The position numbers were made by a program, and so were the translations under genes. This document shows positions 1 to 53,167 of a stretch of 53,167 bases of DNA, one piece after another; position 1 is the first letter of the stretch; the number at the start of each line of letters is the position of its first letter. The notes below the pieces were generated by a model. It saw only the letters and a program-made list of their open reading frames with translations, was not told the origin of the DNA and ran no database searches. Where the stretch lies: NCBI GenBank assembly GCA_903915655.1, contig CAIWTU010000009.1, positions 1-53,167 on the forward strand. The letters run 5' to 3'. Origin of the DNA: an uncultured Geobacter sp. (GTDB lineage: Bacteria > Desulfobacterota > Desulfuromonadia > Geobacterales > Geobacteraceae).

Positions 1-166
1 GATGGAGCTCATCGAGATCTGCGGGAAGGTAGCGCTCACCGGAGAACCGGCCTCTTTCGAGCAGAGCTGCGAAGGGGATGGACGCTCCTACCGGATCAAC
101 GCCTGTCAGGTCGACAAAGGGCGGTTTGCCCTAACCTTTGAGGATATGACGGAGTGGAGCGTATGA
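1..166 (+). CDS. C-terminal end of a PAS-type sensor protein (partial)
   Basis: An open frame enters from the left edge (reading from base 2) and stops at 164-166. The visible last 54 residues run from MELIEICGKVAL to the end FEDMTEWSV. The closing FEDMTE resembles the end of a PAS domain (F.DIT.), so this is probably the tail of a PAS sensor or regulator; the rest lies outside the window. Its TGA overlaps the ATG of the next gene (ATGA), which suggests one operon with the solute-binding protein and the hybrid kinase that follow. The PAS assignment rests on a short stretch and is tentative. Confidence 0.55.
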   Translation, partial: MELIEICGKVALTGEPASFEQSCEGDGRSYRINACQVDKGRFALTFEDMTEWSV

Positions 167-1068
167 TCAAAAATCTGAATAGCAGTTTCTCCGCAAGGAT
201 GCTGGTCGCTACAGTTGTTTTCGCTGTCGTCGCCTTTTCAGCAAGCGCCACTCGTGCCGATCTGGATGAAGTCAGGCAACGCGGGACATTACGGCATCTT
301 GGTATTCCCTATGCGAATTTCGTGACGGGTGCGGGTGACGGCATGGACATCGAGATCATGCAGCGATTTGCCCGACACCTGGGGGTCAGGTACCAGTACG
401 TGAAAACGGAATGGGACCGAATATTTGCCGACCTGACTGGAAAAGAGGTCAAAATAAAAGGAGCTGCAGTCGAGTTCCTCGGCGCCGTACCAGTGAAGGG
501 TGATCTGGCTGCAAACGGTCTCACAGTTCTCCCCTGGCGAGAGAAGATCGTCGACTTTTCCCGACCTCTCTTCCCTAACCAGATATGGCTGATCGCCCGC
601 TCCGACTCACCTGTACACCCGATCAAGCCTACGGGAAACCTTCAGAAAGATATAGAAAAAGTAAAAAGTTTCATCCGTGGACGATCTCTTCTCGGCAAGG
701 CCGGCACCTGCCTTGATCCGGCAATGTACGCCCTTCAGGGTATACCGGCAAAGACCGTTCTCTTCCCCGGTTCTCTTAATGATATGGCGCCGGCGCTGAT
801 CAGCGGCAAGGCGGACCTCCTCCTCCTCGATCTACCAGATTCCCTGGTCGCCCTTCAAAAGTGGCCGGGAGATATCAAGGTTATCGGACCGATAAGCGAG
901 AGCCAGGTTATGTCGGCGGCCTTTTCCAAAGATTCACCGCGACTTCGCGCGGAGTTCAACCTATTCCTGAAAAAATCACTCAGAGACGGCTCTCTTCTTG
1001 CTCTGGCAAAGAAGTATTACCCGTATGTCCTCCACTATTACCCAGATTTTTATAAGGTAAAACCGTAA
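163..1068 (+). CDS. periplasmic substrate-binding protein, family 3 type
   Basis: The protein has about 301 residues. I start it at the ATG at 163, which overlaps the preceding stop, rather than at an in-frame GTG nine bases upstream. The N-terminus is a clear Sec signal peptide: positive residues, then hydrophobic VATVVFAVVAFSASA with a likely cut after ATRA. The mature part begins DLDEVRQRGTLRHLGIPYAN, the usual opening of family 3 (amino-acid/glutamine type) solute-binding proteins, and has a repeated hinge-like layout ending in KYYPYVLHY. No transporter permease or ATPase follows. The next gene, 8 bp away, is a membrane hybrid kinase, so the likely role is ligand capture for sensing rather than uptake (inference). 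The ligand is unknown. Confidence 0.82.
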   Translation: MIKNLNSSFSARMLVATVVFAVVAFSASATRADLDEVRQRGTLRHLGIPYANFVTGAGDGMDIEIMQRFARHLGVRYQYVKTEWDRIFADLTGKEVKIKGAAVEFLGAVPVKGDLAANGLTVLPWREKIVDFSRPLFPNQIWLIARSDSPVHPIKPTGNLQKDIEKVKSFIRGRSLLGKAGTCLDPAMYALQGIPAKTVLFPGSLNDMAPALISGKADLLLLDLPDSLVALQKWPGDIKVIGPISESQVMSAAFSKDSPRLRAEFNLFLKKSLRDGSLLALAKKYYPYVLHYYPDFYKVKP

Positions 1069-1076
1069 AGAGCATC

Positions 1077-4000
1077 ATGAAATTTTATCTGCGACATAAA
1101 AACCTCAAGTGGCTCAGCAGAAACCTTCTGGTATTTGCCATGGGTGTTGCCACCGTAAGCTACATTTTTATCCTCCTGGCGCTCAATTATCGCTCGGTGA
1201 TCGAGATTCGAGAGCAATCAGCCAAGTCGATGAACTATGAGACAGAGCGGACTGCGGAATACCTGGGGAACTATTTTTCCGATAGGAGGGAAGACCTTGT
1301 CAATCTGACCTTTACCAGGGAGATTGCAGCCTACTTTGAAGGCAAGTCACTCGGCATGAGCATGAAGTATGGCCTTGGCCTCAGCCTCCTACCTATAGGC
1401 GACAATTTCCAGGGTCTAATTCGAAGAAAAAAGATCGGGAATCGCGCGATATACAAGAGGCTGGTCCTTATTGACCGGAGCGGGATACTGTTGGTGGACA
1501 GTTCCCCGGCAGATGGCGCCAGTAAAGACTGGCATCCCTTTCTTGCCCCGGACTACCGGACCGGCGCTATAATCCCGATCAAAACAGAAGCAGAGCTGGC
1601 TGTATCCGTCGCCTATTATTTCAAAGGGAGCTTTGCAGGGCAGATTGTCGCCTGGCTTGAACCGGAGGTAATATGTCAGATCATGGGGGGAGAACAGGGT
1701 AAAGGGGGGAATTACTATTGTCCGGCATTCAGGAAAGAGAGACTTCCTCCGGGGGTAGCGGTACATGCCTGCCCTGCAGCAGCCGGTTCAGATCTTCTTT
1801 CAGCAGACCTTTATGTGTCCCGGCTCGAAATGCTGTCGCAAAGTAAGGCCCGTCCGGCTGGACTTCCGGGGAGGGATGCTATCATTCTTTCCGCACCGGT
1901 GCCGCAGACCCCCTTCTTCCTCGTCCGGAAGGTTGACACCGCTTCTCTCCAGAGGCGTATCAATCCGAATAATTATCTGGCAGGAATGGTGATGTTGTCG
2001 TGCACGATGATTCTTGGGACTTTTTTCACGATTCGACAGAACACGAAGTCCCGTATTCTTCGTGTCCGGCTGGAGGAATCACTTCTCCGGGAAGGAGCAA
2101 TCAGGGAACAGGAGAGAGCCCTCCGGGAAAGCGAGGAGCGTCTCAGCCTGGTTCTTGACGGCAGCAATGACGGGTTCTGGGATTGGACTATCCCCACCGG
2201 CACTGTTAAATTCAACAGGCGTTGGGCCGAGATGCTCGGATATTCACTGGATGAGATCGAACCGGATATCGCCGTATTGGAACTGCTCATTCACCCGGAC
2301 GATTTCCCCCAGGCAGGAGCTGCACTGAATGCTCATCTCGAGGGGCGGACCCCCGCCTACACGACCGAATATAGGGCTATATCAAAATCCGGAGAATGGA
2401 AATGGATCCACTGCAGAGGCAAGGTCGTAAGCAGGGGGGGGGACGGGGCCCCGCTCAGGGTTGCCGGCACTACTACCGACATCACCGGACGGATATTGAT
2501 GGACGAGGAGATTCGTCGCAGTCGGACCAACCTTAACAGTTTTTTTGACCTGTCTGCCGATTTCCTGTTCGTGCTCGATCTGTCGGGGAATATTATAAAG
2601 GTGAATCGGACTGTAACCGATCGGCTCGGCTATTCCGAGGAGCAACTTGCCGGCCTGAACGTCCTCATGGTGCACCCTCCCGAGGTACGTGCTGAGGCCG
2701 GGAGCATTGTGCGTGAAATGCTTGCGGGGAGCAAGGATTGCTGCCCCTTGCCGCTTCAGGCGAGCGATGGCCGCTACATCCCGGTTGAAACCCGGATCGT
2801 GCGAGGATTTTGGGACGAGAATCCTGTCCTGTTCGGGACCAGCAAGGATCTCTCCGACCTCGCCTTTTCTGAAGAGAAATTCGCCAAGGCTTTTGAATTC
2901 AGTGCATCTCTCATGGCAATTTTCACACTGAAAGATGGGCGTTTTATCGACGTAAACCGGTCATTCCTTCAAACTCTCGGGTTTTCAATGGAGGAGGTAA
3001 TCGGGAAGACCTCTGGTGAGCTGTCTCTCTTCCTTCAAAGCGGGCTCCGCGAGAAAATTACCGCTGGAGTGTCTGAATTCGGTGGGGTATCCAACCTGAA
3101 AATAGCAGTGCCCACCAAGACCGGCGAGCTCCGGTTCGGACTTTTCAGCGCCAAGATGATTTGCGTCCAGTCAAAATCGTACCTGTTGACAGTGATGAAC
3201 GACATCACCGAATTGAAGCTTAGGGAAAAGGAGCTCGAAAAAGCCAGGGAAGATGCCGTCTTGGCCAGCAATGCGAAGAGCCTCTTTGTGGCGAACGTGA
3301 GTCACGAGATAAGAACCCCCCTGAACGAGATTCTCGGGTTGAGTCACCTCCTGTCGGATACGAAGCTGAGCGAAAAACAGCGCGACTACCAGACCAAGAT
3401 TATCAGGGCAGCAAAATCGCTTCTGCAGATCATCAACGACATCCTGGATTTTTCCAAGATCGAGGCCGGTAAGCTGGATATAGGCTCCAAAGCTTTCAAC
3501 CTCAGGGAAACCATCGATGCCGTGCTGGAGAGATTTCGTCCCCTTGCCGGTGCGAAGGGGCTCGAACTGCGGGGTGAAATTGCGGTCGATGCGCCTTCCC
3601 ATCTGGTAGGCAGCTCCAACCGCCTGTCGCAAATACTGGGGAATCTGGTTCATAATGCGGTCAAGTTTACCGACATTGGCGAAATATCACTCTCAGTGGA
3701 ACTGGTGGGCCGCTCAAAGGATACCGTTGGGGTGGAATTCCGGGTCAGCGACACGGGGAACGGGATTCCTGAAGAAGAACAGGGAAACCTGTTCAAGGTC
3801 TTTTCCCAGGTCGACAGCTCGCCGACACGGAGGTTCGGGGGGGCAGGGCTCGGTCTTGCCATCTGCAAGCAGCTTTGTGACGCAATGGACGGGACCATAA
3901 GGGTGGAGAGCGCTCGGGGCAAAGGGAGTACTTTCATAGTCAGGCTTCCGTTTATCCTCATCGGGGAAGAGACCGTGAACGGCACGGAAATGCCCGAACC

Positions 4001-5066
4001 TGGCCAGTTTCCGGCCGGCTCCGTACCCTGTTTCCATGGGGCGCGAATCCTGGTGGTGGACGACAACGAGGTAAACCGTCAAATAGCTGAAGAGTTGCTC
4101 CGCAAGACGGGTGCGGAGGTGGTCCTTGCCGAGAACGGTGAACAGGCGGTGGCATCTGTGCAGGAGGGGAAGTTCGATGCGGTGCTGATGGACATTCAGA
4201 TGCCGGTAATGGACGGGCTCACCGCAACCGGTTTTATCCGCTCACTCGGTGTCCCGGGTCTGGACTCCCTCCCTATTATTGCCATGACCGCCCATGCCAT
4301 GACTGGCGACCGTGAAAAGAGCCTTGCGGCGGGGATGAACGACCACCTGGCGAAACCGATTGAGCCCGATGACTTGTACGGAACCCTGGCCCGCTGGCTG
4401 CCGCAGCGGAGCTTTGATGTGCAGGATGAGGTTCAGACGGCTGTTCCGGAGGAAGCGGAGTTTCACACCCTGGTGCTAGATTTAACGGTGGGTCAGCGGC
4501 GCGCGGGGGGGAACCGCAAGCTCTACAGCAAACTGCTACGAAAGTGCGCAGGTGATTATGCGGACGCTGAACGGGAGATACGTCGACTCCTAGCGGAAGG
4601 GGAGCGGGGAGAGGCTCTCCGCCTGGCCCACAGTGTCAAAGGTGTGGCCGGCAATCTGGGCGCCATGCCCCTCCACCTGGTGGCGGCAGAGCTGGAGGAG
4701 GCAATCGATGAGGAGGCACCGGATATGGAAGAGAAATTGTGCCTGTTCGGGGAAAGGGTAACATCTTTTGTCGAAACGGTGCTGGCGGTATTTTCCCGCG
4801 ACGACGAAGGGACAGCTCTGGGGGCGGGGGGCGAGTTGCCGGCGGGAAGCCCCGAAGCGCTGAAAGAGATCCTGCTGCAACTGGAGGAGCCGATCCGGAT
4901 GCACCGGCCGAAGGACTGCCGGGCGCTGCATACCTTCTCCTCCCCCTTTAGCTGGCCGGAAGAGCAGGCAGCTGAGCTTGCCCGCCTTGAAGAGCTGCTC
5001 GATCGGTATCGGTTCGAGCAGGCGGATGAGGTGCGGCTGCTGCTGCTCGAAATGCTCACGACATGA
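1077..5066 (+). CDS. hybrid sensor histidine kinase (CACHE-PAS-PAS-PAS-HisKA-HATPase-REC-Hpt)
   Basis: This 1329-residue membrane protein has a first transmembrane segment at about 15-36, a periplasmic CACHE-like sensor to about 300, and a second transmembrane segment at about 302-322. Three PAS domains follow (about 345-475, 485-600, 605-720). The dimerisation domain has the phospho-acceptor His743 in VSHEIRTPLNEIL. The ATPase has the N box (GNLVHNAVKFTD) and G boxes (DTGNGIP, GGAGLGLAI). A receiver domain has DD acidic residues and Asp1039 in LMDIQMPVMDG. The C-terminal Hpt carries His1185 in LAHSVKGVAGNLGA. All steps of a His-Asp-His relay are in one chain, so a separate final response regulator is expected; the genes at 5191 and 7042 both have receivers. 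The preceding gene is a solute-binding protein, a possible periplasmic input. Confidence 0.93.
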   Translation: MKFYLRHKNLKWLSRNLLVFAMGVATVSYIFILLALNYRSVIEIREQSAKSMNYETERTAEYLGNYFSDRREDLVNLTFTREIAAYFEGKSLGMSMKYGLGLSLLPIGDNFQGLIRRKKIGNRAIYKRLVLIDRSGILLVDSSPADGASKDWHPFLAPDYRTGAIIPIKTEAELAVSVAYYFKGSFAGQIVAWLEPEVICQIMGGEQGKGGNYYCPAFRKERLPPGVAVHACPAAAGSDLLSADLYVSRLEMLSQSKARPAGLPGRDAIILSAPVPQTPFFLVRKVDTASLQRRINPNNYLAGMVMLSCTMILGTFFTIRQNTKSRILRVRLEESLLREGAIREQERALRESEERLSLVLDGSNDGFWDWTIPTGTVKFNRRWAEMLGYSLDEIEPDIAVLELLIHPDDFPQAGAALNAHLEGRTPAYTTEYRAISKSGEWKWIHCRGKVVSRGGDGAPLRVAGTTTDITGRILMDEEIRRSRTNLNSFFDLSADFLFVLDLSGNIIKVNRTVTDRLGYSEEQLAGLNVLMVHPPEVRAEAGSIVREMLAGSKDCCPLPLQASDGRYIPVETRIVRGFWDENPVLFGTSKDLSDLAFSEEKFAKAFEFSASLMAIFTLKDGRFIDVNRSFLQTLGFSMEEVIGKTSGELSLFLQSGLREKITAGVSEFGGVSNLKIAVPTKTGELRFGLFSAKMICVQSKSYLLTVMNDITELKLREKELEKAREDAVLASNAKSLFVANVSHEIRTPLNEILGLSHLLSDTKLSEKQRDYQTKIIRAAKSLLQIINDILDFSKIEAGKLDIGSKAFNLRETIDAVLERFRPLAGAKGLELRGEIAVDAPSHLVGSSNRLSQILGNLVHNAVKFTDIGEISLSVELVGRSKDTVGVEFRVSDTGNGIPEEEQGNLFKVFSQVDSSPTRRFGGAGLGLAICKQLCDAMDGTIRVESARGKGSTFIVRLPFILIGEETVNGTEMPEPGQFPAGSVPCFHGARILVVDDNEVNRQIAEELLRKTGAEVVLAENGEQAVASVQEGKFDAVLMDIQMPVMDGLTATGFIRSLGVPGLDSLPIIAMTAHAMTGDREKSLAAGMNDHLAKPIEPDDLYGTLARWLPQRSFDVQDEVQTAVPEEAEFHTLVLDLTVGQRRAGGNRKLYSKLLRKCAGDYADAEREIRRLLAEGERGEALRLAHSVKGVAGNLGAMPLHLVAAELEEAIDEEAPDMEEKLCLFGERVTSFVETVLAVFSRDDEGTALGAGGELPAGSPEALKEILLQLEEPIRMHRPKDCRALHTFSSPFSWPEEQAAELARLEELLDRYRFEQADEVRLLLLEMLTT

Positions 5067-5190
5067 GGGCGCCATACTTCCCGACACGATTATAAAAGTT
5101 TCAGACGGAAAGCTGCGCGCTGCGGTTTTCCGGTGCAGCCATTCCTAAGCGTACCTTCTGTGCAGACAGTGAAAGAAAGGCAGACCCACG

Positions 5191-6810
5191 ATGGAAAAAG
5201 AGAGAATCGGCACCGTGCTGGTAGTGGATGATGACGTGGAGAATATCGATATGCTTGCGGCGCTGCTGGAGTCCGAGTATGAGGTCATTGTTGCTACGGA
5301 CGGTGCTTCTGCCGTGGTAGTCGCAGCCGACCAGCGGCCACACCTTATCCTGCTGGACATTATGATGTCAGGCATGGATGGCCACGAAGTCTACCGGATC
5401 ATGAAACAGGACAAGGTGACACGGGATATACCGGTTATATTTCTCAGTTCCCTTTCGAACGAGACTGACCAGGAGGAGGGGCTGAACATGGGGGCGGTAG
5501 ACTATATCACCAAACCTTTCAGCCCTTCCCTGGTGAGGGCGCGCGTCCGCAACCATGTCAAACTGCGCCGTGCCCAACTTGACGCCGTCGGACAGATAGA
5601 CACGATCCAGGACGCCTACCAGAAACTCCGGGAGCTTGAGGAACAGCGTGACGACATGGCTCACATGCTGTTGCACGACCTGCGCACCCCTCTCACCTCA
5701 CTGCTGGCCGGCATTGATTACTGCCTGTTTAAGTTCAAGGGGGTTGAAGACTCCGTTCCGGAACTGACCTGCATCATGGAGAATGCAAAAAAAACCGGGT
5801 GCAAGCTCAAAGGGATGCTGACCACCCTGCTCGATGTCGGCCGGTTTGAGGCCGGAATGTTGCCCCTCTCGGTCCGGGAATGCCGGCTGAGCGAGATCCT
5901 GCACTCTGTCCTGGGGGGACTAGAGGGGCTGACGAAGAGCCACAGTCTATCCGTCAGCTGCTCCGAGGACGAACTGATCACCTGCGACCCCGATATCATG
6001 GAGCGGGTTATAGCCAACCTTCTGATGAACTCACTGCAATACACACCTGAAGGGGGAAAGATCATCCTCGTGGCGTCCAGGGAAAAAACCTGGACCCGCA
6101 TCACCGTAACGGATACCGGGCCTGGAATCCCGAAGGAGTACCACGAAACCATATTTCAGAAATTCGGCAGGGTCATGGCGCTCGATACCGAGCGGAGCTC
6201 CCCGGCCGGGCTCGGACTCACTTTCTGCCAGCTGGCGGTAGAGGCTCATGGCGGAAGTATCCACGTGGAAAGCAGTCCCGGAGAGGGCGCCTCTTTTTCA
6301 GTCAGGCTTCCCCGGACCGCCAGTGCCGGGATCGTCAAACCGGCAGGTCGGGAGTTGCCGAGGGTGGCCGCTCCGGATCCGGGGAAAGAGGTCGTCACCG
6401 GTGCGAGCGTCACGATATTCCTTGTCAGCAGCGATCGGATGTTGCTGAATTCCTTGATGCGCTACCTTGAAACGAACACGAACTGGTCGATAACGGCGTT
6501 TCACGATCTTACCCGGGCCGTCCGTACGGCGCTGATTGTCCGGCCCGACATCGTTCTGCTCGATATCGACATGCAGCATACCTGCAATACGGATATCTTC
6601 CTCGATTTTGAAAATGTCATAGCTGCGAGGAAGAGCACCATTGCCTACTACACCGAGCTGCTCCTCCCCGAAGAGACCGAAGCCTTTGGCTATTCGCTTG
6701 CCAGAGGCGGACAGCCGCTCATTCCGAAGAGACTACCCCTGTCCGAGTTCCGAGCAATCCTTATTAGAATCATGTATGAGAGAGCTGGATCTCTGCAGGG
6801 GGGGGGATAG
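5191..6810 (+). CDS. receiver-histidine kinase protein with a second, degenerate C-terminal receiver
   Basis: The 539-residue protein has no transmembrane segment. Residues 1-125 are a canonical receiver (VLVVDDDVENIDML, phospho-acceptor Asp56 in LLDIMMSGMDG, Lys in TKPFSPS). The dimerisation helix has His162 in LLHDLRTPLTSLLAG, followed by an HATPase domain with NLLMNSLQYTPEGG and DTGPGIP. Residues about 400-530 look like another receiver: the beta-3 Asp (VLLDIDMQ) and a PK pair near the end are present, but the first acidic pair is only SD (LVSSDRM), so phosphorylation there is doubtful. The start ATG follows a purine-rich stretch. A phospho-input could come from the Hpt of the upstream hybrid kinase (inference). 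Confidence 0.88.
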   Translation: MEKERIGTVLVVDDDVENIDMLAALLESEYEVIVATDGASAVVVAADQRPHLILLDIMMSGMDGHEVYRIMKQDKVTRDIPVIFLSSLSNETDQEEGLNMGAVDYITKPFSPSLVRARVRNHVKLRRAQLDAVGQIDTIQDAYQKLRELEEQRDDMAHMLLHDLRTPLTSLLAGIDYCLFKFKGVEDSVPELTCIMENAKKTGCKLKGMLTTLLDVGRFEAGMLPLSVRECRLSEILHSVLGGLEGLTKSHSLSVSCSEDELITCDPDIMERVIANLLMNSLQYTPEGGKIILVASREKTWTRITVTDTGPGIPKEYHETIFQKFGRVMALDTERSSPAGLGLTFCQLAVEAHGGSIHVESSPGEGASFSVRLPRTASAGIVKPAGRELPRVAAPDPGKEVVTGASVTIFLVSSDRMLLNSLMRYLETNTNWSITAFHDLTRAVRTALIVRPDIVLLDIDMQHTCNTDIFLDFENVIAARKSTIAYYTELLLPEETEAFGYSLARGGQPLIPKRLPLSEFRAILIRIMYERAGSLQGGG

Positions 6811-6853
6811 TTGAAATCGTGATGATCCCGAGATAAACCGGTGGTAAGCGACC

Positions 6854-6882
6854 TTGACAAAAATATTGGGATGTCGTAGTTT
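6854..6882 (+). promoter_or_regulatory. candidate sigma-70 promoter upstream of the HD-GYP gene
   Basis: A perfect -35 TTGACA (6854-6859) is followed after exactly 17 bases by TAGTTT (6877-6882), a weak -10. The 231-bp gap between the kinase and the HD-GYP gene otherwise shows no gene. Start would be about 150 bp before the coding sequence. Confidence 0.4.
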
Positions 6883-7041
6883 AGCCTGTAGGAGGGTGGA
6901 CTCTTACTGGATAGAGGCCATCCCATCTCTCCCACGGGAAAATACGGTCGGACTACGGAGAGTGGCAAGATGCGCAATCTCCTTTGGACAGCTCGTCAAC
7001 GGTTTCATTTAGACTATTGCTTTCTATAGAGGAACGCACAG

Positions 7042-8076
7042 ATGGAAATGAAAAAAAACAAGGTTTTTATAATCGAGGACAACCCGACCGACATCTCCCT
7101 GATCCTTGAATCGATGGGAGATGATTACGACATCAGTGTCTACACCGATGGCGAATCGGCCCTTTCGGCCATGCAGACGGAGTGCCCAAGCCTGGTCCTG
7201 CTGGATGTGATGCTTCCCGGGATGGGTGGATTCGAAATCTGCCGGCTTATGAAGGGGACAGCCGTCACCAGGGAAATCCCTATCATATTCCTGACCTCGA
7301 TGACGAAAAACATTCATGAGAAAAAATCACTTCTCTTGGGCGCCGCCGATTTTATCAGAAAACCTATTGAACCGGAGATCCTGAGGCGACGGGTGCAGAA
7401 TCAGATGTATATCCTGTCGCAAACATCCTTTCAGCGGATGCAGACGAGCAGTCTGCTTTATCTGAAAGAGTGCGAGACGATTCAAAATATGTCTGTACTC
7501 CTCTTGAAGTCGATGGACCAGCAGACAGGGGAGCATATAGAAAAGACCCGCGACCTGTTCTACCTTCTGGCAGAGGCTTATGCGGCAAAATTTCCCGACC
7601 TTCTCAGCCCGGATGAGATCGAGACCATGGCTCGAGCGTCAACGCTGCACGACATCGGGAAGGTCGGCATTCCTAGCCATATCCTGACCAAGAAAGGCTC
7701 ACTCACTTCCGAAGAGATCACTCAGGTACAGCAGCATACTTCTATCGGGGCTTCTGTTATTGAATCGCTGGAATTCAAGCTGGGGAAAAATAGCTTTCTG
7801 AAGCATGCCCGTGAGATGGCCCTGTTTCACCATGAAAAATGGGATGGCACTGGTTATCCGAAGGGGCTCAGGGGAGAGGAAATTCCCGTTAGCGCACGCA
7901 TCATGGCGCTGGTCGATGTTTACGAGGCATTAACGGGGGTCCGTTCCTACCGTGCCGGCCTCTCTACCGAAGCTGCGTGCCGTATCATCACCGAAGGCGA
8001 TGGACGGACAAAACAAGGAGATTTTGACCCCGAGGTACTGAAGGTATTTGTCTCGTTGCAGTCCCGTTTTTCATAG
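7042..8076 (+). CDS. response regulator with HD-GYP domain (cyclic-di-GMP phosphodiesterase)
   Basis: The 344-residue protein has an N-terminal receiver (FIIEDNPTDISLI, phospho-acceptor Asp55 in LLDVMLPGMGG, Lys in IRKPIEPE) and a C-terminal HD-GYP domain. The metal-binding HD pair is residues 203-204 in STLHDIGKVGIP, and the second signature appears as HHEKWDGTGYPKGLRGEEIP followed by ARIMALVDVYEALT. HD-GYP domains of this form hydrolyse cyclic di-GMP. The full motif set suggests an active enzyme whose activity is switched by phosphorylation, perhaps from the kinases upstream (inference). The RBS is AGAGGAAC, ahead of ATG 7042. Confidence 0.93.
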   Translation: MEMKKNKVFIIEDNPTDISLILESMGDDYDISVYTDGESALSAMQTECPSLVLLDVMLPGMGGFEICRLMKGTAVTREIPIIFLTSMTKNIHEKKSLLLGAADFIRKPIEPEILRRRVQNQMYILSQTSFQRMQTSSLLYLKECETIQNMSVLLLKSMDQQTGEHIEKTRDLFYLLAEAYAAKFPDLLSPDEIETMARASTLHDIGKVGIPSHILTKKGSLTSEEITQVQQHTSIGASVIESLEFKLGKNSFLKHAREMALFHHEKWDGTGYPKGLRGEEIPVSARIMALVDVYEALTGVRSYRAGLSTEAACRIITEGDGRTKQGDFDPEVLKVFVSLQSRFS

Positions 8077-8160
8077 CTTTGCAACCCTATCGGGCTCAGA
8101 GGCTGCAAAAAAACGGTGTGGTCTTTCAGGGCAAGGTTGAGAAGGAAAATTGAACAAAGA

Positions 8161-8685
8161 ATGAACTCGACAACCGAATATAATTGTGATTTTACTGTAA
8201 GAAAAAGCAGATTCAAACGTGCGCTCTCCGCTTTGCTCTTCGCTTCAGGTCTGGCCCTCCTCTTGTTCGGTGTATACGTACTGTCGCTTGGCTTGTCTGA
8301 GGACGTGGCTGTTGGCGATTTTCCATTGCACGGGATATTGTTGACCGTTAAGGCTATTGTCGTTGCAATGGCCGCCCTGACGATGTTATCTGCTTCTTTC
8401 TTGACCGTCCTCTTCTGGTCAAAAGATGCTCTGGTGACATTTGGTGAGATAAGAAAAGATAAAAATGGATGGGTAACTGTCTCATGCAACGGAAAGAGGT
8501 ATAAAATTTTCAAGGTGGTTTTTGGACGGACATACCTTGTCCCAATAGATGCTGCCGGTGTAACCGTTATTCCGACATACGAACTCATTCCGGAAAATCC
8601 GCATGCCTTTGCCCATGCCTTTATAAGGCTCACTTCGACATTTGCATCAAAAATAATTAAACTTGCCAAGTCATATCTGAATTAG
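8161..8685 (+). CDS. small membrane protein of unknown function
   Basis: I start at ATG 8161 (174 residues); an in-frame GTG at 8116 would add 15 mostly basic residues. Two strongly hydrophobic segments occupy about residues 22-45 and 60-88. A soluble C-terminal part then contains GEIRKDKNGWVTVSCNGKRY and a hydrophobic beta-like tail. I do not recognise a family. It stands alone between the HD-GYP gene and rsgA on the same strand, with an AAGGA stretch upstream of the chosen start. Confidence 0.6.
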   Translation: MNSTTEYNCDFTVRKSRFKRALSALLFASGLALLLFGVYVLSLGLSEDVAVGDFPLHGILLTVKAIVVAMAALTMLSASFLTVLFWSKDALVTFGEIRKDKNGWVTVSCNGKRYKIFKVVFGRTYLVPIDAAGVTVIPTYELIPENPHAFAHAFIRLTSTFASKIIKLAKSYLN

Positions 8686-8756
8686 CTTTTTTTGCCTGAT
8701 TCTGCCAGGTCACGATTAGAGGTTCTTCCAAAAATCGAATCAAAAGTGATTAAAAT

Positions 8757-9716
8757 TTGAAAAAAATAGATCGCAGAACAGATTCCATCCGCAAGCCCCT
8801 GGCTTCTTCCTCTGCCACCCCGGAGCAGGTGGGGGTGATCATCGCTCACCATGGCGTGGCCGTCGAAGTCTTATTCGACTCAGGTGGTCGGAGTATGGTT
8901 CGGGTGAAGCGTAACTCCGGTCATGTGGTGGGTGACAATGTGGTGGTCAGGACCGAAGTTCTCGAGCGTTTGCCACGCAGGACCGAGCTGCGCCGCCGGG
9001 ATGCGATGGGGGGGATCCACCTGGTCGGGGCAAATCTGGATCTGCTTGGCGTGGTAGTTTCCTCCGCTCCGCTCCCTCCTGCGGGGTTCATCGACCGTGC
9101 GATTGTGGCGGCGCGTGCGGCGGACCTGACCCCTTTTCTGGTCGTCAACAAAAGCGATCTCGGTTCAGCCGGTGATTATATTGCTCTCCTCTGCGCCGTC
9201 TACTCGGGGTCTCTGGCCGTTTTCCCCTTGAGTGCAGCCACCGGAGACGGCCTGAACCCTTTGCGGGATTTTCTCGGGCAGGGACACAGGGGCGCCTTTG
9301 TCGGTGCCACCGGTGTCGGCAAAAGTTCACTGCTGAACATCCTCTGTCCGGAGATCGATCTTCGGGTAGGGTCCCTCAATCTACACAGTGGCAGGGGATG
9401 CAATACGACTACCGTTTCAACCCTTCATTCCCTTTCCAGCGGGGGGGAGTTGGTCGATACCCCAGGTTTTCAAGATTTCGGTTTGGTAGATATTTCTGCG
9501 CAGGAGTTGGCTCTCCATTTTGCGGGGTTTGAACAGGCAACTGAAGGGGCCTGCCGTTTTCGCGACTGCCGGCATCGCTCCGAACCGGGCTGCGCTGTTG
9601 CTGACCTTGTCGCGCAGCGCCTGGTCCCGGCAGAACGCCATATGGCCTACCTGGAGATTCTTGGTGAAGTGGAAGCCGCCGATGAGGAAACCAGGCGTCG
9701 AGGCTGGAAAAACTGA
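8757..9716 (+). CDS. rsgA: ribosome small-subunit-dependent GTPase A
   Basis: RsgA (YjeQ) is a late 30S assembly GTPase. The protein shows the circularly permuted GTPase order typical of the family: OB-fold start (GVIIAHHGVAVEVL), then G4 (VVNKSDL), then G1/Walker A (GATGVGKSSLLN), then G3 (DTPGFQDFGL). The C-terminal zinc site follows (CRFRDCRHRSEPGC). At 319 residues it is close to the family norm. The start is uncertain: TTG 8757 is the first codon after an in-frame stop and has no clear ribosome site, whereas GTG 8835 has GGAG nine bases upstream but would cut into the OB fold. I keep the longer form. Confidence 0.9.
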   Translation: MKKIDRRTDSIRKPLASSSATPEQVGVIIAHHGVAVEVLFDSGGRSMVRVKRNSGHVVGDNVVVRTEVLERLPRRTELRRRDAMGGIHLVGANLDLLGVVVSSAPLPPAGFIDRAIVAARAADLTPFLVVNKSDLGSAGDYIALLCAVYSGSLAVFPLSAATGDGLNPLRDFLGQGHRGAFVGATGVGKSSLLNILCPEIDLRVGSLNLHSGRGCNTTTVSTLHSLSSGGELVDTPGFQDFGLVDISAQELALHFAGFEQATEGACRFRDCRHRSEPGCAVADLVAQRLVPAERHMAYLEILGEVEAADEETRRRGWKN

Positions 9717-9766
9717 GCTACGAAGGTATCACGGGAGGCGATCGGCCGGTCCGATGAAGGGGTCTT

Positions 9767-11035
9767 ATGATAAGAAGGCACTTTATCTTTTGCTTTTTCC
9801 TTTTCCTGTCAGCTCTCCCCGGCAGTCAATCCCCGGCCGGCGACCCCTATCTTCTCAATGATTCCGCCTTGGAACTCATCCGGAGGGGTGATTACGAAAA
9901 AGCCCTCGAACAGTTGCGTAACGCATCAAGCCTCTTCCCCTATGATGAATCAATCAGGAAAAAGCTGACAGCCGCCTATGTAACCATCGGCAAACGGCAG
10001 CTGGAACAGAAACAGTTCGATGAGGCAGCGGTTAATTTCGATAACGCACGCAAACTTGCCCCCGATAATCAGGATTACGGAATCCTGCGAGGGATTGCCC
10101 TCTACTCGGGAAAGCACTATGACGAGGCGATAATAGAGCTGGATCAGGCCCGGCAGAATGGAGAAGACAACGTTGCGCTCCTTTTTTACCTTGGTCGGGC
10201 GTACTATGATTCCGGTATTCTTGCAAAAGCCCTTGAGGCATGGGAGAAAGCGCTTCTCCTGGAGCCGGGAAGAAAGTCCATCAGCGAGATGACAGCAAAG
10301 GTCCGGAGGGAAATGGCCGTTGAATCCCGTATGAATAAGGGCTACCGCTCGATGTTCGTGATTTCGTATGATGAGGGGACGCGGTCGGATCTTGCCGATG
10401 CGGTGCTGGAGGCCCTGGAGGACGCTTACAACCGGGTTGGTTCGGATCTGTCGTACTATTCTGCGACCCATGTACCGGTGATTCTTTATACCAGAAAGGA
10501 TTACCGGAGTGTGACCGCCGGGCCGGAGTGGTCGGGTGGTCTGTATGACGGAAAAGTGCGACTGCCGATCGGTGGTACGAAAGAAATTACCCCGATTCTT
10601 CGCGGAGTATTGTTCCATGAGTATACCCATCTGGTCGTTGGCGAACTGACCAAAGGGAACTGCCCGGTCTGGCTCAACGAAGGATTGGCCGAGGTCGAGG
10701 GTCGAAAGGAATACAACCCTCCCACTCCCGAACTGGAAAAGGGTGCAAAAACCGGAGGTTTACTCCCCTTTTCCACCCTGGAGAAATCGATGTTGTCAAT
10801 GGCTGCAAAGGACGCCGCACTTGCCTATCAGCAGAGTTATTCCATGGTCAGATTCATGATTTCAGCCTATGGCCTCCATAAGGTCAGAGAGATACTTGTA
10901 AACCTCGGCAGCGGTATGCGGATCGAGACCGCCATCGCAAAGGCTTTTGCGGATTACGGCCTGAACTATGAGGGGTTGGTGCATGAGTGGCAGGAGAGTA
11001 TACAGAAAGAGTATGGGGTAAAATTAAATCAGTAA
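9767..11035 (+). CDS. TPR protein with C-terminal MA-type metallopeptidase-like domain
   Basis: The 422-residue protein starts with a signal peptide (FIFCFFLFLSALPGSQS). TPR-like repeats span about 30-180 (for example AVNFDNARKLAPDNQDY). A zinc-peptidase-like domain has HEYTH at residues 284-288 and a downstream NEGLAEVEG that could give the third ligand, as in gluzincins of the MA clan. It is therefore probably an exported or periplasmic protein; the substrate is unknown. ATG 9767 has GAAGGGG upstream. Its TAA overlaps the ATG of mfd (TAATG), so the two are translationally coupled. Confidence 0.82.
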   Translation: MIRRHFIFCFFLFLSALPGSQSPAGDPYLLNDSALELIRRGDYEKALEQLRNASSLFPYDESIRKKLTAAYVTIGKRQLEQKQFDEAAVNFDNARKLAPDNQDYGILRGIALYSGKHYDEAIIELDQARQNGEDNVALLFYLGRAYYDSGILAKALEAWEKALLLEPGRKSISEMTAKVRREMAVESRMNKGYRSMFVISYDEGTRSDLADAVLEALEDAYNRVGSDLSYYSATHVPVILYTRKDYRSVTAGPEWSGGLYDGKVRLPIGGTKEITPILRGVLFHEYTHLVVGELTKGNCPVWLNEGLAEVEGRKEYNPPTPELEKGAKTGGLLPFSTLEKSMLSMAAKDAALAYQQSYSMVRFMISAYGLHKVREILVNLGSGMRIETAIAKAFADYGLNYEGLVHEWQESIQKEYGVKLNQ

Positions 11036-14000
11036 TGCTCCGAGACCTGAACGATAATATACAAAAGATAACAGCCGCGCTTGCCCCGAAGGAAGCCCTG
11101 ATCCGCCTAGCCGGGCTCAAAGGTTCTGCTCCAGCCTATATTATCAGCCGGCTTCTGCGACAGCAGAAAAAGCCTTTCCTGATTGTCCTCCCTGATACGG
11201 AAACGGCCGAGGAGTGGAGCCGTGAACTCCGCTTTTACTCAGAGAGGGAAGATACCATCCTCTACTTCCCCCCGTGGGAAGCCGCGCCACTCGACCCGGC
11301 GTCACCCCATCCGAATATTACCGGAGAGCGTTTACACACCCTTTTCAAGCTTATGGACGGCTCCGGTCCCCTGGTTGTGACAACGACTTTCGCGGCCGTC
11401 TGTCAGAAGTTGCTGCCGAAGCGGACCCTTGGAGAGGTCTCCCAATACATCGTGGCAGGTGAAGAGATCGAAAGGGAGGCTCTGCTCAGGAAGTTGCTCG
11501 ATCTCGGCTATTCCAATGTTCCGCTGGTAGAGGACAGGGGGACTTTTTCGGTGCGTGGCGGAATTCTAGATATCTTTCCCCCCGATCAGCGGGCGCCGGT
11601 CAGGATAGAATTTATTGGCGATTTTGTCGAGACAATCCGCGAGTTTGACCCGGTAACCCAGCGTTCACTCCATACCATGCCGGAGTTGATACTCCTTCCT
11701 TCCCGGGAGATTGTCCTGACCGAGGAGGTCGTCAAAGAATTTGCCGTTCGTCTGAAAAAACGGTGCGACGCCCTGGAGATACCGGCAACCCGGCGCAGAG
11801 AGCTGCTGGAACAGCTGCAGAACTCCACCTACCCGCAGGGTGTAGAATATCTTCAACCCCTCTTTCACCCCGGTCTGGAAACCCTTTTTGATTACATGCC
11901 AACCGACACCGTAACGGTTCAGGTTGATCCGGAAGCGATTGCTGACCAGGCGGACTGTTTTGCCGAAGAGCTTTGCCAGGGGAAAAAACGTGCGCTGGAG
12001 CGAGATGCAATTACCTGTGACACGGAGGAGTTATTCCTTTCCCCTGAGGAGGTGGACCGCTTTCTGACCCGTGGGAGAAGACTCTTCTTTCCCTATCTGG
12101 AACTAGTCGGTACGGGGGATGAAAAAGTGACGGTTTGCTTCGCCGCTGAGGATAACGGTGAACTCCGCCTCGATGCCTCATCCGACAGCGAGGGGATGCT
12201 GAAGCCCCTTGTTGACCGGCTTGCTCTCTGGCTTGCCGAAAAAAAAAGGGTCGTCATTGCCTGTCATCAGCCGGGGCAGGCGCACCGGATGCATGAGCTC
12301 CTTCTCACCTATCACCTCCCTTTGTACCTCTCTGAGGGGAGATTCCCGTCTGAGAGGCGCGATACGGTTGGCAGGGTGGAAATCGTGGTGGGAGAAATCT
12401 CCCGCGGCTTCCGTCTTTCTGAAGGGGCTCTGGTGGTTATTGCCGAGGAGGAGATTTTTGGCAAGCGGATTAAGCGGCGAGGTATTTCCGAGGCGAGGAA
12501 AAAACAGCTCCTGACTTCTCTTGCGGAATTGAAGCCGGGGGACTATATGGTCCATATCGATTTCGGCGTCGGTCGGTACAAGGGGTTGCAGCACCTGACA
12601 TTTGACGCCCAGGAAGGGGATTTTCTCCTCCTGGAATATGCGGGAAATGACAAGCTGTATCTGCCGGTTGACCGGATTAACCTGGTGCAGCGTTACGTTG
12701 GCGCCGAGGGGATGGATCCGGTTCTGGACAGACTTGGCGGAACAGGATGGGAAAAGAAAAAGGGAAAGGTCCTCGAATCGATCCGGGAGATGGCGGAGGA
12801 ACTGCTTAAGATCTATGCTGCCCGATTGGTTCATGAAGGACATCGATTCTCCCGTCCTGACGACCTTTACCGGGAATTCGAGGCCTCTTTTGCCTTTGAG
12901 GAGACCCCTGATCAGCTGTCGGCTATCGAAGATGTGCTGCAGGACATGGAAAGCGACAGGCCGATGGACCGTCTCATCTGCGGTGACGTGGGGTACGGGA
13001 AGACGGAAGTAGCAATGCGGGGCGCCTTCAGGGCGGCAATGGACGGCAAGCAGGTGGCCGTTCTGGTGCCGACAACCGTGCTGGCCCAGCAGCATCTTGA
13101 AAGCTTTCGGAACCGTTTCAATGCTTATCCGGTAAAGGTGGAGATGCTCTCCCGTTTCCGCTCTCCCAAGGAACAGAAGGCTATTCTCGAAGAGGTGGGA
13201 AAGGGGGATGTCGACATTATTATCGGCACCCATCGTCTCCTCCAGAAAGATATCGCGTTCAAAGATCTCGGCCTGGTAATCATTGACGAAGAGCATCGCT
13301 TCGGGGTTGCCCACAAGGAAAAAATGAAACAGTACAGGTCCGTGGTGGACGTGATGACCCTTACTGCGACTCCTATCCCGAGAACCCTCCATATGTCTTT
13401 GACCGGAATCAGGGAGCTCTCTATAATCGACACTCCACCGGTCGATCGTCTTGCCATAAAAACTTTTGTGGCCCGCTTTTCCGATGAACTGATCCGGGAA
13501 GCGATATTGCGCGAGTTGCGGCGGGGGGGGCAGGTCTTCTTTGTTCACAATCGGGTCCAGTCGATTGATGCAATGGCAAAATACCTGAAAGAGCTGGTTC
13601 CCGAGGCGAAGCTGACGGTAGGTCATGGGCAGATGAAGGAAAAGGAGCTGGAGCAGTCTATGCTTGCCTTCATGCATGGAGAGTGCAACCTCTTCCTCTG
13701 CACCACCATTATCGAATCGGGTCTGGATATCCCCAACGCCAATACCATGATCGTGAATCGGGCCGATACCTTCGGCCTGGCCCAGCTTTATCAGCTTCGT
13801 GGTCGTGTAGGTCGCTCCAGGCAGAGGGCCTTCGCCTATTTTCTTATCCCTGGGGAGGGCGCCATATCAGGTGAGGCACGGGAAAGGCTCAAGATCATTC
13901 AGGAGCTTACCGAACTCGGCGCAGGTTTCCGCATTGCCACCCATGACCTGGAAATACGCGGCGCGGGAGATCTGCTCGGGGCAAAACAGTCGGGGAATAT

Positions 14001-14517
14001 TGCCGCTGTCGGTTTTGAACTTTACACCGAACTGCTGGAAGAGGCGGTAAGCAGGCTGAAAGGAGAGGTCTTTGTCGAGCGGGTTGAACCGGAGATCAAC
14101 CTCAGGATTCCGGCTTTCATTCCTGAAGATTATCTCCAGAATCCGAACCAACGTCTGGTTATCTACAAAAAACTGGCCCAGTCTGCTACAGAGGACGATA
14201 TTCTCGCCATTCATGAAGAGCTGATCGACCGGTTCGGCAAATTCCCCCTTGCTGTATCCTATCTTCTCGATGTTATGAAGCTGCGGATTCACCTGAAGGC
14301 GCTTCTGATCAAAAAGTTCGAGTTTGACGGCAAAAGGCTGATATGCGCCTTCCATGAGAAAACCCCGGTATCGCCCGACAGTATAATAGCTCTGGTCCGC
14401 CACTCTGCCAAAAAATACCGCTTTGATCCAGATTTCCGTCTTTATGCCGAATTGACCGACAGGTCATTTGAAGGGATTATTACAGAATCCAGAAATCTCT
14501 TGAAAAGGCTTTCCTGA
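11035..14517 (+). CDS. mfd: transcription-repair coupling factor
   Basis: Mfd removes stalled RNA polymerase from DNA lesions and recruits UvrA. The 1160-residue length fits the family. The N-terminal UvrB-like part is followed by the CarD-like RNA-polymerase-interaction domain (about 497-565, starting LKPGDYMVHIDFGVGRYKG). The RecG-like translocase motor has Walker A GDVGYGKT at 650-657 and the DEEH box at 751-754. Helicase motif VI (QLRGRVGRSRQRAFAYF) and the C-terminal TRCF domain (RIPAFIPEDYLQNPNQRL) are present. I start at ATG 11035, which overlaps the upstream stop; an in-frame start at 10987 would lie inside the previous gene. Confidence 0.97.
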   Translation: MLRDLNDNIQKITAALAPKEALIRLAGLKGSAPAYIISRLLRQQKKPFLIVLPDTETAEEWSRELRFYSEREDTILYFPPWEAAPLDPASPHPNITGERLHTLFKLMDGSGPLVVTTTFAAVCQKLLPKRTLGEVSQYIVAGEEIEREALLRKLLDLGYSNVPLVEDRGTFSVRGGILDIFPPDQRAPVRIEFIGDFVETIREFDPVTQRSLHTMPELILLPSREIVLTEEVVKEFAVRLKKRCDALEIPATRRRELLEQLQNSTYPQGVEYLQPLFHPGLETLFDYMPTDTVTVQVDPEAIADQADCFAEELCQGKKRALERDAITCDTEELFLSPEEVDRFLTRGRRLFFPYLELVGTGDEKVTVCFAAEDNGELRLDASSDSEGMLKPLVDRLALWLAEKKRVVIACHQPGQAHRMHELLLTYHLPLYLSEGRFPSERRDTVGRVEIVVGEISRGFRLSEGALVVIAEEEIFGKRIKRRGISEARKKQLLTSLAELKPGDYMVHIDFGVGRYKGLQHLTFDAQEGDFLLLEYAGNDKLYLPVDRINLVQRYVGAEGMDPVLDRLGGTGWEKKKGKVLESIREMAEELLKIYAARLVHEGHRFSRPDDLYREFEASFAFEETPDQLSAIEDVLQDMESDRPMDRLICGDVGYGKTEVAMRGAFRAAMDGKQVAVLVPTTVLAQQHLESFRNRFNAYPVKVEMLSRFRSPKEQKAILEEVGKGDVDIIIGTHRLLQKDIAFKDLGLVIIDEEHRFGVAHKEKMKQYRSVVDVMTLTATPIPRTLHMSLTGIRELSIIDTPPVDRLAIKTFVARFSDELIREAILRELRRGGQVFFVHNRVQSIDAMAKYLKELVPEAKLTVGHGQMKEKELEQSMLAFMHGECNLFLCTTIIESGLDIPNANTMIVNRADTFGLAQLYQLRGRVGRSRQRAFAYFLIPGEGAISGEARERLKIIQELTELGAGFRIATHDLEIRGAGDLLGAKQSGNIAAVGFELYTELLEEAVSRLKGEVFVERVEPEINLRIPAFIPEDYLQNPNQRLVIYKKLAQSATEDDILAIHEELIDRFGKFPLAVSYLLDVMKLRIHLKALLIKKFEFDGKRLICAFHEKTPVSPDSIIALVRHSAKKYRFDPDFRLYAELTDRSFEGIITESRNLLKRLS

Positions 14518-14532
14518 TATGGTAATTCTACA

Positions 14533-14551
14533 AGTTAATGATTTATTAACT
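14533..14551. repeat. short perfect inverted repeat before the lipoprotein isomerase
   Basis: AGTTAAT and ATTAACT flank a 5-base spacer in the 57-bp gap between mfd and the next gene, just ahead of the AAAGGAG ribosome site. It could be a small operator or an RNA hairpin; nothing else supports a function. Confidence 0.4.
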
Positions 14552-14574
14552 GCCTAAAATAAAGGAGATATCCT

Positions 14575-15477
14575 GTGTATTACTCAAAACGTATCAAATG
14601 TCTGGCCCTTCTACTTTGCGCATTCGCACTTGTTGCCTGTAAGCCGGGCGGAAGTGGCCAGGCGAAAAAGGAGGGCAAAGCGCTGGCGGAAGTAAACGGA
14701 ACCGTGATTACCGTAGAAGATTTCAAATCCGAAGTGGGCAACCTTCCTCCCTACCTGAAGCCGATGGCCCAGACTCCCGATGGCAAAAAGGAGCTTCTGG
14801 ACAGTATGATCGTTCGCGAGCTTGTTCTGGAACAGGCCAGAAAAGATGGCGTTGACAAGAGCAAAGAGGTTGTCAACAAGCTGGAAGATCTGAAAAAAAG
14901 GGTCATTGTTGAAGCGTATCTCAAGAAAAAAATTGAACAGGATATAAAAATTACCGATGCGGACATGAAGGCATTTTATGACAAGAATATCGAAAAATTC
15001 AAGACTCCTGATCAGGTAAAGGCCAGTCATATTCTGGTTAAATCGGAAAAAGAAGCCCAAGATATACTTGCCCAATTGAAGAAGGGTGGGAATTTCGAGG
15101 AGCTGGCCAAAAAGAATTCTACCGATGCTACGGCTGCAAAGGGTGGAGATCTCGGCTGGTTCTCCAAGGGGTCGATGGTTCCTGAATTCGAGAAGGTTGC
15201 CTTCACCCTTAAAGAAGGGCAATTGTCTGGCATTGTCAAGACTCAGTTTGGTTTTCACATAATCAAGGTGACTGGAAAACGTCCTGCAGGGGTCCGTCCT
15301 TTCGACGAGGTCAAGGAACAGATCAGAGCTGCTATTCAGCCGGCCAAGCAGCAGGAATTTTTTATGAAGATCAAGGAAGATCTGAAAAAAAGCGCAAAAA
15401 TAGAGATCAAGAAAGACGTTCTGGACGGGATTGACGGCAAACCTGCCGAGGCAGTTGTCCCCTCTCCAAAGAAATAG
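14575..15477 (+). CDS. lipoprotein peptidyl-prolyl isomerase, parvulin type (PrsA/SurA-like)
   Basis: The GTG start at 14575 has an excellent AAAGGAG upstream. The leader LALLLCAFALVAC ends in a lipobox (LVAC), so the protein is probably anchored through Cys22. A SurA-like N-terminal domain (AEVNGTVITVEDF, then PDGKKELLDSMIVRELVLEQ) comes before a parvulin domain at about 148-245: PDQVKASHILVKSEKEAQ, then GGDLGWFSKGSMVPEFEKVA and GFHIIKVTGKRP. It likely helps fold exported proteins in the cell envelope. A second parvulin gene follows after a hairpin, and the two differ mainly in the lipid anchor. Confidence 0.9.
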   Translation: MYYSKRIKCLALLLCAFALVACKPGGSGQAKKEGKALAEVNGTVITVEDFKSEVGNLPPYLKPMAQTPDGKKELLDSMIVRELVLEQARKDGVDKSKEVVNKLEDLKKRVIVEAYLKKKIEQDIKITDADMKAFYDKNIEKFKTPDQVKASHILVKSEKEAQDILAQLKKGGNFEELAKKNSTDATAAKGGDLGWFSKGSMVPEFEKVAFTLKEGQLSGIVKTQFGFHIIKVTGKRPAGVRPFDEVKEQIRAAIQPAKQQEFFMKIKEDLKKSAKIEIKKDVLDGIDGKPAEAVVPSPKK

Positions 15478-15486
15478 ACCGGAAAT

Positions 15487-15524
15487 CTGAAGAGGAGGCT
15501 GGTAGTAACCAGCCTCCTCTTCAG
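15487..15524 (+). terminator. hairpin after the lipoprotein isomerase gene
   Basis: Two perfectly complementary 17-base arms (15487-15503 and 15508-15524) surround a 4-base loop AGTA, 10 bp after the stop codon. There is no T-run directly after it, so it may be a Rho-independent-like or RNA-stabilising hairpin. The rest of the gap to 15732 holds nothing I recognise. Confidence 0.6.
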
Positions 15525-15732
15525 CATGCGACCGGTTGCCGTTCAAATGGTATCTGTCATGCCGGTGCATCCAGACAGCCGTTTCTCCGCTCCCTCCCGA
15601 TTGAACGCAGTTTTGTTTTGCAAGGATCCTGCTGCTGGTGGTATAGCCTCTTCTTTTCCCTCAATGGGAGGGTAACTCGATAAACTGACCAGACAACATT
15701 ACAACGCTCCCCTGACTAGGAAAATAAGAGAA

Positions 15733-16689
15733 ATGCTAAGAAAACTTGCTATTTTTGTCTGCTTCTGTGCCCTGTTTGTTCCGATCATCTCCTCTGCTGA
15801 AATGATAAGCGGCATTGCCGCCGTGGTAAACGACGAACCGATTACTACCTACGAAGTGGAGAAGGAACTCTCCGCCATGGAAAAAGAGGCAGGGAAAAAA
15901 GTGACTCTGGACGAAAAGGGGAAGGCGGATATGCGCGATGCCGCCTTGAATTCCATGATTAACCGGAAGCTTATTGCCCTGAAGATCAAAGAGCTCGATA
16001 TCAGGGTGACCGACGAAGAGCTGAAGCTGGCAATTGAAGATGTAAAAAAACAGAACAACATTACCCAGGATGCCCTTGTGGCTGCGTTAAACAGTCAGGG
16101 GGTAAGTTTTGAGGAGTATAAGGTTCAGTTAAGGGAACAGCTTGAAAGATTGCGGGTCGTCAGCCAGGAGGTGCGTGCCAAGATCCAGATTACGGAGAAG
16201 GAACTACAGGACTTCTACCGTGAACACCCCGAAAATTTCCAGAGTGATGAAATATTACAAGCGAGGCAGATTTTTTTCAAGATCCCTCCGGCCTCCTCCG
16301 ACGCAGAGACCAAACGTATAACTGCGAAGGCGGAATCTGTTCTTCTAGAGGCAAGGAGTGGGAAGGACTTTGCGGAGTTGGCCAGAAAATATTCCGATGA
16401 TGTATCTGCAAAAGATGGCGGAGACCTCGGCATCTTCAAACCAGGGGAGATGCTTCCCGAGTTCGAGATTGCCCTGTCAAAGCTCAAGCCGGGTGAAGTC
16501 AGCGAGCTTTTTAAGACCGCCTCCGGCCTGCATCTTGTCCGGATGGAGGGTCGCTCGCACGGCGAGCTGTTGCCTTACGAAAAGGTGAAGAGTCAATTGT
16601 CGGATCGCCTCTATAAGAAAAGATCTGAGGAGCGGTTTAACCGATGGCTCGCTGAACTGAGGACAAATTCTTCGGTGGATATCCGTTAG
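15733..16689 (+). CDS. SurA-like periplasmic peptidyl-prolyl isomerase
   Basis: The 318-residue protein has a signal peptide (LAIFVCFCALFVPIISSAE). The SurA N-terminal domain (IAAVVNDEPITTYEVEKEL) contains helices with alternating charge. A single parvulin domain spans about 168-270 (ILQARQIFFKIPPASS, then DGGDLGIFKPGEMLPEFEIA). E. coli SurA has two parvulin domains; this form has one, as is common in related bacteria. It is expected to chaperone outer-membrane proteins. The ATG follows AAAATAAGAGAA, a weak ribosome site. Confidence 0.88.
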   Translation: MLRKLAIFVCFCALFVPIISSAEMISGIAAVVNDEPITTYEVEKELSAMEKEAGKKVTLDEKGKADMRDAALNSMINRKLIALKIKELDIRVTDEELKLAIEDVKKQNNITQDALVAALNSQGVSFEEYKVQLREQLERLRVVSQEVRAKIQITEKELQDFYREHPENFQSDEILQARQIFFKIPPASSDAETKRITAKAESVLLEARSGKDFAELARKYSDDVSAKDGGDLGIFKPGEMLPEFEIALSKLKPGEVSELFKTASGLHLVRMEGRSHGELLPYEKVKSQLSDRLYKKRSEERFNRWLAELRTNSSVDIR

Positions 16690-16794
16690 TAAACTTACTT
16701 ATCCAGTTTATCGGGGTTAGAAACAGATTCGAACCTGATCACCCCTGCAGCGTTCTCATATGCATTTGAAGGGTCACCTCGACCCTGGTCTGCT

Positions 16795-17679
16795 TCACAT
16801 TCCTGTTCCCGACAGTTCCAACAGGAGCTTTTTCTGCGCATCGGTAAGCTGCTCCGGAACCTTGATCCCCACCTTTACATAAAGATCGCCCCTGGTGGCT
16901 TTTCCCATGTGGGGGAAGCCGAATCCCTTGAGCCTTATTTTCGTGCCCGATTGAATCCCGGCAGCGATCTTGATACGCTTTCCGCCCTCGAGTGTCGGCA
17001 CTTCCAGTGAAGTACCGAGCGCTGCTTCGGTGAAGCGGATATCGCAGGCCACGATGATGTTGTCATCCTCTCTGGTAAAAACAGGATCAGTTCCGGTTTT
17101 GATGATGAGATAGAGATCACCCGCCGGGCCACCTCCAGTTCCGCTCCCCCCTTTGCCGGCGATACGAAGCTTGGCTTCATTCGCTACACCGGCAGGAATC
17201 TTTACCGATAACTCTTCACGATCGTCCCCTCTCATGAACGCAACACGTTTTTCTGCACCGTGGGCAGACTCGCTGAAAGTGACCTGCAGCTCCATGGTAA
17301 AATCCTCGCCACGCTGCTTTCTGTTTCTCGTTCGGGGCCTCTGCTGCCCGCCGCCAAAAATGCGGGAAAAAATATCTTCAGTCCCGAAACCTGCATCTTT
17401 GAATAGATCACCCACATCGAAACCTTTGAAGATATCTTCCTGGGAATATCGCTGATGAAAGCCGGTAGAACCGAATTGATCGTACTGTGCTTTTTTCTGG
17501 GGGTCGGAAAGAACCGCGTACGCCTCGTTTATTTCCTTGAATTTTTCTTCGGCCTCTTTGTTCCCTTGGTTTTTGTCAGGGTGGTATTTTACGGCATGTT
17601 TTCGGTATGAGCGCTTTATTTCTTCCGGGGAGGAGCCCTTTTTAAGGCCGAGCACCTGATAATAATCTTTGTAGTCCAT
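16795..17679 (-). CDS. cbpA: DnaJ-class chaperone of the CbpA type
   Basis: The 294-residue protein starts with a J domain (MDYKDYYQVLGLKKG, with the HPD motif in KYHPDKNQ). A Gly/Phe-rich linker with FGGGQQ follows, then a DnaJ C-terminal substrate-binding domain (SVKIPAGVANEAKLRIAGKG and RGDLYVKV). There is no cysteine zinc finger, which separates it from DnaJ proper. I start at 17679 because AAAGGATG lies about 11 bases upstream and because a good minus-strand promoter sits just beyond. A longer in-frame start at 17742 would overlap that promoter. It converges with the SurA-like gene and diverges from hemG. Confidence 0.9.
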   Translation of the reverse strand: MDYKDYYQVLGLKKGSSPEEIKRSYRKHAVKYHPDKNQGNKEAEEKFKEINEAYAVLSDPQKKAQYDQFGSTGFHQRYSQEDIFKGFDVGDLFKDAGFGTEDIFSRIFGGGQQRPRTRNRKQRGEDFTMELQVTFSESAHGAEKRVAFMRGDDREELSVKIPAGVANEAKLRIAGKGGSGTGGGPAGDLYLIIKTGTDPVFTREDDNIIVACDIRFTEAALGTSLEVPTLEGGKRIKIAAGIQSGTKIRLKGFGFPHMGKATRGDLYVKVGIKVPEQLTDAQKKLLLELSGTGM

Positions 17680-17713
17680 AATTTGATGCATCCTTTCGTA
17701 TAAATCTTTCCTG

Positions 17714-17742
17714 AATGTAATCGTAGTTTGATCTTCTGTCAA
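17714..17742 (-). promoter_or_regulatory. sigma-70 promoter for the cbpA-type gene
   Basis: On the minus strand TTGACA is followed by a 17-base spacer and TACATT (4 of 6). The expected start, near 17707, leaves a leader of about 28 nt, which supports translation from ATG 17679. Confidence 0.65.
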
Positions 17743-17763
17743 CAGGATGTTGCATTAACCGTC

Positions 17764-17792
17764 TTGACACGAAGAAGAGAGTCCATTAAAAT
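17764..17792 (+). promoter_or_regulatory. sigma-70 promoter for hemG
   Basis: TTGACA (17764-17769), a 17-base spacer and TAAAAT (17787-17792, 5 of 6) sit about 25 bp before the hemG start codon. This is among the best promoters in the window. It lies back-to-back with the minus-strand promoter at 17714-17742. Confidence 0.75.
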
Positions 17793-17817
17793 TTAGATCC
17801 GATGAAGAGGAGGCTCA

Positions 17818-19227
17818 ATGAAAAAAGCGATAGTTGTCGGAGGCGGTATCTCCGGGCTGGCAAGTGCATTTCTTCTCAAGGAAAAGGCGAAAGCTGCAGG
17901 CATTGCTCTGGATGTAACCCTTCTTGAGAAGGAAAAAAGGGTTGGAGGTAAAATCTGGAGCATGAAAAATGACGGCTATCTCTGTGAATGGGGGCCTAAC
18001 GGCTTTCTGGACAGCAAGCCTCAGACCCTCGAACTGTGTGATAATCTCAAAATCAGGGGGCAGCTGCTTCGAAGCAACAGTAGCGCCCGGAAACGCTTTA
18101 TCTATGCGGATGGCCAACTCCACCGTCTCCCGGAAGACGGCTTCTCCTTCTTTAAATCGAGGATGATATCCTGGCCCGGCAAAATTCGCCTTTCCATGGA
18201 ACCTTTCATTCCTGGTCCACCAGAGGGAGTGGATGAAACAGTTGCAGCCTTCGGCCGGCGCAGGCTCGGCGCAGAGGCGCTGCAGAAGCTGATTTCGCCG
18301 ATGGTCTCGGGTATTTTTGCCGGCGACACGGAAACCATGTCACTTAAATCCTGCTTTCCGAGGATAGCTGAACTGGAAAGGGAATATGGCGGCCTGGTCA
18401 TGGCGATGGTCATGCTGGCACGAAAGAAGAGGCGTGAAAGAGCAGAGGGAAAAGTGGTATCCAGTCCCGCCGGTCCGGGCGGGGTGCTCACATCATTTCC
18501 CGATGGTATCCAGGAGCTTACCGATTTTCTGGCTGAGAGACTCGCTGATGGCACCATCGTGCAGGGTGCCGGCGCCACTAAAATAAGTGAGAGCAGGGAT
18601 CTCCCCTACCAGGTTCATACGGAAAACGGGAAGATGGATGCCGATATTCTTATTCTGGCGACCCCTTCCCATGCCTCAGCCTCCCTCCTCCTGGAACTTG
18701 ACCCCGAAATGAGCTCTGTTCTTAAAGGGATACAATATTCGTCCATGACCGTGGTCTGTCTCGGATACGAGAGGGATCGGATTGCCCATGACCTGAACGG
18801 CTTCGGCTATCTGATAGCCAAAGAGGATGGTATGAAAACCCTTGGTACGCTTTGGGATTCAAGCATCTTCGAAAACCGGGCGCCCCAGGGGAAGGTTCTG
18901 TTGCGCAGCATGCTGGGTGGAGCCTGTTTTCCGGAGTATATAAAACTTTCCGATGATGAGGTCATGCAAAGGGTCAAGGGAGATCTGAGGCATATCATGG
19001 GAATAAATGAGGAGCCGTCGTTTGTACGTATCTTCCGCCACCCCGAGGCGATTCCCCAATATACGGTCGGGCATGGCGAGCGTCTCGCTTCCCTGCAGGA
19101 AAAAGCAGAGCAACATCCAGGACTGATCCTTGCCGGTAATTCCTACAGAGGGGTCGGCATTAACGATTGTGTCGCTTCCGCTAACAACGCAGCTGAGGCC
19201 GGCATCAATCGTCTGTTAAAACGTTGA
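17818..19227 (+). CDS. hemG: protoporphyrinogen oxidase (HemY/HemG flavoprotein type)
   Basis: The enzyme oxidises protoporphyrinogen IX (or coproporphyrinogen III in coproporphyrin-pathway organisms) to the porphyrin in haem synthesis. The 469-residue protein has the FAD dinucleotide fold GGGISGLASAFLL at residues 7-19, then VTLLEKEKRVGGKIW, and the C-terminal FAD contact near NSYRGVGINDCVASANNAAE. This is the long FAD-dependent form. GAGGAGG precedes the ATG. It has its own promoter and does not appear to be part of an operon. Confidence 0.93.
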   Translation: MKKAIVVGGGISGLASAFLLKEKAKAAGIALDVTLLEKEKRVGGKIWSMKNDGYLCEWGPNGFLDSKPQTLELCDNLKIRGQLLRSNSSARKRFIYADGQLHRLPEDGFSFFKSRMISWPGKIRLSMEPFIPGPPEGVDETVAAFGRRRLGAEALQKLISPMVSGIFAGDTETMSLKSCFPRIAELEREYGGLVMAMVMLARKKRRERAEGKVVSSPAGPGGVLTSFPDGIQELTDFLAERLADGTIVQGAGATKISESRDLPYQVHTENGKMDADILILATPSHASASLLLELDPEMSSVLKGIQYSSMTVVCLGYERDRIAHDLNGFGYLIAKEDGMKTLGTLWDSSIFENRAPQGKVLLRSMLGGACFPEYIKLSDDEVMQRVKGDLRHIMGINEEPSFVRIFRHPEAIPQYTVGHGERLASLQEKAEQHPGLILAGNSYRGVGINDCVASANNAAEAGINRLLKR

Positions 19228-19365
19228 TTGATGCTTTTTCAGGGTTAGTGAAGTGATGATTTTGCATCCCTGAAGGGATCATTGCAGTTTATTCGGAGCT
19301 GATGCCCCTCCTGCAGCCCCTCCCCATCCCCTTTCCTTCTTCAGGAAAACGCCGGTTTTCCCTGG

Positions 19366-19394
19366 TTGACATGAATTTTTCCACGGCTTGAAAT
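19366..19394 (+). promoter_or_regulatory. candidate sigma-70 promoter at the left edge of the molybdenum island
   Basis: TTGACA (19366-19371), a 17-base spacer and TGAAAT (19389-19394, 4 of 6). The predicted start (about 19401) lies just before a ModE-box-like palindrome at 19410-19433. The gap 19228-19571 contains this promoter and operator and no gene that I can see. Confidence 0.55.
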
Positions 19395-19409
19395 TATTTT
19401 CTTGCGTTA

Positions 19410-19433
19410 CGTTATGTTATAACGTATATAGCG
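19410..19433. promoter_or_regulatory. ModE-box-like operator 1
   Basis: A left half CGTTATGTT and a right half TATATAGCG (reverse complement CGCTATATA) are separated by the six bases ATAACG. This 9-6-9 layout resembles the ModE molybdate-repressor site. It lies immediately downstream of the predicted start of the 19366 promoter, a position suited to repression. A secondary CGTTAT/ATAACG palindrome is nested inside. No modE gene is in the window. The assignment is by resemblance only. Confidence 0.5.
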
Positions 19434-19571
19434 TGATGTGTAATTTTTATAAGTTGTCGTCACCTCTTCTGGAGATTAAAAAGTAAGAAATTCAAGCGCG
19501 TTTCTATTCTTCCTTGGAAATAAGAAACTTTTCTATTAAAACTTTAGATATTTTGAGGGCAGACCAGAGAG

Positions 19572-19745
19572 ATGAGAAGACAGGTCGTAACAGATATAAG
19601 GGTTCCGAATTCGGTCTGGAAGAAAAAAGTTTTCGACACTCTGCATGAACTAAACATAATACCGGAAACTTTTTCCGGGAAAGTGGTGATTTCCTTCAAA
19701 GAAGGCGGCATAAGCTATATAGAAAAAACTGAAACCCTTAAATAA
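19572..19745 (+). CDS. 57-residue protein of unknown function
   Basis: A short frame starts with MRRQVVTDIRVPNSVWKKK and ends in GGISYIEKTETLK. It is basic in its first half, has no membrane segment and no recognisable motif. It lies 170 bp downstream of the promoter and ModE-like site at 19366-19433, and its TAA touches the first base of the conserved RNA element at 19746, which therefore could terminate its message. The ribosome site is weak (AGAGAG directly before the ATG). Whether it is translated is unproven. Confidence 0.45.
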   Translation: MRRQVVTDIRVPNSVWKKKVFDTLHELNIIPETFSGKVVISFKEGGISYIEKTETLK

Positions 19746-19836
19746 TCAAGCGCTTACATCGTCCTCTGCACTGGTCAGACCCAACGAAACCCGCACGGCT
19801 ACTGGATATGGATAACAGTATCTGTACGGGTTTTTT
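19746..19836 (+). ncRNA. conserved structured RNA/terminator element, copy 1
   Basis: A 91-nt element that is shared with 22977-23067. It starts TCAAGCGCTTA, continues with a conserved TCGTCCTCTGC and CAACGAAACCCGCA, and ends in a long hairpin (ACCCG paired with CGGGT) and six T. Inside, TCGT can pair with ACGA, and TCTG with CAGA. The terminal hairpin differs in sequence from copy 2 but keeps its pairing, which argues for selection on structure. It lies between the 57-residue frame and a zinc-ribbon gene. It could be an attenuator, a riboswitch, a small RNA or just a repeated terminator; I do not recognise a named class. Confidence 0.55.
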
Positions 19837-19890
19837 CATGGATAGTTTACAGGTAGTAGAACGTACCATTCTAATAAAAGGAGTTCGATC

Positions 19891-20061
19891 ATGTCGCTGG
19901 TAAAATGTGCAATCTGTAATAAAGAGCTGGAGACCGAGTATTACCTGAATAAAAAATGTTCCAAATGCGGTTCCTGGTTTTGTTACAACCACCTTGGCCA
20001 GTATAGGTGGCAATGCATGTTATGTACAACCTATACACTCACTAATGTTTACGGAAATTAG
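19891..20061 (+). CDS. 56-residue zinc-ribbon / treble-clef-like protein
   Basis: The frame has a strong AAAGGAG eight bases before its ATG. It holds four metal-ligand pairs: CAIC (residues 6-9), CSKC (23-26), CYNH (31-34) and CMLC (42-45). Such spacing suggests a small structural zinc-binding fold that may bind nucleic acid or protein, but no specific family is recognised. It follows the conserved RNA element copy 1 by 54 bp, so its expression may depend on read-through of that terminator (inference). Confidence 0.65.
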   Translation: MSLVKCAICNKELETEYYLNKKCSKCGSWFCYNHLGQYRWQCMLCTTYTLTNVYGN

Positions 20062-20087
20062 CCTGCTTCCGAACCGGGAAAAGGGTG

Positions 20088-20261
20088 GTGCGAATCATCC
20101 CCTATATAGAGGTAAATGGCAGAAATATAGAGCTTAACGACGAAGGTTTTATTGCTCGACCTGAAGAATGGAGCGAAGATCTGTCAAGGGCTTTGGGGGT
20201 GCTTGAGGATATATCTCGTAATAAAAGAGCTCTTCGGGTAATTCTTTACCCGTCATATTAA
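20088..20261 (+). pseudogene. truncated DsrC/TusE-like protein
   Basis: A 57-codon frame from GTG 20088 contains IEVNGRNIELNDEGFIARPE followed by EWSEDLSRALGVLEDI. This matches the N-terminal third of the DsrC/TusE sulfur-relay family (IEVNGK..ELDEEGFL...W.E..A). The family normally goes on for about 50 more residues and ends with conserved Cys near the C-terminus. Here the match stops and 15 unrelated residues lead to a stop, so the catalytic cysteine arm is missing. It is probably a remnant or 3'-replaced copy. It lies between the zinc-ribbon gene and the NifX-like gene. Confidence 0.5.
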
Positions 20262-20276
20262 GAGGAGGTATTTGTA

Positions 20277-20717
20277 ATGAAAGTATGTTTCCCTGTTGCT
20301 GTCGATGAGGGGCTGGACAGCAGCCTGTTCGGTCATTTTGGCTCAACTCCGCTATTTGTAATAGTTGACACGGAAACGGATGATACCTATTCCGTTGTCA
20401 ACTGCGATTTGATGGAACCTGACGCAGGATGTAATCCGTTTATGGCGCTTGTCAACGTTCATGTAGACTGTCTTATTGTTAGCGGTATTGGTGACGGATT
20501 CTTGGAGATGTTTAGCAAATTCGAGATGAAGATTTACCATGCGCAATCAGTGAGTGTCCGAAAAAATGTTGAGCTTTTCAAGCAAAAATCCCTGGACGAA
20601 GTGGAAATAGTTAACAGCGCCCTTGAAGGAATCTGTTCTGACGTTGGTGGTGAAGAGAATTGCAGTCACAACCACGATGACTGTGATGGTGCGCATCTCT
20701 GCGCAGACAATCAGTAG
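20277..20717 (+). CDS. NifX/NafY-type FeMo-cofactor-binding domain protein
   Basis: The 146-residue protein begins MKVCFPVAVDEGLDSSLFGH, followed by FGSTPLFVIVD, the standard opening of the dinitrogenase iron-molybdenum cofactor domain (NifX, NafY, NifB C-terminus). Residues to about 115 form that domain. The tail is rich in Cys, His and Asp (ENCSHNHDDCDGAHLC), a possible metal site. AGGAGG precedes the ATG. No nitrogenase genes are nearby, so a general role in binding metal clusters or molybdenum is more likely than nitrogen fixation (inference). The strong ribosome site makes high expression plausible. Confidence 0.82.
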   Translation: MKVCFPVAVDEGLDSSLFGHFGSTPLFVIVDTETDDTYSVVNCDLMEPDAGCNPFMALVNVHVDCLIVSGIGDGFLEMFSKFEMKIYHAQSVSVRKNVELFKQKSLDEVEIVNSALEGICSDVGGEENCSHNHDDCDGAHLCADNQ

Positions 20718-20738
20718 TACCACGTAACATCTAAATCT

Positions 20739-20810
20739 AACCCCCCTCTATCCCCCCTTGTCAGGGGGGAAACATCCAAGCCTCCCCTGATAAGGGGGGA
20801 TAGGGGGGTT
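20739..20810. repeat. 72-bp G/C-tract palindrome
   Basis: The two halves are near-perfect inverted copies: AACCCCCCTCTATCCCCCC on the left mirrored by GGGGGGATAGGGGGGTT on the right, with inner TGTCAGGGG and CCCCTGATA arms. This type of intergenic palindrome is widespread in environmental bacteria and resembles a REP/MITE unit. It could fold as a very stable RNA hairpin after the NifX-like gene. Confidence 0.75.
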
Positions 20811-20852
20811 GCTGCGAAAAAATAAGAGATACGTTGAAGGGTAGCCGTTAAA

Positions 20853-20875
20853 GGTTTGACAAGCTCACCACGAAC
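20853..20875. repeat. copy of a 23-bp REP-like segment
   Basis: This 23-bp stretch differs by a single base from 48349-48371 in the 129-bp element of the second cluster (core GACAAGCTCACCACGAAC). Here it stands alone, without the flanking inverted arms. It lies 26 bp before the XRE-type gene. Confidence 0.6.
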
Positions 20876-20900
20876 AACAGAGATAAAAAACGAGGGAAAA

Positions 20901-21182
20901 ATGAGTTTAAAGATCGTCAAGTCCAACTCTCGAGGGCCATGGGTAGCGTATAAGGAGATGTCTCTTCCCGAGCTCCGTCAGCGGCGCAATGTGAGTCAGG
21001 CGTATCTGGCTGCTTCTATGAATAAGAAACAGCCTAACCTCTCAAAATTGGAAAGAAGCGCTGACATGTACGTCAGCACATTGTGCAAATTCATACAGGC
21101 CATGGGTGGTAATCTTGAAATTGTCGCGCATTTCCCAGATGGGGAGGTACGTATAAATCAATTTGAAAAACTGAAGCGATGA
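20901..21182 (+). CDS. XRE-family helix-turn-helix protein, HigA-like
   Basis: The 93-residue protein has a helix-turn-helix (LPELRQRRNVSQAYLAASMN, then KKQPNLSKLERSADMYVSTL). The tail MGGNLEIVAHFPDGEVRI is typical of HigA2-like antitoxins and related regulators. I start at ATG 20901, which has GAGGGAAA upstream; an earlier in-frame start lies within a repeat segment. No toxin-sized gene lies beside it on the same strand: upstream is the palindrome and REP-like segment, and downstream is nifS on the other strand. It may be an orphan antitoxin or a stand-alone repressor. Confidence 0.78.
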   Translation: MSLKIVKSNSRGPWVAYKEMSLPELRQRRNVSQAYLAASMNKKQPNLSKLERSADMYVSTLCKFIQAMGGNLEIVAHFPDGEVRINQFEKLKR

Positions 21183-21211
21183 AAAGCAGAGCCGTTGGTT
21201 TACTGTAATTG

Positions 21212-22357
21212 TCACCCTTTATTTCTGATCTTTTTTACCATTCCCGGCAACAATCCTAGCAGACAATCCAGATCATTTTCACTGTTTTCCCGACCGTAAG
21301 AAATGCGTACGGCGCTCCTCATGGAAGCTCCGTCCAAGCCCATGGCAGAGAGGACCCGTGACTGTTCGCGGGATCCTGCCGAACAGGCGGAACCGGCTGA
21401 GACTGCGATTCCTTTCTTGTCGAGTTCCTCCAGCAAAAGTTCCGCGTAAACATTTCCAAAAGAAAGGTTTGAGGTGTTGGGGAGCCGTCGGATTGGATGC
21501 CCGTTTCTCCTGACATCGGATATAGTTGCCTCGATCCCTCTCTCCATTCTGTCGCGAAGGGTGCAAATGCGTTCCCCTTCGTAATGAAGAGATGCTTCGG
21601 CAATTTCGCAGGCTTTCCCAAATCCAACAATTCCGGCCACATTTTCAGTCCCCGCCCTCCGGTTACGCTCCTGCGGACCACCCAGGATGAGGGGTCGGAA
21701 CTGTGTGCCCTCTCTTACAATCAGCGCTCCAACGCCTTTGGCCGCGTACAGTTTGTGACCCGAAATCGCCATAAGATTAGCCCGCAGACTCTTAAAGTCG
21801 ACCGGAACCTTGCCGACTGCCTGTACTGCGTCGCACATGAAGCAGACCCCTCTCTCAGAGGCAATTGCACCTATCTCATGCGCGGGAAAGATGACGCCGG
21901 TTTCATTGTTGGCATACATTGCGGCAATGAGGATCGTCTGCTCGGTGACTGCCGATGCAAGGGCGTCAAGATCAAGCATCCCTTCAGAGTCTACCCCCAG
22001 ATAGGTTACGCGAAACCCCTCTTTTTCCAGAGAGCGGCAGGAGTTGAATACCGCTGAATGTTCCACCAGAGTAGAAATGATGTGGTTTCCCCTGGCGCGC
22101 CGGGCTGCAGCGACACCCCTGATGCCGGTATTGATCGACTCGCTGCCCCCTGACGTAAATACCACTTCTGCGGAAGCGCAGTTTACCAGGGAGGCCACCT
22201 GCATCCTGGCTTTTTCCACTGCTCCTTTCACGCTCTTTCCAGCCCAGTGGGTAGAGGAAGGGTTGCCGAAGCTCTCCCTGTAAAATGGGAGCATAGCCTC
22301 AATTACATCTCGGTGTACCGGAGTAGTCGCGTTATTGTCCAGATAAATACGAGTCAC
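21212..22357 (-). CDS. nifS: cysteine desulfurase, NifS/IscS family
   Basis: The 381-residue PLP enzyme takes sulfur (or selenium) from cysteine to its own active-site cysteine. It opens with MTRIYLDNNATTPVHRDVIE; the PLP lysine is in SGHKLYAAKGVGALIV; the mobile persulfide cysteine lies in SAGSACSAGSREQSRVL. The GTG start at 22357 has AAAGGAG upstream on the minus strand. No scaffold (IscU/NifU) is adjacent. Its place beside molybdenum-hydroxylase genes suggests it may supply the terminal sulfido ligand of their cofactor (inference). Confidence 0.92.
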   Translation of the reverse strand: MTRIYLDNNATTPVHRDVIEAMLPFYRESFGNPSSTHWAGKSVKGAVEKARMQVASLVNCASAEVVFTSGGSESINTGIRGVAAARRARGNHIISTLVEHSAVFNSCRSLEKEGFRVTYLGVDSEGMLDLDALASAVTEQTILIAAMYANNETGVIFPAHEIGAIASERGVCFMCDAVQAVGKVPVDFKSLRANLMAISGHKLYAAKGVGALIVREGTQFRPLILGGPQERNRRAGTENVAGIVGFGKACEIAEASLHYEGERICTLRDRMERGIEATISDVRRNGHPIRRLPNTSNLSFGNVYAELLLEELDKKGIAVSAGSACSAGSREQSRVLSAMGLDGASMRSAVRISYGRENSENDLDCLLGLLPGMVKKIRNKG

Positions 22358-22473
22358 TGCAGTTTCTCCTTTTTCTAAAATTAAAAACCCGCTCCAATAT
22401 TTCTCATACGGACTCTATCTGGCAGCAGGGGGTGGAATCGCTCCCCTTCTCTTTTTTCTTAGCCGCATCCTTG

Positions 22474-22611
22474 CACGATCTTGTTCATGCCCCTATAGGG
22501 ACAAATATCGGGGCGGAAACGCCTGAGGAACTGGCTGTCAGCATTGTAGGTGAGCTGATAAAAGTAATACTCCCTCGAAAAAATATGGTTCTACCTTGCG
22601 TTACGTCATAG
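22474..22611 (+). pseudogene. C-terminal remnant of an XdhC/CoxI-family gene
   Basis: The frame reads HDLVHAPIGTNIGAETPEEL followed by AVSIVGELIKVI. This is the conserved end of XdhC proteins (APIGLDIGAETPEEIAVSI). It then degenerates and stops at 22609-22611. The preceding sequence in this and other frames does not give the rest of XdhC. It differs from the intact XdhC at 33677, so it is the relic of a second copy. It shows that the ground between nifS and the MoeA-like gene has lost a molybdenum-hydroxylase accessory gene. Confidence 0.7.
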
Positions 22612-22619
22612 ATTGAGAT

Positions 22620-22650
22620 AAAAAATGCCCCACGTTAGAAAACATGGGGC
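22620..22650 (-). terminator. minus-strand Rho-independent-like terminator
   Basis: GCCCCA (22627-22632) pairs with TGGGGC (22645-22650). On the minus strand the hairpin is followed by a run of T (the A-run at 22620-22625). No minus-strand gene lies to its right, so it either protects nifS from antisense read-through or ends an unrecognised minus-strand transcript. Confidence 0.5.
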
Positions 22651-22694
22651 AAGGCATGTTGGATATATGGGAGTATATCCGCCAATCGTGTATT

Positions 22695-22718
22695 CGTTAT
22701 GTAGCATTAAATATAACG
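22695..22718. promoter_or_regulatory. ModE-box-like operator 2
   Basis: Half-sites CGTTATGTA and AATATAACG (reverse complement CGTTATATT) are separated by the six bases GCATTA, the same 9-6-9 layout as at 19410. It lies 451 bp before the MoeA-like gene. This is the most symmetrical of the three. Confidence 0.55.
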
Positions 22719-22825
22719 ATATGCAAGAAAAAAATCTGCTAAAATTGACCCTAAAAAATTAAGGGCACTCTCTCCCGCTGAGGCAGTGCAGGATAAATAA
22801 TTAATTTGCTCCCGAAATATTTTTC

Positions 22826-22854
22826 TTGCAAACGGTTATATTGTATGGTACATA
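22826..22854 (+). promoter_or_regulatory. candidate promoter overlapped by ModE-box-like operator 3
   Basis: TTGCAA (22826-22831), a 17-base spacer and TACATA (22849-22854). The -10 and part of the spacer are covered by the operator-like palindrome at 22834-22857. Transcription would start near 22861 and give a leader of roughly 285 nt before the MoeA-like gene, with a GGC..GCC stem-loop at its very 5' end and the conserved RNA element copy 2 in its second half. Confidence 0.4.
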
Positions 22855-22857
22855 ACG
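22834..22857. promoter_or_regulatory. ModE-box-like operator 3
   Basis: Half-sites GGTTATATT and TACATAACG (reverse complement CGTTATGTA) surround the six bases GTATGG. Spacing is the same as in the other two sites, and it overlaps a plausible -10, as expected for a repressor. Confidence 0.5.
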
Positions 22858-22878
22858 GCAACCCTGAAAAGGGTGCCG
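22858..22878 (+). promoter_or_regulatory. 5' leader stem-loop with GAAA tetraloop
   Basis: GGC and ACCCT pair with AGGGT and GCC, with one bulged A, closing a GAAA loop. It lies at the predicted start of the MoeA-gene leader. It may be a transcript-stabilising hairpin or the first stem of a longer regulatory leader. Confidence 0.4.
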
Positions 22879-22976
22879 GCAATAGCGCCTGTTGCTTTGT
22901 TTGAAGGCATATGCTGGAAGGATGCTTGTTACTGGAACGGCTGCTCTGTCCTTGAAAAAAGTATAATTTAATTTAC

Positions 22977-23067
22977 TCAAGCGCTTATTTCGTCCTCTGC
23001 TTCAGGTAGACTCAACGAAACCCGCATTGATACTGATGAAAATCTCGGTATTGGTGCGGGTTTTTTT
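22977..23067 (+). ncRNA. conserved structured RNA/terminator element, copy 2
   Basis: The second 91-nt copy starts TCAAGCGCTTA. TTTCGT pairs with ACGAAA around an inner hairpin TCTGC/GTAGA. The final stem (ACCCGCA with TGCGGGT, extended by TTGATAC with GTATTGG through G-U pairs) runs into seven T. A TATAAT at 22962-22967 lies 10 bases upstream but lacks a -35, so the element may be transcribed on its own or as part of the longer leader. It ends 78 bp before the MoeA-like gene, a position fit for transcription attenuation. Confidence 0.6.
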
Positions 23068-23145
23068 ATTTTTTCTCGTCTGTCGGGAAGAGGGTGCGAA
23101 GGAAGCGCAAAAAGAATGAAATCAACAAAGGAAGGATAAAGAATC

Positions 23146-24171
23146 ATGATGAAGGAAATACCGGTTCATGGAGCTGTCGGCAAGGTCTTGTATCACGATA
23201 TTACACGCATCGTACCTGGAGAGTTCCACGGGCGGGCCTTCAAGAAAGGGCACGTTATCCAGGAGGATGACATCCAGAAGCTTCTGAGCCTGGGGAAAGA
23301 CAACATCTATGTCCTTGACCTTATGGACGGCTTTGTCCATGAAAATGATGCTGCCAGCAGAATTGCCCAGGCTGTGTCAGGGGAGGGGCTACAGTTAACC
23401 GAGCCGGTTGAGGGGAAAGTAAAGCTGGTGGCAGCTGCAAATGGTCTGTTGAAGGTAAATGTTGAGGCTCTTGCCAGGATCAACTCCATTGAGCAGATCG
23501 TCCTGGCGACACTACACACAAACCAGCAGATCAGAACCGGTCTTCCCGTTGCCGGGACACGCATCATACCTCTTTTTACAGAGGAAGGGAAAATCAGAAC
23601 TATCGAGAGGATCTGTTCTGACTGTTACCCGGTAATTGAGGTCAAACCTTTTAAATTATTAAAAATCGGGATGGTAACCACCGGCAATGAAATATTTCAT
23701 GGACGGATCGCAGACAAATTCGGGCCAATTGTCCGTGGCAAGTTTGCTGAGTTCGGTTCCGAGGTAATCGGACAGGCCATTGTGCCGGATGACATCTCCA
23801 TGACCGTTGAAGCGATCCAGAAGCTGTTGGCGGATGGCGCTGATATGATTGTAGCGACCGGAGGAATGTCGGTAGATCCCGACGACCGGACAGCTGCCAG
23901 CATAAAGGCCGCCGGCGCCGAAGTTGTTACCTATGGGTCGCCCACCTTCCCCGGCGCCATGTTCATGCTTGCATATATCGGAGATGTCCCGGTTATCGGG
24001 CTGCCGGGATGCGCCATGTATCATCGTGCCACTGTTTTTGAGCTGATTGTCCCGCGCATCCTGGCGGGAGAAAGGGTGACCCGTGCCGACATTGTAACTT
24101 TGGGCCATGGCGGTTTTTGCGCCGGTTGTACGGATTGCCGATATCCAGGCTGCAGTTTCGGCAAAGTTTAA
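23146..24171 (+). CDS. MoeA-like molybdopterin-binding protein
   Basis: The 341-residue protein has the MoCF/MoeA-type domain at about 175-325: KIGMVTTGNEIFHGRIADKF, then DMIVATGGMSVDPDD and PGAMFMLAYIGDVPVIGLPG. The N-terminal part (HDITRIVPGEFHGRAFKKGH) resembles the MoeA-like family rather than full MoeA (about 400 residues). The C-terminus has a Cys cluster (CAGCTDCRYPGC) that could hold a metal or Fe-S centre. It probably acts in molybdenum insertion or handling for the hydroxylase that follows. GGAAGG lies upstream of the ATG. ModE-like sites and the RNA element precede it. Confidence 0.85.
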   Translation: MMKEIPVHGAVGKVLYHDITRIVPGEFHGRAFKKGHVIQEDDIQKLLSLGKDNIYVLDLMDGFVHENDAASRIAQAVSGEGLQLTEPVEGKVKLVAAANGLLKVNVEALARINSIEQIVLATLHTNQQIRTGLPVAGTRIIPLFTEEGKIRTIERICSDCYPVIEVKPFKLLKIGMVTTGNEIFHGRIADKFGPIVRGKFAEFGSEVIGQAIVPDDISMTVEAIQKLLADGADMIVATGGMSVDPDDRTAASIKAAGAEVVTYGSPTFPGAMFMLAYIGDVPVIGLPGCAMYHRATVFELIVPRILAGERVTRADIVTLGHGGFCAGCTDCRYPGCSFGKV

Positions 24172-24235
24172 CCGGAATCGTATTGCCATCCCGCCTTTCC
24201 TCGCTATTGGGCGAAAGGGGAGATGAGCTGCAGGC

Positions 24236-24258
24236 TTAACAGGGGTTTGCCCTGTTAA
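24236..24258 (+). promoter_or_regulatory. perfect leader hairpin before the aldehyde oxidoreductase
   Basis: TTAACAGGG and CCCTGTTAA form a 9-bp perfect stem with loop GTTTG, ending about 10 bases before the AAGGAGG ribosome site. It could stabilise the downstream mRNA or modulate its translation. There is no T-run. Confidence 0.45.
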
Positions 24259-24281
24259 TAACTAAACAAGGAGGAACACGT

Positions 24282-27086
24282 ATGATTAAGAAGGTTCTCA
24301 AGGTTAACGGTATTGAAAGAACGCTGATTGTCGATCAGGAAGCGCTCCTGTGCGATGTGTTGCGCAATCAGCTGCATCTGACCGGAGTAAAGGTAGGGTG
24401 CGCCACCGGCACATGCGGATCGTGTAATGTGATTGTGGATGGGAAGTTGATCCGTTCCTGCGTCACCAGGATGAAAAAAATCGAGAACTGGGCAACGATT
24501 ACCACCATCGAGGGGATCGGTACACCTCTGAACCTCCACCCCCTCCAGCAGTCTTTCATCTTCCACGGCGCGCTCCAGTGCGGCTTCTGCACCCCGGGCT
24601 TTATCGTCTCAGCCAAACTGCTCCTTGACCTGAATGCCAGCCCGACCAGAGAAGAGGTTCGCGACTGGTTCCACAAGTACAAAAATGCCTGCCGCTGCAC
24701 CGGTTATATCTCCATTACCGACGCAGTTATGGACGCAGCGAAGGTTCTCCGCGGTGAGATGTCCGTATCCGCCCTCGAATATAAGGCTCCGGCGGACGGC
24801 AGAGTGTACGGAACACGCTTTCCCCGACCGACCTCCGTTGCCAAGGTTTGCGGTCTCTGGGATTTCGGTAATGACAAGGCTGGCCAACTCCCCGAAGGGA
24901 CTCTCCACGCCGCCCTCGCGTACGCCGATGTGGCTCATGCCAACATCAAGGGGATCGATACCGCCGCTGCAGAGAAGGCTCCGGGCGTGGTCAAGGTTGT
25001 CACACACAAGGACGTCAAGGGTAAAAACCGCATCACCGGTCTGATAACCTTCCCCACCAACAAGGGTGACGGATGGGACCGCCCGATTCTCTGTGACGAC
25101 AAGGTTTACCAGTATGGGGACGCCATTGCCATCGTAATAGCCGACACAAAGGCGAATGCCGATGCCGCAGCTAAACTGGTGAAGTTCGACCTGGAAATAC
25201 TTCCTCACTACATGAACGCTCCTGCAGCTATGGCTCCGGACGCCATCGAGATCCACCCCGGCACCCCGAACGTCTATTTCACCCAAAATCTGGTCAAGGG
25301 TGAGGACACCAAGCCGATCATGGAAAAAGCCGCCTATGTTGTGGAAGGCGAGTACTATCTTGGCCGTCAACCCCAGATGCCGATCGAGCCGGACGTCGGA
25401 TTCGCATACATCAATGATGAAGGGAAGGTCTGCATCCACTCCAAGTCCATTTGTCTGCAGTTGCACCAGGCGATGATCGCCCCCGGTATCGGCATGGCAG
25501 TTGAAGACATCGTCATCGTACAGAACCCCTGCGGCAGCTCCTTCGGTTACAAATTCTGTCCTTCCAACGAAGCCCTGGTCGCGGTTGCCACCATGGCGGT
25601 CGGCGGTAGGCCGGTTCACCTCTCCTGCTCCTGGGCGCAGCTGCAATTCTACACAGGCAAGCGCTCTCCGTTCTGGTTCAAGGCCAAGATTGCCGCCGAC
25701 AAAAACGGCAAGTTCCTCGCCACGGAAACCGACTGGTCCGTCGACCACGGTCCCTACTCCGAGTTCGGCGACCTCCTCACCGTCAGGGGCCTGCAGTACG
25801 CCTTCGCCGGTTACGACATCCCCAATATGCGCGGTGAAGGCCGAACCGTCTGTACCAACCACTGCTGGGGCGCACCGTTCCGCGCCTACGGTTCGCCGCA
25901 GGCCTTCTTCGCCTCTGAATCGCTGATCGACGAACTGGCGAAGAAGATGGGAAAAGATCCGTTCGATATCCGTGAACTCAACTGCTACCGCCCCGGCGCA
26001 ACCACACCGACCCAGCAGACACCTGAAGTGTTCGTCTTCCCTGAGCAGTTCGCAGCGCTCCGTCCGAAATACGAGAGAGCAATCGCAACAGCGAAACTGA
26101 GAAGCACTGACACCGTGAAGTGCGGCGTCGGCGTCTCCCTCGGTATCTACGGTTGCGGCCTTGACGGCCCCGATTCATCCGAAAGCTGGGCTAAACTTCT
26201 CCCCAACAACGAAGTGATGATGGGGAACAGCTGGCAGGATCACGGCCAGGGTTCAGATATGGGTACGCTCGCATTCGCCCATGAAGCCCTCAAGCCACTC
26301 GGCCTTACGGCGGCTCAGATCCATCTCTGCCTGAACGACACCAGCCTCACCCCGAACAGCGGTCCGTCCGGCGGTAGCCGTAACAACGTCGTTACCGGCA
26401 ACGCCATCAGGGTCTCCTGCGAGAACCTCCTTGCGGCCATGAAGAAAGCCGACGGAAGCTATCGTACCCATGCAGAAATGGCTGCGGAAGGAATCGAAAC
26501 CCAGGTATACGGTAAATGGACTACACCGTGTACCCCGTGCGACGTTGAGACAGGCAAAGGCGAACCGTTCTGCATTTATATGTACGGTCTGTTCTTGGCT
26601 GAGGTAGAAGTTGACATCACCACAGGTAAAACACATTGCTACAAGATGACCCATGTAGCAGACGTCGGCACCATCACTAACCAACTGGTAGTTGACGGCC
26701 AGATCTACGGCGGTCTGGCTCAAGGTATCGGTCTTGCCCTTACCGAAGACTTCGAGATGATCAAGGCGCACTCCAACATGATCGGCGCAGGCTTCCCGTT
26801 CTGCAAGGATATCACCGACGATCTGGAAATCATCTACGTAACGAAGCCCCGTGAACTTGGCGCCTTCGGCGCAGGCGGCGTTGGCGAACTGCCGCTTACC
26901 GCACCTCACTGCGCCGTCATCAACGCCATCGACAACGCATGTGGCGCACGTATCCGCCACCTGCCGGCATACCCCGAGAAGATCCTCTCGGCGCTCAAGT
27001 CGCCGAAGAAGGCCTTCGATGTGTCTGACGCCCTCGCACAGGGTTATGTATGCCAGGATGTAACCTCCGCACCACCGAAGAAATAG
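24282..27086 (+). CDS. molybdenum aldehyde oxidoreductase, MOP type (MCD cofactor, two [2Fe-2S])
   Basis: The 934-residue single-chain enzyme belongs to the xanthine oxidase family without an FAD domain. It closely follows Desulfovibrio gigas aldehyde oxidoreductase as I recall it. The first [2Fe-2S] site begins at Cys40 (GCATGTCGSC), the second includes CGFCTPGF and CRCTGY. Phrases such as GKNRITGLITFPTNKGDGWD and GRQPQMPIEPDVGFAY follow. The catalytic glutamate in GAGGVGELPL is residue 869, the same number as in the D. gigas enzyme. It should oxidise aldehydes to acids, passing electrons through the Fe-S centres. Codon use is strongly C-ending, which suggests high expression. AAGGAGG precedes the ATG. 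Related enzymes bind molybdopterin cytosine dinucleotide. Confidence 0.95.
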   Translation: MIKKVLKVNGIERTLIVDQEALLCDVLRNQLHLTGVKVGCATGTCGSCNVIVDGKLIRSCVTRMKKIENWATITTIEGIGTPLNLHPLQQSFIFHGALQCGFCTPGFIVSAKLLLDLNASPTREEVRDWFHKYKNACRCTGYISITDAVMDAAKVLRGEMSVSALEYKAPADGRVYGTRFPRPTSVAKVCGLWDFGNDKAGQLPEGTLHAALAYADVAHANIKGIDTAAAEKAPGVVKVVTHKDVKGKNRITGLITFPTNKGDGWDRPILCDDKVYQYGDAIAIVIADTKANADAAAKLVKFDLEILPHYMNAPAAMAPDAIEIHPGTPNVYFTQNLVKGEDTKPIMEKAAYVVEGEYYLGRQPQMPIEPDVGFAYINDEGKVCIHSKSICLQLHQAMIAPGIGMAVEDIVIVQNPCGSSFGYKFCPSNEALVAVATMAVGGRPVHLSCSWAQLQFYTGKRSPFWFKAKIAADKNGKFLATETDWSVDHGPYSEFGDLLTVRGLQYAFAGYDIPNMRGEGRTVCTNHCWGAPFRAYGSPQAFFASESLIDELAKKMGKDPFDIRELNCYRPGATTPTQQTPEVFVFPEQFAALRPKYERAIATAKLRSTDTVKCGVGVSLGIYGCGLDGPDSSESWAKLLPNNEVMMGNSWQDHGQGSDMGTLAFAHEALKPLGLTAAQIHLCLNDTSLTPNSGPSGGSRNNVVTGNAIRVSCENLLAAMKKADGSYRTHAEMAAEGIETQVYGKWTTPCTPCDVETGKGEPFCIYMYGLFLAEVEVDITTGKTHCYKMTHVADVGTITNQLVVDGQIYGGLAQGIGLALTEDFEMIKAHSNMIGAGFPFCKDITDDLEIIYVTKPRELGAFGAGGVGELPLTAPHCAVINAIDNACGARIRHLPAYPEKILSALKSPKKAFDVSDALAQGYVCQDVTSAPPKK

Positions 27087-27111
27087 GGCGAAGTATAGCC
27101 TTTAAACCTCT

Positions 27112-27139
27112 GGAGCCGGTTCATGACCTGGCCGGCTCC
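27112..27139 (+). terminator. hairpin after the aldehyde oxidoreductase
   Basis: GGAGCCGG pairs with CCGGCTCC around a 12-base loop, 25 bp after the stop. No T-run follows, so it may only reduce read-through or protect the abundant upstream message. Confidence 0.5.
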
Positions 27140-27261
27140 ATACTACTTCCACCGTAATGTATTTTATGCTATAACAACGGAGAGCCGCCGTAAAGGGATG
27201 CTCTCCATCGTTATGTTGTAGCTATCCCTAACCCGGCAACTCCCGAGGAGAGACGGTTTCG

Positions 27262-29592
27262 ATGGAAAAAAACGAACTTGTTGCGTGGGAAAACAAATGC
27301 ATCCAGGAGGAATCTCCCGAATGCTCGTCGGCCTGCCCGCTCCATCTGGATGCCAGGCTTTTTCTCAAAGAGATACAAAAGGGTGACTGGGACGCAGCCT
27401 ACAAGGTACTGAACAAAACAGTGCCTTTTCCGGGGATCCTGGGGCGTATCTGTGATCATCCATGTGAGGAGAGGTGCAGGCGGGGTCCCGCTGGTGGTCC
27501 GATAGCCATCGGAGCGCTGGAACGGCTCTGCGTGGAAAGATATGCGGGGAAAAAACGGGTTCAGCCGTTGCCGCGCAAAGACCGCCGTATCGCCGTTATC
27601 GGAGCGGGACTGGCAGGGGTAACAGCTGCCTGGGATCTTCTCAAGAAAGGGTTCACCGTCTCCGTTTTTGAACCGGGTGACCAGCTTGGCGGATCACTCT
27701 TTGATCTGCCGGACCAGCTCCTTCCACGGAAAATAATCAGAGAAGAGCTCTCGATACTTGAAACCCTGATGGCGGACATCCGCCTCGGTGTCCAACTTGA
27801 CAAGGCGCTTTTTGAGCAAGTCGCTGAAGAATACGATGCCGTGGTTCTCGACCGGGACTCGCTGTACGGGTGCGATCTTTCTCTCAAGCTTGATGACGAC
27901 GGTCTCATTGCCATTGCGCCGGCAACAGGAGCCACGGAGAGGGATGGAGTATTCGCCGGCGGCGGTACCCGCTTTCGCGGCGGTTTCTCGCCGGTCATGG
28001 AGACGCTCGAAGGGAGAAAACCGGCCCTCTCCATAGAACGCCTGATGCAGAAGGTAGGATTGGAATACGGCAGAGAAAACGAGGGACCGTGCAGCTCCCG
28101 GCTTTACACCAGCCTGGATGGGATCGTTCCGCTTCCAAGGGTAGCTGCGCGGGATTCCATAAGGGGATATACGGAAGAAGAGGCGTTCTTGGAGGCGAAG
28201 CGCTGCATTCAGTGCGAATGCATGGAGTGCGTGAAGAAATGCCTCTACCTGGAGCGGTACAAGGGATACCCGAAGAAATACGCACGGGAGATATTCAATA
28301 ATGAACGTATGCTCCTGGGCGCGGCCCGCCAGTATAATGTTTTCGTTAATTCCTGCAGCGCGTGCGGCCTCTGCGAGACAATCTGCCCAAACGATTTCAA
28401 CATGGGTGCACTCTGCCTTGTGGCGCGTCGCACCATGCTGGATCAGAAATTTATGCCCCCTTCTTTCCACGAGTTCGCCCTTGAGGATATGGCGCACAGT
28501 AATGGTGAACTGTTCACCCTCTGCCGTCGTGAACCGGGCACAACAGAGAACGCCTGGCTCTATTTCCCCAGCTGTCAGCTCTGCGGCACCGCACCTCTGG
28601 AGGTCGTATCTTCCTACCGTTACCTGCGGGAGAGCCTCTCTGGGGGGGTGGGAATTCTGCTTCATTGCTGCGGCGCTCCCGCATACTGGGCCGGACGGGA
28701 AGATCTGTTCAAGGAAGCGCTTGACAAGATTCGCGCTTTATGGATAGAGATGGGCAAGCCACGAATAATCACCGCCTGCTCCACCTGCCTGAACATCTTT
28801 CAGGAACATCTCCCTGAAACGAAGCCGGTCTCCCTCTGGGATATCATGCTGGAAGTCGGAATCCCCGATGCCGCATGCGCGCACGGGACAACGAGGAACA
28901 GAGTTGGCATTGTCGATCCCTGCGCTACCCGACATAATCCGGTTCAACAGAAAGGTATTCGCACGATTTTAAACGCCCTCGGCATCCAGATCGAGGAGCT
29001 CCCACTTAGTGGTGAAACCCCCGAATGCTGCGGCTACGGCGGACTCATGTACAATGCAAACCCCACCCTCGCCCGCGACGTGGTAACCCGCAGGACGACT
29101 GCGAGCGACAACGACTACCTCGCCTATTGCGCCATGTGCAGGGACAATTTCGCTGCCGCAGGGAAACGGATTTCTCACCTTATCGAGCACCTTTTTCCAG
29201 CCGTTGAGGGGGGTGACCCGGCAGCCCGCGACTGGATCTCTTGGTCGGATCGTCGCGCCAATCGCTGTCGAGTGAAGGAATTGGTCCTTCGTGACCTTGG
29301 CGAAAAAGAGGAAGCTCATCTGGAGGAATACGAGAAGCTGAAGCTGACCATCTCACCCTGCGTGCTTAAACGGATCGATGAAAGAAGGATCCTTCAGGAA
29401 GATATCCGGAAGGTGATCTTCCATGCGGAAACCAGCGGAAAGAAAATGCTGAACAGGGAAAGCGGCAGTTACCTGGCGTCTCTGCAGCCGGGAAATGTCA
29501 CCTTCTGGGTAGAATATTCACCCGAAGGTGATGGCTTTACTCTCCTGAACGCCTACTGTCACAGAATGAAAATAGTGGGGATAATGCAATGA
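27262..29592 (+). CDS. flavin/[4Fe-4S]/CCG-domain redox fusion, partner of the aldehyde oxidoreductase
   Basis: The 776-residue protein joins several redox units. Residues 1-95 resemble the GltD-type Fe-S domain (CSSACPLHLDARLFL, CDHPCEERCRRG). From about 108 a dinucleotide-binding fold (IGAGLAGVTAAWDLLKKGF) covers only about 150 residues, so the flavin domain is shortened. Two [4Fe-4S] motifs follow (CIQCECMECVKKC and CSACGLCETICPN). Two HdrB/GlpC-like cysteine-rich segments come next (CQLCG...LLHCCGAPAYW, and CSTC...PECCGYGGLMYN). A roughly 130-residue C-terminal part is not recognised. The set corresponds to the dicluster-binding oxidoreductase beside MOP-type enzymes in Desulfovibrio (DVU_1558 region, from memory). 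It probably accepts electrons from the aldehyde oxidoreductase (inference). It overlaps the next gene by ATGA. Confidence 0.85.
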   Translation: MEKNELVAWENKCIQEESPECSSACPLHLDARLFLKEIQKGDWDAAYKVLNKTVPFPGILGRICDHPCEERCRRGPAGGPIAIGALERLCVERYAGKKRVQPLPRKDRRIAVIGAGLAGVTAAWDLLKKGFTVSVFEPGDQLGGSLFDLPDQLLPRKIIREELSILETLMADIRLGVQLDKALFEQVAEEYDAVVLDRDSLYGCDLSLKLDDDGLIAIAPATGATERDGVFAGGGTRFRGGFSPVMETLEGRKPALSIERLMQKVGLEYGRENEGPCSSRLYTSLDGIVPLPRVAARDSIRGYTEEEAFLEAKRCIQCECMECVKKCLYLERYKGYPKKYAREIFNNERMLLGAARQYNVFVNSCSACGLCETICPNDFNMGALCLVARRTMLDQKFMPPSFHEFALEDMAHSNGELFTLCRREPGTTENAWLYFPSCQLCGTAPLEVVSSYRYLRESLSGGVGILLHCCGAPAYWAGREDLFKEALDKIRALWIEMGKPRIITACSTCLNIFQEHLPETKPVSLWDIMLEVGIPDAACAHGTTRNRVGIVDPCATRHNPVQQKGIRTILNALGIQIEELPLSGETPECCGYGGLMYNANPTLARDVVTRRTTASDNDYLAYCAMCRDNFAAAGKRISHLIEHLFPAVEGGDPAARDWISWSDRRANRCRVKELVLRDLGEKEEAHLEEYEKLKLTISPCVLKRIDERRILQEDIRKVIFHAETSGKKMLNRESGSYLASLQPGNVTFWVEYSPEGDGFTLLNAYCHRMKIVGIMQ

Positions 29593-29792
29593 ATTTCTCT
29601 CAAGAGTCGGCCGACTGGTCCTGTACATCCTGCGGAGGAGATCTTAGTCTCATAAAGGTAGGCTTTACCTACATGAAGGGAAGTTTTGAAATAGACCTGC
29701 CCGCCTGCGCGGCATGCGGGCAGGTTCTGGTTCCGGAGAGTCTGGCTTTGGGAAAGATGGCCGAAGTAGAAAGAATCCTTGAAGACAAGTAG
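29589..29792 (+). CDS. small CxxC redox/zinc protein (DVU_1557-like)
   Basis: The 67-residue protein has two CxxC pairs, CTSC (12-15) and CAAC (40-43), in a rubredoxin/zinc-ribbon-like arrangement, and an acidic C-terminal helix. Its start overlaps the previous stop and its end overlaps the methyltransferase start by 14 bases, so it is embedded in the operon. Desulfovibrio has a similar small protein at the same place (from memory). It may bind one metal ion and carry electrons or assist maturation; this is inference. Confidence 0.75.
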   Translation: MNFSQESADWSCTSCGGDLSLIKVGFTYMKGSFEIDLPACAACGQVLVPESLALGKMAEVERILEDK

Positions 29793-30510
29793 AGAAAAGA
29801 AAACGCTGTTTCAGGCACTTTCAGCACTGCATGAATCGTCTTCATTCCGCTCGATAACGGGGCCATCGCTCCGGCCCGGAGGTTTTCACCTTACGGAGAG
29901 GGGGCTTTCCCTCTGCGGATTCACCCCTGGCGCCTGTATCGTAGACGTTGGGTGCGGGACAGGCGCATCCGTTGCCTACCTTCGGGAAAAACATCGGTTC
30001 AGCGCACTGGGTATCGATCTGTCCGGGGACCTCTTCCTGAAAGGTGGAAGTGTGAAAACAATTTCCCTTGCAGTAGCGCGTGCTGAAAAACTTCCCTTGC
30101 CCGATGCCAGTTGCGATGGAGTTCTGTGTGAATGCGTTCTTTCTCTTCTGCCGGAACCGAAACTGGCTCTCGAAGAATTCTCTCGCGTTCTGCGTACCGG
30201 CGGGTTTCTGATTCTGAGCGACATTTACGACCGCGCACCGGACGACGGCTTTCAAAACGCCAGAGGTTGCTCTTCCTCCCTTCGATCGCGCCCTTTCGTT
30301 GAAAAACTCCTTCTGGATTCGGGATTCGGCCCGCTGAGATGGGAGGATCACTCACGCTATCTCAAAGAGTTGGCAGGGCAACTTATTCTTAGTGGTGCTT
30401 CCCTGACGGAATTCCATGAACTGTGTACTATTTTCAATTCGGGATGCACCGGCTCATCCGGTCCAGAGCTATCTCGGCCCGGCTACTATCTGCTTGTTGC
30501 TCAAAAATGA
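29779..30510 (+). CDS. SAM-dependent methyltransferase (DVU_1556-like)
   Basis: The 243-residue class I methyltransferase has motif I VDVGCGTGASVAYL, the acidic GIDLSGD, and later SCDGVLCECVLSLLPEPKLA and LRTGGFLILSDIYD. The start is TTG 29779, inside the end of the preceding gene. Its substrate is not evident. The constant association with the aldehyde-oxidoreductase neighbour set suggests a maturation or small-molecule role. Confidence 0.85.
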   Translation: MKTSREKKTLFQALSALHESSSFRSITGPSLRPGGFHLTERGLSLCGFTPGACIVDVGCGTGASVAYLREKHRFSALGIDLSGDLFLKGGSVKTISLAVARAEKLPLPDASCDGVLCECVLSLLPEPKLALEEFSRVLRTGGFLILSDIYDRAPDDGFQNARGCSSSLRSRPFVEKLLLDSGFGPLRWEDHSRYLKELAGQLILSGASLTEFHELCTIFNSGCTGSSGPELSRPGYYLLVAQK

Positions 30511-30529
30511 AAAAGAGGGAGTCCTTTCC

Positions 30530-30970
30530 ATGGATAGTATAAAGTTTCGTATGATGGAATTAAAAGCCAAAGGGTTCTACTGCAGCCAGATAATGATGTT
30601 CCTGGCATTGGAGAATCAGGACAAGACGAATGAAGATCTGCTCCGGTCCATGGCCGGTCTTGCCTTCGGGGCAGGTATCGGGAGCCAGGCATGTGGAGCG
30701 CTCACCGGTGGCGCCTGTATTCTGGCCCTTTACGCCGGAAAGGGGACGGATGAAGAAGAAGAAAATTTCCATCTGAATGCCATGCTGCAAGACTTGGGAA
30801 ATTGGTTTCTGGAGACATATGGCGGAATGTATGGCGGTGTAAGTTGCGATCTGATATCGGAAGACGGTTCTCTGCGGAATGAGCGCTGCGGCGCTATCGT
30901 CGCCGAGACCTACGCCAAGACAATTGAAATATTGATTGCCAATGGCCTGGATCCCGAGGACGGGCGATAG
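30530..30970 (+). CDS. C-GCAxxG-C-C family redox protein (DVU_1555-like)
   Basis: The 146-residue protein carries the spaced cysteines of the C_GCAxxG_C_C family: FYCSQ near the N-terminus, GSQACGALTGGACIL in the middle, then GGVSCDL and NERCGAIV. These proteins are thought to hold a metal or redox-active cysteine site. I start at ATG 30530, preceded by GAGGGA; longer in-frame starts lie inside the methyltransferase gene. Its stop is followed at once by the radical SAM start. Confidence 0.85.
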   Translation: MDSIKFRMMELKAKGFYCSQIMMFLALENQDKTNEDLLRSMAGLAFGAGIGSQACGALTGGACILALYAGKGTDEEEENFHLNAMLQDLGNWFLETYGGMYGGVSCDLISEDGSLRNERCGAIVAETYAKTIEILIANGLDPEDGR

Positions 30971-32350
30971 ATGGAGTGCGAATTATCCGGGATACGTGCC
31001 GAAACGGAGAGCCTCTGTCCCCAATGTCTGACAAGAATTCCTGCCCTGCTCGAAGCGGCTGGAGACGAGGTTTATCTTCTGAAAAGTTGCCCGGACCATG
31101 GCGAATTTCGCACGATTGTCTGGAGGGGCGAACCGGAATTTGGTGGATGGAAGAGAGGAAAAACCGGAATCCGGAGCGGGGTATGCCATACTGAAACAGG
31201 AAAAGGGTGTCCCTTTGACTGCGGTCTTTGTCCAGAGCACCGTAAGAACGGCTGTACGGCTGTTATCGAAGTGACCTCACGCTGCAACCTCAGCTGCCCG
31301 GTCTGTTTTGCCGATTCCCGCGATGGATCAGGACCGGATCCCGATCTCGATACCATTGCCGGTTGGTACCAGTCGGTGCTTCGGGTCAGTGGACCGGAAA
31401 TAATACTCCAGCTCTCCGGCGGTGAGCCTACGGTCAGGGGTGATCTCCCTTGTATCGTGGAAATGGGACGGGCGAAGGGGTTTTCCTTTATTCAGCTCAA
31501 TACCAACGGTTTACGCCTGGCGGCCGAGAAGGATTACGCAAAGGTCTTGCGGGGAGCCGGGCTATCCTCGGTCTTTCTTCAGTTTGACGGTACTGAAGAT
31601 GCTATTTACCGTGCCATACGAGGGGAGGCCCTTTATATGGCCAAGCGTGAGGCCATTGAACGATGCGCGGAAAACGATATCGGGGTGGTGTTGGTGCCGA
31701 CCCTTGTTCCCGGTGTAAATACGCACAACATCGGGGCAATCCTTGATCTGGCGCTGGAACTTGGCCCAACGGTCCGCGGGGTGCACTTCCAGCCAGTGAG
31801 TCATTTTGGTCGTTACCCGCGCATCCCGGCAAACAGTCGCCGCCTCACTCTTCCAGACGTTATGCAGGCTATCGAAGAGCAGACGGGGGGGCGTATGAAA
31901 AAAGAAGATTTCACCCCGCCCAGTTGGGAAAACTCCCTCTGTTCCTTCCACGGCAATTTTGTTCCTTTGCCGGGAGGAGGAGTGCAGGCACTTTCCGGAC
32001 AGGGTGCGACAGGAGGCTGCTGCGAGGAGCGGGCGGTATCGTTTACCGCCAGGCAGTGGTCGGCGCCGGAAAGGGGAGGAAGAATGGATCCCCCTGGTGA
32101 TAACGTCGGTTTCGGCTCCTGCCGTGAAGATAGTGCGGAGTCTCTTGACGGTTTTCTGGAACGTGTCAGGGCAAAAATGCTTTCTGTCTCCTGTATGGCC
32201 TTTCAGGATGTCTGGAACCTGAACCTGGAAAGGGTGCGTGATTGCTGCATCCATGTAGTTGCCCCTGATGGGAGGATGATTCCGTTTTGTCTCTATAACC
32301 TTACTTCCGCAACAGGTGAAAGACTTTATCGTGGAAAACCGAGTGTTTAA
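30971..32350 (+). CDS. radical SAM protein, TrsS-like (DVU_1554-like)
   Basis: The 459-residue protein has the radical SAM triad Cys105, Cys109, Cys112 (SRCNLSCPVCF). An N-terminal Cys-rich part resembles Tes/MJ0619-type enzymes (CPQCLTRIP, SCPDHGEF, CPFDCGLCPEH). LSGGEPTVRGDLP and VFLQFDGTEDAIYR follow. The C-terminal third has more cysteines (SCMAFQDVWNLNLERVRDCC, IPFCLYN). In some relatives this family is reported as a selenoprotein; here the whole frame is open and cysteines fill these positions. It starts directly after the previous stop. Its product is unknown. Confidence 0.85.
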   Translation: MECELSGIRAETESLCPQCLTRIPALLEAAGDEVYLLKSCPDHGEFRTIVWRGEPEFGGWKRGKTGIRSGVCHTETGKGCPFDCGLCPEHRKNGCTAVIEVTSRCNLSCPVCFADSRDGSGPDPDLDTIAGWYQSVLRVSGPEIILQLSGGEPTVRGDLPCIVEMGRAKGFSFIQLNTNGLRLAAEKDYAKVLRGAGLSSVFLQFDGTEDAIYRAIRGEALYMAKREAIERCAENDIGVVLVPTLVPGVNTHNIGAILDLALELGPTVRGVHFQPVSHFGRYPRIPANSRRLTLPDVMQAIEEQTGGRMKKEDFTPPSWENSLCSFHGNFVPLPGGGVQALSGQGATGGCCEERAVSFTARQWSAPERGGRMDPPGDNVGFGSCREDSAESLDGFLERVRAKMLSVSCMAFQDVWNLNLERVRDCCIHVVAPDGRMIPFCLYNLTSATGERLYRGKPSV

Positions 32351-33686
32351 GACACCACTGGAAAACTGGATAAAGGCCAAAATCGGCTCCTCGGCAACAG
32401 GCGCCGGGCTGCGCGAGGAACTCAACCGATATCAGTTGCTGAAGCTGAAGGAAACGGTGGACTATGCCCGTTCCCGCACCCCTTTCTATCGAAACCTTCT
32501 CGCGGATCTCTCCGGTAGCGATCTGCATCGACTCGGTGATATTGCCTCTTTACCCTTTACTACCGGTGACGATATCCTCGAAGATGACCTCCGATTCCTC
32601 TCTGTTTCAAGGGACGAGATTTCGCGGGTGGTAACCCTGAATACATCTGGCACCACCTCGCCGGCCAAGCGACTCCATTTCACCGAAGATGACCTGGAAC
32701 TGACCACGGATCTTTTTCACCACGGCATGAGCACGATGGTCAAGCCGGGAGAAAAGGTGCTGATCCTCATGCCTGGTGATCAGCACGGCAGCGTGGGGGA
32801 CCTTATGGTCAAGGCATTGAGACGGATGGATGTGGAAGGTTACGTGCACGGGATTGTAAGGGACGAGGGAGTGGCTGTTGCCGAAATAATGGAGAAAAAA
32901 ATTGATTGTCTCATCGGCATACCTGTCCAGGTTCTGGGGTTGTCAAGAAATATGGCCGGGCGTGCAATCGGTAAAGGGAGAATCAAAAGTGTGCTTTTGA
33001 GCGCTGACCATGTACCCGCCGCAGTTGTGCGGGAAATAAGCGCTGTCTGGGGATGCATGGTCTACAACCACTACGGAATGACCGAAATGGGGCTGGGCGG
33101 AGCTGTCGACTGTCGTGCCCTCAGCGGCTACCATATCCGCGAGGCCGACCTTTACTTTGAAATTATCGACCCGGATACGGGTCTTCTTCTCCCCGATGGC
33201 GCCGAAGGAGAGGTGGTTTTTACAACACTTACCCGGAAGGGGATGCCCCTGATCCGTTACCGTACCGGCGATCTTTCCCGGTTTATCCCTGAGCCTTGTA
33301 ACTGCGGAACAATTTTAAAACGGTTGGCCTGGGTAAAGGGAAGGCTTTCTGGAGAGGTAACGCTTGCCCGTCATCACCGGGTGAATATTTCAGATCTGGA
33401 TGAAGTTATCTTTACCCTGCCAGGAATAAAAAATTATCAGGCGCTGTTGACTGTTGACAATGGCGGGGATTGTCTGCAGATAATAGTTCACATGAGTGAC
33501 AATGAAAAGATGGTTTCCTCTCAACTGGTGAGTGAAGCGCTCGAACTCATTCCGGGTCTGCGGGCCGCTCTTGCCGGGAGAAACCTGACCATTGCACCTG
33601 TCGTCAGCAGTGTCGACAACTGGGTCTCTACGGGAAGCATAAAAAGAACAATCATTGACAGGAGGAAAGAAGAGAAATGCTCATGA
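32343..33686 (+). CDS. AMP-dependent CoA ligase, phenylacetate-CoA ligase-like (DVU_1553-like)
   Basis: The protein shows the phenylacetate-CoA ligase style: LKETVDYARSRTPFYRNLLA near the start, nucleotide motif LNTSGTTSPAKRLHFTEDD, later YNHYGMTEMGLGGAVDC and RYRTGDLSRF. I use GTG 32343 (447 residues), which overlaps the upstream stop; GTG 32316 or 32331 would add 4-9 residues. Similar ligases stand at this place in the Desulfovibrio cluster. It may convert the acid made by the aldehyde oxidoreductase to a CoA ester (inference). Confidence 0.85.
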   Translation: MFKTPLENWIKAKIGSSATGAGLREELNRYQLLKLKETVDYARSRTPFYRNLLADLSGSDLHRLGDIASLPFTTGDDILEDDLRFLSVSRDEISRVVTLNTSGTTSPAKRLHFTEDDLELTTDLFHHGMSTMVKPGEKVLILMPGDQHGSVGDLMVKALRRMDVEGYVHGIVRDEGVAVAEIMEKKIDCLIGIPVQVLGLSRNMAGRAIGKGRIKSVLLSADHVPAAVVREISAVWGCMVYNHYGMTEMGLGGAVDCRALSGYHIREADLYFEIIDPDTGLLLPDGAEGEVVFTTLTRKGMPLIRYRTGDLSRFIPEPCNCGTILKRLAWVKGRLSGEVTLARHHRVNISDLDEVIFTLPGIKNYQALLTVDNGGDCLQIIVHMSDNEKMVSSQLVSEALELIPGLRAALAGRNLTIAPVVSSVDNWVSTGSIKRTIIDRRKEEKCS

Positions 33687-34732
33687 GCTGGTTGGCCCAG
33701 ACCGTATGCGGTCTGCAGAGTGAAGGGGAAAACCTGGTGCTGGCGACGGTGCTCAGTAAATCGGGTTCGGCGCCATGTCTGGCAGGCGCCAAAATGGTGG
33801 TCCGTTCCAACGGGGTTTCCATCGGTACGGTTGGTGGCGGCATGCTTGAAGCCGCTGTCCAGAAAAAGGCCGGGAATGTTTTCAAGACAGGTAGCTCGCA
33901 GATTATGACCTTTGATCTTTCTGGTGAAGACGCAGCCAGTATGCAGATGATCTGCGGTGGAAAGGTGGAAATCCTGACAGAATTGATCCCTGTCTCCGCA
34001 AACAATACCACGGTTTTCGAAGAACTGCGGAGCGCCATGCAAATCGGCGAAAAATGTTATTTCGTCACTTTCCTCGGTACTGTCGGAGATGAGATGGGAC
34101 AGGCGGAATTCTGTCTGGTTCGGGAAAACGGAACGGTAGCGGGCGAATTTTACCATCCCCATTCCTGGTTGGAAACCCTTCTGGAAAAGTCGTTTCGTTC
34201 AACCTATCCGGTCGTACATGTCATTCAAAACCGGAAGTACGTTATCGAACGTTGCTTTGTCCCGAGCAGCGCTTATATCTTCGGGGCAGGCCATGTCTCC
34301 CAGCAACTGGCCAGTATGGCCGAAATGGTAGGATTCAAGACATGCGTGATTGACGACCGGAGCGAATTTGCCAGCAGGGGAAGGTTTCCAGGCGCCGATG
34401 AGATCAAGGTCCTGGACTCTTTTGAGGAGTGCTTCTCAGGACTGGAGATGGATGGGGACAGCTATGTGGTAATAGTGACCAGAGGGCACCGCTATGACAA
34501 GACGGTGCTGGAGCAGGCCCTCAGGACAGACGCGGGGTATATCGGGATGATGGGGAGCAGGAAGAAACGTGATGAATTATTCAAGCTGCTCCTGAAAGAA
34601 GGTTTCTCCTCCGACGACCTGAATCGGGTCAACTGCCCGATTGGTGTCGACATCGCAGCTTCCACAACTGCGGAGATTGCAGTAAGCATCATAGCTCAGC
34701 TTATTCAGGCGCGGGCAAAGACCGGGGAGTGA
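33677..34732 (+). CDS. xdhC: XdhC/CoxI-family molybdenum hydroxylase maturation protein
   Basis: The 351-residue protein has both XdhC modules: the N-terminal VLSKSGSAPCLAGAKMVV with GTVGGGMLEAAV, and a C-terminal Rossmann part (YIFGAGHVSQQLASMAEMVG) ending in CPIGVDIAASTTAEIAVSI. XdhC proteins bind the molybdenum cofactor, protect it while its sulfido ligand is added by a cysteine desulfurase, and deliver it to the enzyme. It overlaps the ligase gene by 10 bases and has AGGAGGAAAG upstream. The nifS gene about 12 kb away could supply the sulfur (inference). Confidence 0.92.
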   Translation: MLMSWLAQTVCGLQSEGENLVLATVLSKSGSAPCLAGAKMVVRSNGVSIGTVGGGMLEAAVQKKAGNVFKTGSSQIMTFDLSGEDAASMQMICGGKVEILTELIPVSANNTTVFEELRSAMQIGEKCYFVTFLGTVGDEMGQAEFCLVRENGTVAGEFYHPHSWLETLLEKSFRSTYPVVHVIQNRKYVIERCFVPSSAYIFGAGHVSQQLASMAEMVGFKTCVIDDRSEFASRGRFPGADEIKVLDSFEECFSGLEMDGDSYVVIVTRGHRYDKTVLEQALRTDAGYIGMMGSRKKRDELFKLLLKEGFSSDDLNRVNCPIGVDIAASTTAEIAVSIIAQLIQARAKTGE

Positions 34733-34733
34733 G

Positions 34734-35876
34734 ATGCGGAAACCCTATGCAGCCATCATTCTCGCCGCTGGATATTCCTCACGTATGGGGGAGTTCAAGC
34801 CGCTCCTCCCTTTCGGAGGATCGACGGTAATAGAACGGGTAATCGGGCTTTTTCTGGATGCCGGTATCGACAGAGTCAGGGTGGTGACCGGGCACAGGTC
34901 AACAGAGTTGCTCCCGTTTCTGGGGGGGGCGGGTGTGCGGCCGGTGCTGAACGATAGGTATCAGGAGGGGATGTTTACCTCGGTGCTTGCCGGGGTAAAA
35001 AGCCTGGAAGAGTTCCGGGGGGCTTTTTTTCTTCTGCCGGTGGACATCCCCCTGGTGCGGTTGCAGACGATAATTACCCTGATGGCGGCATATGAAAGCG
35101 GCAGCAAGAGTATCCTCTATCCTTCCTTTAATGGGAGACGGGGGCACCCTCCCCTTATTTCAACGGAATTTAGTGGCAGGATCGCCTCTTGGAAAGGGGA
35201 GGGGGGGCTGAACTCATTTCTTGCTCAGTACGATTCCGGGGCTGAAGAGGTTGAAGTTACGGACAAATTCATACTCGAAGACATGGACAGGCCGGAAGAG
35301 TACCGACGCCTGCTCGAAATGCGGGAAGATCTGGGATTGCCGACGTTTCAGGAATGCGAAATGCTCCTCCTCAACAGGTTCGCAGCAGATAAACCGTTGC
35401 TCGACCACTGTCGGAATGTGGAGAGGCTGGCACTCCTGCTGGCCCGAGAGCTGAACAAGGCAGGCTGCAGCCTCGATCAGGAGCTTATTGCCGCTGCCTC
35501 GCTGCTTCATGACCTGGCAAAGGGGAGCGTTGATCATGCGGCGGAGGGCGCCCGTATAATGACTGAAATCGGTTATCCCTCCGTGGCTGAAATAATTGCC
35601 GTGCATATGGATATCGGCCTGCCGCCAGATGGGCCGATCGGTGAGGGAGAAGTTGTTTATCTGGCTGACAAGATGATGCAGGGCGACCGGTTTATTTCGT
35701 TGAAAGAAAGGTTTGCTGCGCGGATGAACCGGCATGCCGCTGATCCTGATGCATGCCGCGCCGTTGCCGGGCGGCTGAAAAACGCGTTGCTTATTCGAGA
35801 TCGGCTCGAAAAGAGGCTGGGACGTTCTTTAGATGAAATTCTCCCCGGAAACGGGTTTGGATCGCCTGATGAGTGA
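34734..35876 (+). CDS. MocA-like nucleotidyltransferase fused to an HD domain (DVU_1551-like)
   Basis: The 380-residue protein has an N-terminal MobA/MocA-type domain (AAIILAAGYSSRMGEFKPLL, then FFLLPVDIPLV and NGRRGHPPLIS), the signature of CTP:molybdopterin cytidylyltransferases. From about 215 an HD phosphohydrolase-like domain follows (CRNVERLALLLARELN, then AASLLHDLAKG and IIAVHMDIGLP). The first domain fits making the MCD cofactor that MOP-type enzymes need. The HD domain may hydrolyse a nucleotide or phosphate bond in the same pathway; its substrate is unknown. Confidence 0.88.
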   Translation: MRKPYAAIILAAGYSSRMGEFKPLLPFGGSTVIERVIGLFLDAGIDRVRVVTGHRSTELLPFLGGAGVRPVLNDRYQEGMFTSVLAGVKSLEEFRGAFFLLPVDIPLVRLQTIITLMAAYESGSKSILYPSFNGRRGHPPLISTEFSGRIASWKGEGGLNSFLAQYDSGAEEVEVTDKFILEDMDRPEEYRRLLEMREDLGLPTFQECEMLLLNRFAADKPLLDHCRNVERLALLLARELNKAGCSLDQELIAAASLLHDLAKGSVDHAAEGARIMTEIGYPSVAEIIAVHMDIGLPPDGPIGEGEVVYLADKMMQGDRFISLKERFAARMNRHAADPDACRAVAGRLKNALLIRDRLEKRLGRSLDEILPGNGFGSPDE

Positions 35877-36531
35877 TTACGCAATGAACATCAATCAGCC
35901 CGATTTCAAGAGAGGTGTTATCTGTCTGATGCGTCATGGCGATTCCCGCGTGGATGACCTGAAACGTTTTACCGGCCATACGGATTCACCATTGAGTGAA
36001 ACCGGACGTCGGCAGGCGGAATGGTGGCAGAAGGAGTTTTTATCGCTTTCATTCGACCGGATTTACTGCAGTGACCTGAGCAGATCCCTTGAAACTACAC
36101 GGATAATCTGTAAAGGTAGAAAAGTGGAGATTCAGGTGTTGCCGGAACTCAGGGAAATCAATCTGGGAGAATGGGATGGTCTGCCGAAGCTGGAGGTATG
36201 CCGCAGTCATACTGAGGAATACGAAAAACGGGGTGCGGACCTGGCAGGGTACCGGACGCCCGGCGGGGAGAACTTCTACGATTTGAGTGCGAGGGTTATC
36301 CCGGTATTTGAACGAATAATCGGGAATATGGGGAGTGAAAGGGTTTTGATCGTGGGGCATGCCGGGGTGAACAGGGTAATTTTGTGCCATCTGCTGGGAA
36401 TGCCGTTGGCCGCTCTTTTCCGCTTGGGTCAGGACTACTGCTGCCTGAATGTCATAACGTCTGAACCGGGTTCTCTTTGCCTTCGTTCCATAAATATTCC
36501 GCCCGGAAACAGCGCCTCGAGGTTGCTGTGA
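35869..36531 (+). CDS. histidine phosphatase family protein (CobC/phosphoglycerate-mutase-like)
   Basis: The protein of about 220 residues has the RHG motif (CLMRHGDSRVDD) and the second histidine in VLIVGHAGVNRVILCHLL, with RIYCSDLSRSLETTRIIC between. I start at ATG 35869, which overlaps the preceding stop by eight bases; an in-frame ATG at 35833 would add 12 residues. The fold matches CobC/PhpB-like phosphatases. As the last gene of the operon it may remove a phosphate in cofactor or product formation (inference). Confidence 0.85.
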   Translation: MSDYAMNINQPDFKRGVICLMRHGDSRVDDLKRFTGHTDSPLSETGRRQAEWWQKEFLSLSFDRIYCSDLSRSLETTRIICKGRKVEIQVLPELREINLGEWDGLPKLEVCRSHTEEYEKRGADLAGYRTPGGENFYDLSARVIPVFERIIGNMGSERVLIVGHAGVNRVILCHLLGMPLAALFRLGQDYCCLNVITSEPGSLCLRSINIPPGNSASRLL

Positions 36532-36617
36532 AATCAGGCAATTGGTAAAACGGTGGCGATAAAATGGCTTTGCCTCGACTGAAAAAAAACCATGTGCTAA
36601 GATGCTTGGCGACATAA

Positions 36618-36800
36618 AACCTCAAACCGCGGGAAAAGCTGGCGGCCGTTGTTAAGGGAAAGAATCTTGAAGTGACCGGAAAGTTCATCTCTTTTCTCAA
36701 GTCGCACGAAGCAGGCCCTATTTTCAGTAAATACAACTTTGTACCGCTGCGGAAAAATGTTGATCTTAAATCCAGGTATCAAACGGAGTCGGCAGTATGA
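36618..36800 (+). pseudogene. modA: modA remnant (molybdate-binding protein, C-terminal end)
   Basis: A frame without a start codon reads KLAAVVKGKNLEVTGKFISF, then LKSHEAGPIFSKYNFVPLRK, and stops at 36798-36800. This matches the end of ModA periplasmic molybdate-binding proteins. Just upstream, in another frame, MLGDIKPQT resembles an internal ModA segment, so a large internal deletion with a frame change is likely. The stop overlaps the modB start, the arrangement of an intact modAB operon. The functional ModA must be encoded elsewhere, or this transporter is no longer used. Confidence 0.7.
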
Positions 36801-37498
36801 TGGACCCGATAACCCTCTCCCTTAAAGTTGCCGTGATTGCCGTTTGCATTGTTTTTGTATTCGGTCTTGCGATTGCCCGCTTCATGGCGAGAAGAGACTT
36901 CATGGGGAAAAACCTGGTCGAATCGATCATTATTCTTCCGATGGTCCTTCCCCCGACGGTCCTCGGCTATGCGTTGCTTATCCTTCTAGGTAAGAGGGGG
37001 TTTATTGGCGAACTGCTGATGGAGCAGTTCGGGATACAGGTTGTATTCACCTGGTGGGCCGCTGTCCTGGCTTCCGCCATAGTCTCCTTTCCACTAATGT
37101 ATCAAAGCGCAAAAGCAGCATTCGCCAGTGTAGATATTTTCCTGGAACAGGCGGCGAGAACGCTCGGCACTGGAGAAATCCGCATTTTCCTGACCATCAC
37201 CCTCCCCCTTGCATGGCCTGGCGTCCTGGCAGGGCTGCTGCTTGCCTTCGCCAGGGCCCTTGGCGAATTTGGCGCCACCCTGATGGTGGCTGGGAATATA
37301 CCGGGGAAAACGCAGACTATCCCTATTGCCATCTATTCGGCCGTTGAAAGTGGGGACGACGAACTGGCCAAAGCACTGGTTCTGACCATAACTCTGATTT
37401 CTTTCGCAGCACTCTTTTTCCTTAACCGCTGGTCGAAAAAGAAGTCGGAGGTCTGGAGAAGGGGAGGCGCAGCTCATGCTGACAGCAGAAATATCTAA
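36797..37498 (+). CDS. modB: molybdate ABC transporter permease
   Basis: The 233-residue inner-membrane protein has about five hydrophobic segments and the permease loop EQAARTLGTGEIRIFLTITL, then PLAWPGVLAGLLLAFARALG and EFGATLMVAGN, which is typical of ModB. It would move molybdate (or tungstate) together with ModC. It overlaps the modA remnant upstream and the modC start downstream. A second ATG one codon later is an alternative start. Confidence 0.93.
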   Translation: MMDPITLSLKVAVIAVCIVFVFGLAIARFMARRDFMGKNLVESIIILPMVLPPTVLGYALLILLGKRGFIGELLMEQFGIQVVFTWWAAVLASAIVSFPLMYQSAKAAFASVDIFLEQAARTLGTGEIRIFLTITLPLAWPGVLAGLLLAFARALGEFGATLMVAGNIPGKTQTIPIAIYSAVESGDDELAKALVLTITLISFAALFFLNRWSKKKSEVWRRGGAAHADSRNI

Positions 37499-38165
37499 GT
37501 CGTTGCCCGGAATGACCATCGATGTGAAATTTGCCTTCGACCGCGGAATACTGGTCCTTTTCGGTCCGTCTGGCGCAGGGAAAACTACAATCCTGAATTG
37601 CCTTGCCGGACTGCAGGCGCCGGACAGCGGTGTCATTTCCCTGGGTGATCACCTCTTCTTTTCTTCCAGAGAGAAAATTGCAATCCCTGCCCGCCATCGC
37701 AAGATAGGGTATGTTTTTCAGGATAGCGCGCTTTTCCCACACATGACGGTGAAAGAGAACGTCCTGTACGGCGTCCCCTCCAGATGCAAGAAAGATGGCG
37801 GATGCCGGATGAGTGTCTTTGGGGTCATGGAACTACTCGGGATAACCGGCCTGCAGAATCGCTACCCGGCACAGTTGTCGGGCGGGGAAAAACAGCGGGT
37901 GGCGCTGGCTCGTGCGTTGATGGTGGAACCCGATCTTCTTCTGCTGGATGAACCGCTGTCGGCCCTCGACTTCGCCACGCGCAAGAGCCTCCAGGGTGAA
38001 CTCAAGCAGTTGCAGAAGATATGGCAGATCCCTTTCGTCCTGGTTACCCACAGCCGCAAGGAGATGAATGCGCTGGCGGACGAAATACTGTTTCTTGATA
38101 AGGGGCGACAGACCGGGTCCCAGCGTAACGACAAGCGCTATCCGAAGCTCTGTCTGGCTGTTTAG
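37476..38165 (+). CDS. modC: molybdate ABC transporter ATP-binding protein, short form
   Basis: The 229-residue ATPase has Walker A FGPSGAGKTTILN, signature QLSGGEKQRVALARALM and Walker B LLLLDEPLSALD. Typical ModC has about 350 residues with a C-terminal TOBE domain that binds molybdate for feedback; this one ends shortly after the H loop (VLVTHSRKEMNALADEILFL). It overlaps modB by 23 bases. Specificity is inferred from modB and the island; the short form would lack TOBE-type inhibition. Confidence 0.85.
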   Translation: MLTAEISKSLPGMTIDVKFAFDRGILVLFGPSGAGKTTILNCLAGLQAPDSGVISLGDHLFFSSREKIAIPARHRKIGYVFQDSALFPHMTVKENVLYGVPSRCKKDGGCRMSVFGVMELLGITGLQNRYPAQLSGGEKQRVALARALMVEPDLLLLDEPLSALDFATRKSLQGELKQLQKIWQIPFVLVTHSRKEMNALADEILFLDKGRQTGSQRNDKRYPKLCLAV

Positions 38166-38333
38166 CAGTAGACCAACTCTCCGAAGCCCTCAAAAAGGGT
38201 TTTACAAAAGGGGCTTTTGGGGATATATTGCCCTGTACAGTCGGCGTGTCCCGATTGTATGACATTGCCAGCATGATGATACCGTACGGAAGGCAAGAGG
38301 GGTAGACCGTTTTACAGTTCCCGGAGGCCCGAT

Positions 38334-39830
38334 ATGAGCACTCTTAACGCGGCAGTTGAGCTTCTTGCGCGCAATCTGGAACTTCACCCCGATAAACCCG
38401 CCTATTTCTGCGGAGAACAGTCCATCTCCTATCGCAAACTTGACGAAGAATGCCGGCTTTTCCACCTCCTTCTGCGAGAGAGGGGGATCCTCCCCGGAGA
38501 GCGTGTGCTTATACTCCTTCCCGATACGTTTGCCTTCCCGGTCGCCTTTCTCGGCTCCCTCCTGGCAGGTGTCATCGCGGTCGTAGCGAGCGGACTCCTC
38601 AGGGAAGAGGACTTCAGCTATATCCTGGAAGAGAGCGGCGCTCGCCTGCTGGTGACTCATCCCGACCTCTCCGCTCTCTGCGCGGCCGTCGGAGATGGTG
38701 TTGATCTGATCATCAGCGGAGATGACGGTTCATTCGGGGTTCCAGACGTTTCTCTGGGGGAGTGTCATCCGTACCGGCCAGCTGCCGACGATTTTGCCTT
38801 TATGCTTTACAGCTCCGGCTCCACCGGCAAGCCGAAGGGGATCCCTCACCGGCATCAGGACCTGCTCCTCCCGTGCGAACTGGTGGGGAGCAACATACTC
38901 GGCATCACAACGGATGACGTGATATTTTCCGCGAGTAAATTTTCCTTCGCCTACGGCCTGATAAACAGCCTCGCCTTTCCTCTCTTCTTCGGGGCCACTG
39001 CGGTCATCCATCCGGGCAAGCCCGACCCGGCTGCCATACTCCACATTATCCGGAACCGCCTGCCGACCATCTTCTTCTCCGTTCCGACAATCTATTCTCA
39101 GCTCATCCTCTCCTGCACCGACACCCAACTCGCTCTTCCCATGAGGATCTGCTACTCTGCCGGAGAAGCTCTGGCTGTGGCAATCTACGAAGAATGGCAA
39201 CGACTCACAGGCCTGGAGCTTGTCGACGGCATCGGTTCTACCGAGATGCTCTACGTCTATATCTCCAACCGCCCGGGAGAGACGAGACCTGGATCAATCG
39301 GACAAACGGTCCCCGGCTACCAGATAAGGCTGGTTGATGACGACGGCTACGACGTTCCGCCGGGAATCGAGGGGAACCTCCTGGTCAAAGGGGCCACAAT
39401 GGCGCCACACTACTGGAACCTTACGGAGAAAAGCGGAGGGACGATGCTTCCGGACGGTTATTGTCGGACCGGGGACGTCTCTCTGGAGCTGGATGGATTT
39501 TACTACTACAAGGGACGGAGCGATGACATGATAAAGGCCGGCGCCTACTGGGTTTCGCCGGTACCGGTGGAGGAGGCGCTGCTCAGCCATCCGGCCGTTG
39601 CCGAATGCGCCGTGGCCGCCGTAACTGTCGGCGCTTTCATAAAACCCGGGGCTTTTCTGGTGCTCGCCCCCGGAACGGAAGTGACCCCCGATCTTGTCTG
39701 GAATCTCCGGGACTATCTGATCTCCCGCCTTCCTGGATACATGTGTCCGGCCCGTTTCAAAATCGTGGAAGAGCTCCCCCGTACTGCAACGGGGAAAATT
39801 CAGCGATTCCGACTGACTGATCGCACCTAA
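38334..39830 (+). CDS. benzoate-CoA-ligase-like aryl/acyl-activating enzyme
   Basis: The 498-residue adenylate-forming enzyme has the nucleotide loop YSSGSTGKPKGIPHRHQD, the A5 region DGIGSTEMLYVYISN and the C-terminal Lys loop LPRTATGKIQRFRL. The stretch FSASKFSFAYGLINSLAFPL and the DGIGSTEML motif closely resemble benzoate-CoA ligases. It probably activates an aromatic or short acid as an adenylate. The next gene, 19 bp downstream, is an acyl carrier protein, so loading onto the carrier instead of CoA is plausible (inference). It begins the second cluster. The 168 bp upstream hold a weak hairpin near 38186-38217 and no clear promoter. Confidence 0.88.
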   Translation: MSTLNAAVELLARNLELHPDKPAYFCGEQSISYRKLDEECRLFHLLLRERGILPGERVLILLPDTFAFPVAFLGSLLAGVIAVVASGLLREEDFSYILEESGARLLVTHPDLSALCAAVGDGVDLIISGDDGSFGVPDVSLGECHPYRPAADDFAFMLYSSGSTGKPKGIPHRHQDLLLPCELVGSNILGITTDDVIFSASKFSFAYGLINSLAFPLFFGATAVIHPGKPDPAAILHIIRNRLPTIFFSVPTIYSQLILSCTDTQLALPMRICYSAGEALAVAIYEEWQRLTGLELVDGIGSTEMLYVYISNRPGETRPGSIGQTVPGYQIRLVDDDGYDVPPGIEGNLLVKGATMAPHYWNLTEKSGGTMLPDGYCRTGDVSLELDGFYYYKGRSDDMIKAGAYWVSPVPVEEALLSHPAVAECAVAAVTVGAFIKPGAFLVLAPGTEVTPDLVWNLRDYLISRLPGYMCPARFKIVEELPRTATGKIQRFRLTDRT

Positions 39831-39849
39831 CCGAAAGGAGGATAATGAT

Positions 39850-40083
39850 ATGGCAACCATCAATGAACTGAAGGAGTTGATGCTGAAAATCGGGATGAAC
39901 GGGGATATCGTAGCAGGGATGGATCCTGCAAAGCCGATCTCCCTGCAGGGGGTTGATTCCCTTGACTGTCCCGCTTTTGCCCTGGCGGTGGAAGAGCGTT
40001 GCGGGGTGAAGATCTCTGATGCGGACTCGCTCAAACTGAAGACCCTGAACGACTTCGTGAAATACATAGCCGTGGCGAAATGA
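39850..40083 (+). CDS. acyl carrier protein 1
   Basis: The 77-residue acidic protein has the phosphopantetheine attachment Ser37 in GVDSLDCPAFALAV, with the usual helix II that follows. AAAGGAGG precedes it, and its TGA overlaps the ATG of the next gene. It is distinct from the fatty-acid ACP consensus DSLD(T/V)VE, which points to a dedicated pathway. Its likely partners are the ligase upstream and the ketosynthase or GNAT-like genes downstream. Confidence 0.88.
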   Translation: MATINELKELMLKIGMNGDIVAGMDPAKPISLQGVDSLDCPAFALAVEERCGVKISDADSLKLKTLNDFVKYIAVAK

Positions 40084-41138
40084 TTATGGAGAGAGCCGAG
40101 GCGCTCAGACTCCTGGCCCTGGACCGGCGCACCGTCCCGGAAGGGGAGGAATATCGGGTCGGCTATTTCGAACCGTCCGATGGTCCCGGGGTGGCCCGAC
40201 TCTTCTACGCCGTCTATGGTGACGGCTACCCGATAGACACCTACTACATTCCCGAGCGTCTGGCAGAGGAGAACCGTCTCGGGACAATCCGCAGTGTGGT
40301 TGCGCGTACAGCTTCCGGCGACGTGGTCGTCCATGAGGCCCTTTATCGGAGTTCTCCACCCAACCCGAACCTCTACGAATTCGGGGTAGGGTTGACACTG
40401 CCCGCTTATCGTTCTACCACGGCTTTTTTCCGTGTCACACAGTTGTTAATTGAGCTGGTGGGAGATGACGGGATTGACGGGTTTTTCGGCGAAGCGGTCT
40501 GTAACCACATCGTAACCCAGAAGCTTTCCCGGCATGTGCAGGCGGTCGAAACCGCACTGGAACCGGCGCTCATGCCGGCTGAGACCTACGCGGCAGAGCG
40601 GAGCGCCTCCGGCCGGGTGGGGTGCATGCTCTATTCCCGGGTGGATCGCGATCGTCGCAGGATACTGCATCTTCCCAACCCCTATCGGGACGAACTGAAA
40701 TTTATCCTCGACGGCCTGAACCTCGACCGGGAACTGGTCGTCCCGGACCTTACCCCTCCAGACGGTGGTGGAGAGATCGATGTGAACCGTTTTCCCTCTG
40801 CAGGGGTCGCACGTTGCACGGTTACAGCGCCGGGTGGAGCTCTTGCCGGGCGATTGGCCGAACTTGAACGGGAACTGCGAGCGGACAACTACGCTCTGAT
40901 CCAGCTTTTCGTGGATCTTGGAAGAGCGTGGTCCGGCAATCTGGTTGAACAGTTGCGGGATTGCGGGTACTCCTTCGGTGGCCTCTTGCCGATCTGGTTC
41001 GGTGATGATGGTCTCCTGATGCAGAAGCACTTTGTAGATCCGGATTTCAACGGTATGAAGATCCACTCCGACCGCGGTCGCACTCTGTTGGAGCTGGTCA
41101 GGCGTGATTGGGAACGGGTTGCGAAGGGGATGGATTAG
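40080..41138 (+). CDS. GNAT-like acyltransferase, paralogue 1
   Basis: The 352-residue protein looks like a GNAT-fold protein: YFEPSDGPGVARLFYAVYGD near the N-terminus, and a second half ending PIWFGDDGLLMQKHFVDPDF. The end matches PRWFGADGIMMQQV in the gene at 45941, so the two are paralogues. GNAT proteins move an acyl group from CoA or a carrier protein to an amine. The acceptor here is not known. It is coupled to ACP 1 by ATGA. Confidence 0.7.
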   Translation: MIMERAEALRLLALDRRTVPEGEEYRVGYFEPSDGPGVARLFYAVYGDGYPIDTYYIPERLAEENRLGTIRSVVARTASGDVVVHEALYRSSPPNPNLYEFGVGLTLPAYRSTTAFFRVTQLLIELVGDDGIDGFFGEAVCNHIVTQKLSRHVQAVETALEPALMPAETYAAERSASGRVGCMLYSRVDRDRRRILHLPNPYRDELKFILDGLNLDRELVVPDLTPPDGGGEIDVNRFPSAGVARCTVTAPGGALAGRLAELERELRADNYALIQLFVDLGRAWSGNLVEQLRDCGYSFGGLLPIWFGDDGLLMQKHFVDPDFNGMKIHSDRGRTLLELVRRDWERVAKGMD

Positions 41139-41165
41139 GGAATCGATTATCTGAAAGGTACACCG

Positions 41166-42491
41166 ATGACACAGCAGGCAATCAGACAGAAAAGAGCAGT
41201 GACCCGGATACCGTTCACCCCCCCCTTCCTCCCGCTGGCGATGGAGTTCGCTGAAAAGGGGGCGCGGGGCTTCGGCTATAACGACCGGAAAACCGGCGGG
41301 CTGGTGCTGGCGGTTGAGGAGCTCTTCTCCTTTTATGTACGGCAGGGCGCAACGGACTCCGAAGTGGAGCTCGAACTGAAAGACGAGGGGTATCGCCTGG
41401 CGCTCTCCATCTCCTTCCGCACCCCCACACCGGATATGCGGGCGTTCAACCTGACCTGGCGCGTCAGCCAGGACAGCGAAGAATCTCTGGAGAGGCTGGG
41501 GCCGATGATCGCCGCCCGGACTGTTTCCAGTCTGCGTCTCGACTTCGGCTCCGATGACCGGGTGGTGATCAGTATGACCCTCGACCGGGAGTATCCCCCG
41601 GCGAGTGCCGTCCCCCTTCCCCCGCCCGGCGCTGCCAAAACAGCGAGACTTGCCTCTCCTTCCCTGGCCGATCTGCGGCACTTTGCCGGCATGGTAGCGA
41701 CGTCATCCTTCCCCTTCACTCCCTCTTTCCTTTCCCGGCCCGGCATGGCTGCCGACATGCTCGCTGCAGGTTCTCTGAATGCCTCGCTGGCCCTTGATGG
41801 CGAATGGATCGTCGGGGGGGTGCTCTGGCGGCCGCTGACCGACAGCTGCATCGAGCTGTATGGTCCCTACCTCTTCAACGATGACCCGGACGACAGTACG
41901 CTGACCATGCTGATCGACGAGGCGGTCAGTCGAATCTCGCATTCCCGTTCACGGGGGATTGTGCGGAGGCAGGGACCGCTTCCGGGGCACGAGCGTTTCT
42001 TCGATTTTCTCGGAGAGCTGGAAATGAGCGGGATCAGTGGAAATGCCGCACATCTGACCTACTATTACCGTCAGCTCAGGGAGGAGAATGGCGGCGTGGT
42101 TTACTGCCCCGTGATACTGGCGGACTTCCTGCGTGATCAGTACGACCGGCTATCCCTCCCGAGGCAGCTGCGCGAAACCGGTGGCGACACCGCTCGGTTT
42201 CGCGAAGCATCCGTGCTTGCAGTCGAACTGGAACAGCCGCGTTCCCTGGCGGTGATCCGACCTCTCTGCGCCGGAAGGGATATGGCCGCCAACCTGGCCG
42301 CGCATCTGGACCTTTTGCGTGGTGAGGGGATAAAGAACTTCGTTGTCGAGATCAACACCGGACGCGTGGAGGATACCAGTTTCGCGGACGCGCTGGAGGA
42401 GACCGGCTTTGTCCCGCGACTGCTGATACCAGACGCAGGTCAGGGCGACCTTCTTGTCTATGACCATTCCGGCTGGAACGTGCACCAATGA
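41166..42491 (+). CDS. RsbW-like domain fused to a GNAT-like domain
   Basis: The 441-residue protein has an N-terminal 140 residues reminiscent of anti-sigma-factor-type ATPases (IPFTPPFLPLAMEFAEKGAR, then LVLAVEELFSFYV). This is the helix-then-LAVEE pattern of RsbW, but the later G boxes are unclear. The C-terminal part resembles the GNAT-like paralogues in the cluster (LRHFAGMVATSSFPF, and PRLLIPDAGQGDLLVYDHS at the end). Its role could be catalytic or regulatory. The stop overlaps the aminotransferase start (ATGA). Confidence 0.6.
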   Translation: MTQQAIRQKRAVTRIPFTPPFLPLAMEFAEKGARGFGYNDRKTGGLVLAVEELFSFYVRQGATDSEVELELKDEGYRLALSISFRTPTPDMRAFNLTWRVSQDSEESLERLGPMIAARTVSSLRLDFGSDDRVVISMTLDREYPPASAVPLPPPGAAKTARLASPSLADLRHFAGMVATSSFPFTPSFLSRPGMAADMLAAGSLNASLALDGEWIVGGVLWRPLTDSCIELYGPYLFNDDPDDSTLTMLIDEAVSRISHSRSRGIVRRQGPLPGHERFFDFLGELEMSGISGNAAHLTYYYRQLREENGGVVYCPVILADFLRDQYDRLSLPRQLRETGGDTARFREASVLAVELEQPRSLAVIRPLCAGRDMAANLAAHLDLLRGEGIKNFVVEINTGRVEDTSFADALEETGFVPRLLIPDAGQGDLLVYDHSGWNVHQ

Positions 42492-43600
42492 ACCTTGATG
42501 CAATGGTTCCCAACTATGTCCGCTGTTTCCAGAACTACGTCCCGAGCCGGCCAGATCACCTGCTGCTGCAGGAGTATGGCGCACCGCTCCTTCATCGCCT
42601 GAACAACAACGAAAACCCCCTTGGCCCCCCCCCAGCCGCTGCACGCGCCATCGCCTCATTTCCTCCGGAGCTGGCAGCCATCTATCCGAGCGGAGACTCC
42701 TACGACCTGCGTGAGGCCCTCGGCCGCCGCTTCGATATATCCCCCGACCGGTTCCTTGTAGGGAACGGTTCCTGTGAGGTGATCTCGCTGATAATAAAGG
42801 CATTCTGTCAGGCCGGGGAGAACATCGTCACCGCAGACAAGACCTTTGCTGTCTACGAATGGGTGGCCAAATTTTCCGGCATAGAGGCGAGGCTGGTTCC
42901 GCTGCGCGACTACGCTTTCGACCCGCAGGGGATGCTGGAGAGGGTCGATTGCCGCACCAAGGTCCTCTTTGTCTGTAACCCCAACAACCCGACCGGCAGC
43001 TACTGGACGCAACAGATTTTGACAGATTTTCTGGAAAAGGTCGGAGATGATCGTATCGTGGTGGTGGATGAGGCTTACCGCGAGTTCGTGGAAGACGAAC
43101 TCTATCCGGACGCTATCCGGCTGATGGAGCGCTTCCCCAACCTGGTTGTCTTTCGCACCTTCTCCAAGATGTACGCCCTGGCTGGACTCCGGTCAGGCTA
43201 TCTGGTCGGGTCCGATGCGGTAGTGGATCTGGTCAGGCGCACCAGCGTGGCCTATTCGGTTAATGTTCAAGCACAGCAGGCCGCGCTGGCAGCACTGTCC
43301 GACGATGTTGAACACATTGCCGCTACCATAGCGCTGGTCAAGCAGGGCAAAGCACTGCTGCGTGGGGTCTGTAACGAACTGGAATTGGAGACAATCGGCG
43401 GCGAAGGCAATTATCTGATGATCAGGACCCCCATAAACGACATGCTCATGTACCGCCGTCTGATGAAGCGGGGTATGATGGTGCGTACCATGACCGGTTT
43501 CCGTTTTCCAGGCTGGATCAGGGTTACTCTCCGTGAGATGGCCGTTATGGAGAGTTTTGCCGAGGCGCTGAGAGAGGAAATAAAGGTGATTCGCAAATGA
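42488..43600 (+). CDS. HisC/CobD-like PLP aminotransferase
   Basis: The 370-residue fold-type I enzyme has NENPLGPPPAAARAIASFPP, GNGSCEVISLIIKAF, CNPNNPTGSYW and VVVDEAYREFVED. The PLP lysine is in FRTFSKMYALAGLRSGYLVG. It resembles histidinol-phosphate aminotransferase (and L-threonine-phosphate decarboxylase), but it sits in a carrier-protein pathway with no histidine genes nearby. It may make or use an amino-acid-derived building block (inference). It is translationally coupled to the gene before it. Confidence 0.88.
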   Translation: MNLDAMVPNYVRCFQNYVPSRPDHLLLQEYGAPLLHRLNNNENPLGPPPAAARAIASFPPELAAIYPSGDSYDLREALGRRFDISPDRFLVGNGSCEVISLIIKAFCQAGENIVTADKTFAVYEWVAKFSGIEARLVPLRDYAFDPQGMLERVDCRTKVLFVCNPNNPTGSYWTQQILTDFLEKVGDDRIVVVDEAYREFVEDELYPDAIRLMERFPNLVVFRTFSKMYALAGLRSGYLVGSDAVVDLVRRTSVAYSVNVQAQQAALAALSDDVEHIAATIALVKQGKALLRGVCNELELETIGGEGNYLMIRTPINDMLMYRRLMKRGMMVRTMTGFRFPGWIRVTLREMAVMESFAEALREEIKVIRK

Positions 43601-43622
43601 TCCTGAATCAAAGATATCCGAA

Positions 43623-45944
43623 ATGACAACAGAACCAAAATCAGTTGAAATAGGTAAACCGGAAATTCGCGGTGACGCGGTTGCAAAGGCGTCCGGCAAG
43701 GAGCGCTTTAGTGCAGACTATTTCCCGGATGACCTGATCTGGGCTGGTGCGGTGCGTGCCGGAGTCCCAAGCGGCAGGTTATTGAACGTGGATGCGACAG
43801 CTGCGCTGGCTCTGCCCGGTGTGTTGAAAGTGTTGACGGCTGCCGATGTGCCGGGACCCAACCGGCACGGCATTATCCACAAGGATATGCCGGTGCTGGT
43901 GAATGACCGGATACTCTATTCCGGTGATGCCGTGGCGCTGGTGCTGGCTGAGACGCGTGAGGCGCTGAAGCAGGCCATCGCTCTGGTGAAGGTTGATATT
44001 GAAAAGATACCGGGGGTGTTCGATCCGGACTCTGCAGTGGCGGCAGGGGCGCCACAACTTCACGATGCATTTCCGAACAATCTGCTGATGGCAGCCGAGA
44101 TTCGCAAAGGGGATCCCCTGGCTGCCCTGGACAGGTGTGACATGGTGGTGGAGGGGGAATTTTCCACTCCGGTGCAGGCACATGCCTTTCTGGAAACGGA
44201 AAATGGCGTGGCCAGGCAGGAGGAAGACGGCAGCATCAGCATGACCGTATCGACCCAGTCTCCATTTCGCGACCGTTTCGAAGTCGGCCATGCCCTCGGA
44301 ATTCCCTTCAACAGGATTCGCATTGCCGCCCCCTGTCTGGGGGGCGGTTTTGGCGGCAAGGACGGCGTGACAGTGCAATGTTTGCTGGCACTGGCGGCGC
44401 TGCATGCCAATGGCAGGACGGTCAAGATGCAGTGGGATCGGGAAGAGAACCTGGCAGCCGGTTACAAGCGCCATGCCTGCAAGCTGAAGTATCGTCTTGG
44501 GGCCCTTAGTGATGGCACTCTACATGCCCTCAACTGCTCTCTCATCTATGATACCGGCGCTTATTCCCATCTTGGGGGCGAGGTGATGGAGCTGGGAATG
44601 GAACATGCCGGCGGTCCCTACCGTATCCCCCATGTGCTGATCGAAGGGAACTCTGTATTCACCAACAACCCGGTAGCAGGCGCCATGCGGGCTTTCGGAG
44701 TCTGTCAGGCCACCTTTGCCTTTGAATCGATGATGGACCTGTTGGCGCAGAAACTGGGGGTCGACCCGTTGGAACTACGCTTGCGAAATGCACTGATCGA
44801 CGGGGATACCAATTGTGTCGGTATGCGCCTGATTACCTCTACCGGGGTCCAGGGCTGTCTGAAAATCGTGCGAGATCATCCTCTCTGGCTGGAGCGTGAG
44901 GAGTGGAAACAGCAGGCACCTCCCAACACCAGGCGCGGTGTCGGTCTGGCATCGGTGTTCAATGCTGCCGGTTACGGAGGAAAGGTGCGTGACTCGGCCA
45001 TTGCCAAGGTGGAATTGACTTTGGAGGGGAAGATCCTTGTCCATAACGCCGTAACGGACATGGGGCAGGGGAATTCCAGCGCCTTTCTGCAGATAGCCGG
45101 GCATATTACCTGCCAGGACGCTGCACAGCTCGAACTGCGCCAGCCGGACACCGGCACAGCTTACCCTTCAGGCTCATCGTCAGCCGGTCGGACTACCTAC
45201 ACCTATGGCAACGCCCTGGTCAAAGCCTGCGAAGAGCTGAAAGCACGTCTGATCAACCGTGCCGGACTCCTCCTCTTTATCGACAGCGACCGGGATCTGC
45301 AACTTGCTCCCGGCAAGGTGGTTCATCCCCCCAGCAATCGGGAAGTGCCGTTTCAACAGCTGGCCTCGTTTATGCCGCAGGAGGACCGTGTTTGCATCAG
45401 CCACTTTGTGGCGCCGATCTGTGAAAATATCCCGCAGACTTCCAACGGTTTTTTTGTAGGATTTCCCCATCTGATCTTCGCCTACGGCGCCCACCTTGCC
45501 CGTCTTGAAGTCGATCTGCTGACCGGGCTTATCCGGGTCTGCGACTACCTTGCGGCGACTGACGGTGGCGCGGTTATAAATCCTTCCATGTTTGACCAGC
45601 AGGTGCAGGGTGGCGTTGCCCAGGGGGTCGGCTATGCTTTGATGGAGGATCTGGTCACAGATGAAGGGATTGTACGGAGCGCCGATTTCACAACCTATCT
45701 GATCCCGGGAGCAATGGATCTGCCGGATACGGTCTCGCTTGCATATCAGGGGCATGAGGATACCGGTCCCTTTGGGATGAAAGGGGTAGGGGAGGTGGCC
45801 ATGAACGGCCCGCTGCCGGCAATTGCCAACGCCCTGGCCGACGCCTGTGGTATCCGCCTCTGCCATGCGCCGCTCACGCCGGAACGGGTCTTGTCGGAGT
45901 TAGCAATTAATCAAAATAAAGAAACAGGTAAAATCCAGCCATGA
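43623..45944 (+). CDS. molybdenum hydroxylase large subunit (CoxL/XdhA family)
   Basis: The 773-residue Mo-binding subunit starts IGKPEIRGDAVAKASGKERF and has the cofactor-contact PCLGGGFGGKDG and AGAMRAFGVCQATFAFE. The catalytic Glu724 is in GMKGVGEVAMNGP. The family includes xanthine dehydrogenase, 4-hydroxybenzoyl-CoA reductase and aerobic CO dehydrogenase; here there is no fused Fe-S domain. The matching Fe-S and FAD subunits are encoded at 48512 and 48988, so three subunits should assemble. The separation by five features is unusual. The substrate may be CoA- or carrier-bound (inference). Confidence 0.9.
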   Translation: MTTEPKSVEIGKPEIRGDAVAKASGKERFSADYFPDDLIWAGAVRAGVPSGRLLNVDATAALALPGVLKVLTAADVPGPNRHGIIHKDMPVLVNDRILYSGDAVALVLAETREALKQAIALVKVDIEKIPGVFDPDSAVAAGAPQLHDAFPNNLLMAAEIRKGDPLAALDRCDMVVEGEFSTPVQAHAFLETENGVARQEEDGSISMTVSTQSPFRDRFEVGHALGIPFNRIRIAAPCLGGGFGGKDGVTVQCLLALAALHANGRTVKMQWDREENLAAGYKRHACKLKYRLGALSDGTLHALNCSLIYDTGAYSHLGGEVMELGMEHAGGPYRIPHVLIEGNSVFTNNPVAGAMRAFGVCQATFAFESMMDLLAQKLGVDPLELRLRNALIDGDTNCVGMRLITSTGVQGCLKIVRDHPLWLEREEWKQQAPPNTRRGVGLASVFNAAGYGGKVRDSAIAKVELTLEGKILVHNAVTDMGQGNSSAFLQIAGHITCQDAAQLELRQPDTGTAYPSGSSSAGRTTYTYGNALVKACEELKARLINRAGLLLFIDSDRDLQLAPGKVVHPPSNREVPFQQLASFMPQEDRVCISHFVAPICENIPQTSNGFFVGFPHLIFAYGAHLARLEVDLLTGLIRVCDYLAATDGGAVINPSMFDQQVQGGVAQGVGYALMEDLVTDEGIVRSADFTTYLIPGAMDLPDTVSLAYQGHEDTGPFGMKGVGEVAMNGPLPAIANALADACGIRLCHAPLTPERVLSELAINQNKETGKIQP

Positions 45945-46951
45945 CAGAGTCACCTTTTAGCATTAAGCCGGTTGATGCTTCCTGCGCCAATATGGTTCCA
46001 GAGGTATTCCGTTCGATTTACGGTGACAATTTTCCCGTAGAATATGTCTATCATGGCAATCAGATTCTGGAGGAGATCGAATCCGGGCGACTGAATTCGG
46101 CCATTGCGTTAAATACGAAAGGGATACCGGTTGGTTATGTTGCAATCTACATAAATTCTCCCAATTGCAGGTTATGGGAAGGGGGCAACCTGCTGGTCGT
46201 TCCTGGTTGTGGTGACGGCGATCTGGCCCGGGCTCTGTTCCGGCATTTCCTCCGTCCAGAAAATATGCCTGAATCCGCCTCTGCCGGGATGTTTGTAGAG
46301 GCTGTCTGTCACCATTATTTTACCCAGGTGGGGTGCTCCAAGTCCGGTTTTGTAGACTGTGCACTGATGCTGGATCAGACGGATCGCGAAGACTTCAAGG
46401 AGCATGCCCCCGAAACGGAGCGGGGTGCCTGTCTATTGCAGTTTTACGAACAGTCTGATCCGATCTCAGAATGCTACCTTCCGGATCACTATTTCGATCT
46501 GTTGCAAGGTTTGCTCAAGAATCTGCGCCCCCGGAGAGTAAGGTCCGGCTCCGCACCGTTGCCGGTCGAAGGGGACACCGCGCGGAGTGATAGATATTTT
46601 GCCGGTGCGGGGATGTGCCGGGTTTCCGTCAGTTCCATAGGTAGTGACTGGGGAACTTTTCTGGACGAGTTGCTTGTTCAAGCCCGACTACGTCAGGTGA
46701 CCAGCCTCCAGCTGGTACTTTCCACCGCTCTCCCCTACATAAGTGCGGCTGTTGAAGAGATGCGGCAACGACGATTTTTTCTGGGAGGGATATTCCCGCG
46801 CTGGTTCGGCGCTGACGGTATAATGATGCAGCAGGTGCTGGACAAGAGGCCGGACTATGAGGGGATCAAGCTGTATACGGCTGGGGCCAGGGAGCTGCTG
46901 GCTTCTATCCGTGAAGATTGGAAATCCGTACAGGAGGAAAACAAAAAATGA
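45941..46951 (+). CDS. GNAT-like acyltransferase, paralogue 2
   Basis: The 336-residue protein shares its overall layout with the gene at 40080: FRSIYGDNFPVEYVYHGNQI early, and PRWFGADGIMMQQVLDKRPD near the end. It starts in the ATGA overlap with the Mo subunit and its stop overlaps the ketosynthase gene's ATG. Two GNAT-like paralogues around the ketosynthase suggest successive or alternative acyl transfers (inference). Confidence 0.68.
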   Translation: MTESPFSIKPVDASCANMVPEVFRSIYGDNFPVEYVYHGNQILEEIESGRLNSAIALNTKGIPVGYVAIYINSPNCRLWEGGNLLVVPGCGDGDLARALFRHFLRPENMPESASAGMFVEAVCHHYFTQVGCSKSGFVDCALMLDQTDREDFKEHAPETERGACLLQFYEQSDPISECYLPDHYFDLLQGLLKNLRPRRVRSGSAPLPVEGDTARSDRYFAGAGMCRVSVSSIGSDWGTFLDELLVQARLRQVTSLQLVLSTALPYISAAVEEMRQRRFFLGGIFPRWFGADGIMMQQVLDKRPDYEGIKLYTAGARELLASIREDWKSVQEENKK

Positions 46952-47985
46952 GACAGTCTGCGGGGATACTGGGAACAGGCGCCTGTTTGCCGGAACAGGT
47001 GCTGACCAATCTTGAACTTGCCGAACGCTTTGGGGTCACTCCGGACTGGATTTTTGAACGGACCGGTATCGTGCAACGCCATATTGCCGCTCCGGAACAG
47101 GCCTGTTCCGATCTTGCCATTGCCGCTGCCCGGCAGGCAATGGAAAATGCGGCCACTGCTCCTGAAGAGATCGGTATGGTGATTGTTGCCACCATTACCG
47201 GTGATTACACCACTCCTGCCACGGCAGCCATTGTTCAGGGAGTCCTTGGAATTCCTGCCGTAGCCTGTTTTGACCTGTCAGCAGCCTGTTCCGGTTTTGT
47301 CTACGGTATGATCGTGGGGAGTCATGCCATCAGCTGCGGCTTTTGCAACAAAGTTCTGGTGGTGGGGTCTGAAGTGCTGTCACGTTTCACGAATCAGACG
47401 GATCGCGACAGCGCCATCCTGTTTGGCGACGGAGCCGGCGCAGTGGTACTTGGTGGTGTCCCTGAAGGATACGGCCTCCTGGCAACCGATGCTGGTACCT
47501 GTGGAACGGAATACCAGGCTATTATTATTCCGGCTGGCGGCAGTCGCCTGCCTCCTTCAGCAGAAACCATTGCAGCGCACCTGCATTACTCGCATATGGA
47601 TGGGAACCAGGTCTTCATGTTTGCCATGCGGGTGCTGGGAAACTCCACCTTGCGTACGATAGAAAAAGCCGGACTGTCGCTTGACGATATCTCGTTGATC
47701 ATTCCGCATCAGGCAAATCGCCGCATAATTGAGGCGGCGGCAGGTCGTATGGAGTTGCCTTTAAGCAAGATTGTGATAAATCTGGAGCAGATCGGAAATA
47801 CCTCATCCGCTTCGATTCCGATTGCCCTGCATGGCGTCCTCACTGACGGGCGAATCAGGCATGGTGATCGGTTGGTGTTGACCGGGTTCGGTGGTGGTGT
47901 AAGCTGGGGTTCTGCATTGATTCGCTGGCACTCCCCTGGAAGTGACCAAATTCATAAAAAGGAGAAAAACGATGACAACAACTGA
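46948..47985 (+). CDS. beta-ketoacyl-ACP synthase III-like enzyme
   Basis: The 345-residue protein has an intact catalytic triad: Cys114 (DLSAACSGFVYG), His254 (IIPHQANRR) and Asn284 (EQIGNTSSAS), matching FabH spacing. It starts at ATG 46948 after GGAGGAAA. FabH-like enzymes join an acyl-CoA to a malonyl-ACP or act as acyltransferases. Together with two carrier proteins and a ligase this indicates a dedicated chain-building or ester-forming step. Its end overlaps the start of ACP 2 by 14 bases. Confidence 0.93.
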   Translation: MRQSAGILGTGACLPEQVLTNLELAERFGVTPDWIFERTGIVQRHIAAPEQACSDLAIAAARQAMENAATAPEEIGMVIVATITGDYTTPATAAIVQGVLGIPAVACFDLSAACSGFVYGMIVGSHAISCGFCNKVLVVGSEVLSRFTNQTDRDSAILFGDGAGAVVLGGVPEGYGLLATDAGTCGTEYQAIIIPAGGSRLPPSAETIAAHLHYSHMDGNQVFMFAMRVLGNSTLRTIEKAGLSLDDISLIIPHQANRRIIEAAAGRMELPLSKIVINLEQIGNTSSASIPIALHGVLTDGRIRHGDRLVLTGFGGGVSWGSALIRWHSPGSDQIHKKEKNDDNN

Positions 47986-48217
47986 GAAGATCCGTGGATT
48001 GATTCTGAAGGTAGCCAAAGGGAAGCTGTCGCAGGAAGCTCTCAAGCCTGAAGCCAGGCTGAGCGAAGAGCTGGGGTTGGACTCGCTGGCACAGTCCGAG
48101 TTGCTGGTGCTTGCGGAAGACAGCTTCGGCATAAAATTTACCCATGATGAGGTCTGGACTGTGGCAACAATCGGGCAGATGGTTGAAGTGATTGACAGTC
48201 GTCTGGCTGCTAAATAG
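47972..48217 (+). CDS. acyl carrier protein 2
   Basis: The 81-residue protein has Ser38 in EELGLDSLAQSELLVLAE. It starts at ATG 47972 with AAAAGGAG upstream; a longer in-frame start lies inside the ketosynthase gene. It is more like a standard ACP (GLDSL) than ACP 1. Two different carriers in one operon suggest two acyl intermediates. Confidence 0.88.
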   Translation: MTTTEKIRGLILKVAKGKLSQEALKPEARLSEELGLDSLAQSELLVLAEDSFGIKFTHDEVWTVATIGQMVEVIDSRLAAK

Positions 48218-48231
48218 GCGTCAGGTAACTG

Positions 48232-48282
48232 CGGCATCGCCTCCCTTTCTCCTGGCTGATGGGGGAGGGGGAGGTGATGCCG
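48232..48282 (+). terminator. hairpin after ACP 2
   Basis: CGGCATCGCCTCCC (48232-48245) pairs with a right arm ending GGAGGTGATGCCG at 48282. It is stable but not followed by a T-run, so it may be a partial terminator inside the cluster. Confidence 0.5.
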
Positions 48283-48321
48283 AACAGCTTCTTAGGATTC
48301 TGTTTTTTACGATAATATCTT

Positions 48322-48450
48322 AGCCTCTTGCTAAAGTATCCCGTTCATGGTTCGACAAGCTCACCACGAACGGGATATCAACCAGTTATTGGAGTAAAGT
48401 CCGTTCGCCCTGAGCGTGTCGAAGGGTGATAAGGACTTTTGCAAGAGGCT
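48322..48450. repeat. 129-bp MITE/REP-like composite with 16-bp inverted ends
   Basis: The ends AGCCTCTTGCTAAAGT and ACTTTTGCAAGAGGCT are inverted copies (15 of 16). Inside are two hairpins, CCCGTTC...GAACGGG and CGTTCGCCCTGAGCG with TGTCGAAGGG. A 23-bp part recurs at 20853-20875. It lies between ACP 2 and the Fe-S subunit, inside what otherwise reads as one operon. There is no clear target duplication. The gap 48218-48511 otherwise holds only the hairpin at 48232. Confidence 0.7.
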
Positions 48451-48511
48451 CATCTCCGTTGGTTATAGATCCGGCTCCCCCAATAGTGCTTCAAGCTCTG
48501 GAGTGAAAACT

Positions 48512-48991
48512 GTGCAATTAACCTTTGAACTTAATGGAAAAAATATATGCATTAAAACCCCTGCCGACCGGCGGGTTATTGATCTGCTGCGTGGGGAGAT
48601 GGGGCTGACCGGCACCAAGGAAGGGTGTGGCGCCGGCGAGTGTGGCGCCTGCACAATTCTGGTTAATGGTGAAGCTCGTCTTTCCTGTCTGATGTTGGCG
48701 GCACAACTTGAGGGAACTGTAGTCGGGACTGCGGAAGGACTGGAACTCGCTCCTGATGGTCTCCTGCTTCAGCAGGCTTTTGCCGAAGAGGGTGCGGTGC
48801 AGTGCGGTTTCTGTATTCCCGGTATGGAGATGGCGGCCCTGGCGCTTTTGCGGGATGATAGCAACCCGTCGCGGGAGAAGATCAGGGTTGCGCTTTCCGG
48901 CAACCTCTGCCGCTGTACCGGTTACGTCAAGATCGTCGATGCGGTGGAGCGGGCGGCCGGAGATATCCGTTGTTGCAGGGAGGGGAAATGA
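48512..48991 (+). CDS. molybdenum hydroxylase [2Fe-2S] subunit (CoxS family)
   Basis: The roughly 159-residue protein has two [2Fe-2S] sites: CGAGECGACTILVNGEARLSC and CGFCIPGMEM with CRCTGYVKIVDA. I start at GTG 48512, which has GGAG at the right distance; the frame is open further left through the repeat, which I consider accidental. The stop overlaps the next ATG (ATGA). It should pass electrons from the Mo subunit at 43623 to the FAD subunit. Confidence 0.93.
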   Translation: MQLTFELNGKNICIKTPADRRVIDLLRGEMGLTGTKEGCGAGECGACTILVNGEARLSCLMLAAQLEGTVVGTAEGLELAPDGLLLQQAFAEEGAVQCGFCIPGMEMAALALLRDDSNPSREKIRVALSGNLCRCTGYVKIVDAVERAAGDIRCCREGK

Positions 48992-49836
48992 GAGCTGTCC
49001 TGAAACCTGCCTCCCTGGAAGAGCTCTTTTACCAGTTGGACCGGCGCCCCGAAGCCTTGCTGATGGCTGGAGGGACAGACCTGCTGATCAGGCTTCGCAG
49101 CAAACCGGCCCCGGATGATCGCCCGCTGCTCCTCCTTGCGGATCTGGACGAGCTTCAGGGTATCAAAGATACGGGGAATGAGATCTCGATCGGCGCGGCG
49201 ACAACGTTGACTCGACTGATCGCCGACCCGCTGAGCCGACATCATGCGCCGCTCCTTATTCGTGCGGCCCGAACCATCGGTGGCCCGGCCGTCAGGGGGA
49301 TGGCCACCCTGGGCGGCAATATCCGCACCGCCTCACCGGCCGGCGATTCACTCCCTCCGCTCTACCTCCTTGGCGCAGAGGTTGAACTGGCCTCGCGGCA
49401 GGGAAGGCGCCGTCTGCCGATCGCGGAATTCGTCGCAGGCCCGGGCCGAACACGGCTTCACAACCGCGAGATCGTCACCCGCATCCTGTTGCCCCATGCG
49501 GAAAATTTCCCTTCGCAGACATTTGAGAAGGTCGGCCTGCGCAGGTCGCTGGCCGTGGCAGTAACCAGCTTTGCCGGGATGGCGCGGCTTTCCGCCGCCG
49601 GCATTCTGGAGGAGGTCCGTTTTGCCTGGGGGAGCGTGGCTCCGACTGTTGTCAGGCTCCTCGGACTGGAGGCGGAACTGGTCGGCGCCACGCTCGACAG
49701 GGATACTATCCGCAATGCAGCGGAAATTGTGCGACAGGGCGTCTCCCCCGTCGACGATATCCGTGCTACGGCGGACTACCGGCGGAGAGTGGCCGGAAAC
49801 CTGCTGGTCCGTTTCTTGGAGGGGATCCATGTCTGA
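48988..49836 (+). CDS. molybdenum hydroxylase FAD-binding subunit (CoxM family)
   Basis: The 282-residue protein starts MRAVLKPASLEELFYQLDRR and has the FAD contacts LMAGGTDLLIRLRSKP and TIGGPAVRGMATLGGNIRTA, then SPAGDSLPPLYLL. The C-terminal CO-dehydrogenase flavoprotein-like domain completes it (RRRVAGNLLVRFLEGI). With the CoxS-type subunit it forms the electron exit of the hydroxylase. ATG 48988 overlaps the previous stop. Confidence 0.93.
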   Translation: MRAVLKPASLEELFYQLDRRPEALLMAGGTDLLIRLRSKPAPDDRPLLLLADLDELQGIKDTGNEISIGAATTLTRLIADPLSRHHAPLLIRAARTIGGPAVRGMATLGGNIRTASPAGDSLPPLYLLGAEVELASRQGRRRLPIAEFVAGPGRTRLHNREIVTRILLPHAENFPSQTFEKVGLRRSLAVAVTSFAGMARLSAAGILEEVRFAWGSVAPTVVRLLGLEAELVGATLDRDTIRNAAEIVRQGVSPVDDIRATADYRRRVAGNLLVRFLEGIHV

Positions 49837-51010
49837 ACCGTCCCGCTTGTTTTCCCCCGGATTTCTGGTGATCGCTCTCCAGTTTGCGCTGGTGACGGCC
49901 ATAGCCGCACTCTTCTACGCGTTTTCTGGGTATCTTTCGTATCTGGGGGTCAGTCAGGCCACAGCCGGTTTCATCATCAGCGCCGATGCGCTGGCTGCGT
50001 TGATTGTCCAGCCGATGATCGCACCTCTGGTGCACCCCGGCACGTCCCGCCGCTGGCTTTTCGGCGGCTCGCTCACCCTTGCCGCCGCGCTCTTTATCGC
50101 TGGACATGTGACGACGGTCCCGTTCCTGATCGCCGCGCGCCTGCTGCAGGGGGCCGGCTTCATCTGCGTTGTCTCGGCCCTGATCACCATGATCGTCCAG
50201 TTTATTCCCCCCGAGATGAGCGGACGCGCCTTTGGCGCTGTTTCCCTCATACGCCTGATCCCCTACGCCGTAATCCCCACCATCTTTGATCTGGTTAAGA
50301 TTACGCCTTCCGCCTTCAGGACGGTACTGGACGTGGCAGCGGTAATAGCGCTCCTCCCGATTCTGGCGCTGGCGCTTCCGGCGCAGCGGCAGAGCGTGGA
50401 GCAGGGTTGTCTGAGCGCTCCGGGGATATCCGGCCTGCTCGACGCTCTCCGCTCAGCTGCAGTGCTGATGCTGCTCCTTTCGGCGCTCCTCTTTTTCTGC
50501 GGAAATTCTGCTATCTTTTTTTACCTCAAACAGTTCGGCTCCAGTATGGGAATCGCCAACACGAGTCTCTTCTTTACCATTGCGACCGTGGTGATGATCC
50601 TTGTCAGGTTTTTCGGAGGATGGGCGTTTGACAGCTACAACAAGGTTCTGCTATGCATTGCGGGACTTCTCGCGGTTGCCATATCCTATGCCCTTCTGCC
50701 GATGTCAGCATCCGGCCGCATTTTTTTCACCCTTGCGGGAATTTCCGGGCTCGGATGGGGCATTGTGATGCCGCTGCAGGCAGCGTTCATGTTCGATATT
50801 TCAACGCCGCAGATGCGCGGCATGAACCAGAACCTCCTGATCGTCATGATGCAGGGAGGGTTCTTTCTCGGCCCGTTTCTTGGCGGCCAGATCATCTCCC
50901 GTTCTGGCTATGGAGCTCTCTTTGCCTTTCTGGCTGCGGTTACCCTCTTGTCTTTGTTGATGATGGCAGGGGCCGGATATTATTCAAGAAAAGATAAATT
51001 GCGCATCTAA
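49829..51010 (+). CDS. major facilitator superfamily transporter
   Basis: The 393-residue protein has about 12 hydrophobic segments (FLVIALQFALVTAIAALFYA at the start). A domain-1 motif-like stretch is PMIAPLVHPGTSRRWLFGGS, and MGIANTSLFFTIATVVMIL lies in the second half. I start at ATG 49829, which has GGAGGGGAT upstream and overlaps the end of the FAD subunit. It is the last gene of the cluster before a strong terminator. It may export the product or import the substrate (inference). Confidence 0.88.
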   Translation: MSEPSRLFSPGFLVIALQFALVTAIAALFYAFSGYLSYLGVSQATAGFIISADALAALIVQPMIAPLVHPGTSRRWLFGGSLTLAAALFIAGHVTTVPFLIAARLLQGAGFICVVSALITMIVQFIPPEMSGRAFGAVSLIRLIPYAVIPTIFDLVKITPSAFRTVLDVAAVIALLPILALALPAQRQSVEQGCLSAPGISGLLDALRSAAVLMLLLSALLFFCGNSAIFFYLKQFGSSMGIANTSLFFTIATVVMILVRFFGGWAFDSYNKVLLCIAGLLAVAISYALLPMSASGRIFFTLAGISGLGWGIVMPLQAAFMFDISTPQMRGMNQNLLIVMMQGGFFLGPFLGGQIISRSGYGALFAFLAAVTLLSLLMMAGAGYYSRKDKLRI

Positions 51011-51120
51011 CCTGATCTCCTTCCCGATTTACGGGCAGGGGCACGGCGGCTTGCAGGGGGCGATCCAGGTTAATTCGAGTTTTGTGCCGGCCATGTAAAC
51101 CTCATGAAAACAATCCATTC

Positions 51121-51197
51121 GTAGGGGCGATCCCAACGGGTCGCCCAGGTTTTTCCGTATCGTCAACAGTCGGGCGAGCCGTTGGCGTCGCCCCTAC
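51121..51197. repeat. 77-bp palindromic intergenic repeat
   Basis: A 26-bp left arm starting GTAGGGGCGATCCCAACGGG is mirrored by a right arm ending GGCGTCGCCCCTAC, with three mismatches between arms. Sequences of the GTAGGGGCGACCC type are dispersed in many bacterial genomes. The gap 51011-51368 holds this repeat and the terminator next to it; I see nothing else there. Confidence 0.7.
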
Positions 51198-51204
51198 ACA
51201 AAAT

Positions 51205-51249
51205 AAAACCGGGGACGCTCCCCTGTTTTTGGGCGCCTCCCCGGTTTTT
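51205..51249 (+). terminator. strong Rho-independent terminator of the second cluster
   Basis: AAAACCGGGG pairs with CCCCGGTTTT, with partial extra pairing inside, and five T follow on the plus strand. It lies about 195 bp after the MFS gene. On the minus strand an A/T run is also present, so it may work both ways for the L,D-transpeptidase gene. Confidence 0.7.
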
Positions 51250-51368
51250 CAGGTCTTAACTGCTTATTCAATAGGATCATCCTGGCATCGCCGCCGCTCA
51301 AGAGTTTTTGATAGACCTGGAGAGTTAGTGGAAAATATATCTCATAAAATACGGCGAGTTGGACATAG

Positions 51369-53060
51369 TTAGATGTGGGCGGCCATTTCAGTTTGGTCGA
51401 ATAACAACGGTTTGTTGAGGAGTTTCAGCACTTTTTTGTCGCGATTGTATATGTCGTCGTAAAATTGGAGTTCTTCGCCGCCGGGAACAGTTGTCAAGTA
51501 GAGGAGAAAAACAGGAATCTGTATTGGGATAGTGACGGTTTTGGTTTTTCCGGTGTTGATGGCTTCCTGAATTTTTGTGCTGCTCCAGCGGATGCTGTCT
51601 TGCATAAGCAGTCTGGCGAGCTCTTCTGGATGTTCTACCCTGATGCACCCTGAGCTGAGGGCTCTGTTGCTCTTTGCAAACAGTTTTTTGTCGGGGGTGT
51701 CGTGCAGATAAACAGTGTGGTTGTTAGGCATAAGAAACTTGATCCTTCCCAGTACATTTTTGTTGCCTGAGCGCTGCTGCAGGTGGTAGGGAAGGTTTGT
51801 TGCGGAATATTGTGACCAGTCAACTGACTCTGGATTAACGGTAGACCCGTCTTCACCAACCACCCTCAACTGTTTTTTATCGAGGTAGGAGTGGTCTTTA
51901 TTGAGGTAGGGGAGAATATCTTTGGCAAGAATAGTCGTCGGTACAATCCATTTGGGATTGAAAACGATATGCTTCATATTTGCCTTGAAGACGGGTGTTT
52001 CACGGAGAGGTTGTCCTACAATAACCTTTGTCTCCCAGCGACATCTTCCATTTTCAAGATATTGGAGAGAATATCCTGCAATGTTGACCAGAATGCTGGT
52101 CGGTTCGAGGTCTTGTAAAAACCATCGATACCGTTCGAGGTTGACACGAATCTGTTCGATCCGATGCTCAACAGGAATATTCATGGCGCGAAGCGTGGCA
52201 ACTCCGACCGCACCATCAGAATCCAGACCACTCCGCTTTTGGAACCGCTTGACAGACTCCACCATCTCCTGGCTGTAAATGGGGGAGGAGTCCGCAATCA
52301 GACCAGAAAAATCACCCGAAACCTTGAGCCGTTGTCTCAGCAGTGCGATACGGCTATCTCTGACCCCGAGTTTCATCGCCGGCCCTGGCGACAAGATTGG
52401 CCAGCCGCCATTACGGGCAATGGCTCGATAGCGGGCAAGTCCTTTTTTGAGAAGATCGTAGTTACTCTCTTGTGGACGAAGTTCCTTTAAAATGAGGGTG
52501 ACTGATTCCCGGTTAATGGCGCGGCGAAGCCTTTCATCCAGAGAGTTGAGGTCTTTCACCAGATTTATGTTCCAACTGGAATCAAGAGAGACCGGGTCAA
52601 CTTTTCCATAACGAAGATGGCTGGCAAGAGTCAGAAACGATTTGGTGAAAAATAAATCGTATTGCGCCTTCTGTTCAGAAGAGACTGGTGGATTGGCTGC
52701 AAATTCCCTGATATGAGTGAGATGATAATCGGAAGGATTGAGACCATCAGCAGCCGACTCCTCAATAGCAGTAATCAGTCCATCAACCATCTCCCCCGTT
52801 GTCCAGAAAGGCTGAAATCCTCTCGTTGCATAGAAACGCTCCAGCCGGATATTCATCAGCTCTTTTGCCGTTTCGCCGGTGGGACTCTTCTGCAGGAGGA
52901 GGCGGTTACACTGCTTGTTAATCTTTTCGGCAACGGCATTACTGCGATACATTCGCGCACTCTCCGCCTGCGGCTCTCCATTCGCTGAAAAAGCAATAAA
53001 CATCGTGAAAAAAAAGAAAAAAATCAAAGAGGGTGTAAAAAGGTTTGTGTAAATGGCCAT
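51369..53060 (-). CDS. L,D-transpeptidase, YcbB/LdtD type
   Basis: The protein of about 563 residues cross-links peptidoglycan in the periplasm. A hydrophobic N-terminus (LIFFFFFTMFIAFSANG) acts as a signal or anchor. A peptidoglycan-binding segment (MVESVKRFQKRSGLDSDGAV) comes before a YkuD catalytic domain with the conserved histidine (YLHDTPDKKLF) and the catalytic Cys in SSGCIRVEHPEE. ATG 53060 has no good ribosome site; GTG 53072 and TTG 53075 are alternatives. The first codons lie in sequence that appears to belong to the neighbouring IS end. Confidence 0.9.
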   Translation of the reverse strand: MAIYTNLFTPSLIFFFFFTMFIAFSANGEPQAESARMYRSNAVAEKINKQCNRLLLQKSPTGETAKELMNIRLERFYATRGFQPFWTTGEMVDGLITAIEESAADGLNPSDYHLTHIREFAANPPVSSEQKAQYDLFFTKSFLTLASHLRYGKVDPVSLDSSWNINLVKDLNSLDERLRRAINRESVTLILKELRPQESNYDLLKKGLARYRAIARNGGWPILSPGPAMKLGVRDSRIALLRQRLKVSGDFSGLIADSSPIYSQEMVESVKRFQKRSGLDSDGAVGVATLRAMNIPVEHRIEQIRVNLERYRWFLQDLEPTSILVNIAGYSLQYLENGRCRWETKVIVGQPLRETPVFKANMKHIVFNPKWIVPTTILAKDILPYLNKDHSYLDKKQLRVVGEDGSTVNPESVDWSQYSATNLPYHLQQRSGNKNVLGRIKFLMPNNHTVYLHDTPDKKLFAKSNRALSSGCIRVEHPEELARLLMQDSIRWSSTKIQEAINTGKTKTVTIPIQIPVFLLYLTTVPGGEELQFYDDIYNRDKKVLKLLNKPLLFDQTEMAAHI

Positions 53061-53094
53061 TAGTGGGTACACCAAGTCACCCTAAGGAGTTTAC

Positions 53095-53167
53095 ATGACC
53101 ATTAACACCGACGTAATCGACGAACTACTCAAACATTACAAAACCCCCGAAGAAATTCTGGGTGAGA
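53095..53167 (+). mobile_element. IS256-family transposase, N-terminal start (partial)
   Basis: The frame reads MTINTDVIDELLKHYKTPEE followed by ILGE and runs off the right edge. AAGGAG precedes the ATG. The opening matches IS256-family transposases that start M.I....IDELL..Y..PEDLLGE. The left IS end is probably near 53040, where GGTTTGTGTAAATGGCC may be the start of the terminal inverted repeat; the right end is outside the window, so repeat and target duplication cannot be confirmed. Confidence 0.75.

Follow-up and report, generated by a model that had tools for sequence, protein, structure and literature searches.

A recurrent molybdenum hydroxylase core and two carrier-protein modules in an uncultured Geobacter: an apparently undescribed candidate pathway

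Closest precedent and extent of the cluster

The available text of the study of the SB-203208/altemicidin (sbz) cluster of Streptomyces describes two adenylating enzymes (SbzB and SbzL), the ACPs SbzG and SbzK, and the GNATs SbzC and SbzI, with the sets SbzB/G,K/C and SbzL/G,K/I transferring acyl groups from an ACP via a GNAT in vitro (PMC6331615). According to the same text, SbzC and SbzI take their acyl groups from ACPs, and CoA did not serve SbzC (PMC6331615). By kind of gene, the locus described here may be likened to sbz: two discrete ACPs, a discrete adenylating enzyme, and GNAT-type proteins are present, as is the sbz-type trio of ligase, ACP, and GNAT encoded by three discrete genes together. 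It differs in that a single ligase and a KASIII would feed the two ACPs in place of two adenylating enzymes, and the available sbz text describes no core of HisC-like aminotransferase, Mo hydroxylase, and RsbW-GN fusion.

An ORF check of the 53-kb window (the whole stretch analysed, 53,167 nucleotides from an uncultured Geobacter sp.) finds 12 neighbouring genes at positions 38334..51010, all on the + strand, confirming the observation of a twelve-gene cluster in a single orientation made in the initial annotation. The junctions, thought to be mostly ATGA overlaps, show the 4-nt overlap in a minority of cases (5 of 11). Domains were assigned with Pfam at E 0.01 and NCBIfam at family cut-offs, which back the ligase, both ACPs, the aminotransferase, the Mo subunit, the KASIII, the Fe-S and FAD subunits, and the MFS protein. 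For GN1, GN2, and RsbW-GN, Pfam at E 0.01 gave no match, and the sole NCBIfam match was RsbA-type, for RsbW-GN, at 19.6 bits against a cut-off of 210. The features of the locus are as follows.

33677..35876, +, XdhC-family maturation factor and DVU_1551-family NTP transferase (NF045664 and NF045665, above cut-off), in the upstream aldehyde oxidoreductase cluster
36797..38165, +, modB and modC, molybdate uptake, directly upstream (TIGR02141 258.6 against 182.6, over cut-off; TIGR02142 234.7 against 285, under it)
38334..39830, +, LIG, benzoate-CoA-ligase-family adenylating enzyme
39850..40083, +, ACP1 (PF00550, 28 bits)
40080..41138, +, GN1, GNAT domain (23-194) and C-terminal alpha/beta domain
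41166..42491, +, RsbW-GN, RsbW/SpoIIAB-fold domain, GNAT domain (158-305), and C-terminal domain
42488..43600, +, HisC-like PLP aminotransferase
43623..45944, +, MoL, XDH-type Mo hydroxylase large subunit
45941..46951, +, GN2, second GN1-family protein
46948..47985, +, KS3, KASIII
47972..48217, +, ACP2 (PF00550, 36.9 bits)
48218..48502, no strand, intergenic gap with a palindromic repeat, 48401-48426 being one of six genome copies
48503..48991, +, 2Fe-2S subunit of the Mo hydroxylase (PF01799, PF00111); GTG 48503 is the likely start and 48416 a possible one
48988..49836, +, FAD subunit of the Mo hydroxylase (PF00941, PF03450; ATGA overlap)
49829..51010, +, MFS transporter (PF07690, 113 bits), taken as an exporter

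With the Fe-S gene starting at 48503, it is separated from ACP2 by 285 nt. No description of a carrier-protein pathway of this make-up was found in the literature searched, and the twelve genes look like a real, apparently undescribed pathway of this kind.

Conserved core and carrier-protein modules

Conservation of the neighbourhood in relatives, on which the initial annotation had staked its reading, is evident: locus L032 keeps 12 of 12 genes in order and adds an acyltransferase-domain gene, sited where the window has the 48218..48502 gap, and an SDR gene. Neither has a homologue in the 53-kb window. The commonest part of the cluster is a core of RsbW-GN, HisC-like aminotransferase, XDH-type Mo hydroxylase, MFS exporter, and GN1. 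Of 395 genomes sampled from the home phylum, 47 have the RsbW-GN gene, and among 40 RsbW-GN regions from this sample the aminotransferase gene lies within 150 nt of it in 38, with the Mo subunit in 30 (that of L121 only distantly similar), the MFS gene in 25, and GN1 in 23. Because just 2 of the 40 core regions carry the ligase with ACP1 and none carries the KASIII/ACP2/GN2 part, the ligase-ACP1-GN1 and KASIII-ACP2-GN2 sets appear to be modules added to the core.

The pairing of ACP1 with GN1 recurs widely, in Geobacterales, Desulfobulbus, Thiodictyon, Chlorobiaceae, and others; the two genes lie within 100 nt of each other in 20 of 22 fetched loci (17 distinct genomes), and both ligase and GN1 fall within 400 nt of ACP1 in 14 of 22 ACP1 rows, 3 rows being duplicates. 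The module of GN2, KS3, and ACP2 is known here from six Geobacterales genomes, where the three are grouped; L037 carries two GN2 and two ACP2 genes, and its KASIII is fused with a 2-oxoacid dehydrogenase E1 and a lipoyl domain. The cassette apparently moves horizontally, and on plasmid pTs417, a single annotated record, both core GN proteins are labelled hypothetical.

Relationships of the individual proteins

LIG belongs with the benzoate-CoA ligases (2v7b, 370 bits; 4rlf) and anthranilate-CoA ligase (4wv3), and it exceeds the cut-off of the benzoate-CoA ligase subfamily (TIGR02262, 420.4 against 375.25 bits). The FAYG motif of the benzoate ligases is kept, but Tyr replaces the His in their LHIF motif, and the pocket-region motifs KFSFAYGLIN and GSTEMLYVY deviate from theirs (motif table). 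Unlike these CoA ligases, LIG has a dedicated ACP gene right after its own. The phosphopantetheine Ser stands in a DS motif in both ACPs and in every row of their alignments (14 other rows for ACP1, 3 of them duplicates, and 8 for ACP2), bearing out the residues named initially, Ser37 in ACP1 and Ser38 in ACP2 as numbered from ATG 47972. The same is true of the triad Cys114-His254-Asn284 of KS3, which places this protein among KASIII (FabH) enzymes together with its TIGR00747 score (345.5 bits, cut-off 292.1) and the KASIII enzymes of the PDB. The aminotransferase is HisC-like, as first annotated (PF00155, alignments, and tree), but is a paralogue rather than HisC itself: at 272.2 bits it narrowly misses the TIGR01141 equivalog cut-off of 276.55, and another protein of the genome, G000:C77, is the better HisC (345 bits against 272).

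For the proteins called GNAT-like initially, a GNAT fold is borne out in GN1 by the predicted structure (AlphaFold2, pLDDT 93.9; Z 13.1 to 2ge3, rmsd 2.5, 156 residues). GN2 is placed with it by alignment (27% identity, alignment A3; found as a GN1 relative at E 7.7e-31, with a 63% identical L032 orthologue), so that its fold is a prediction from sequence. Neither retains Q/R-x-x-G-x-G/A, which we take to be the acetyl-CoA loop motif of GNAT enzymes, the corresponding segments being YRSTTAF in GN1 and CGDGDLA in GN2. The loop is kept in 0 of 12 ACP1-adjoining rows and 2 of 20 other rows; being degenerate across the family, it is therefore no marker of ACP users, and such loops may mean that the GN proteins are dead. 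The GN1 gene overlaps that of ACP1 by ATGA, and GN1 is a probable ACP1-dependent acyltransferase, as GN2 is the probable partner of ACP2. As ACP1 is missing from most core loci, GN1 is not always dependent on it. The GN1 of Desulfovibrio sp. DV carries an ACP-like domain at its N-terminus: the first 100 residues score 15.3 bits, whereas 2000 shuffles gave no more than 8.2. This domain lacks the DS motif, aligns over only 32 residues, scores 11.6 bits when the whole protein is searched, and is not among the matches at E 1e-3.

The predicted structure of RsbW-GN likewise upholds the proposed fusion of an RsbW fold with a GNAT domain (pLDDT 87.6; Z 16.9 to 8ih8_D and 15.8 to 4mbu). Residues 7-142 share the fold of the RsbW/SpoIIAB anti-sigma kinases, but, unlike them, this HATPase half is fused to a GNAT and one further domain and lacks the N-box Asn, presumably the RsbW-type kinase motif for Mg-ATP. 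This Asn is missing in 19 of 19 RsbW-GN rows and retained in a relative outside the cluster (N-box table; alignment A4), so RsbW-GN should be no RsbW kinase.

The MoCoBD domains, GxGE catalytic Glu (GVGE in MoL), and Fe-S and FAD subunits identify a member of the Mo hydroxylase superfamily (XDH/AOR), with the subunit pattern and catalytic Glu common to PucD/XdhA and nicotinate dehydrogenase (3hrd). The initial designation as CoxMSL-type fails: although CoxMSL also has three separate subunits, the best scores of MoL are to xanthine dehydrogenase (534 and 482 bits), with CO dehydrogenase at 216 and 255. Aerobic CO dehydrogenase CoxL was rejected at 215.9 bits against a TIGR02416 cut-off of 991, and the MoL loop reads GAMRAFGVCQ in place of the Cys-bearing AYRCSFR, which we take to be the CoxL active-site loop. 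Scores are also far below the XDH equivalog cut-offs (PucD, 533.8 against 783.65; XdhA, 482.1 against 780). The positions of bovine Glu802/Arg880, presumably the purine-binding pair of xanthine dehydrogenase, hold Asp and Leu throughout the 42 MoL rows (2 duplicates), so that MoL has KD for KE and Leu at the Arg880 position. The upstream XdhC-family factor and DVU_1551-family protein could also mature this enzyme; genes like them adjoin the MFS gene in several other cluster copies, e.g. L054, L037, and L040.

Proposed pathway, alternatives, and significance

The chances are about even that the locus serves to make and export a small compound with an N-acyl (or O-acyl) group, by means of a core scaffold and two carrier modules that would have joined the core in this lineage. 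Gene identities, catalytic residues, conservation, and the adjacency of ACP and GN genes can be read from the sequence, and from them we infer all reactions, the substrates, and the product, and also that GN1 and GN2 work with ACP and not with CoA. An amine or amino-acid scaffold would be handled by the aminotransferase; the three-subunit Mo hydroxylase would oxidise it and the core GNAT-fold proteins would acylate it. RsbW-GN would be either another transferase or a protein that binds the RsbU/V/W-type regulators found next to many cores elsewhere. In one module, LIG would adenylate an aromatic-type acid and load it on ACP1, from which GN1 would pass the acyl group to the scaffold; in the other, KS3 would join an acyl starter and a malonyl unit to give a product borne on ACP2, which GN2 would transfer, the MFS protein exporting the final compound. 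The L032 acyltransferase-domain gene and SDR are what malonyl condensation and reduction would need. Read by analogy with sbz, GN1 and GN2 most plausibly transfer acyl groups from their ACPs to an amine.

The initial interpretation, in which the Mo enzyme hydroxylates or reduces an aromatic acid on ACP1 before extension and transfer, is rather unlikely. Ligase, ACP1, and Mo genes do occur together in the window, L032, L053, L054, L133, and L138, and Mo enzymes for aromatic thioesters exist, among them 4-hydroxybenzoyl-CoA reductase (MoL 394 bits, cut-off 995). Only 2 of 30 Mo-bearing phylum regions carry ACP1, however, with 28 lacking it in the stretch covered, as do 8 of 10 Mo-bearing loci of the named set (including L077, where an ACP-like domain is fused to GN1), and a Chlorobiaceae copy has ligase and ACP1 with no Mo genes on its 9.3-kb contig. 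Since most Mo-bearing regions lack ACP1, the Mo enzyme is grouped with the aminotransferase, GNAT-fold proteins, and exporter, and it probably acts on the core scaffold. The initial interpretation is thus partly supported: gene content and conservation favour an apparently undescribed carrier-protein pathway with an aromatic-acid-ligase-family enzyme beside a dedicated ACP and a transporter, but not the carrier-bound substrate of the Mo enzyme.

Type II fatty-acid-like initiation, with KS3 extending an aryl starter from LIG to an aryl-capped lipid or aryl polyketide, would suit the KASIII and ACP2 found with acyltransferase-domain and SDR genes in L032 and the L037 fusion, which could provide an acyl starter; it is unlikely, as the 12 cluster proteins include no FabF-type ketosynthase (PF00109), ACP1 adjoins GN1 rather than KS3, and HisC, Mo enzyme, and exporter are left unexplained. 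That the core is regulatory, RsbW-GN and GN1 being partner-switching proteins whose ligand the enzymes make or destroy, is suggested by STAS, SpoIIE-phosphatase, or NMT1-type genes in 17 of 40 core regions (singly 13, 15, and 8) and beside the plasmid copy, but is made quite improbable by the missing N-box Asn and by the lack of homologues of those proteins in the 53-kb window. Least probable, and only slightly credible, is a catabolic module that breaks down an imported aromatic acid via a thioester, despite the benzoate-ligase family of LIG and the benzoyl-CoA-reductase-type genes that adjoin LIG, ACP1, and GN1 in some Geobacter relatives and Desulfobacter vibrioformis (BcrB above cut-off in L065). 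Such genes are missing from the window and most copies examined, and we know of no aromatic degradation that involves carrier proteins, KASIII, or GNAT-fold proteins.

In the wider and more tentative form of the proposed acylation pathway, which is possible but doubtful, the mobile core (RsbW-GN as a pseudo-ATPase-GNAT fusion, HisC-like aminotransferase, a new Mo hydroxylase clade, exporter, and GN1) may define an undescribed class of anaerobe biosynthetic cluster, found in about one-eighth of sampled home-phylum genomes, often beside an RsbU/V/W circuit, and making a heteroaromatic amide for export, which might serve as a signal or redox mediator. The GN family would be a new ACP-dependent GNAT branch, and lineages may exchange the modules that supply acyl groups (ligase-ACP, benzoyl-CoA-reductase-type dearomatisation on a carrier, E1-lipoyl-KASIII fusion), varying the product. 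Should GN1 and GN2 indeed use acyl-ACP donors, a branch that depends on ACPs would be added to the GNAT superfamily. Little work has been done on natural products from sulfate reducers, Geobacter relatives, and syntrophs. The central genes of the cluster are shared by many anaerobes, which makes its product worth identifying, and a conserved cassette that is linked to a transporter and includes a distinct clade of Mo hydroxylases offers a concrete target, in strains such as Trichlorobacter thiogenes ATCC BAA-34, Desulfobulbus elongatus DSM 2908, and Desulfobacter vibrioformis DSM 8776.

Layout of the cluster and its conservation

The cluster is composed of twelve genes, every one on the forward strand, in the order ligase (LIG), ACP1, GN1, RsbW-GN, HisC-like aminotransferase, molybdenum hydroxylase large subunit (MoL), GN2, KASIII (KS3), ACP2, Fe-S subunit, FAD subunit and MFS transporter. 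GN1 and GN2 denote GNAT-fold paralogues, and RsbW-GN an RsbW-fold/GNAT fusion. The features of this part of the window, itself part of a 3.36-Mb assembly, are:

24282-35876: aldehyde oxidoreductase, dicluster protein, DVU_1556 methyltransferase, DVU_1555 protein, TrsS radical SAM, DVU_1553 ligase, XdhC-type and DVU_1551-type genes, the last two being maturation genes
36797-38165: modB and modC, following the aldehyde oxidoreductase cluster and immediately upstream of the twelve genes
38334-51010, forward strand: the twelve-gene cluster
48401-48426: palindromic repeat between the ACP2 and Fe-S genes, with six copies in the genome and none of a reversed control pattern

Upstream, 9 of the 10 proteins scanned (24282-35876 and 36797-38165, excluding the gene at 35833-36531) pass their NCBIfam cut-offs, with modC falling below. 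Within the cluster, family searches name nine of the 12 genes: the ligase, both ACPs, the aminotransferase, the Mo, Fe-S and FAD subunits, the KASIII and the MFS transporter. The gene set and single orientation described in the initial annotation are borne out, as are the catalytic residues it assigned, but its description of the junctions as mostly ATGA overlaps is not. These 4-nt overlaps account for 5 of 11 junctions, the remaining six being gaps of 19, 27, 22 and 285 nt and overlaps of 14 and 8 nt, assuming an ACP2 ATG at 47972 and an Fe-S start at 48503. The possibility that the gap preceding the Fe-S gene holds a gene remnant was considered and rejected, as only short, weak matches (best E 0.001, to ModC) were found there besides the Fe-S gene itself.

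Of 141 genomes in the order, 17 have relatives of GN1 at E 0.001; a scan of 84,980 species, represented by one genome each, with a GN1 alignment confirmed 29 loci. These include loci in Desulfobulbus elongatus, Trichlorobacter thiogenes, Desulfobacter vibrioformis and Desulfovibrio, along with others in metagenome-assembled genomes assigned to Thiodictyon, Chlorobiaceae, Nitrospiraceae, Syntrophaceae and Acidobacteria. Gene order at these loci comes from BLAST matches to the window's proteins; because best-hit labels on mechanical ORFs may mask genes behind longer overlapping frames, presence counts at other loci are lower bounds. The initial annotation had made its proposal depend on the neighborhood being conserved in some relative, and one locus (L032) retains all 12 genes in the same order at 51-80% identity. 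It differs in having an SDR gene between MoL and GN2 and, at the position of the 285-nt gap with its palindromic repeat in the window, an acyltransferase-domain gene between ACP2 and the Fe-S gene. In both Desulfobulbus elongatus (L053) and Thiodictyon (L054), the cluster runs ligase, ACP1, GN1, RsbW-GN, HisC-like, MoL, Fe-S, FAD and MFS, with no BLAST match to KS3 or ACP2 at either locus. The cluster-type Mo subunit was found in all eight other Geobacterales genomes tested (58-83% identity), in two of them as pieces.

A tree combining 59 HisC-like proteins from the clusters with the canonical one places the window together with L032, a further locus (L037), Desulfobulbus, Thiodictyon and Chlorobiaceae (support 100/99), in a clade spanning three phyla, for which horizontal transfer is the simplest explanation. 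The ligase/ACP label requires six changes on this tree versus 12.8 in shuffles, a difference to which near-copies contribute.

The core and its molybdenum enzyme

RsbW-GN alone has matches at E 1e-30 in 47 of 395 genomes of the phylum (38 of 246 genera). Around it, 40 regions of at most 20 kb were sampled, many ending at contig ends and two (L117 and L119) duplicating others (L067 and L069). In 38 of the 40, RsbW-GN lies within 150 nt of a HisC-like gene on the same strand, the exceptions being L128, at 206 nt, and L136, without a HisC match. A Mo subunit is found in at least 30, that of L121 being only distantly similar. Best-hit counts, which are lower bounds, give 28 regions for FAD, 25 for MFS, 23 for GN1, three for the ligase, two for ACP1 and none for KS3, ACP2 or GN2. 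To judge by these counts, the Mo enzyme belongs with a core of RsbW-GN, HisC-like, MFS and GN1 proteins, to which the carrier-protein parts seem to have been added.

At least 17 of the 40 regions also contain STAS, SpoIIE-phosphatase or NMT1-type genes, none of which were found in the window. The core copy carried by plasmid pTs417 (Candidatus Thiodictyon syntrophicum) adjoins STAS/SpoIIE/NMT1-type regulators and transposase genes and has no MoL. Near this copy are two “solute carrier family 23” genes, which we take to be nucleobase/ascorbate permeases.

Other genes adjoin the core in single lineages. Next to an Acidobacteria core, an HMG-CoA-synthase-like gene, two enoyl-CoA-hydratase-like genes and a ketosynthase (L074:11456-15636) look like a β-branching cassette. 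A flavin amine oxidase gene after GN1 (L155:14415-15512) and a PLP decarboxylase-like gene, below cut-off, after a LIG-ACP1-GN1 module (L138:18147-19592) encode possible tailoring enzymes. Benzoyl-CoA-reductase-like genes by the core in L127 and L156 are on the opposite strand, near aldehyde ferredoxin oxidoreductase (by Pfam in L127), and are probably unrelated.

The “CoxMSL-type” label first given to the hydroxylase fails on both score and active-site loop. MoL is XDH-like by score, yet below every equivalog cut-off listed. In all 42 aligned rows the residue following GG[AG]FGGK is Asp and a Leu occupies what we take to be the position of bovine xanthine dehydrogenase Arg880, with the catalytic Glu kept. 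The permease genes near the plasmid copy and adenosine-deaminase genes in two cores led us to consider a purine substrate, but all 42 rows lack xanthine dehydrogenase's Glu/Arg purine pair, which weakens that idea. These adenosine-deaminase genes (TIGR01430, over cut-off), which lie in the cores of two genomes of one genus (L147:7282-8283 and L150:6855-7832), give a weak hint of an N-heterocyclic substrate; no Mo genes were found in these two cores under lower-bound labeling.

Carrier-protein modules and GNAT-type proteins

ACP1 matches above 80 bits occur in 22 fetched rows, which represent 17 distinct genomes. In 20 of the rows, GN1 is a same-strand neighbor of ACP1 within 100 nt; the exceptions are L133, at 130 nt, and L063, where the ligase intervenes. 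In Desulfovibrio sp. DV (L077), no separate ACP was found in 21 kb; an ACP-like domain that lacks the DS motif is present at the N terminus of its GN1, the first 100 residues scoring 15.3 bits (best of 2000 shuffles, 8.2) and the full protein 11.6 bits over a 32-residue alignment. GN2, KS3 and ACP2 resembling those of the window occur together in six Geobacterales genomes, the window's included, and L037 has two genes each for GN2 and ACP2.

Further acyl-supply genes vary by lineage. Two BadF-type and two HGD-D-type genes lie by the ligase and ACP1 in L033, L035 and L039 (Pfam, BLAST), the L033 proteins scoring below benzoyl-CoA reductase cut-offs. In Desulfobacter vibrioformis (L065:11081-15566), BcrA-D-like genes directly follow LIG-ACP1-GN1, with BcrB over its cut-off (599 versus 487) and the other three below theirs; a second ligase and a saccharopine-dehydrogenase-like gene are also present. 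In L037:7465-10857 (Pfam) and L040:2905-6237 (BLAST), a single protein of ~1,100 residues has KASIII behind 2-oxoacid dehydrogenase E1α-E1β and a lipoyl domain. Such lineage-specific genes suggest that some lineages may reduce a carrier-bound or CoA-bound aromatic acid.

Pfam gives no match at E 0.01 for GN1, GN2 or RsbW-GN, and a GN1 profile finds none among PDB sequences at E 10. In a predicted model (32 alignment rows, mean pLDDT 93.9), GN1 residues 23-194 resemble GNAT enzymes, the best being 2ge3 (Z 13.1, rmsd 2.5, 156 residues). The predicted RsbW-GN model (pLDDT 87.6) contains an RsbW/SpoIIAB domain (Z 16.9, rmsd 1.8, 122 residues versus 8ih8_D) and a GNAT domain (Z 15.8, rmsd 2.3, 145 residues versus 4mbu). 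The N-box Asn of the motif that we assume for RsbW is absent from all 19 RsbW-GN rows and kept in a relative outside the cluster, so that this domain should not bind Mg-ATP in the RsbW manner. The GNAT acetyl-CoA loop is degenerate across nearly all of the GN1 family, and no link between its loss and the presence of ACP1 was found (kept in 0 of 12 ACP1-adjacent rows and 2 of 20 others); the loop is not taken here as an argument for ACP use.

A GN1 relative in the same stretch as the L035 cluster (L035:3500-4972), adjoined by an MFS-like gene, combines a Pfam-recognized HATPase domain with a GNAT domain and is perhaps a less degenerate ancestor type of RsbW-GN. A second context for the family is the neighborhood at L050:3245-9813, where a 500-residue relative follows a LuxE gene and a LuxC-PaaK fusion gene (Pfam); L042, L049 and L051 are similar in order and length (BLAST). 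The window's own genome has a further family gene, 32% identical and adjoined by a CoA-transferase family III gene (G000:C160:50399-51394; L045:10238-11401).

Precedent and proposed working

No description of this cluster was found in the open-licence PMC literature among the matches listed. In the main text of the Geobacter lovleyi genome paper (PMC3403914), the terms acyl carrier, benzoate, ketoacyl, polyketide and benzoyl-CoA each occur zero times, and molybdopterin occurs twice, in one passage on other enzymes. The excerpted text of PMC9484754 gives six antiSMASH regions in a Desulfuromonas and names none of this kind. The nearest tested precedent found is the SB-203208 route, for which excerpts of PMC6331615 describe discrete adenylating enzymes that load ACPs and GNATs, SbzC and SbzI, that shift the acyl group from ACP to a hydroxyl or amine; CoA did not serve SbzC in place of ACP.

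Beyond gene content, motifs and conservation, we infer a mechanism to which we give about an even chance. By analogy, two acyl groups would be supplied, an aromatic one by LIG-ACP1-GN1 and another by KS3-ACP2-GN2, and the aminotransferase and Mo enzyme would build or trim the acceptor. This keeps the carrier pathway of the initial annotation and moves the Mo enzyme, which had been placed on the carrier route and made to act on the loaded acid, to the core, as the conservation pattern indicates. The cluster itself is real, conserved and biosynthetic, and its MFS protein would export the product.
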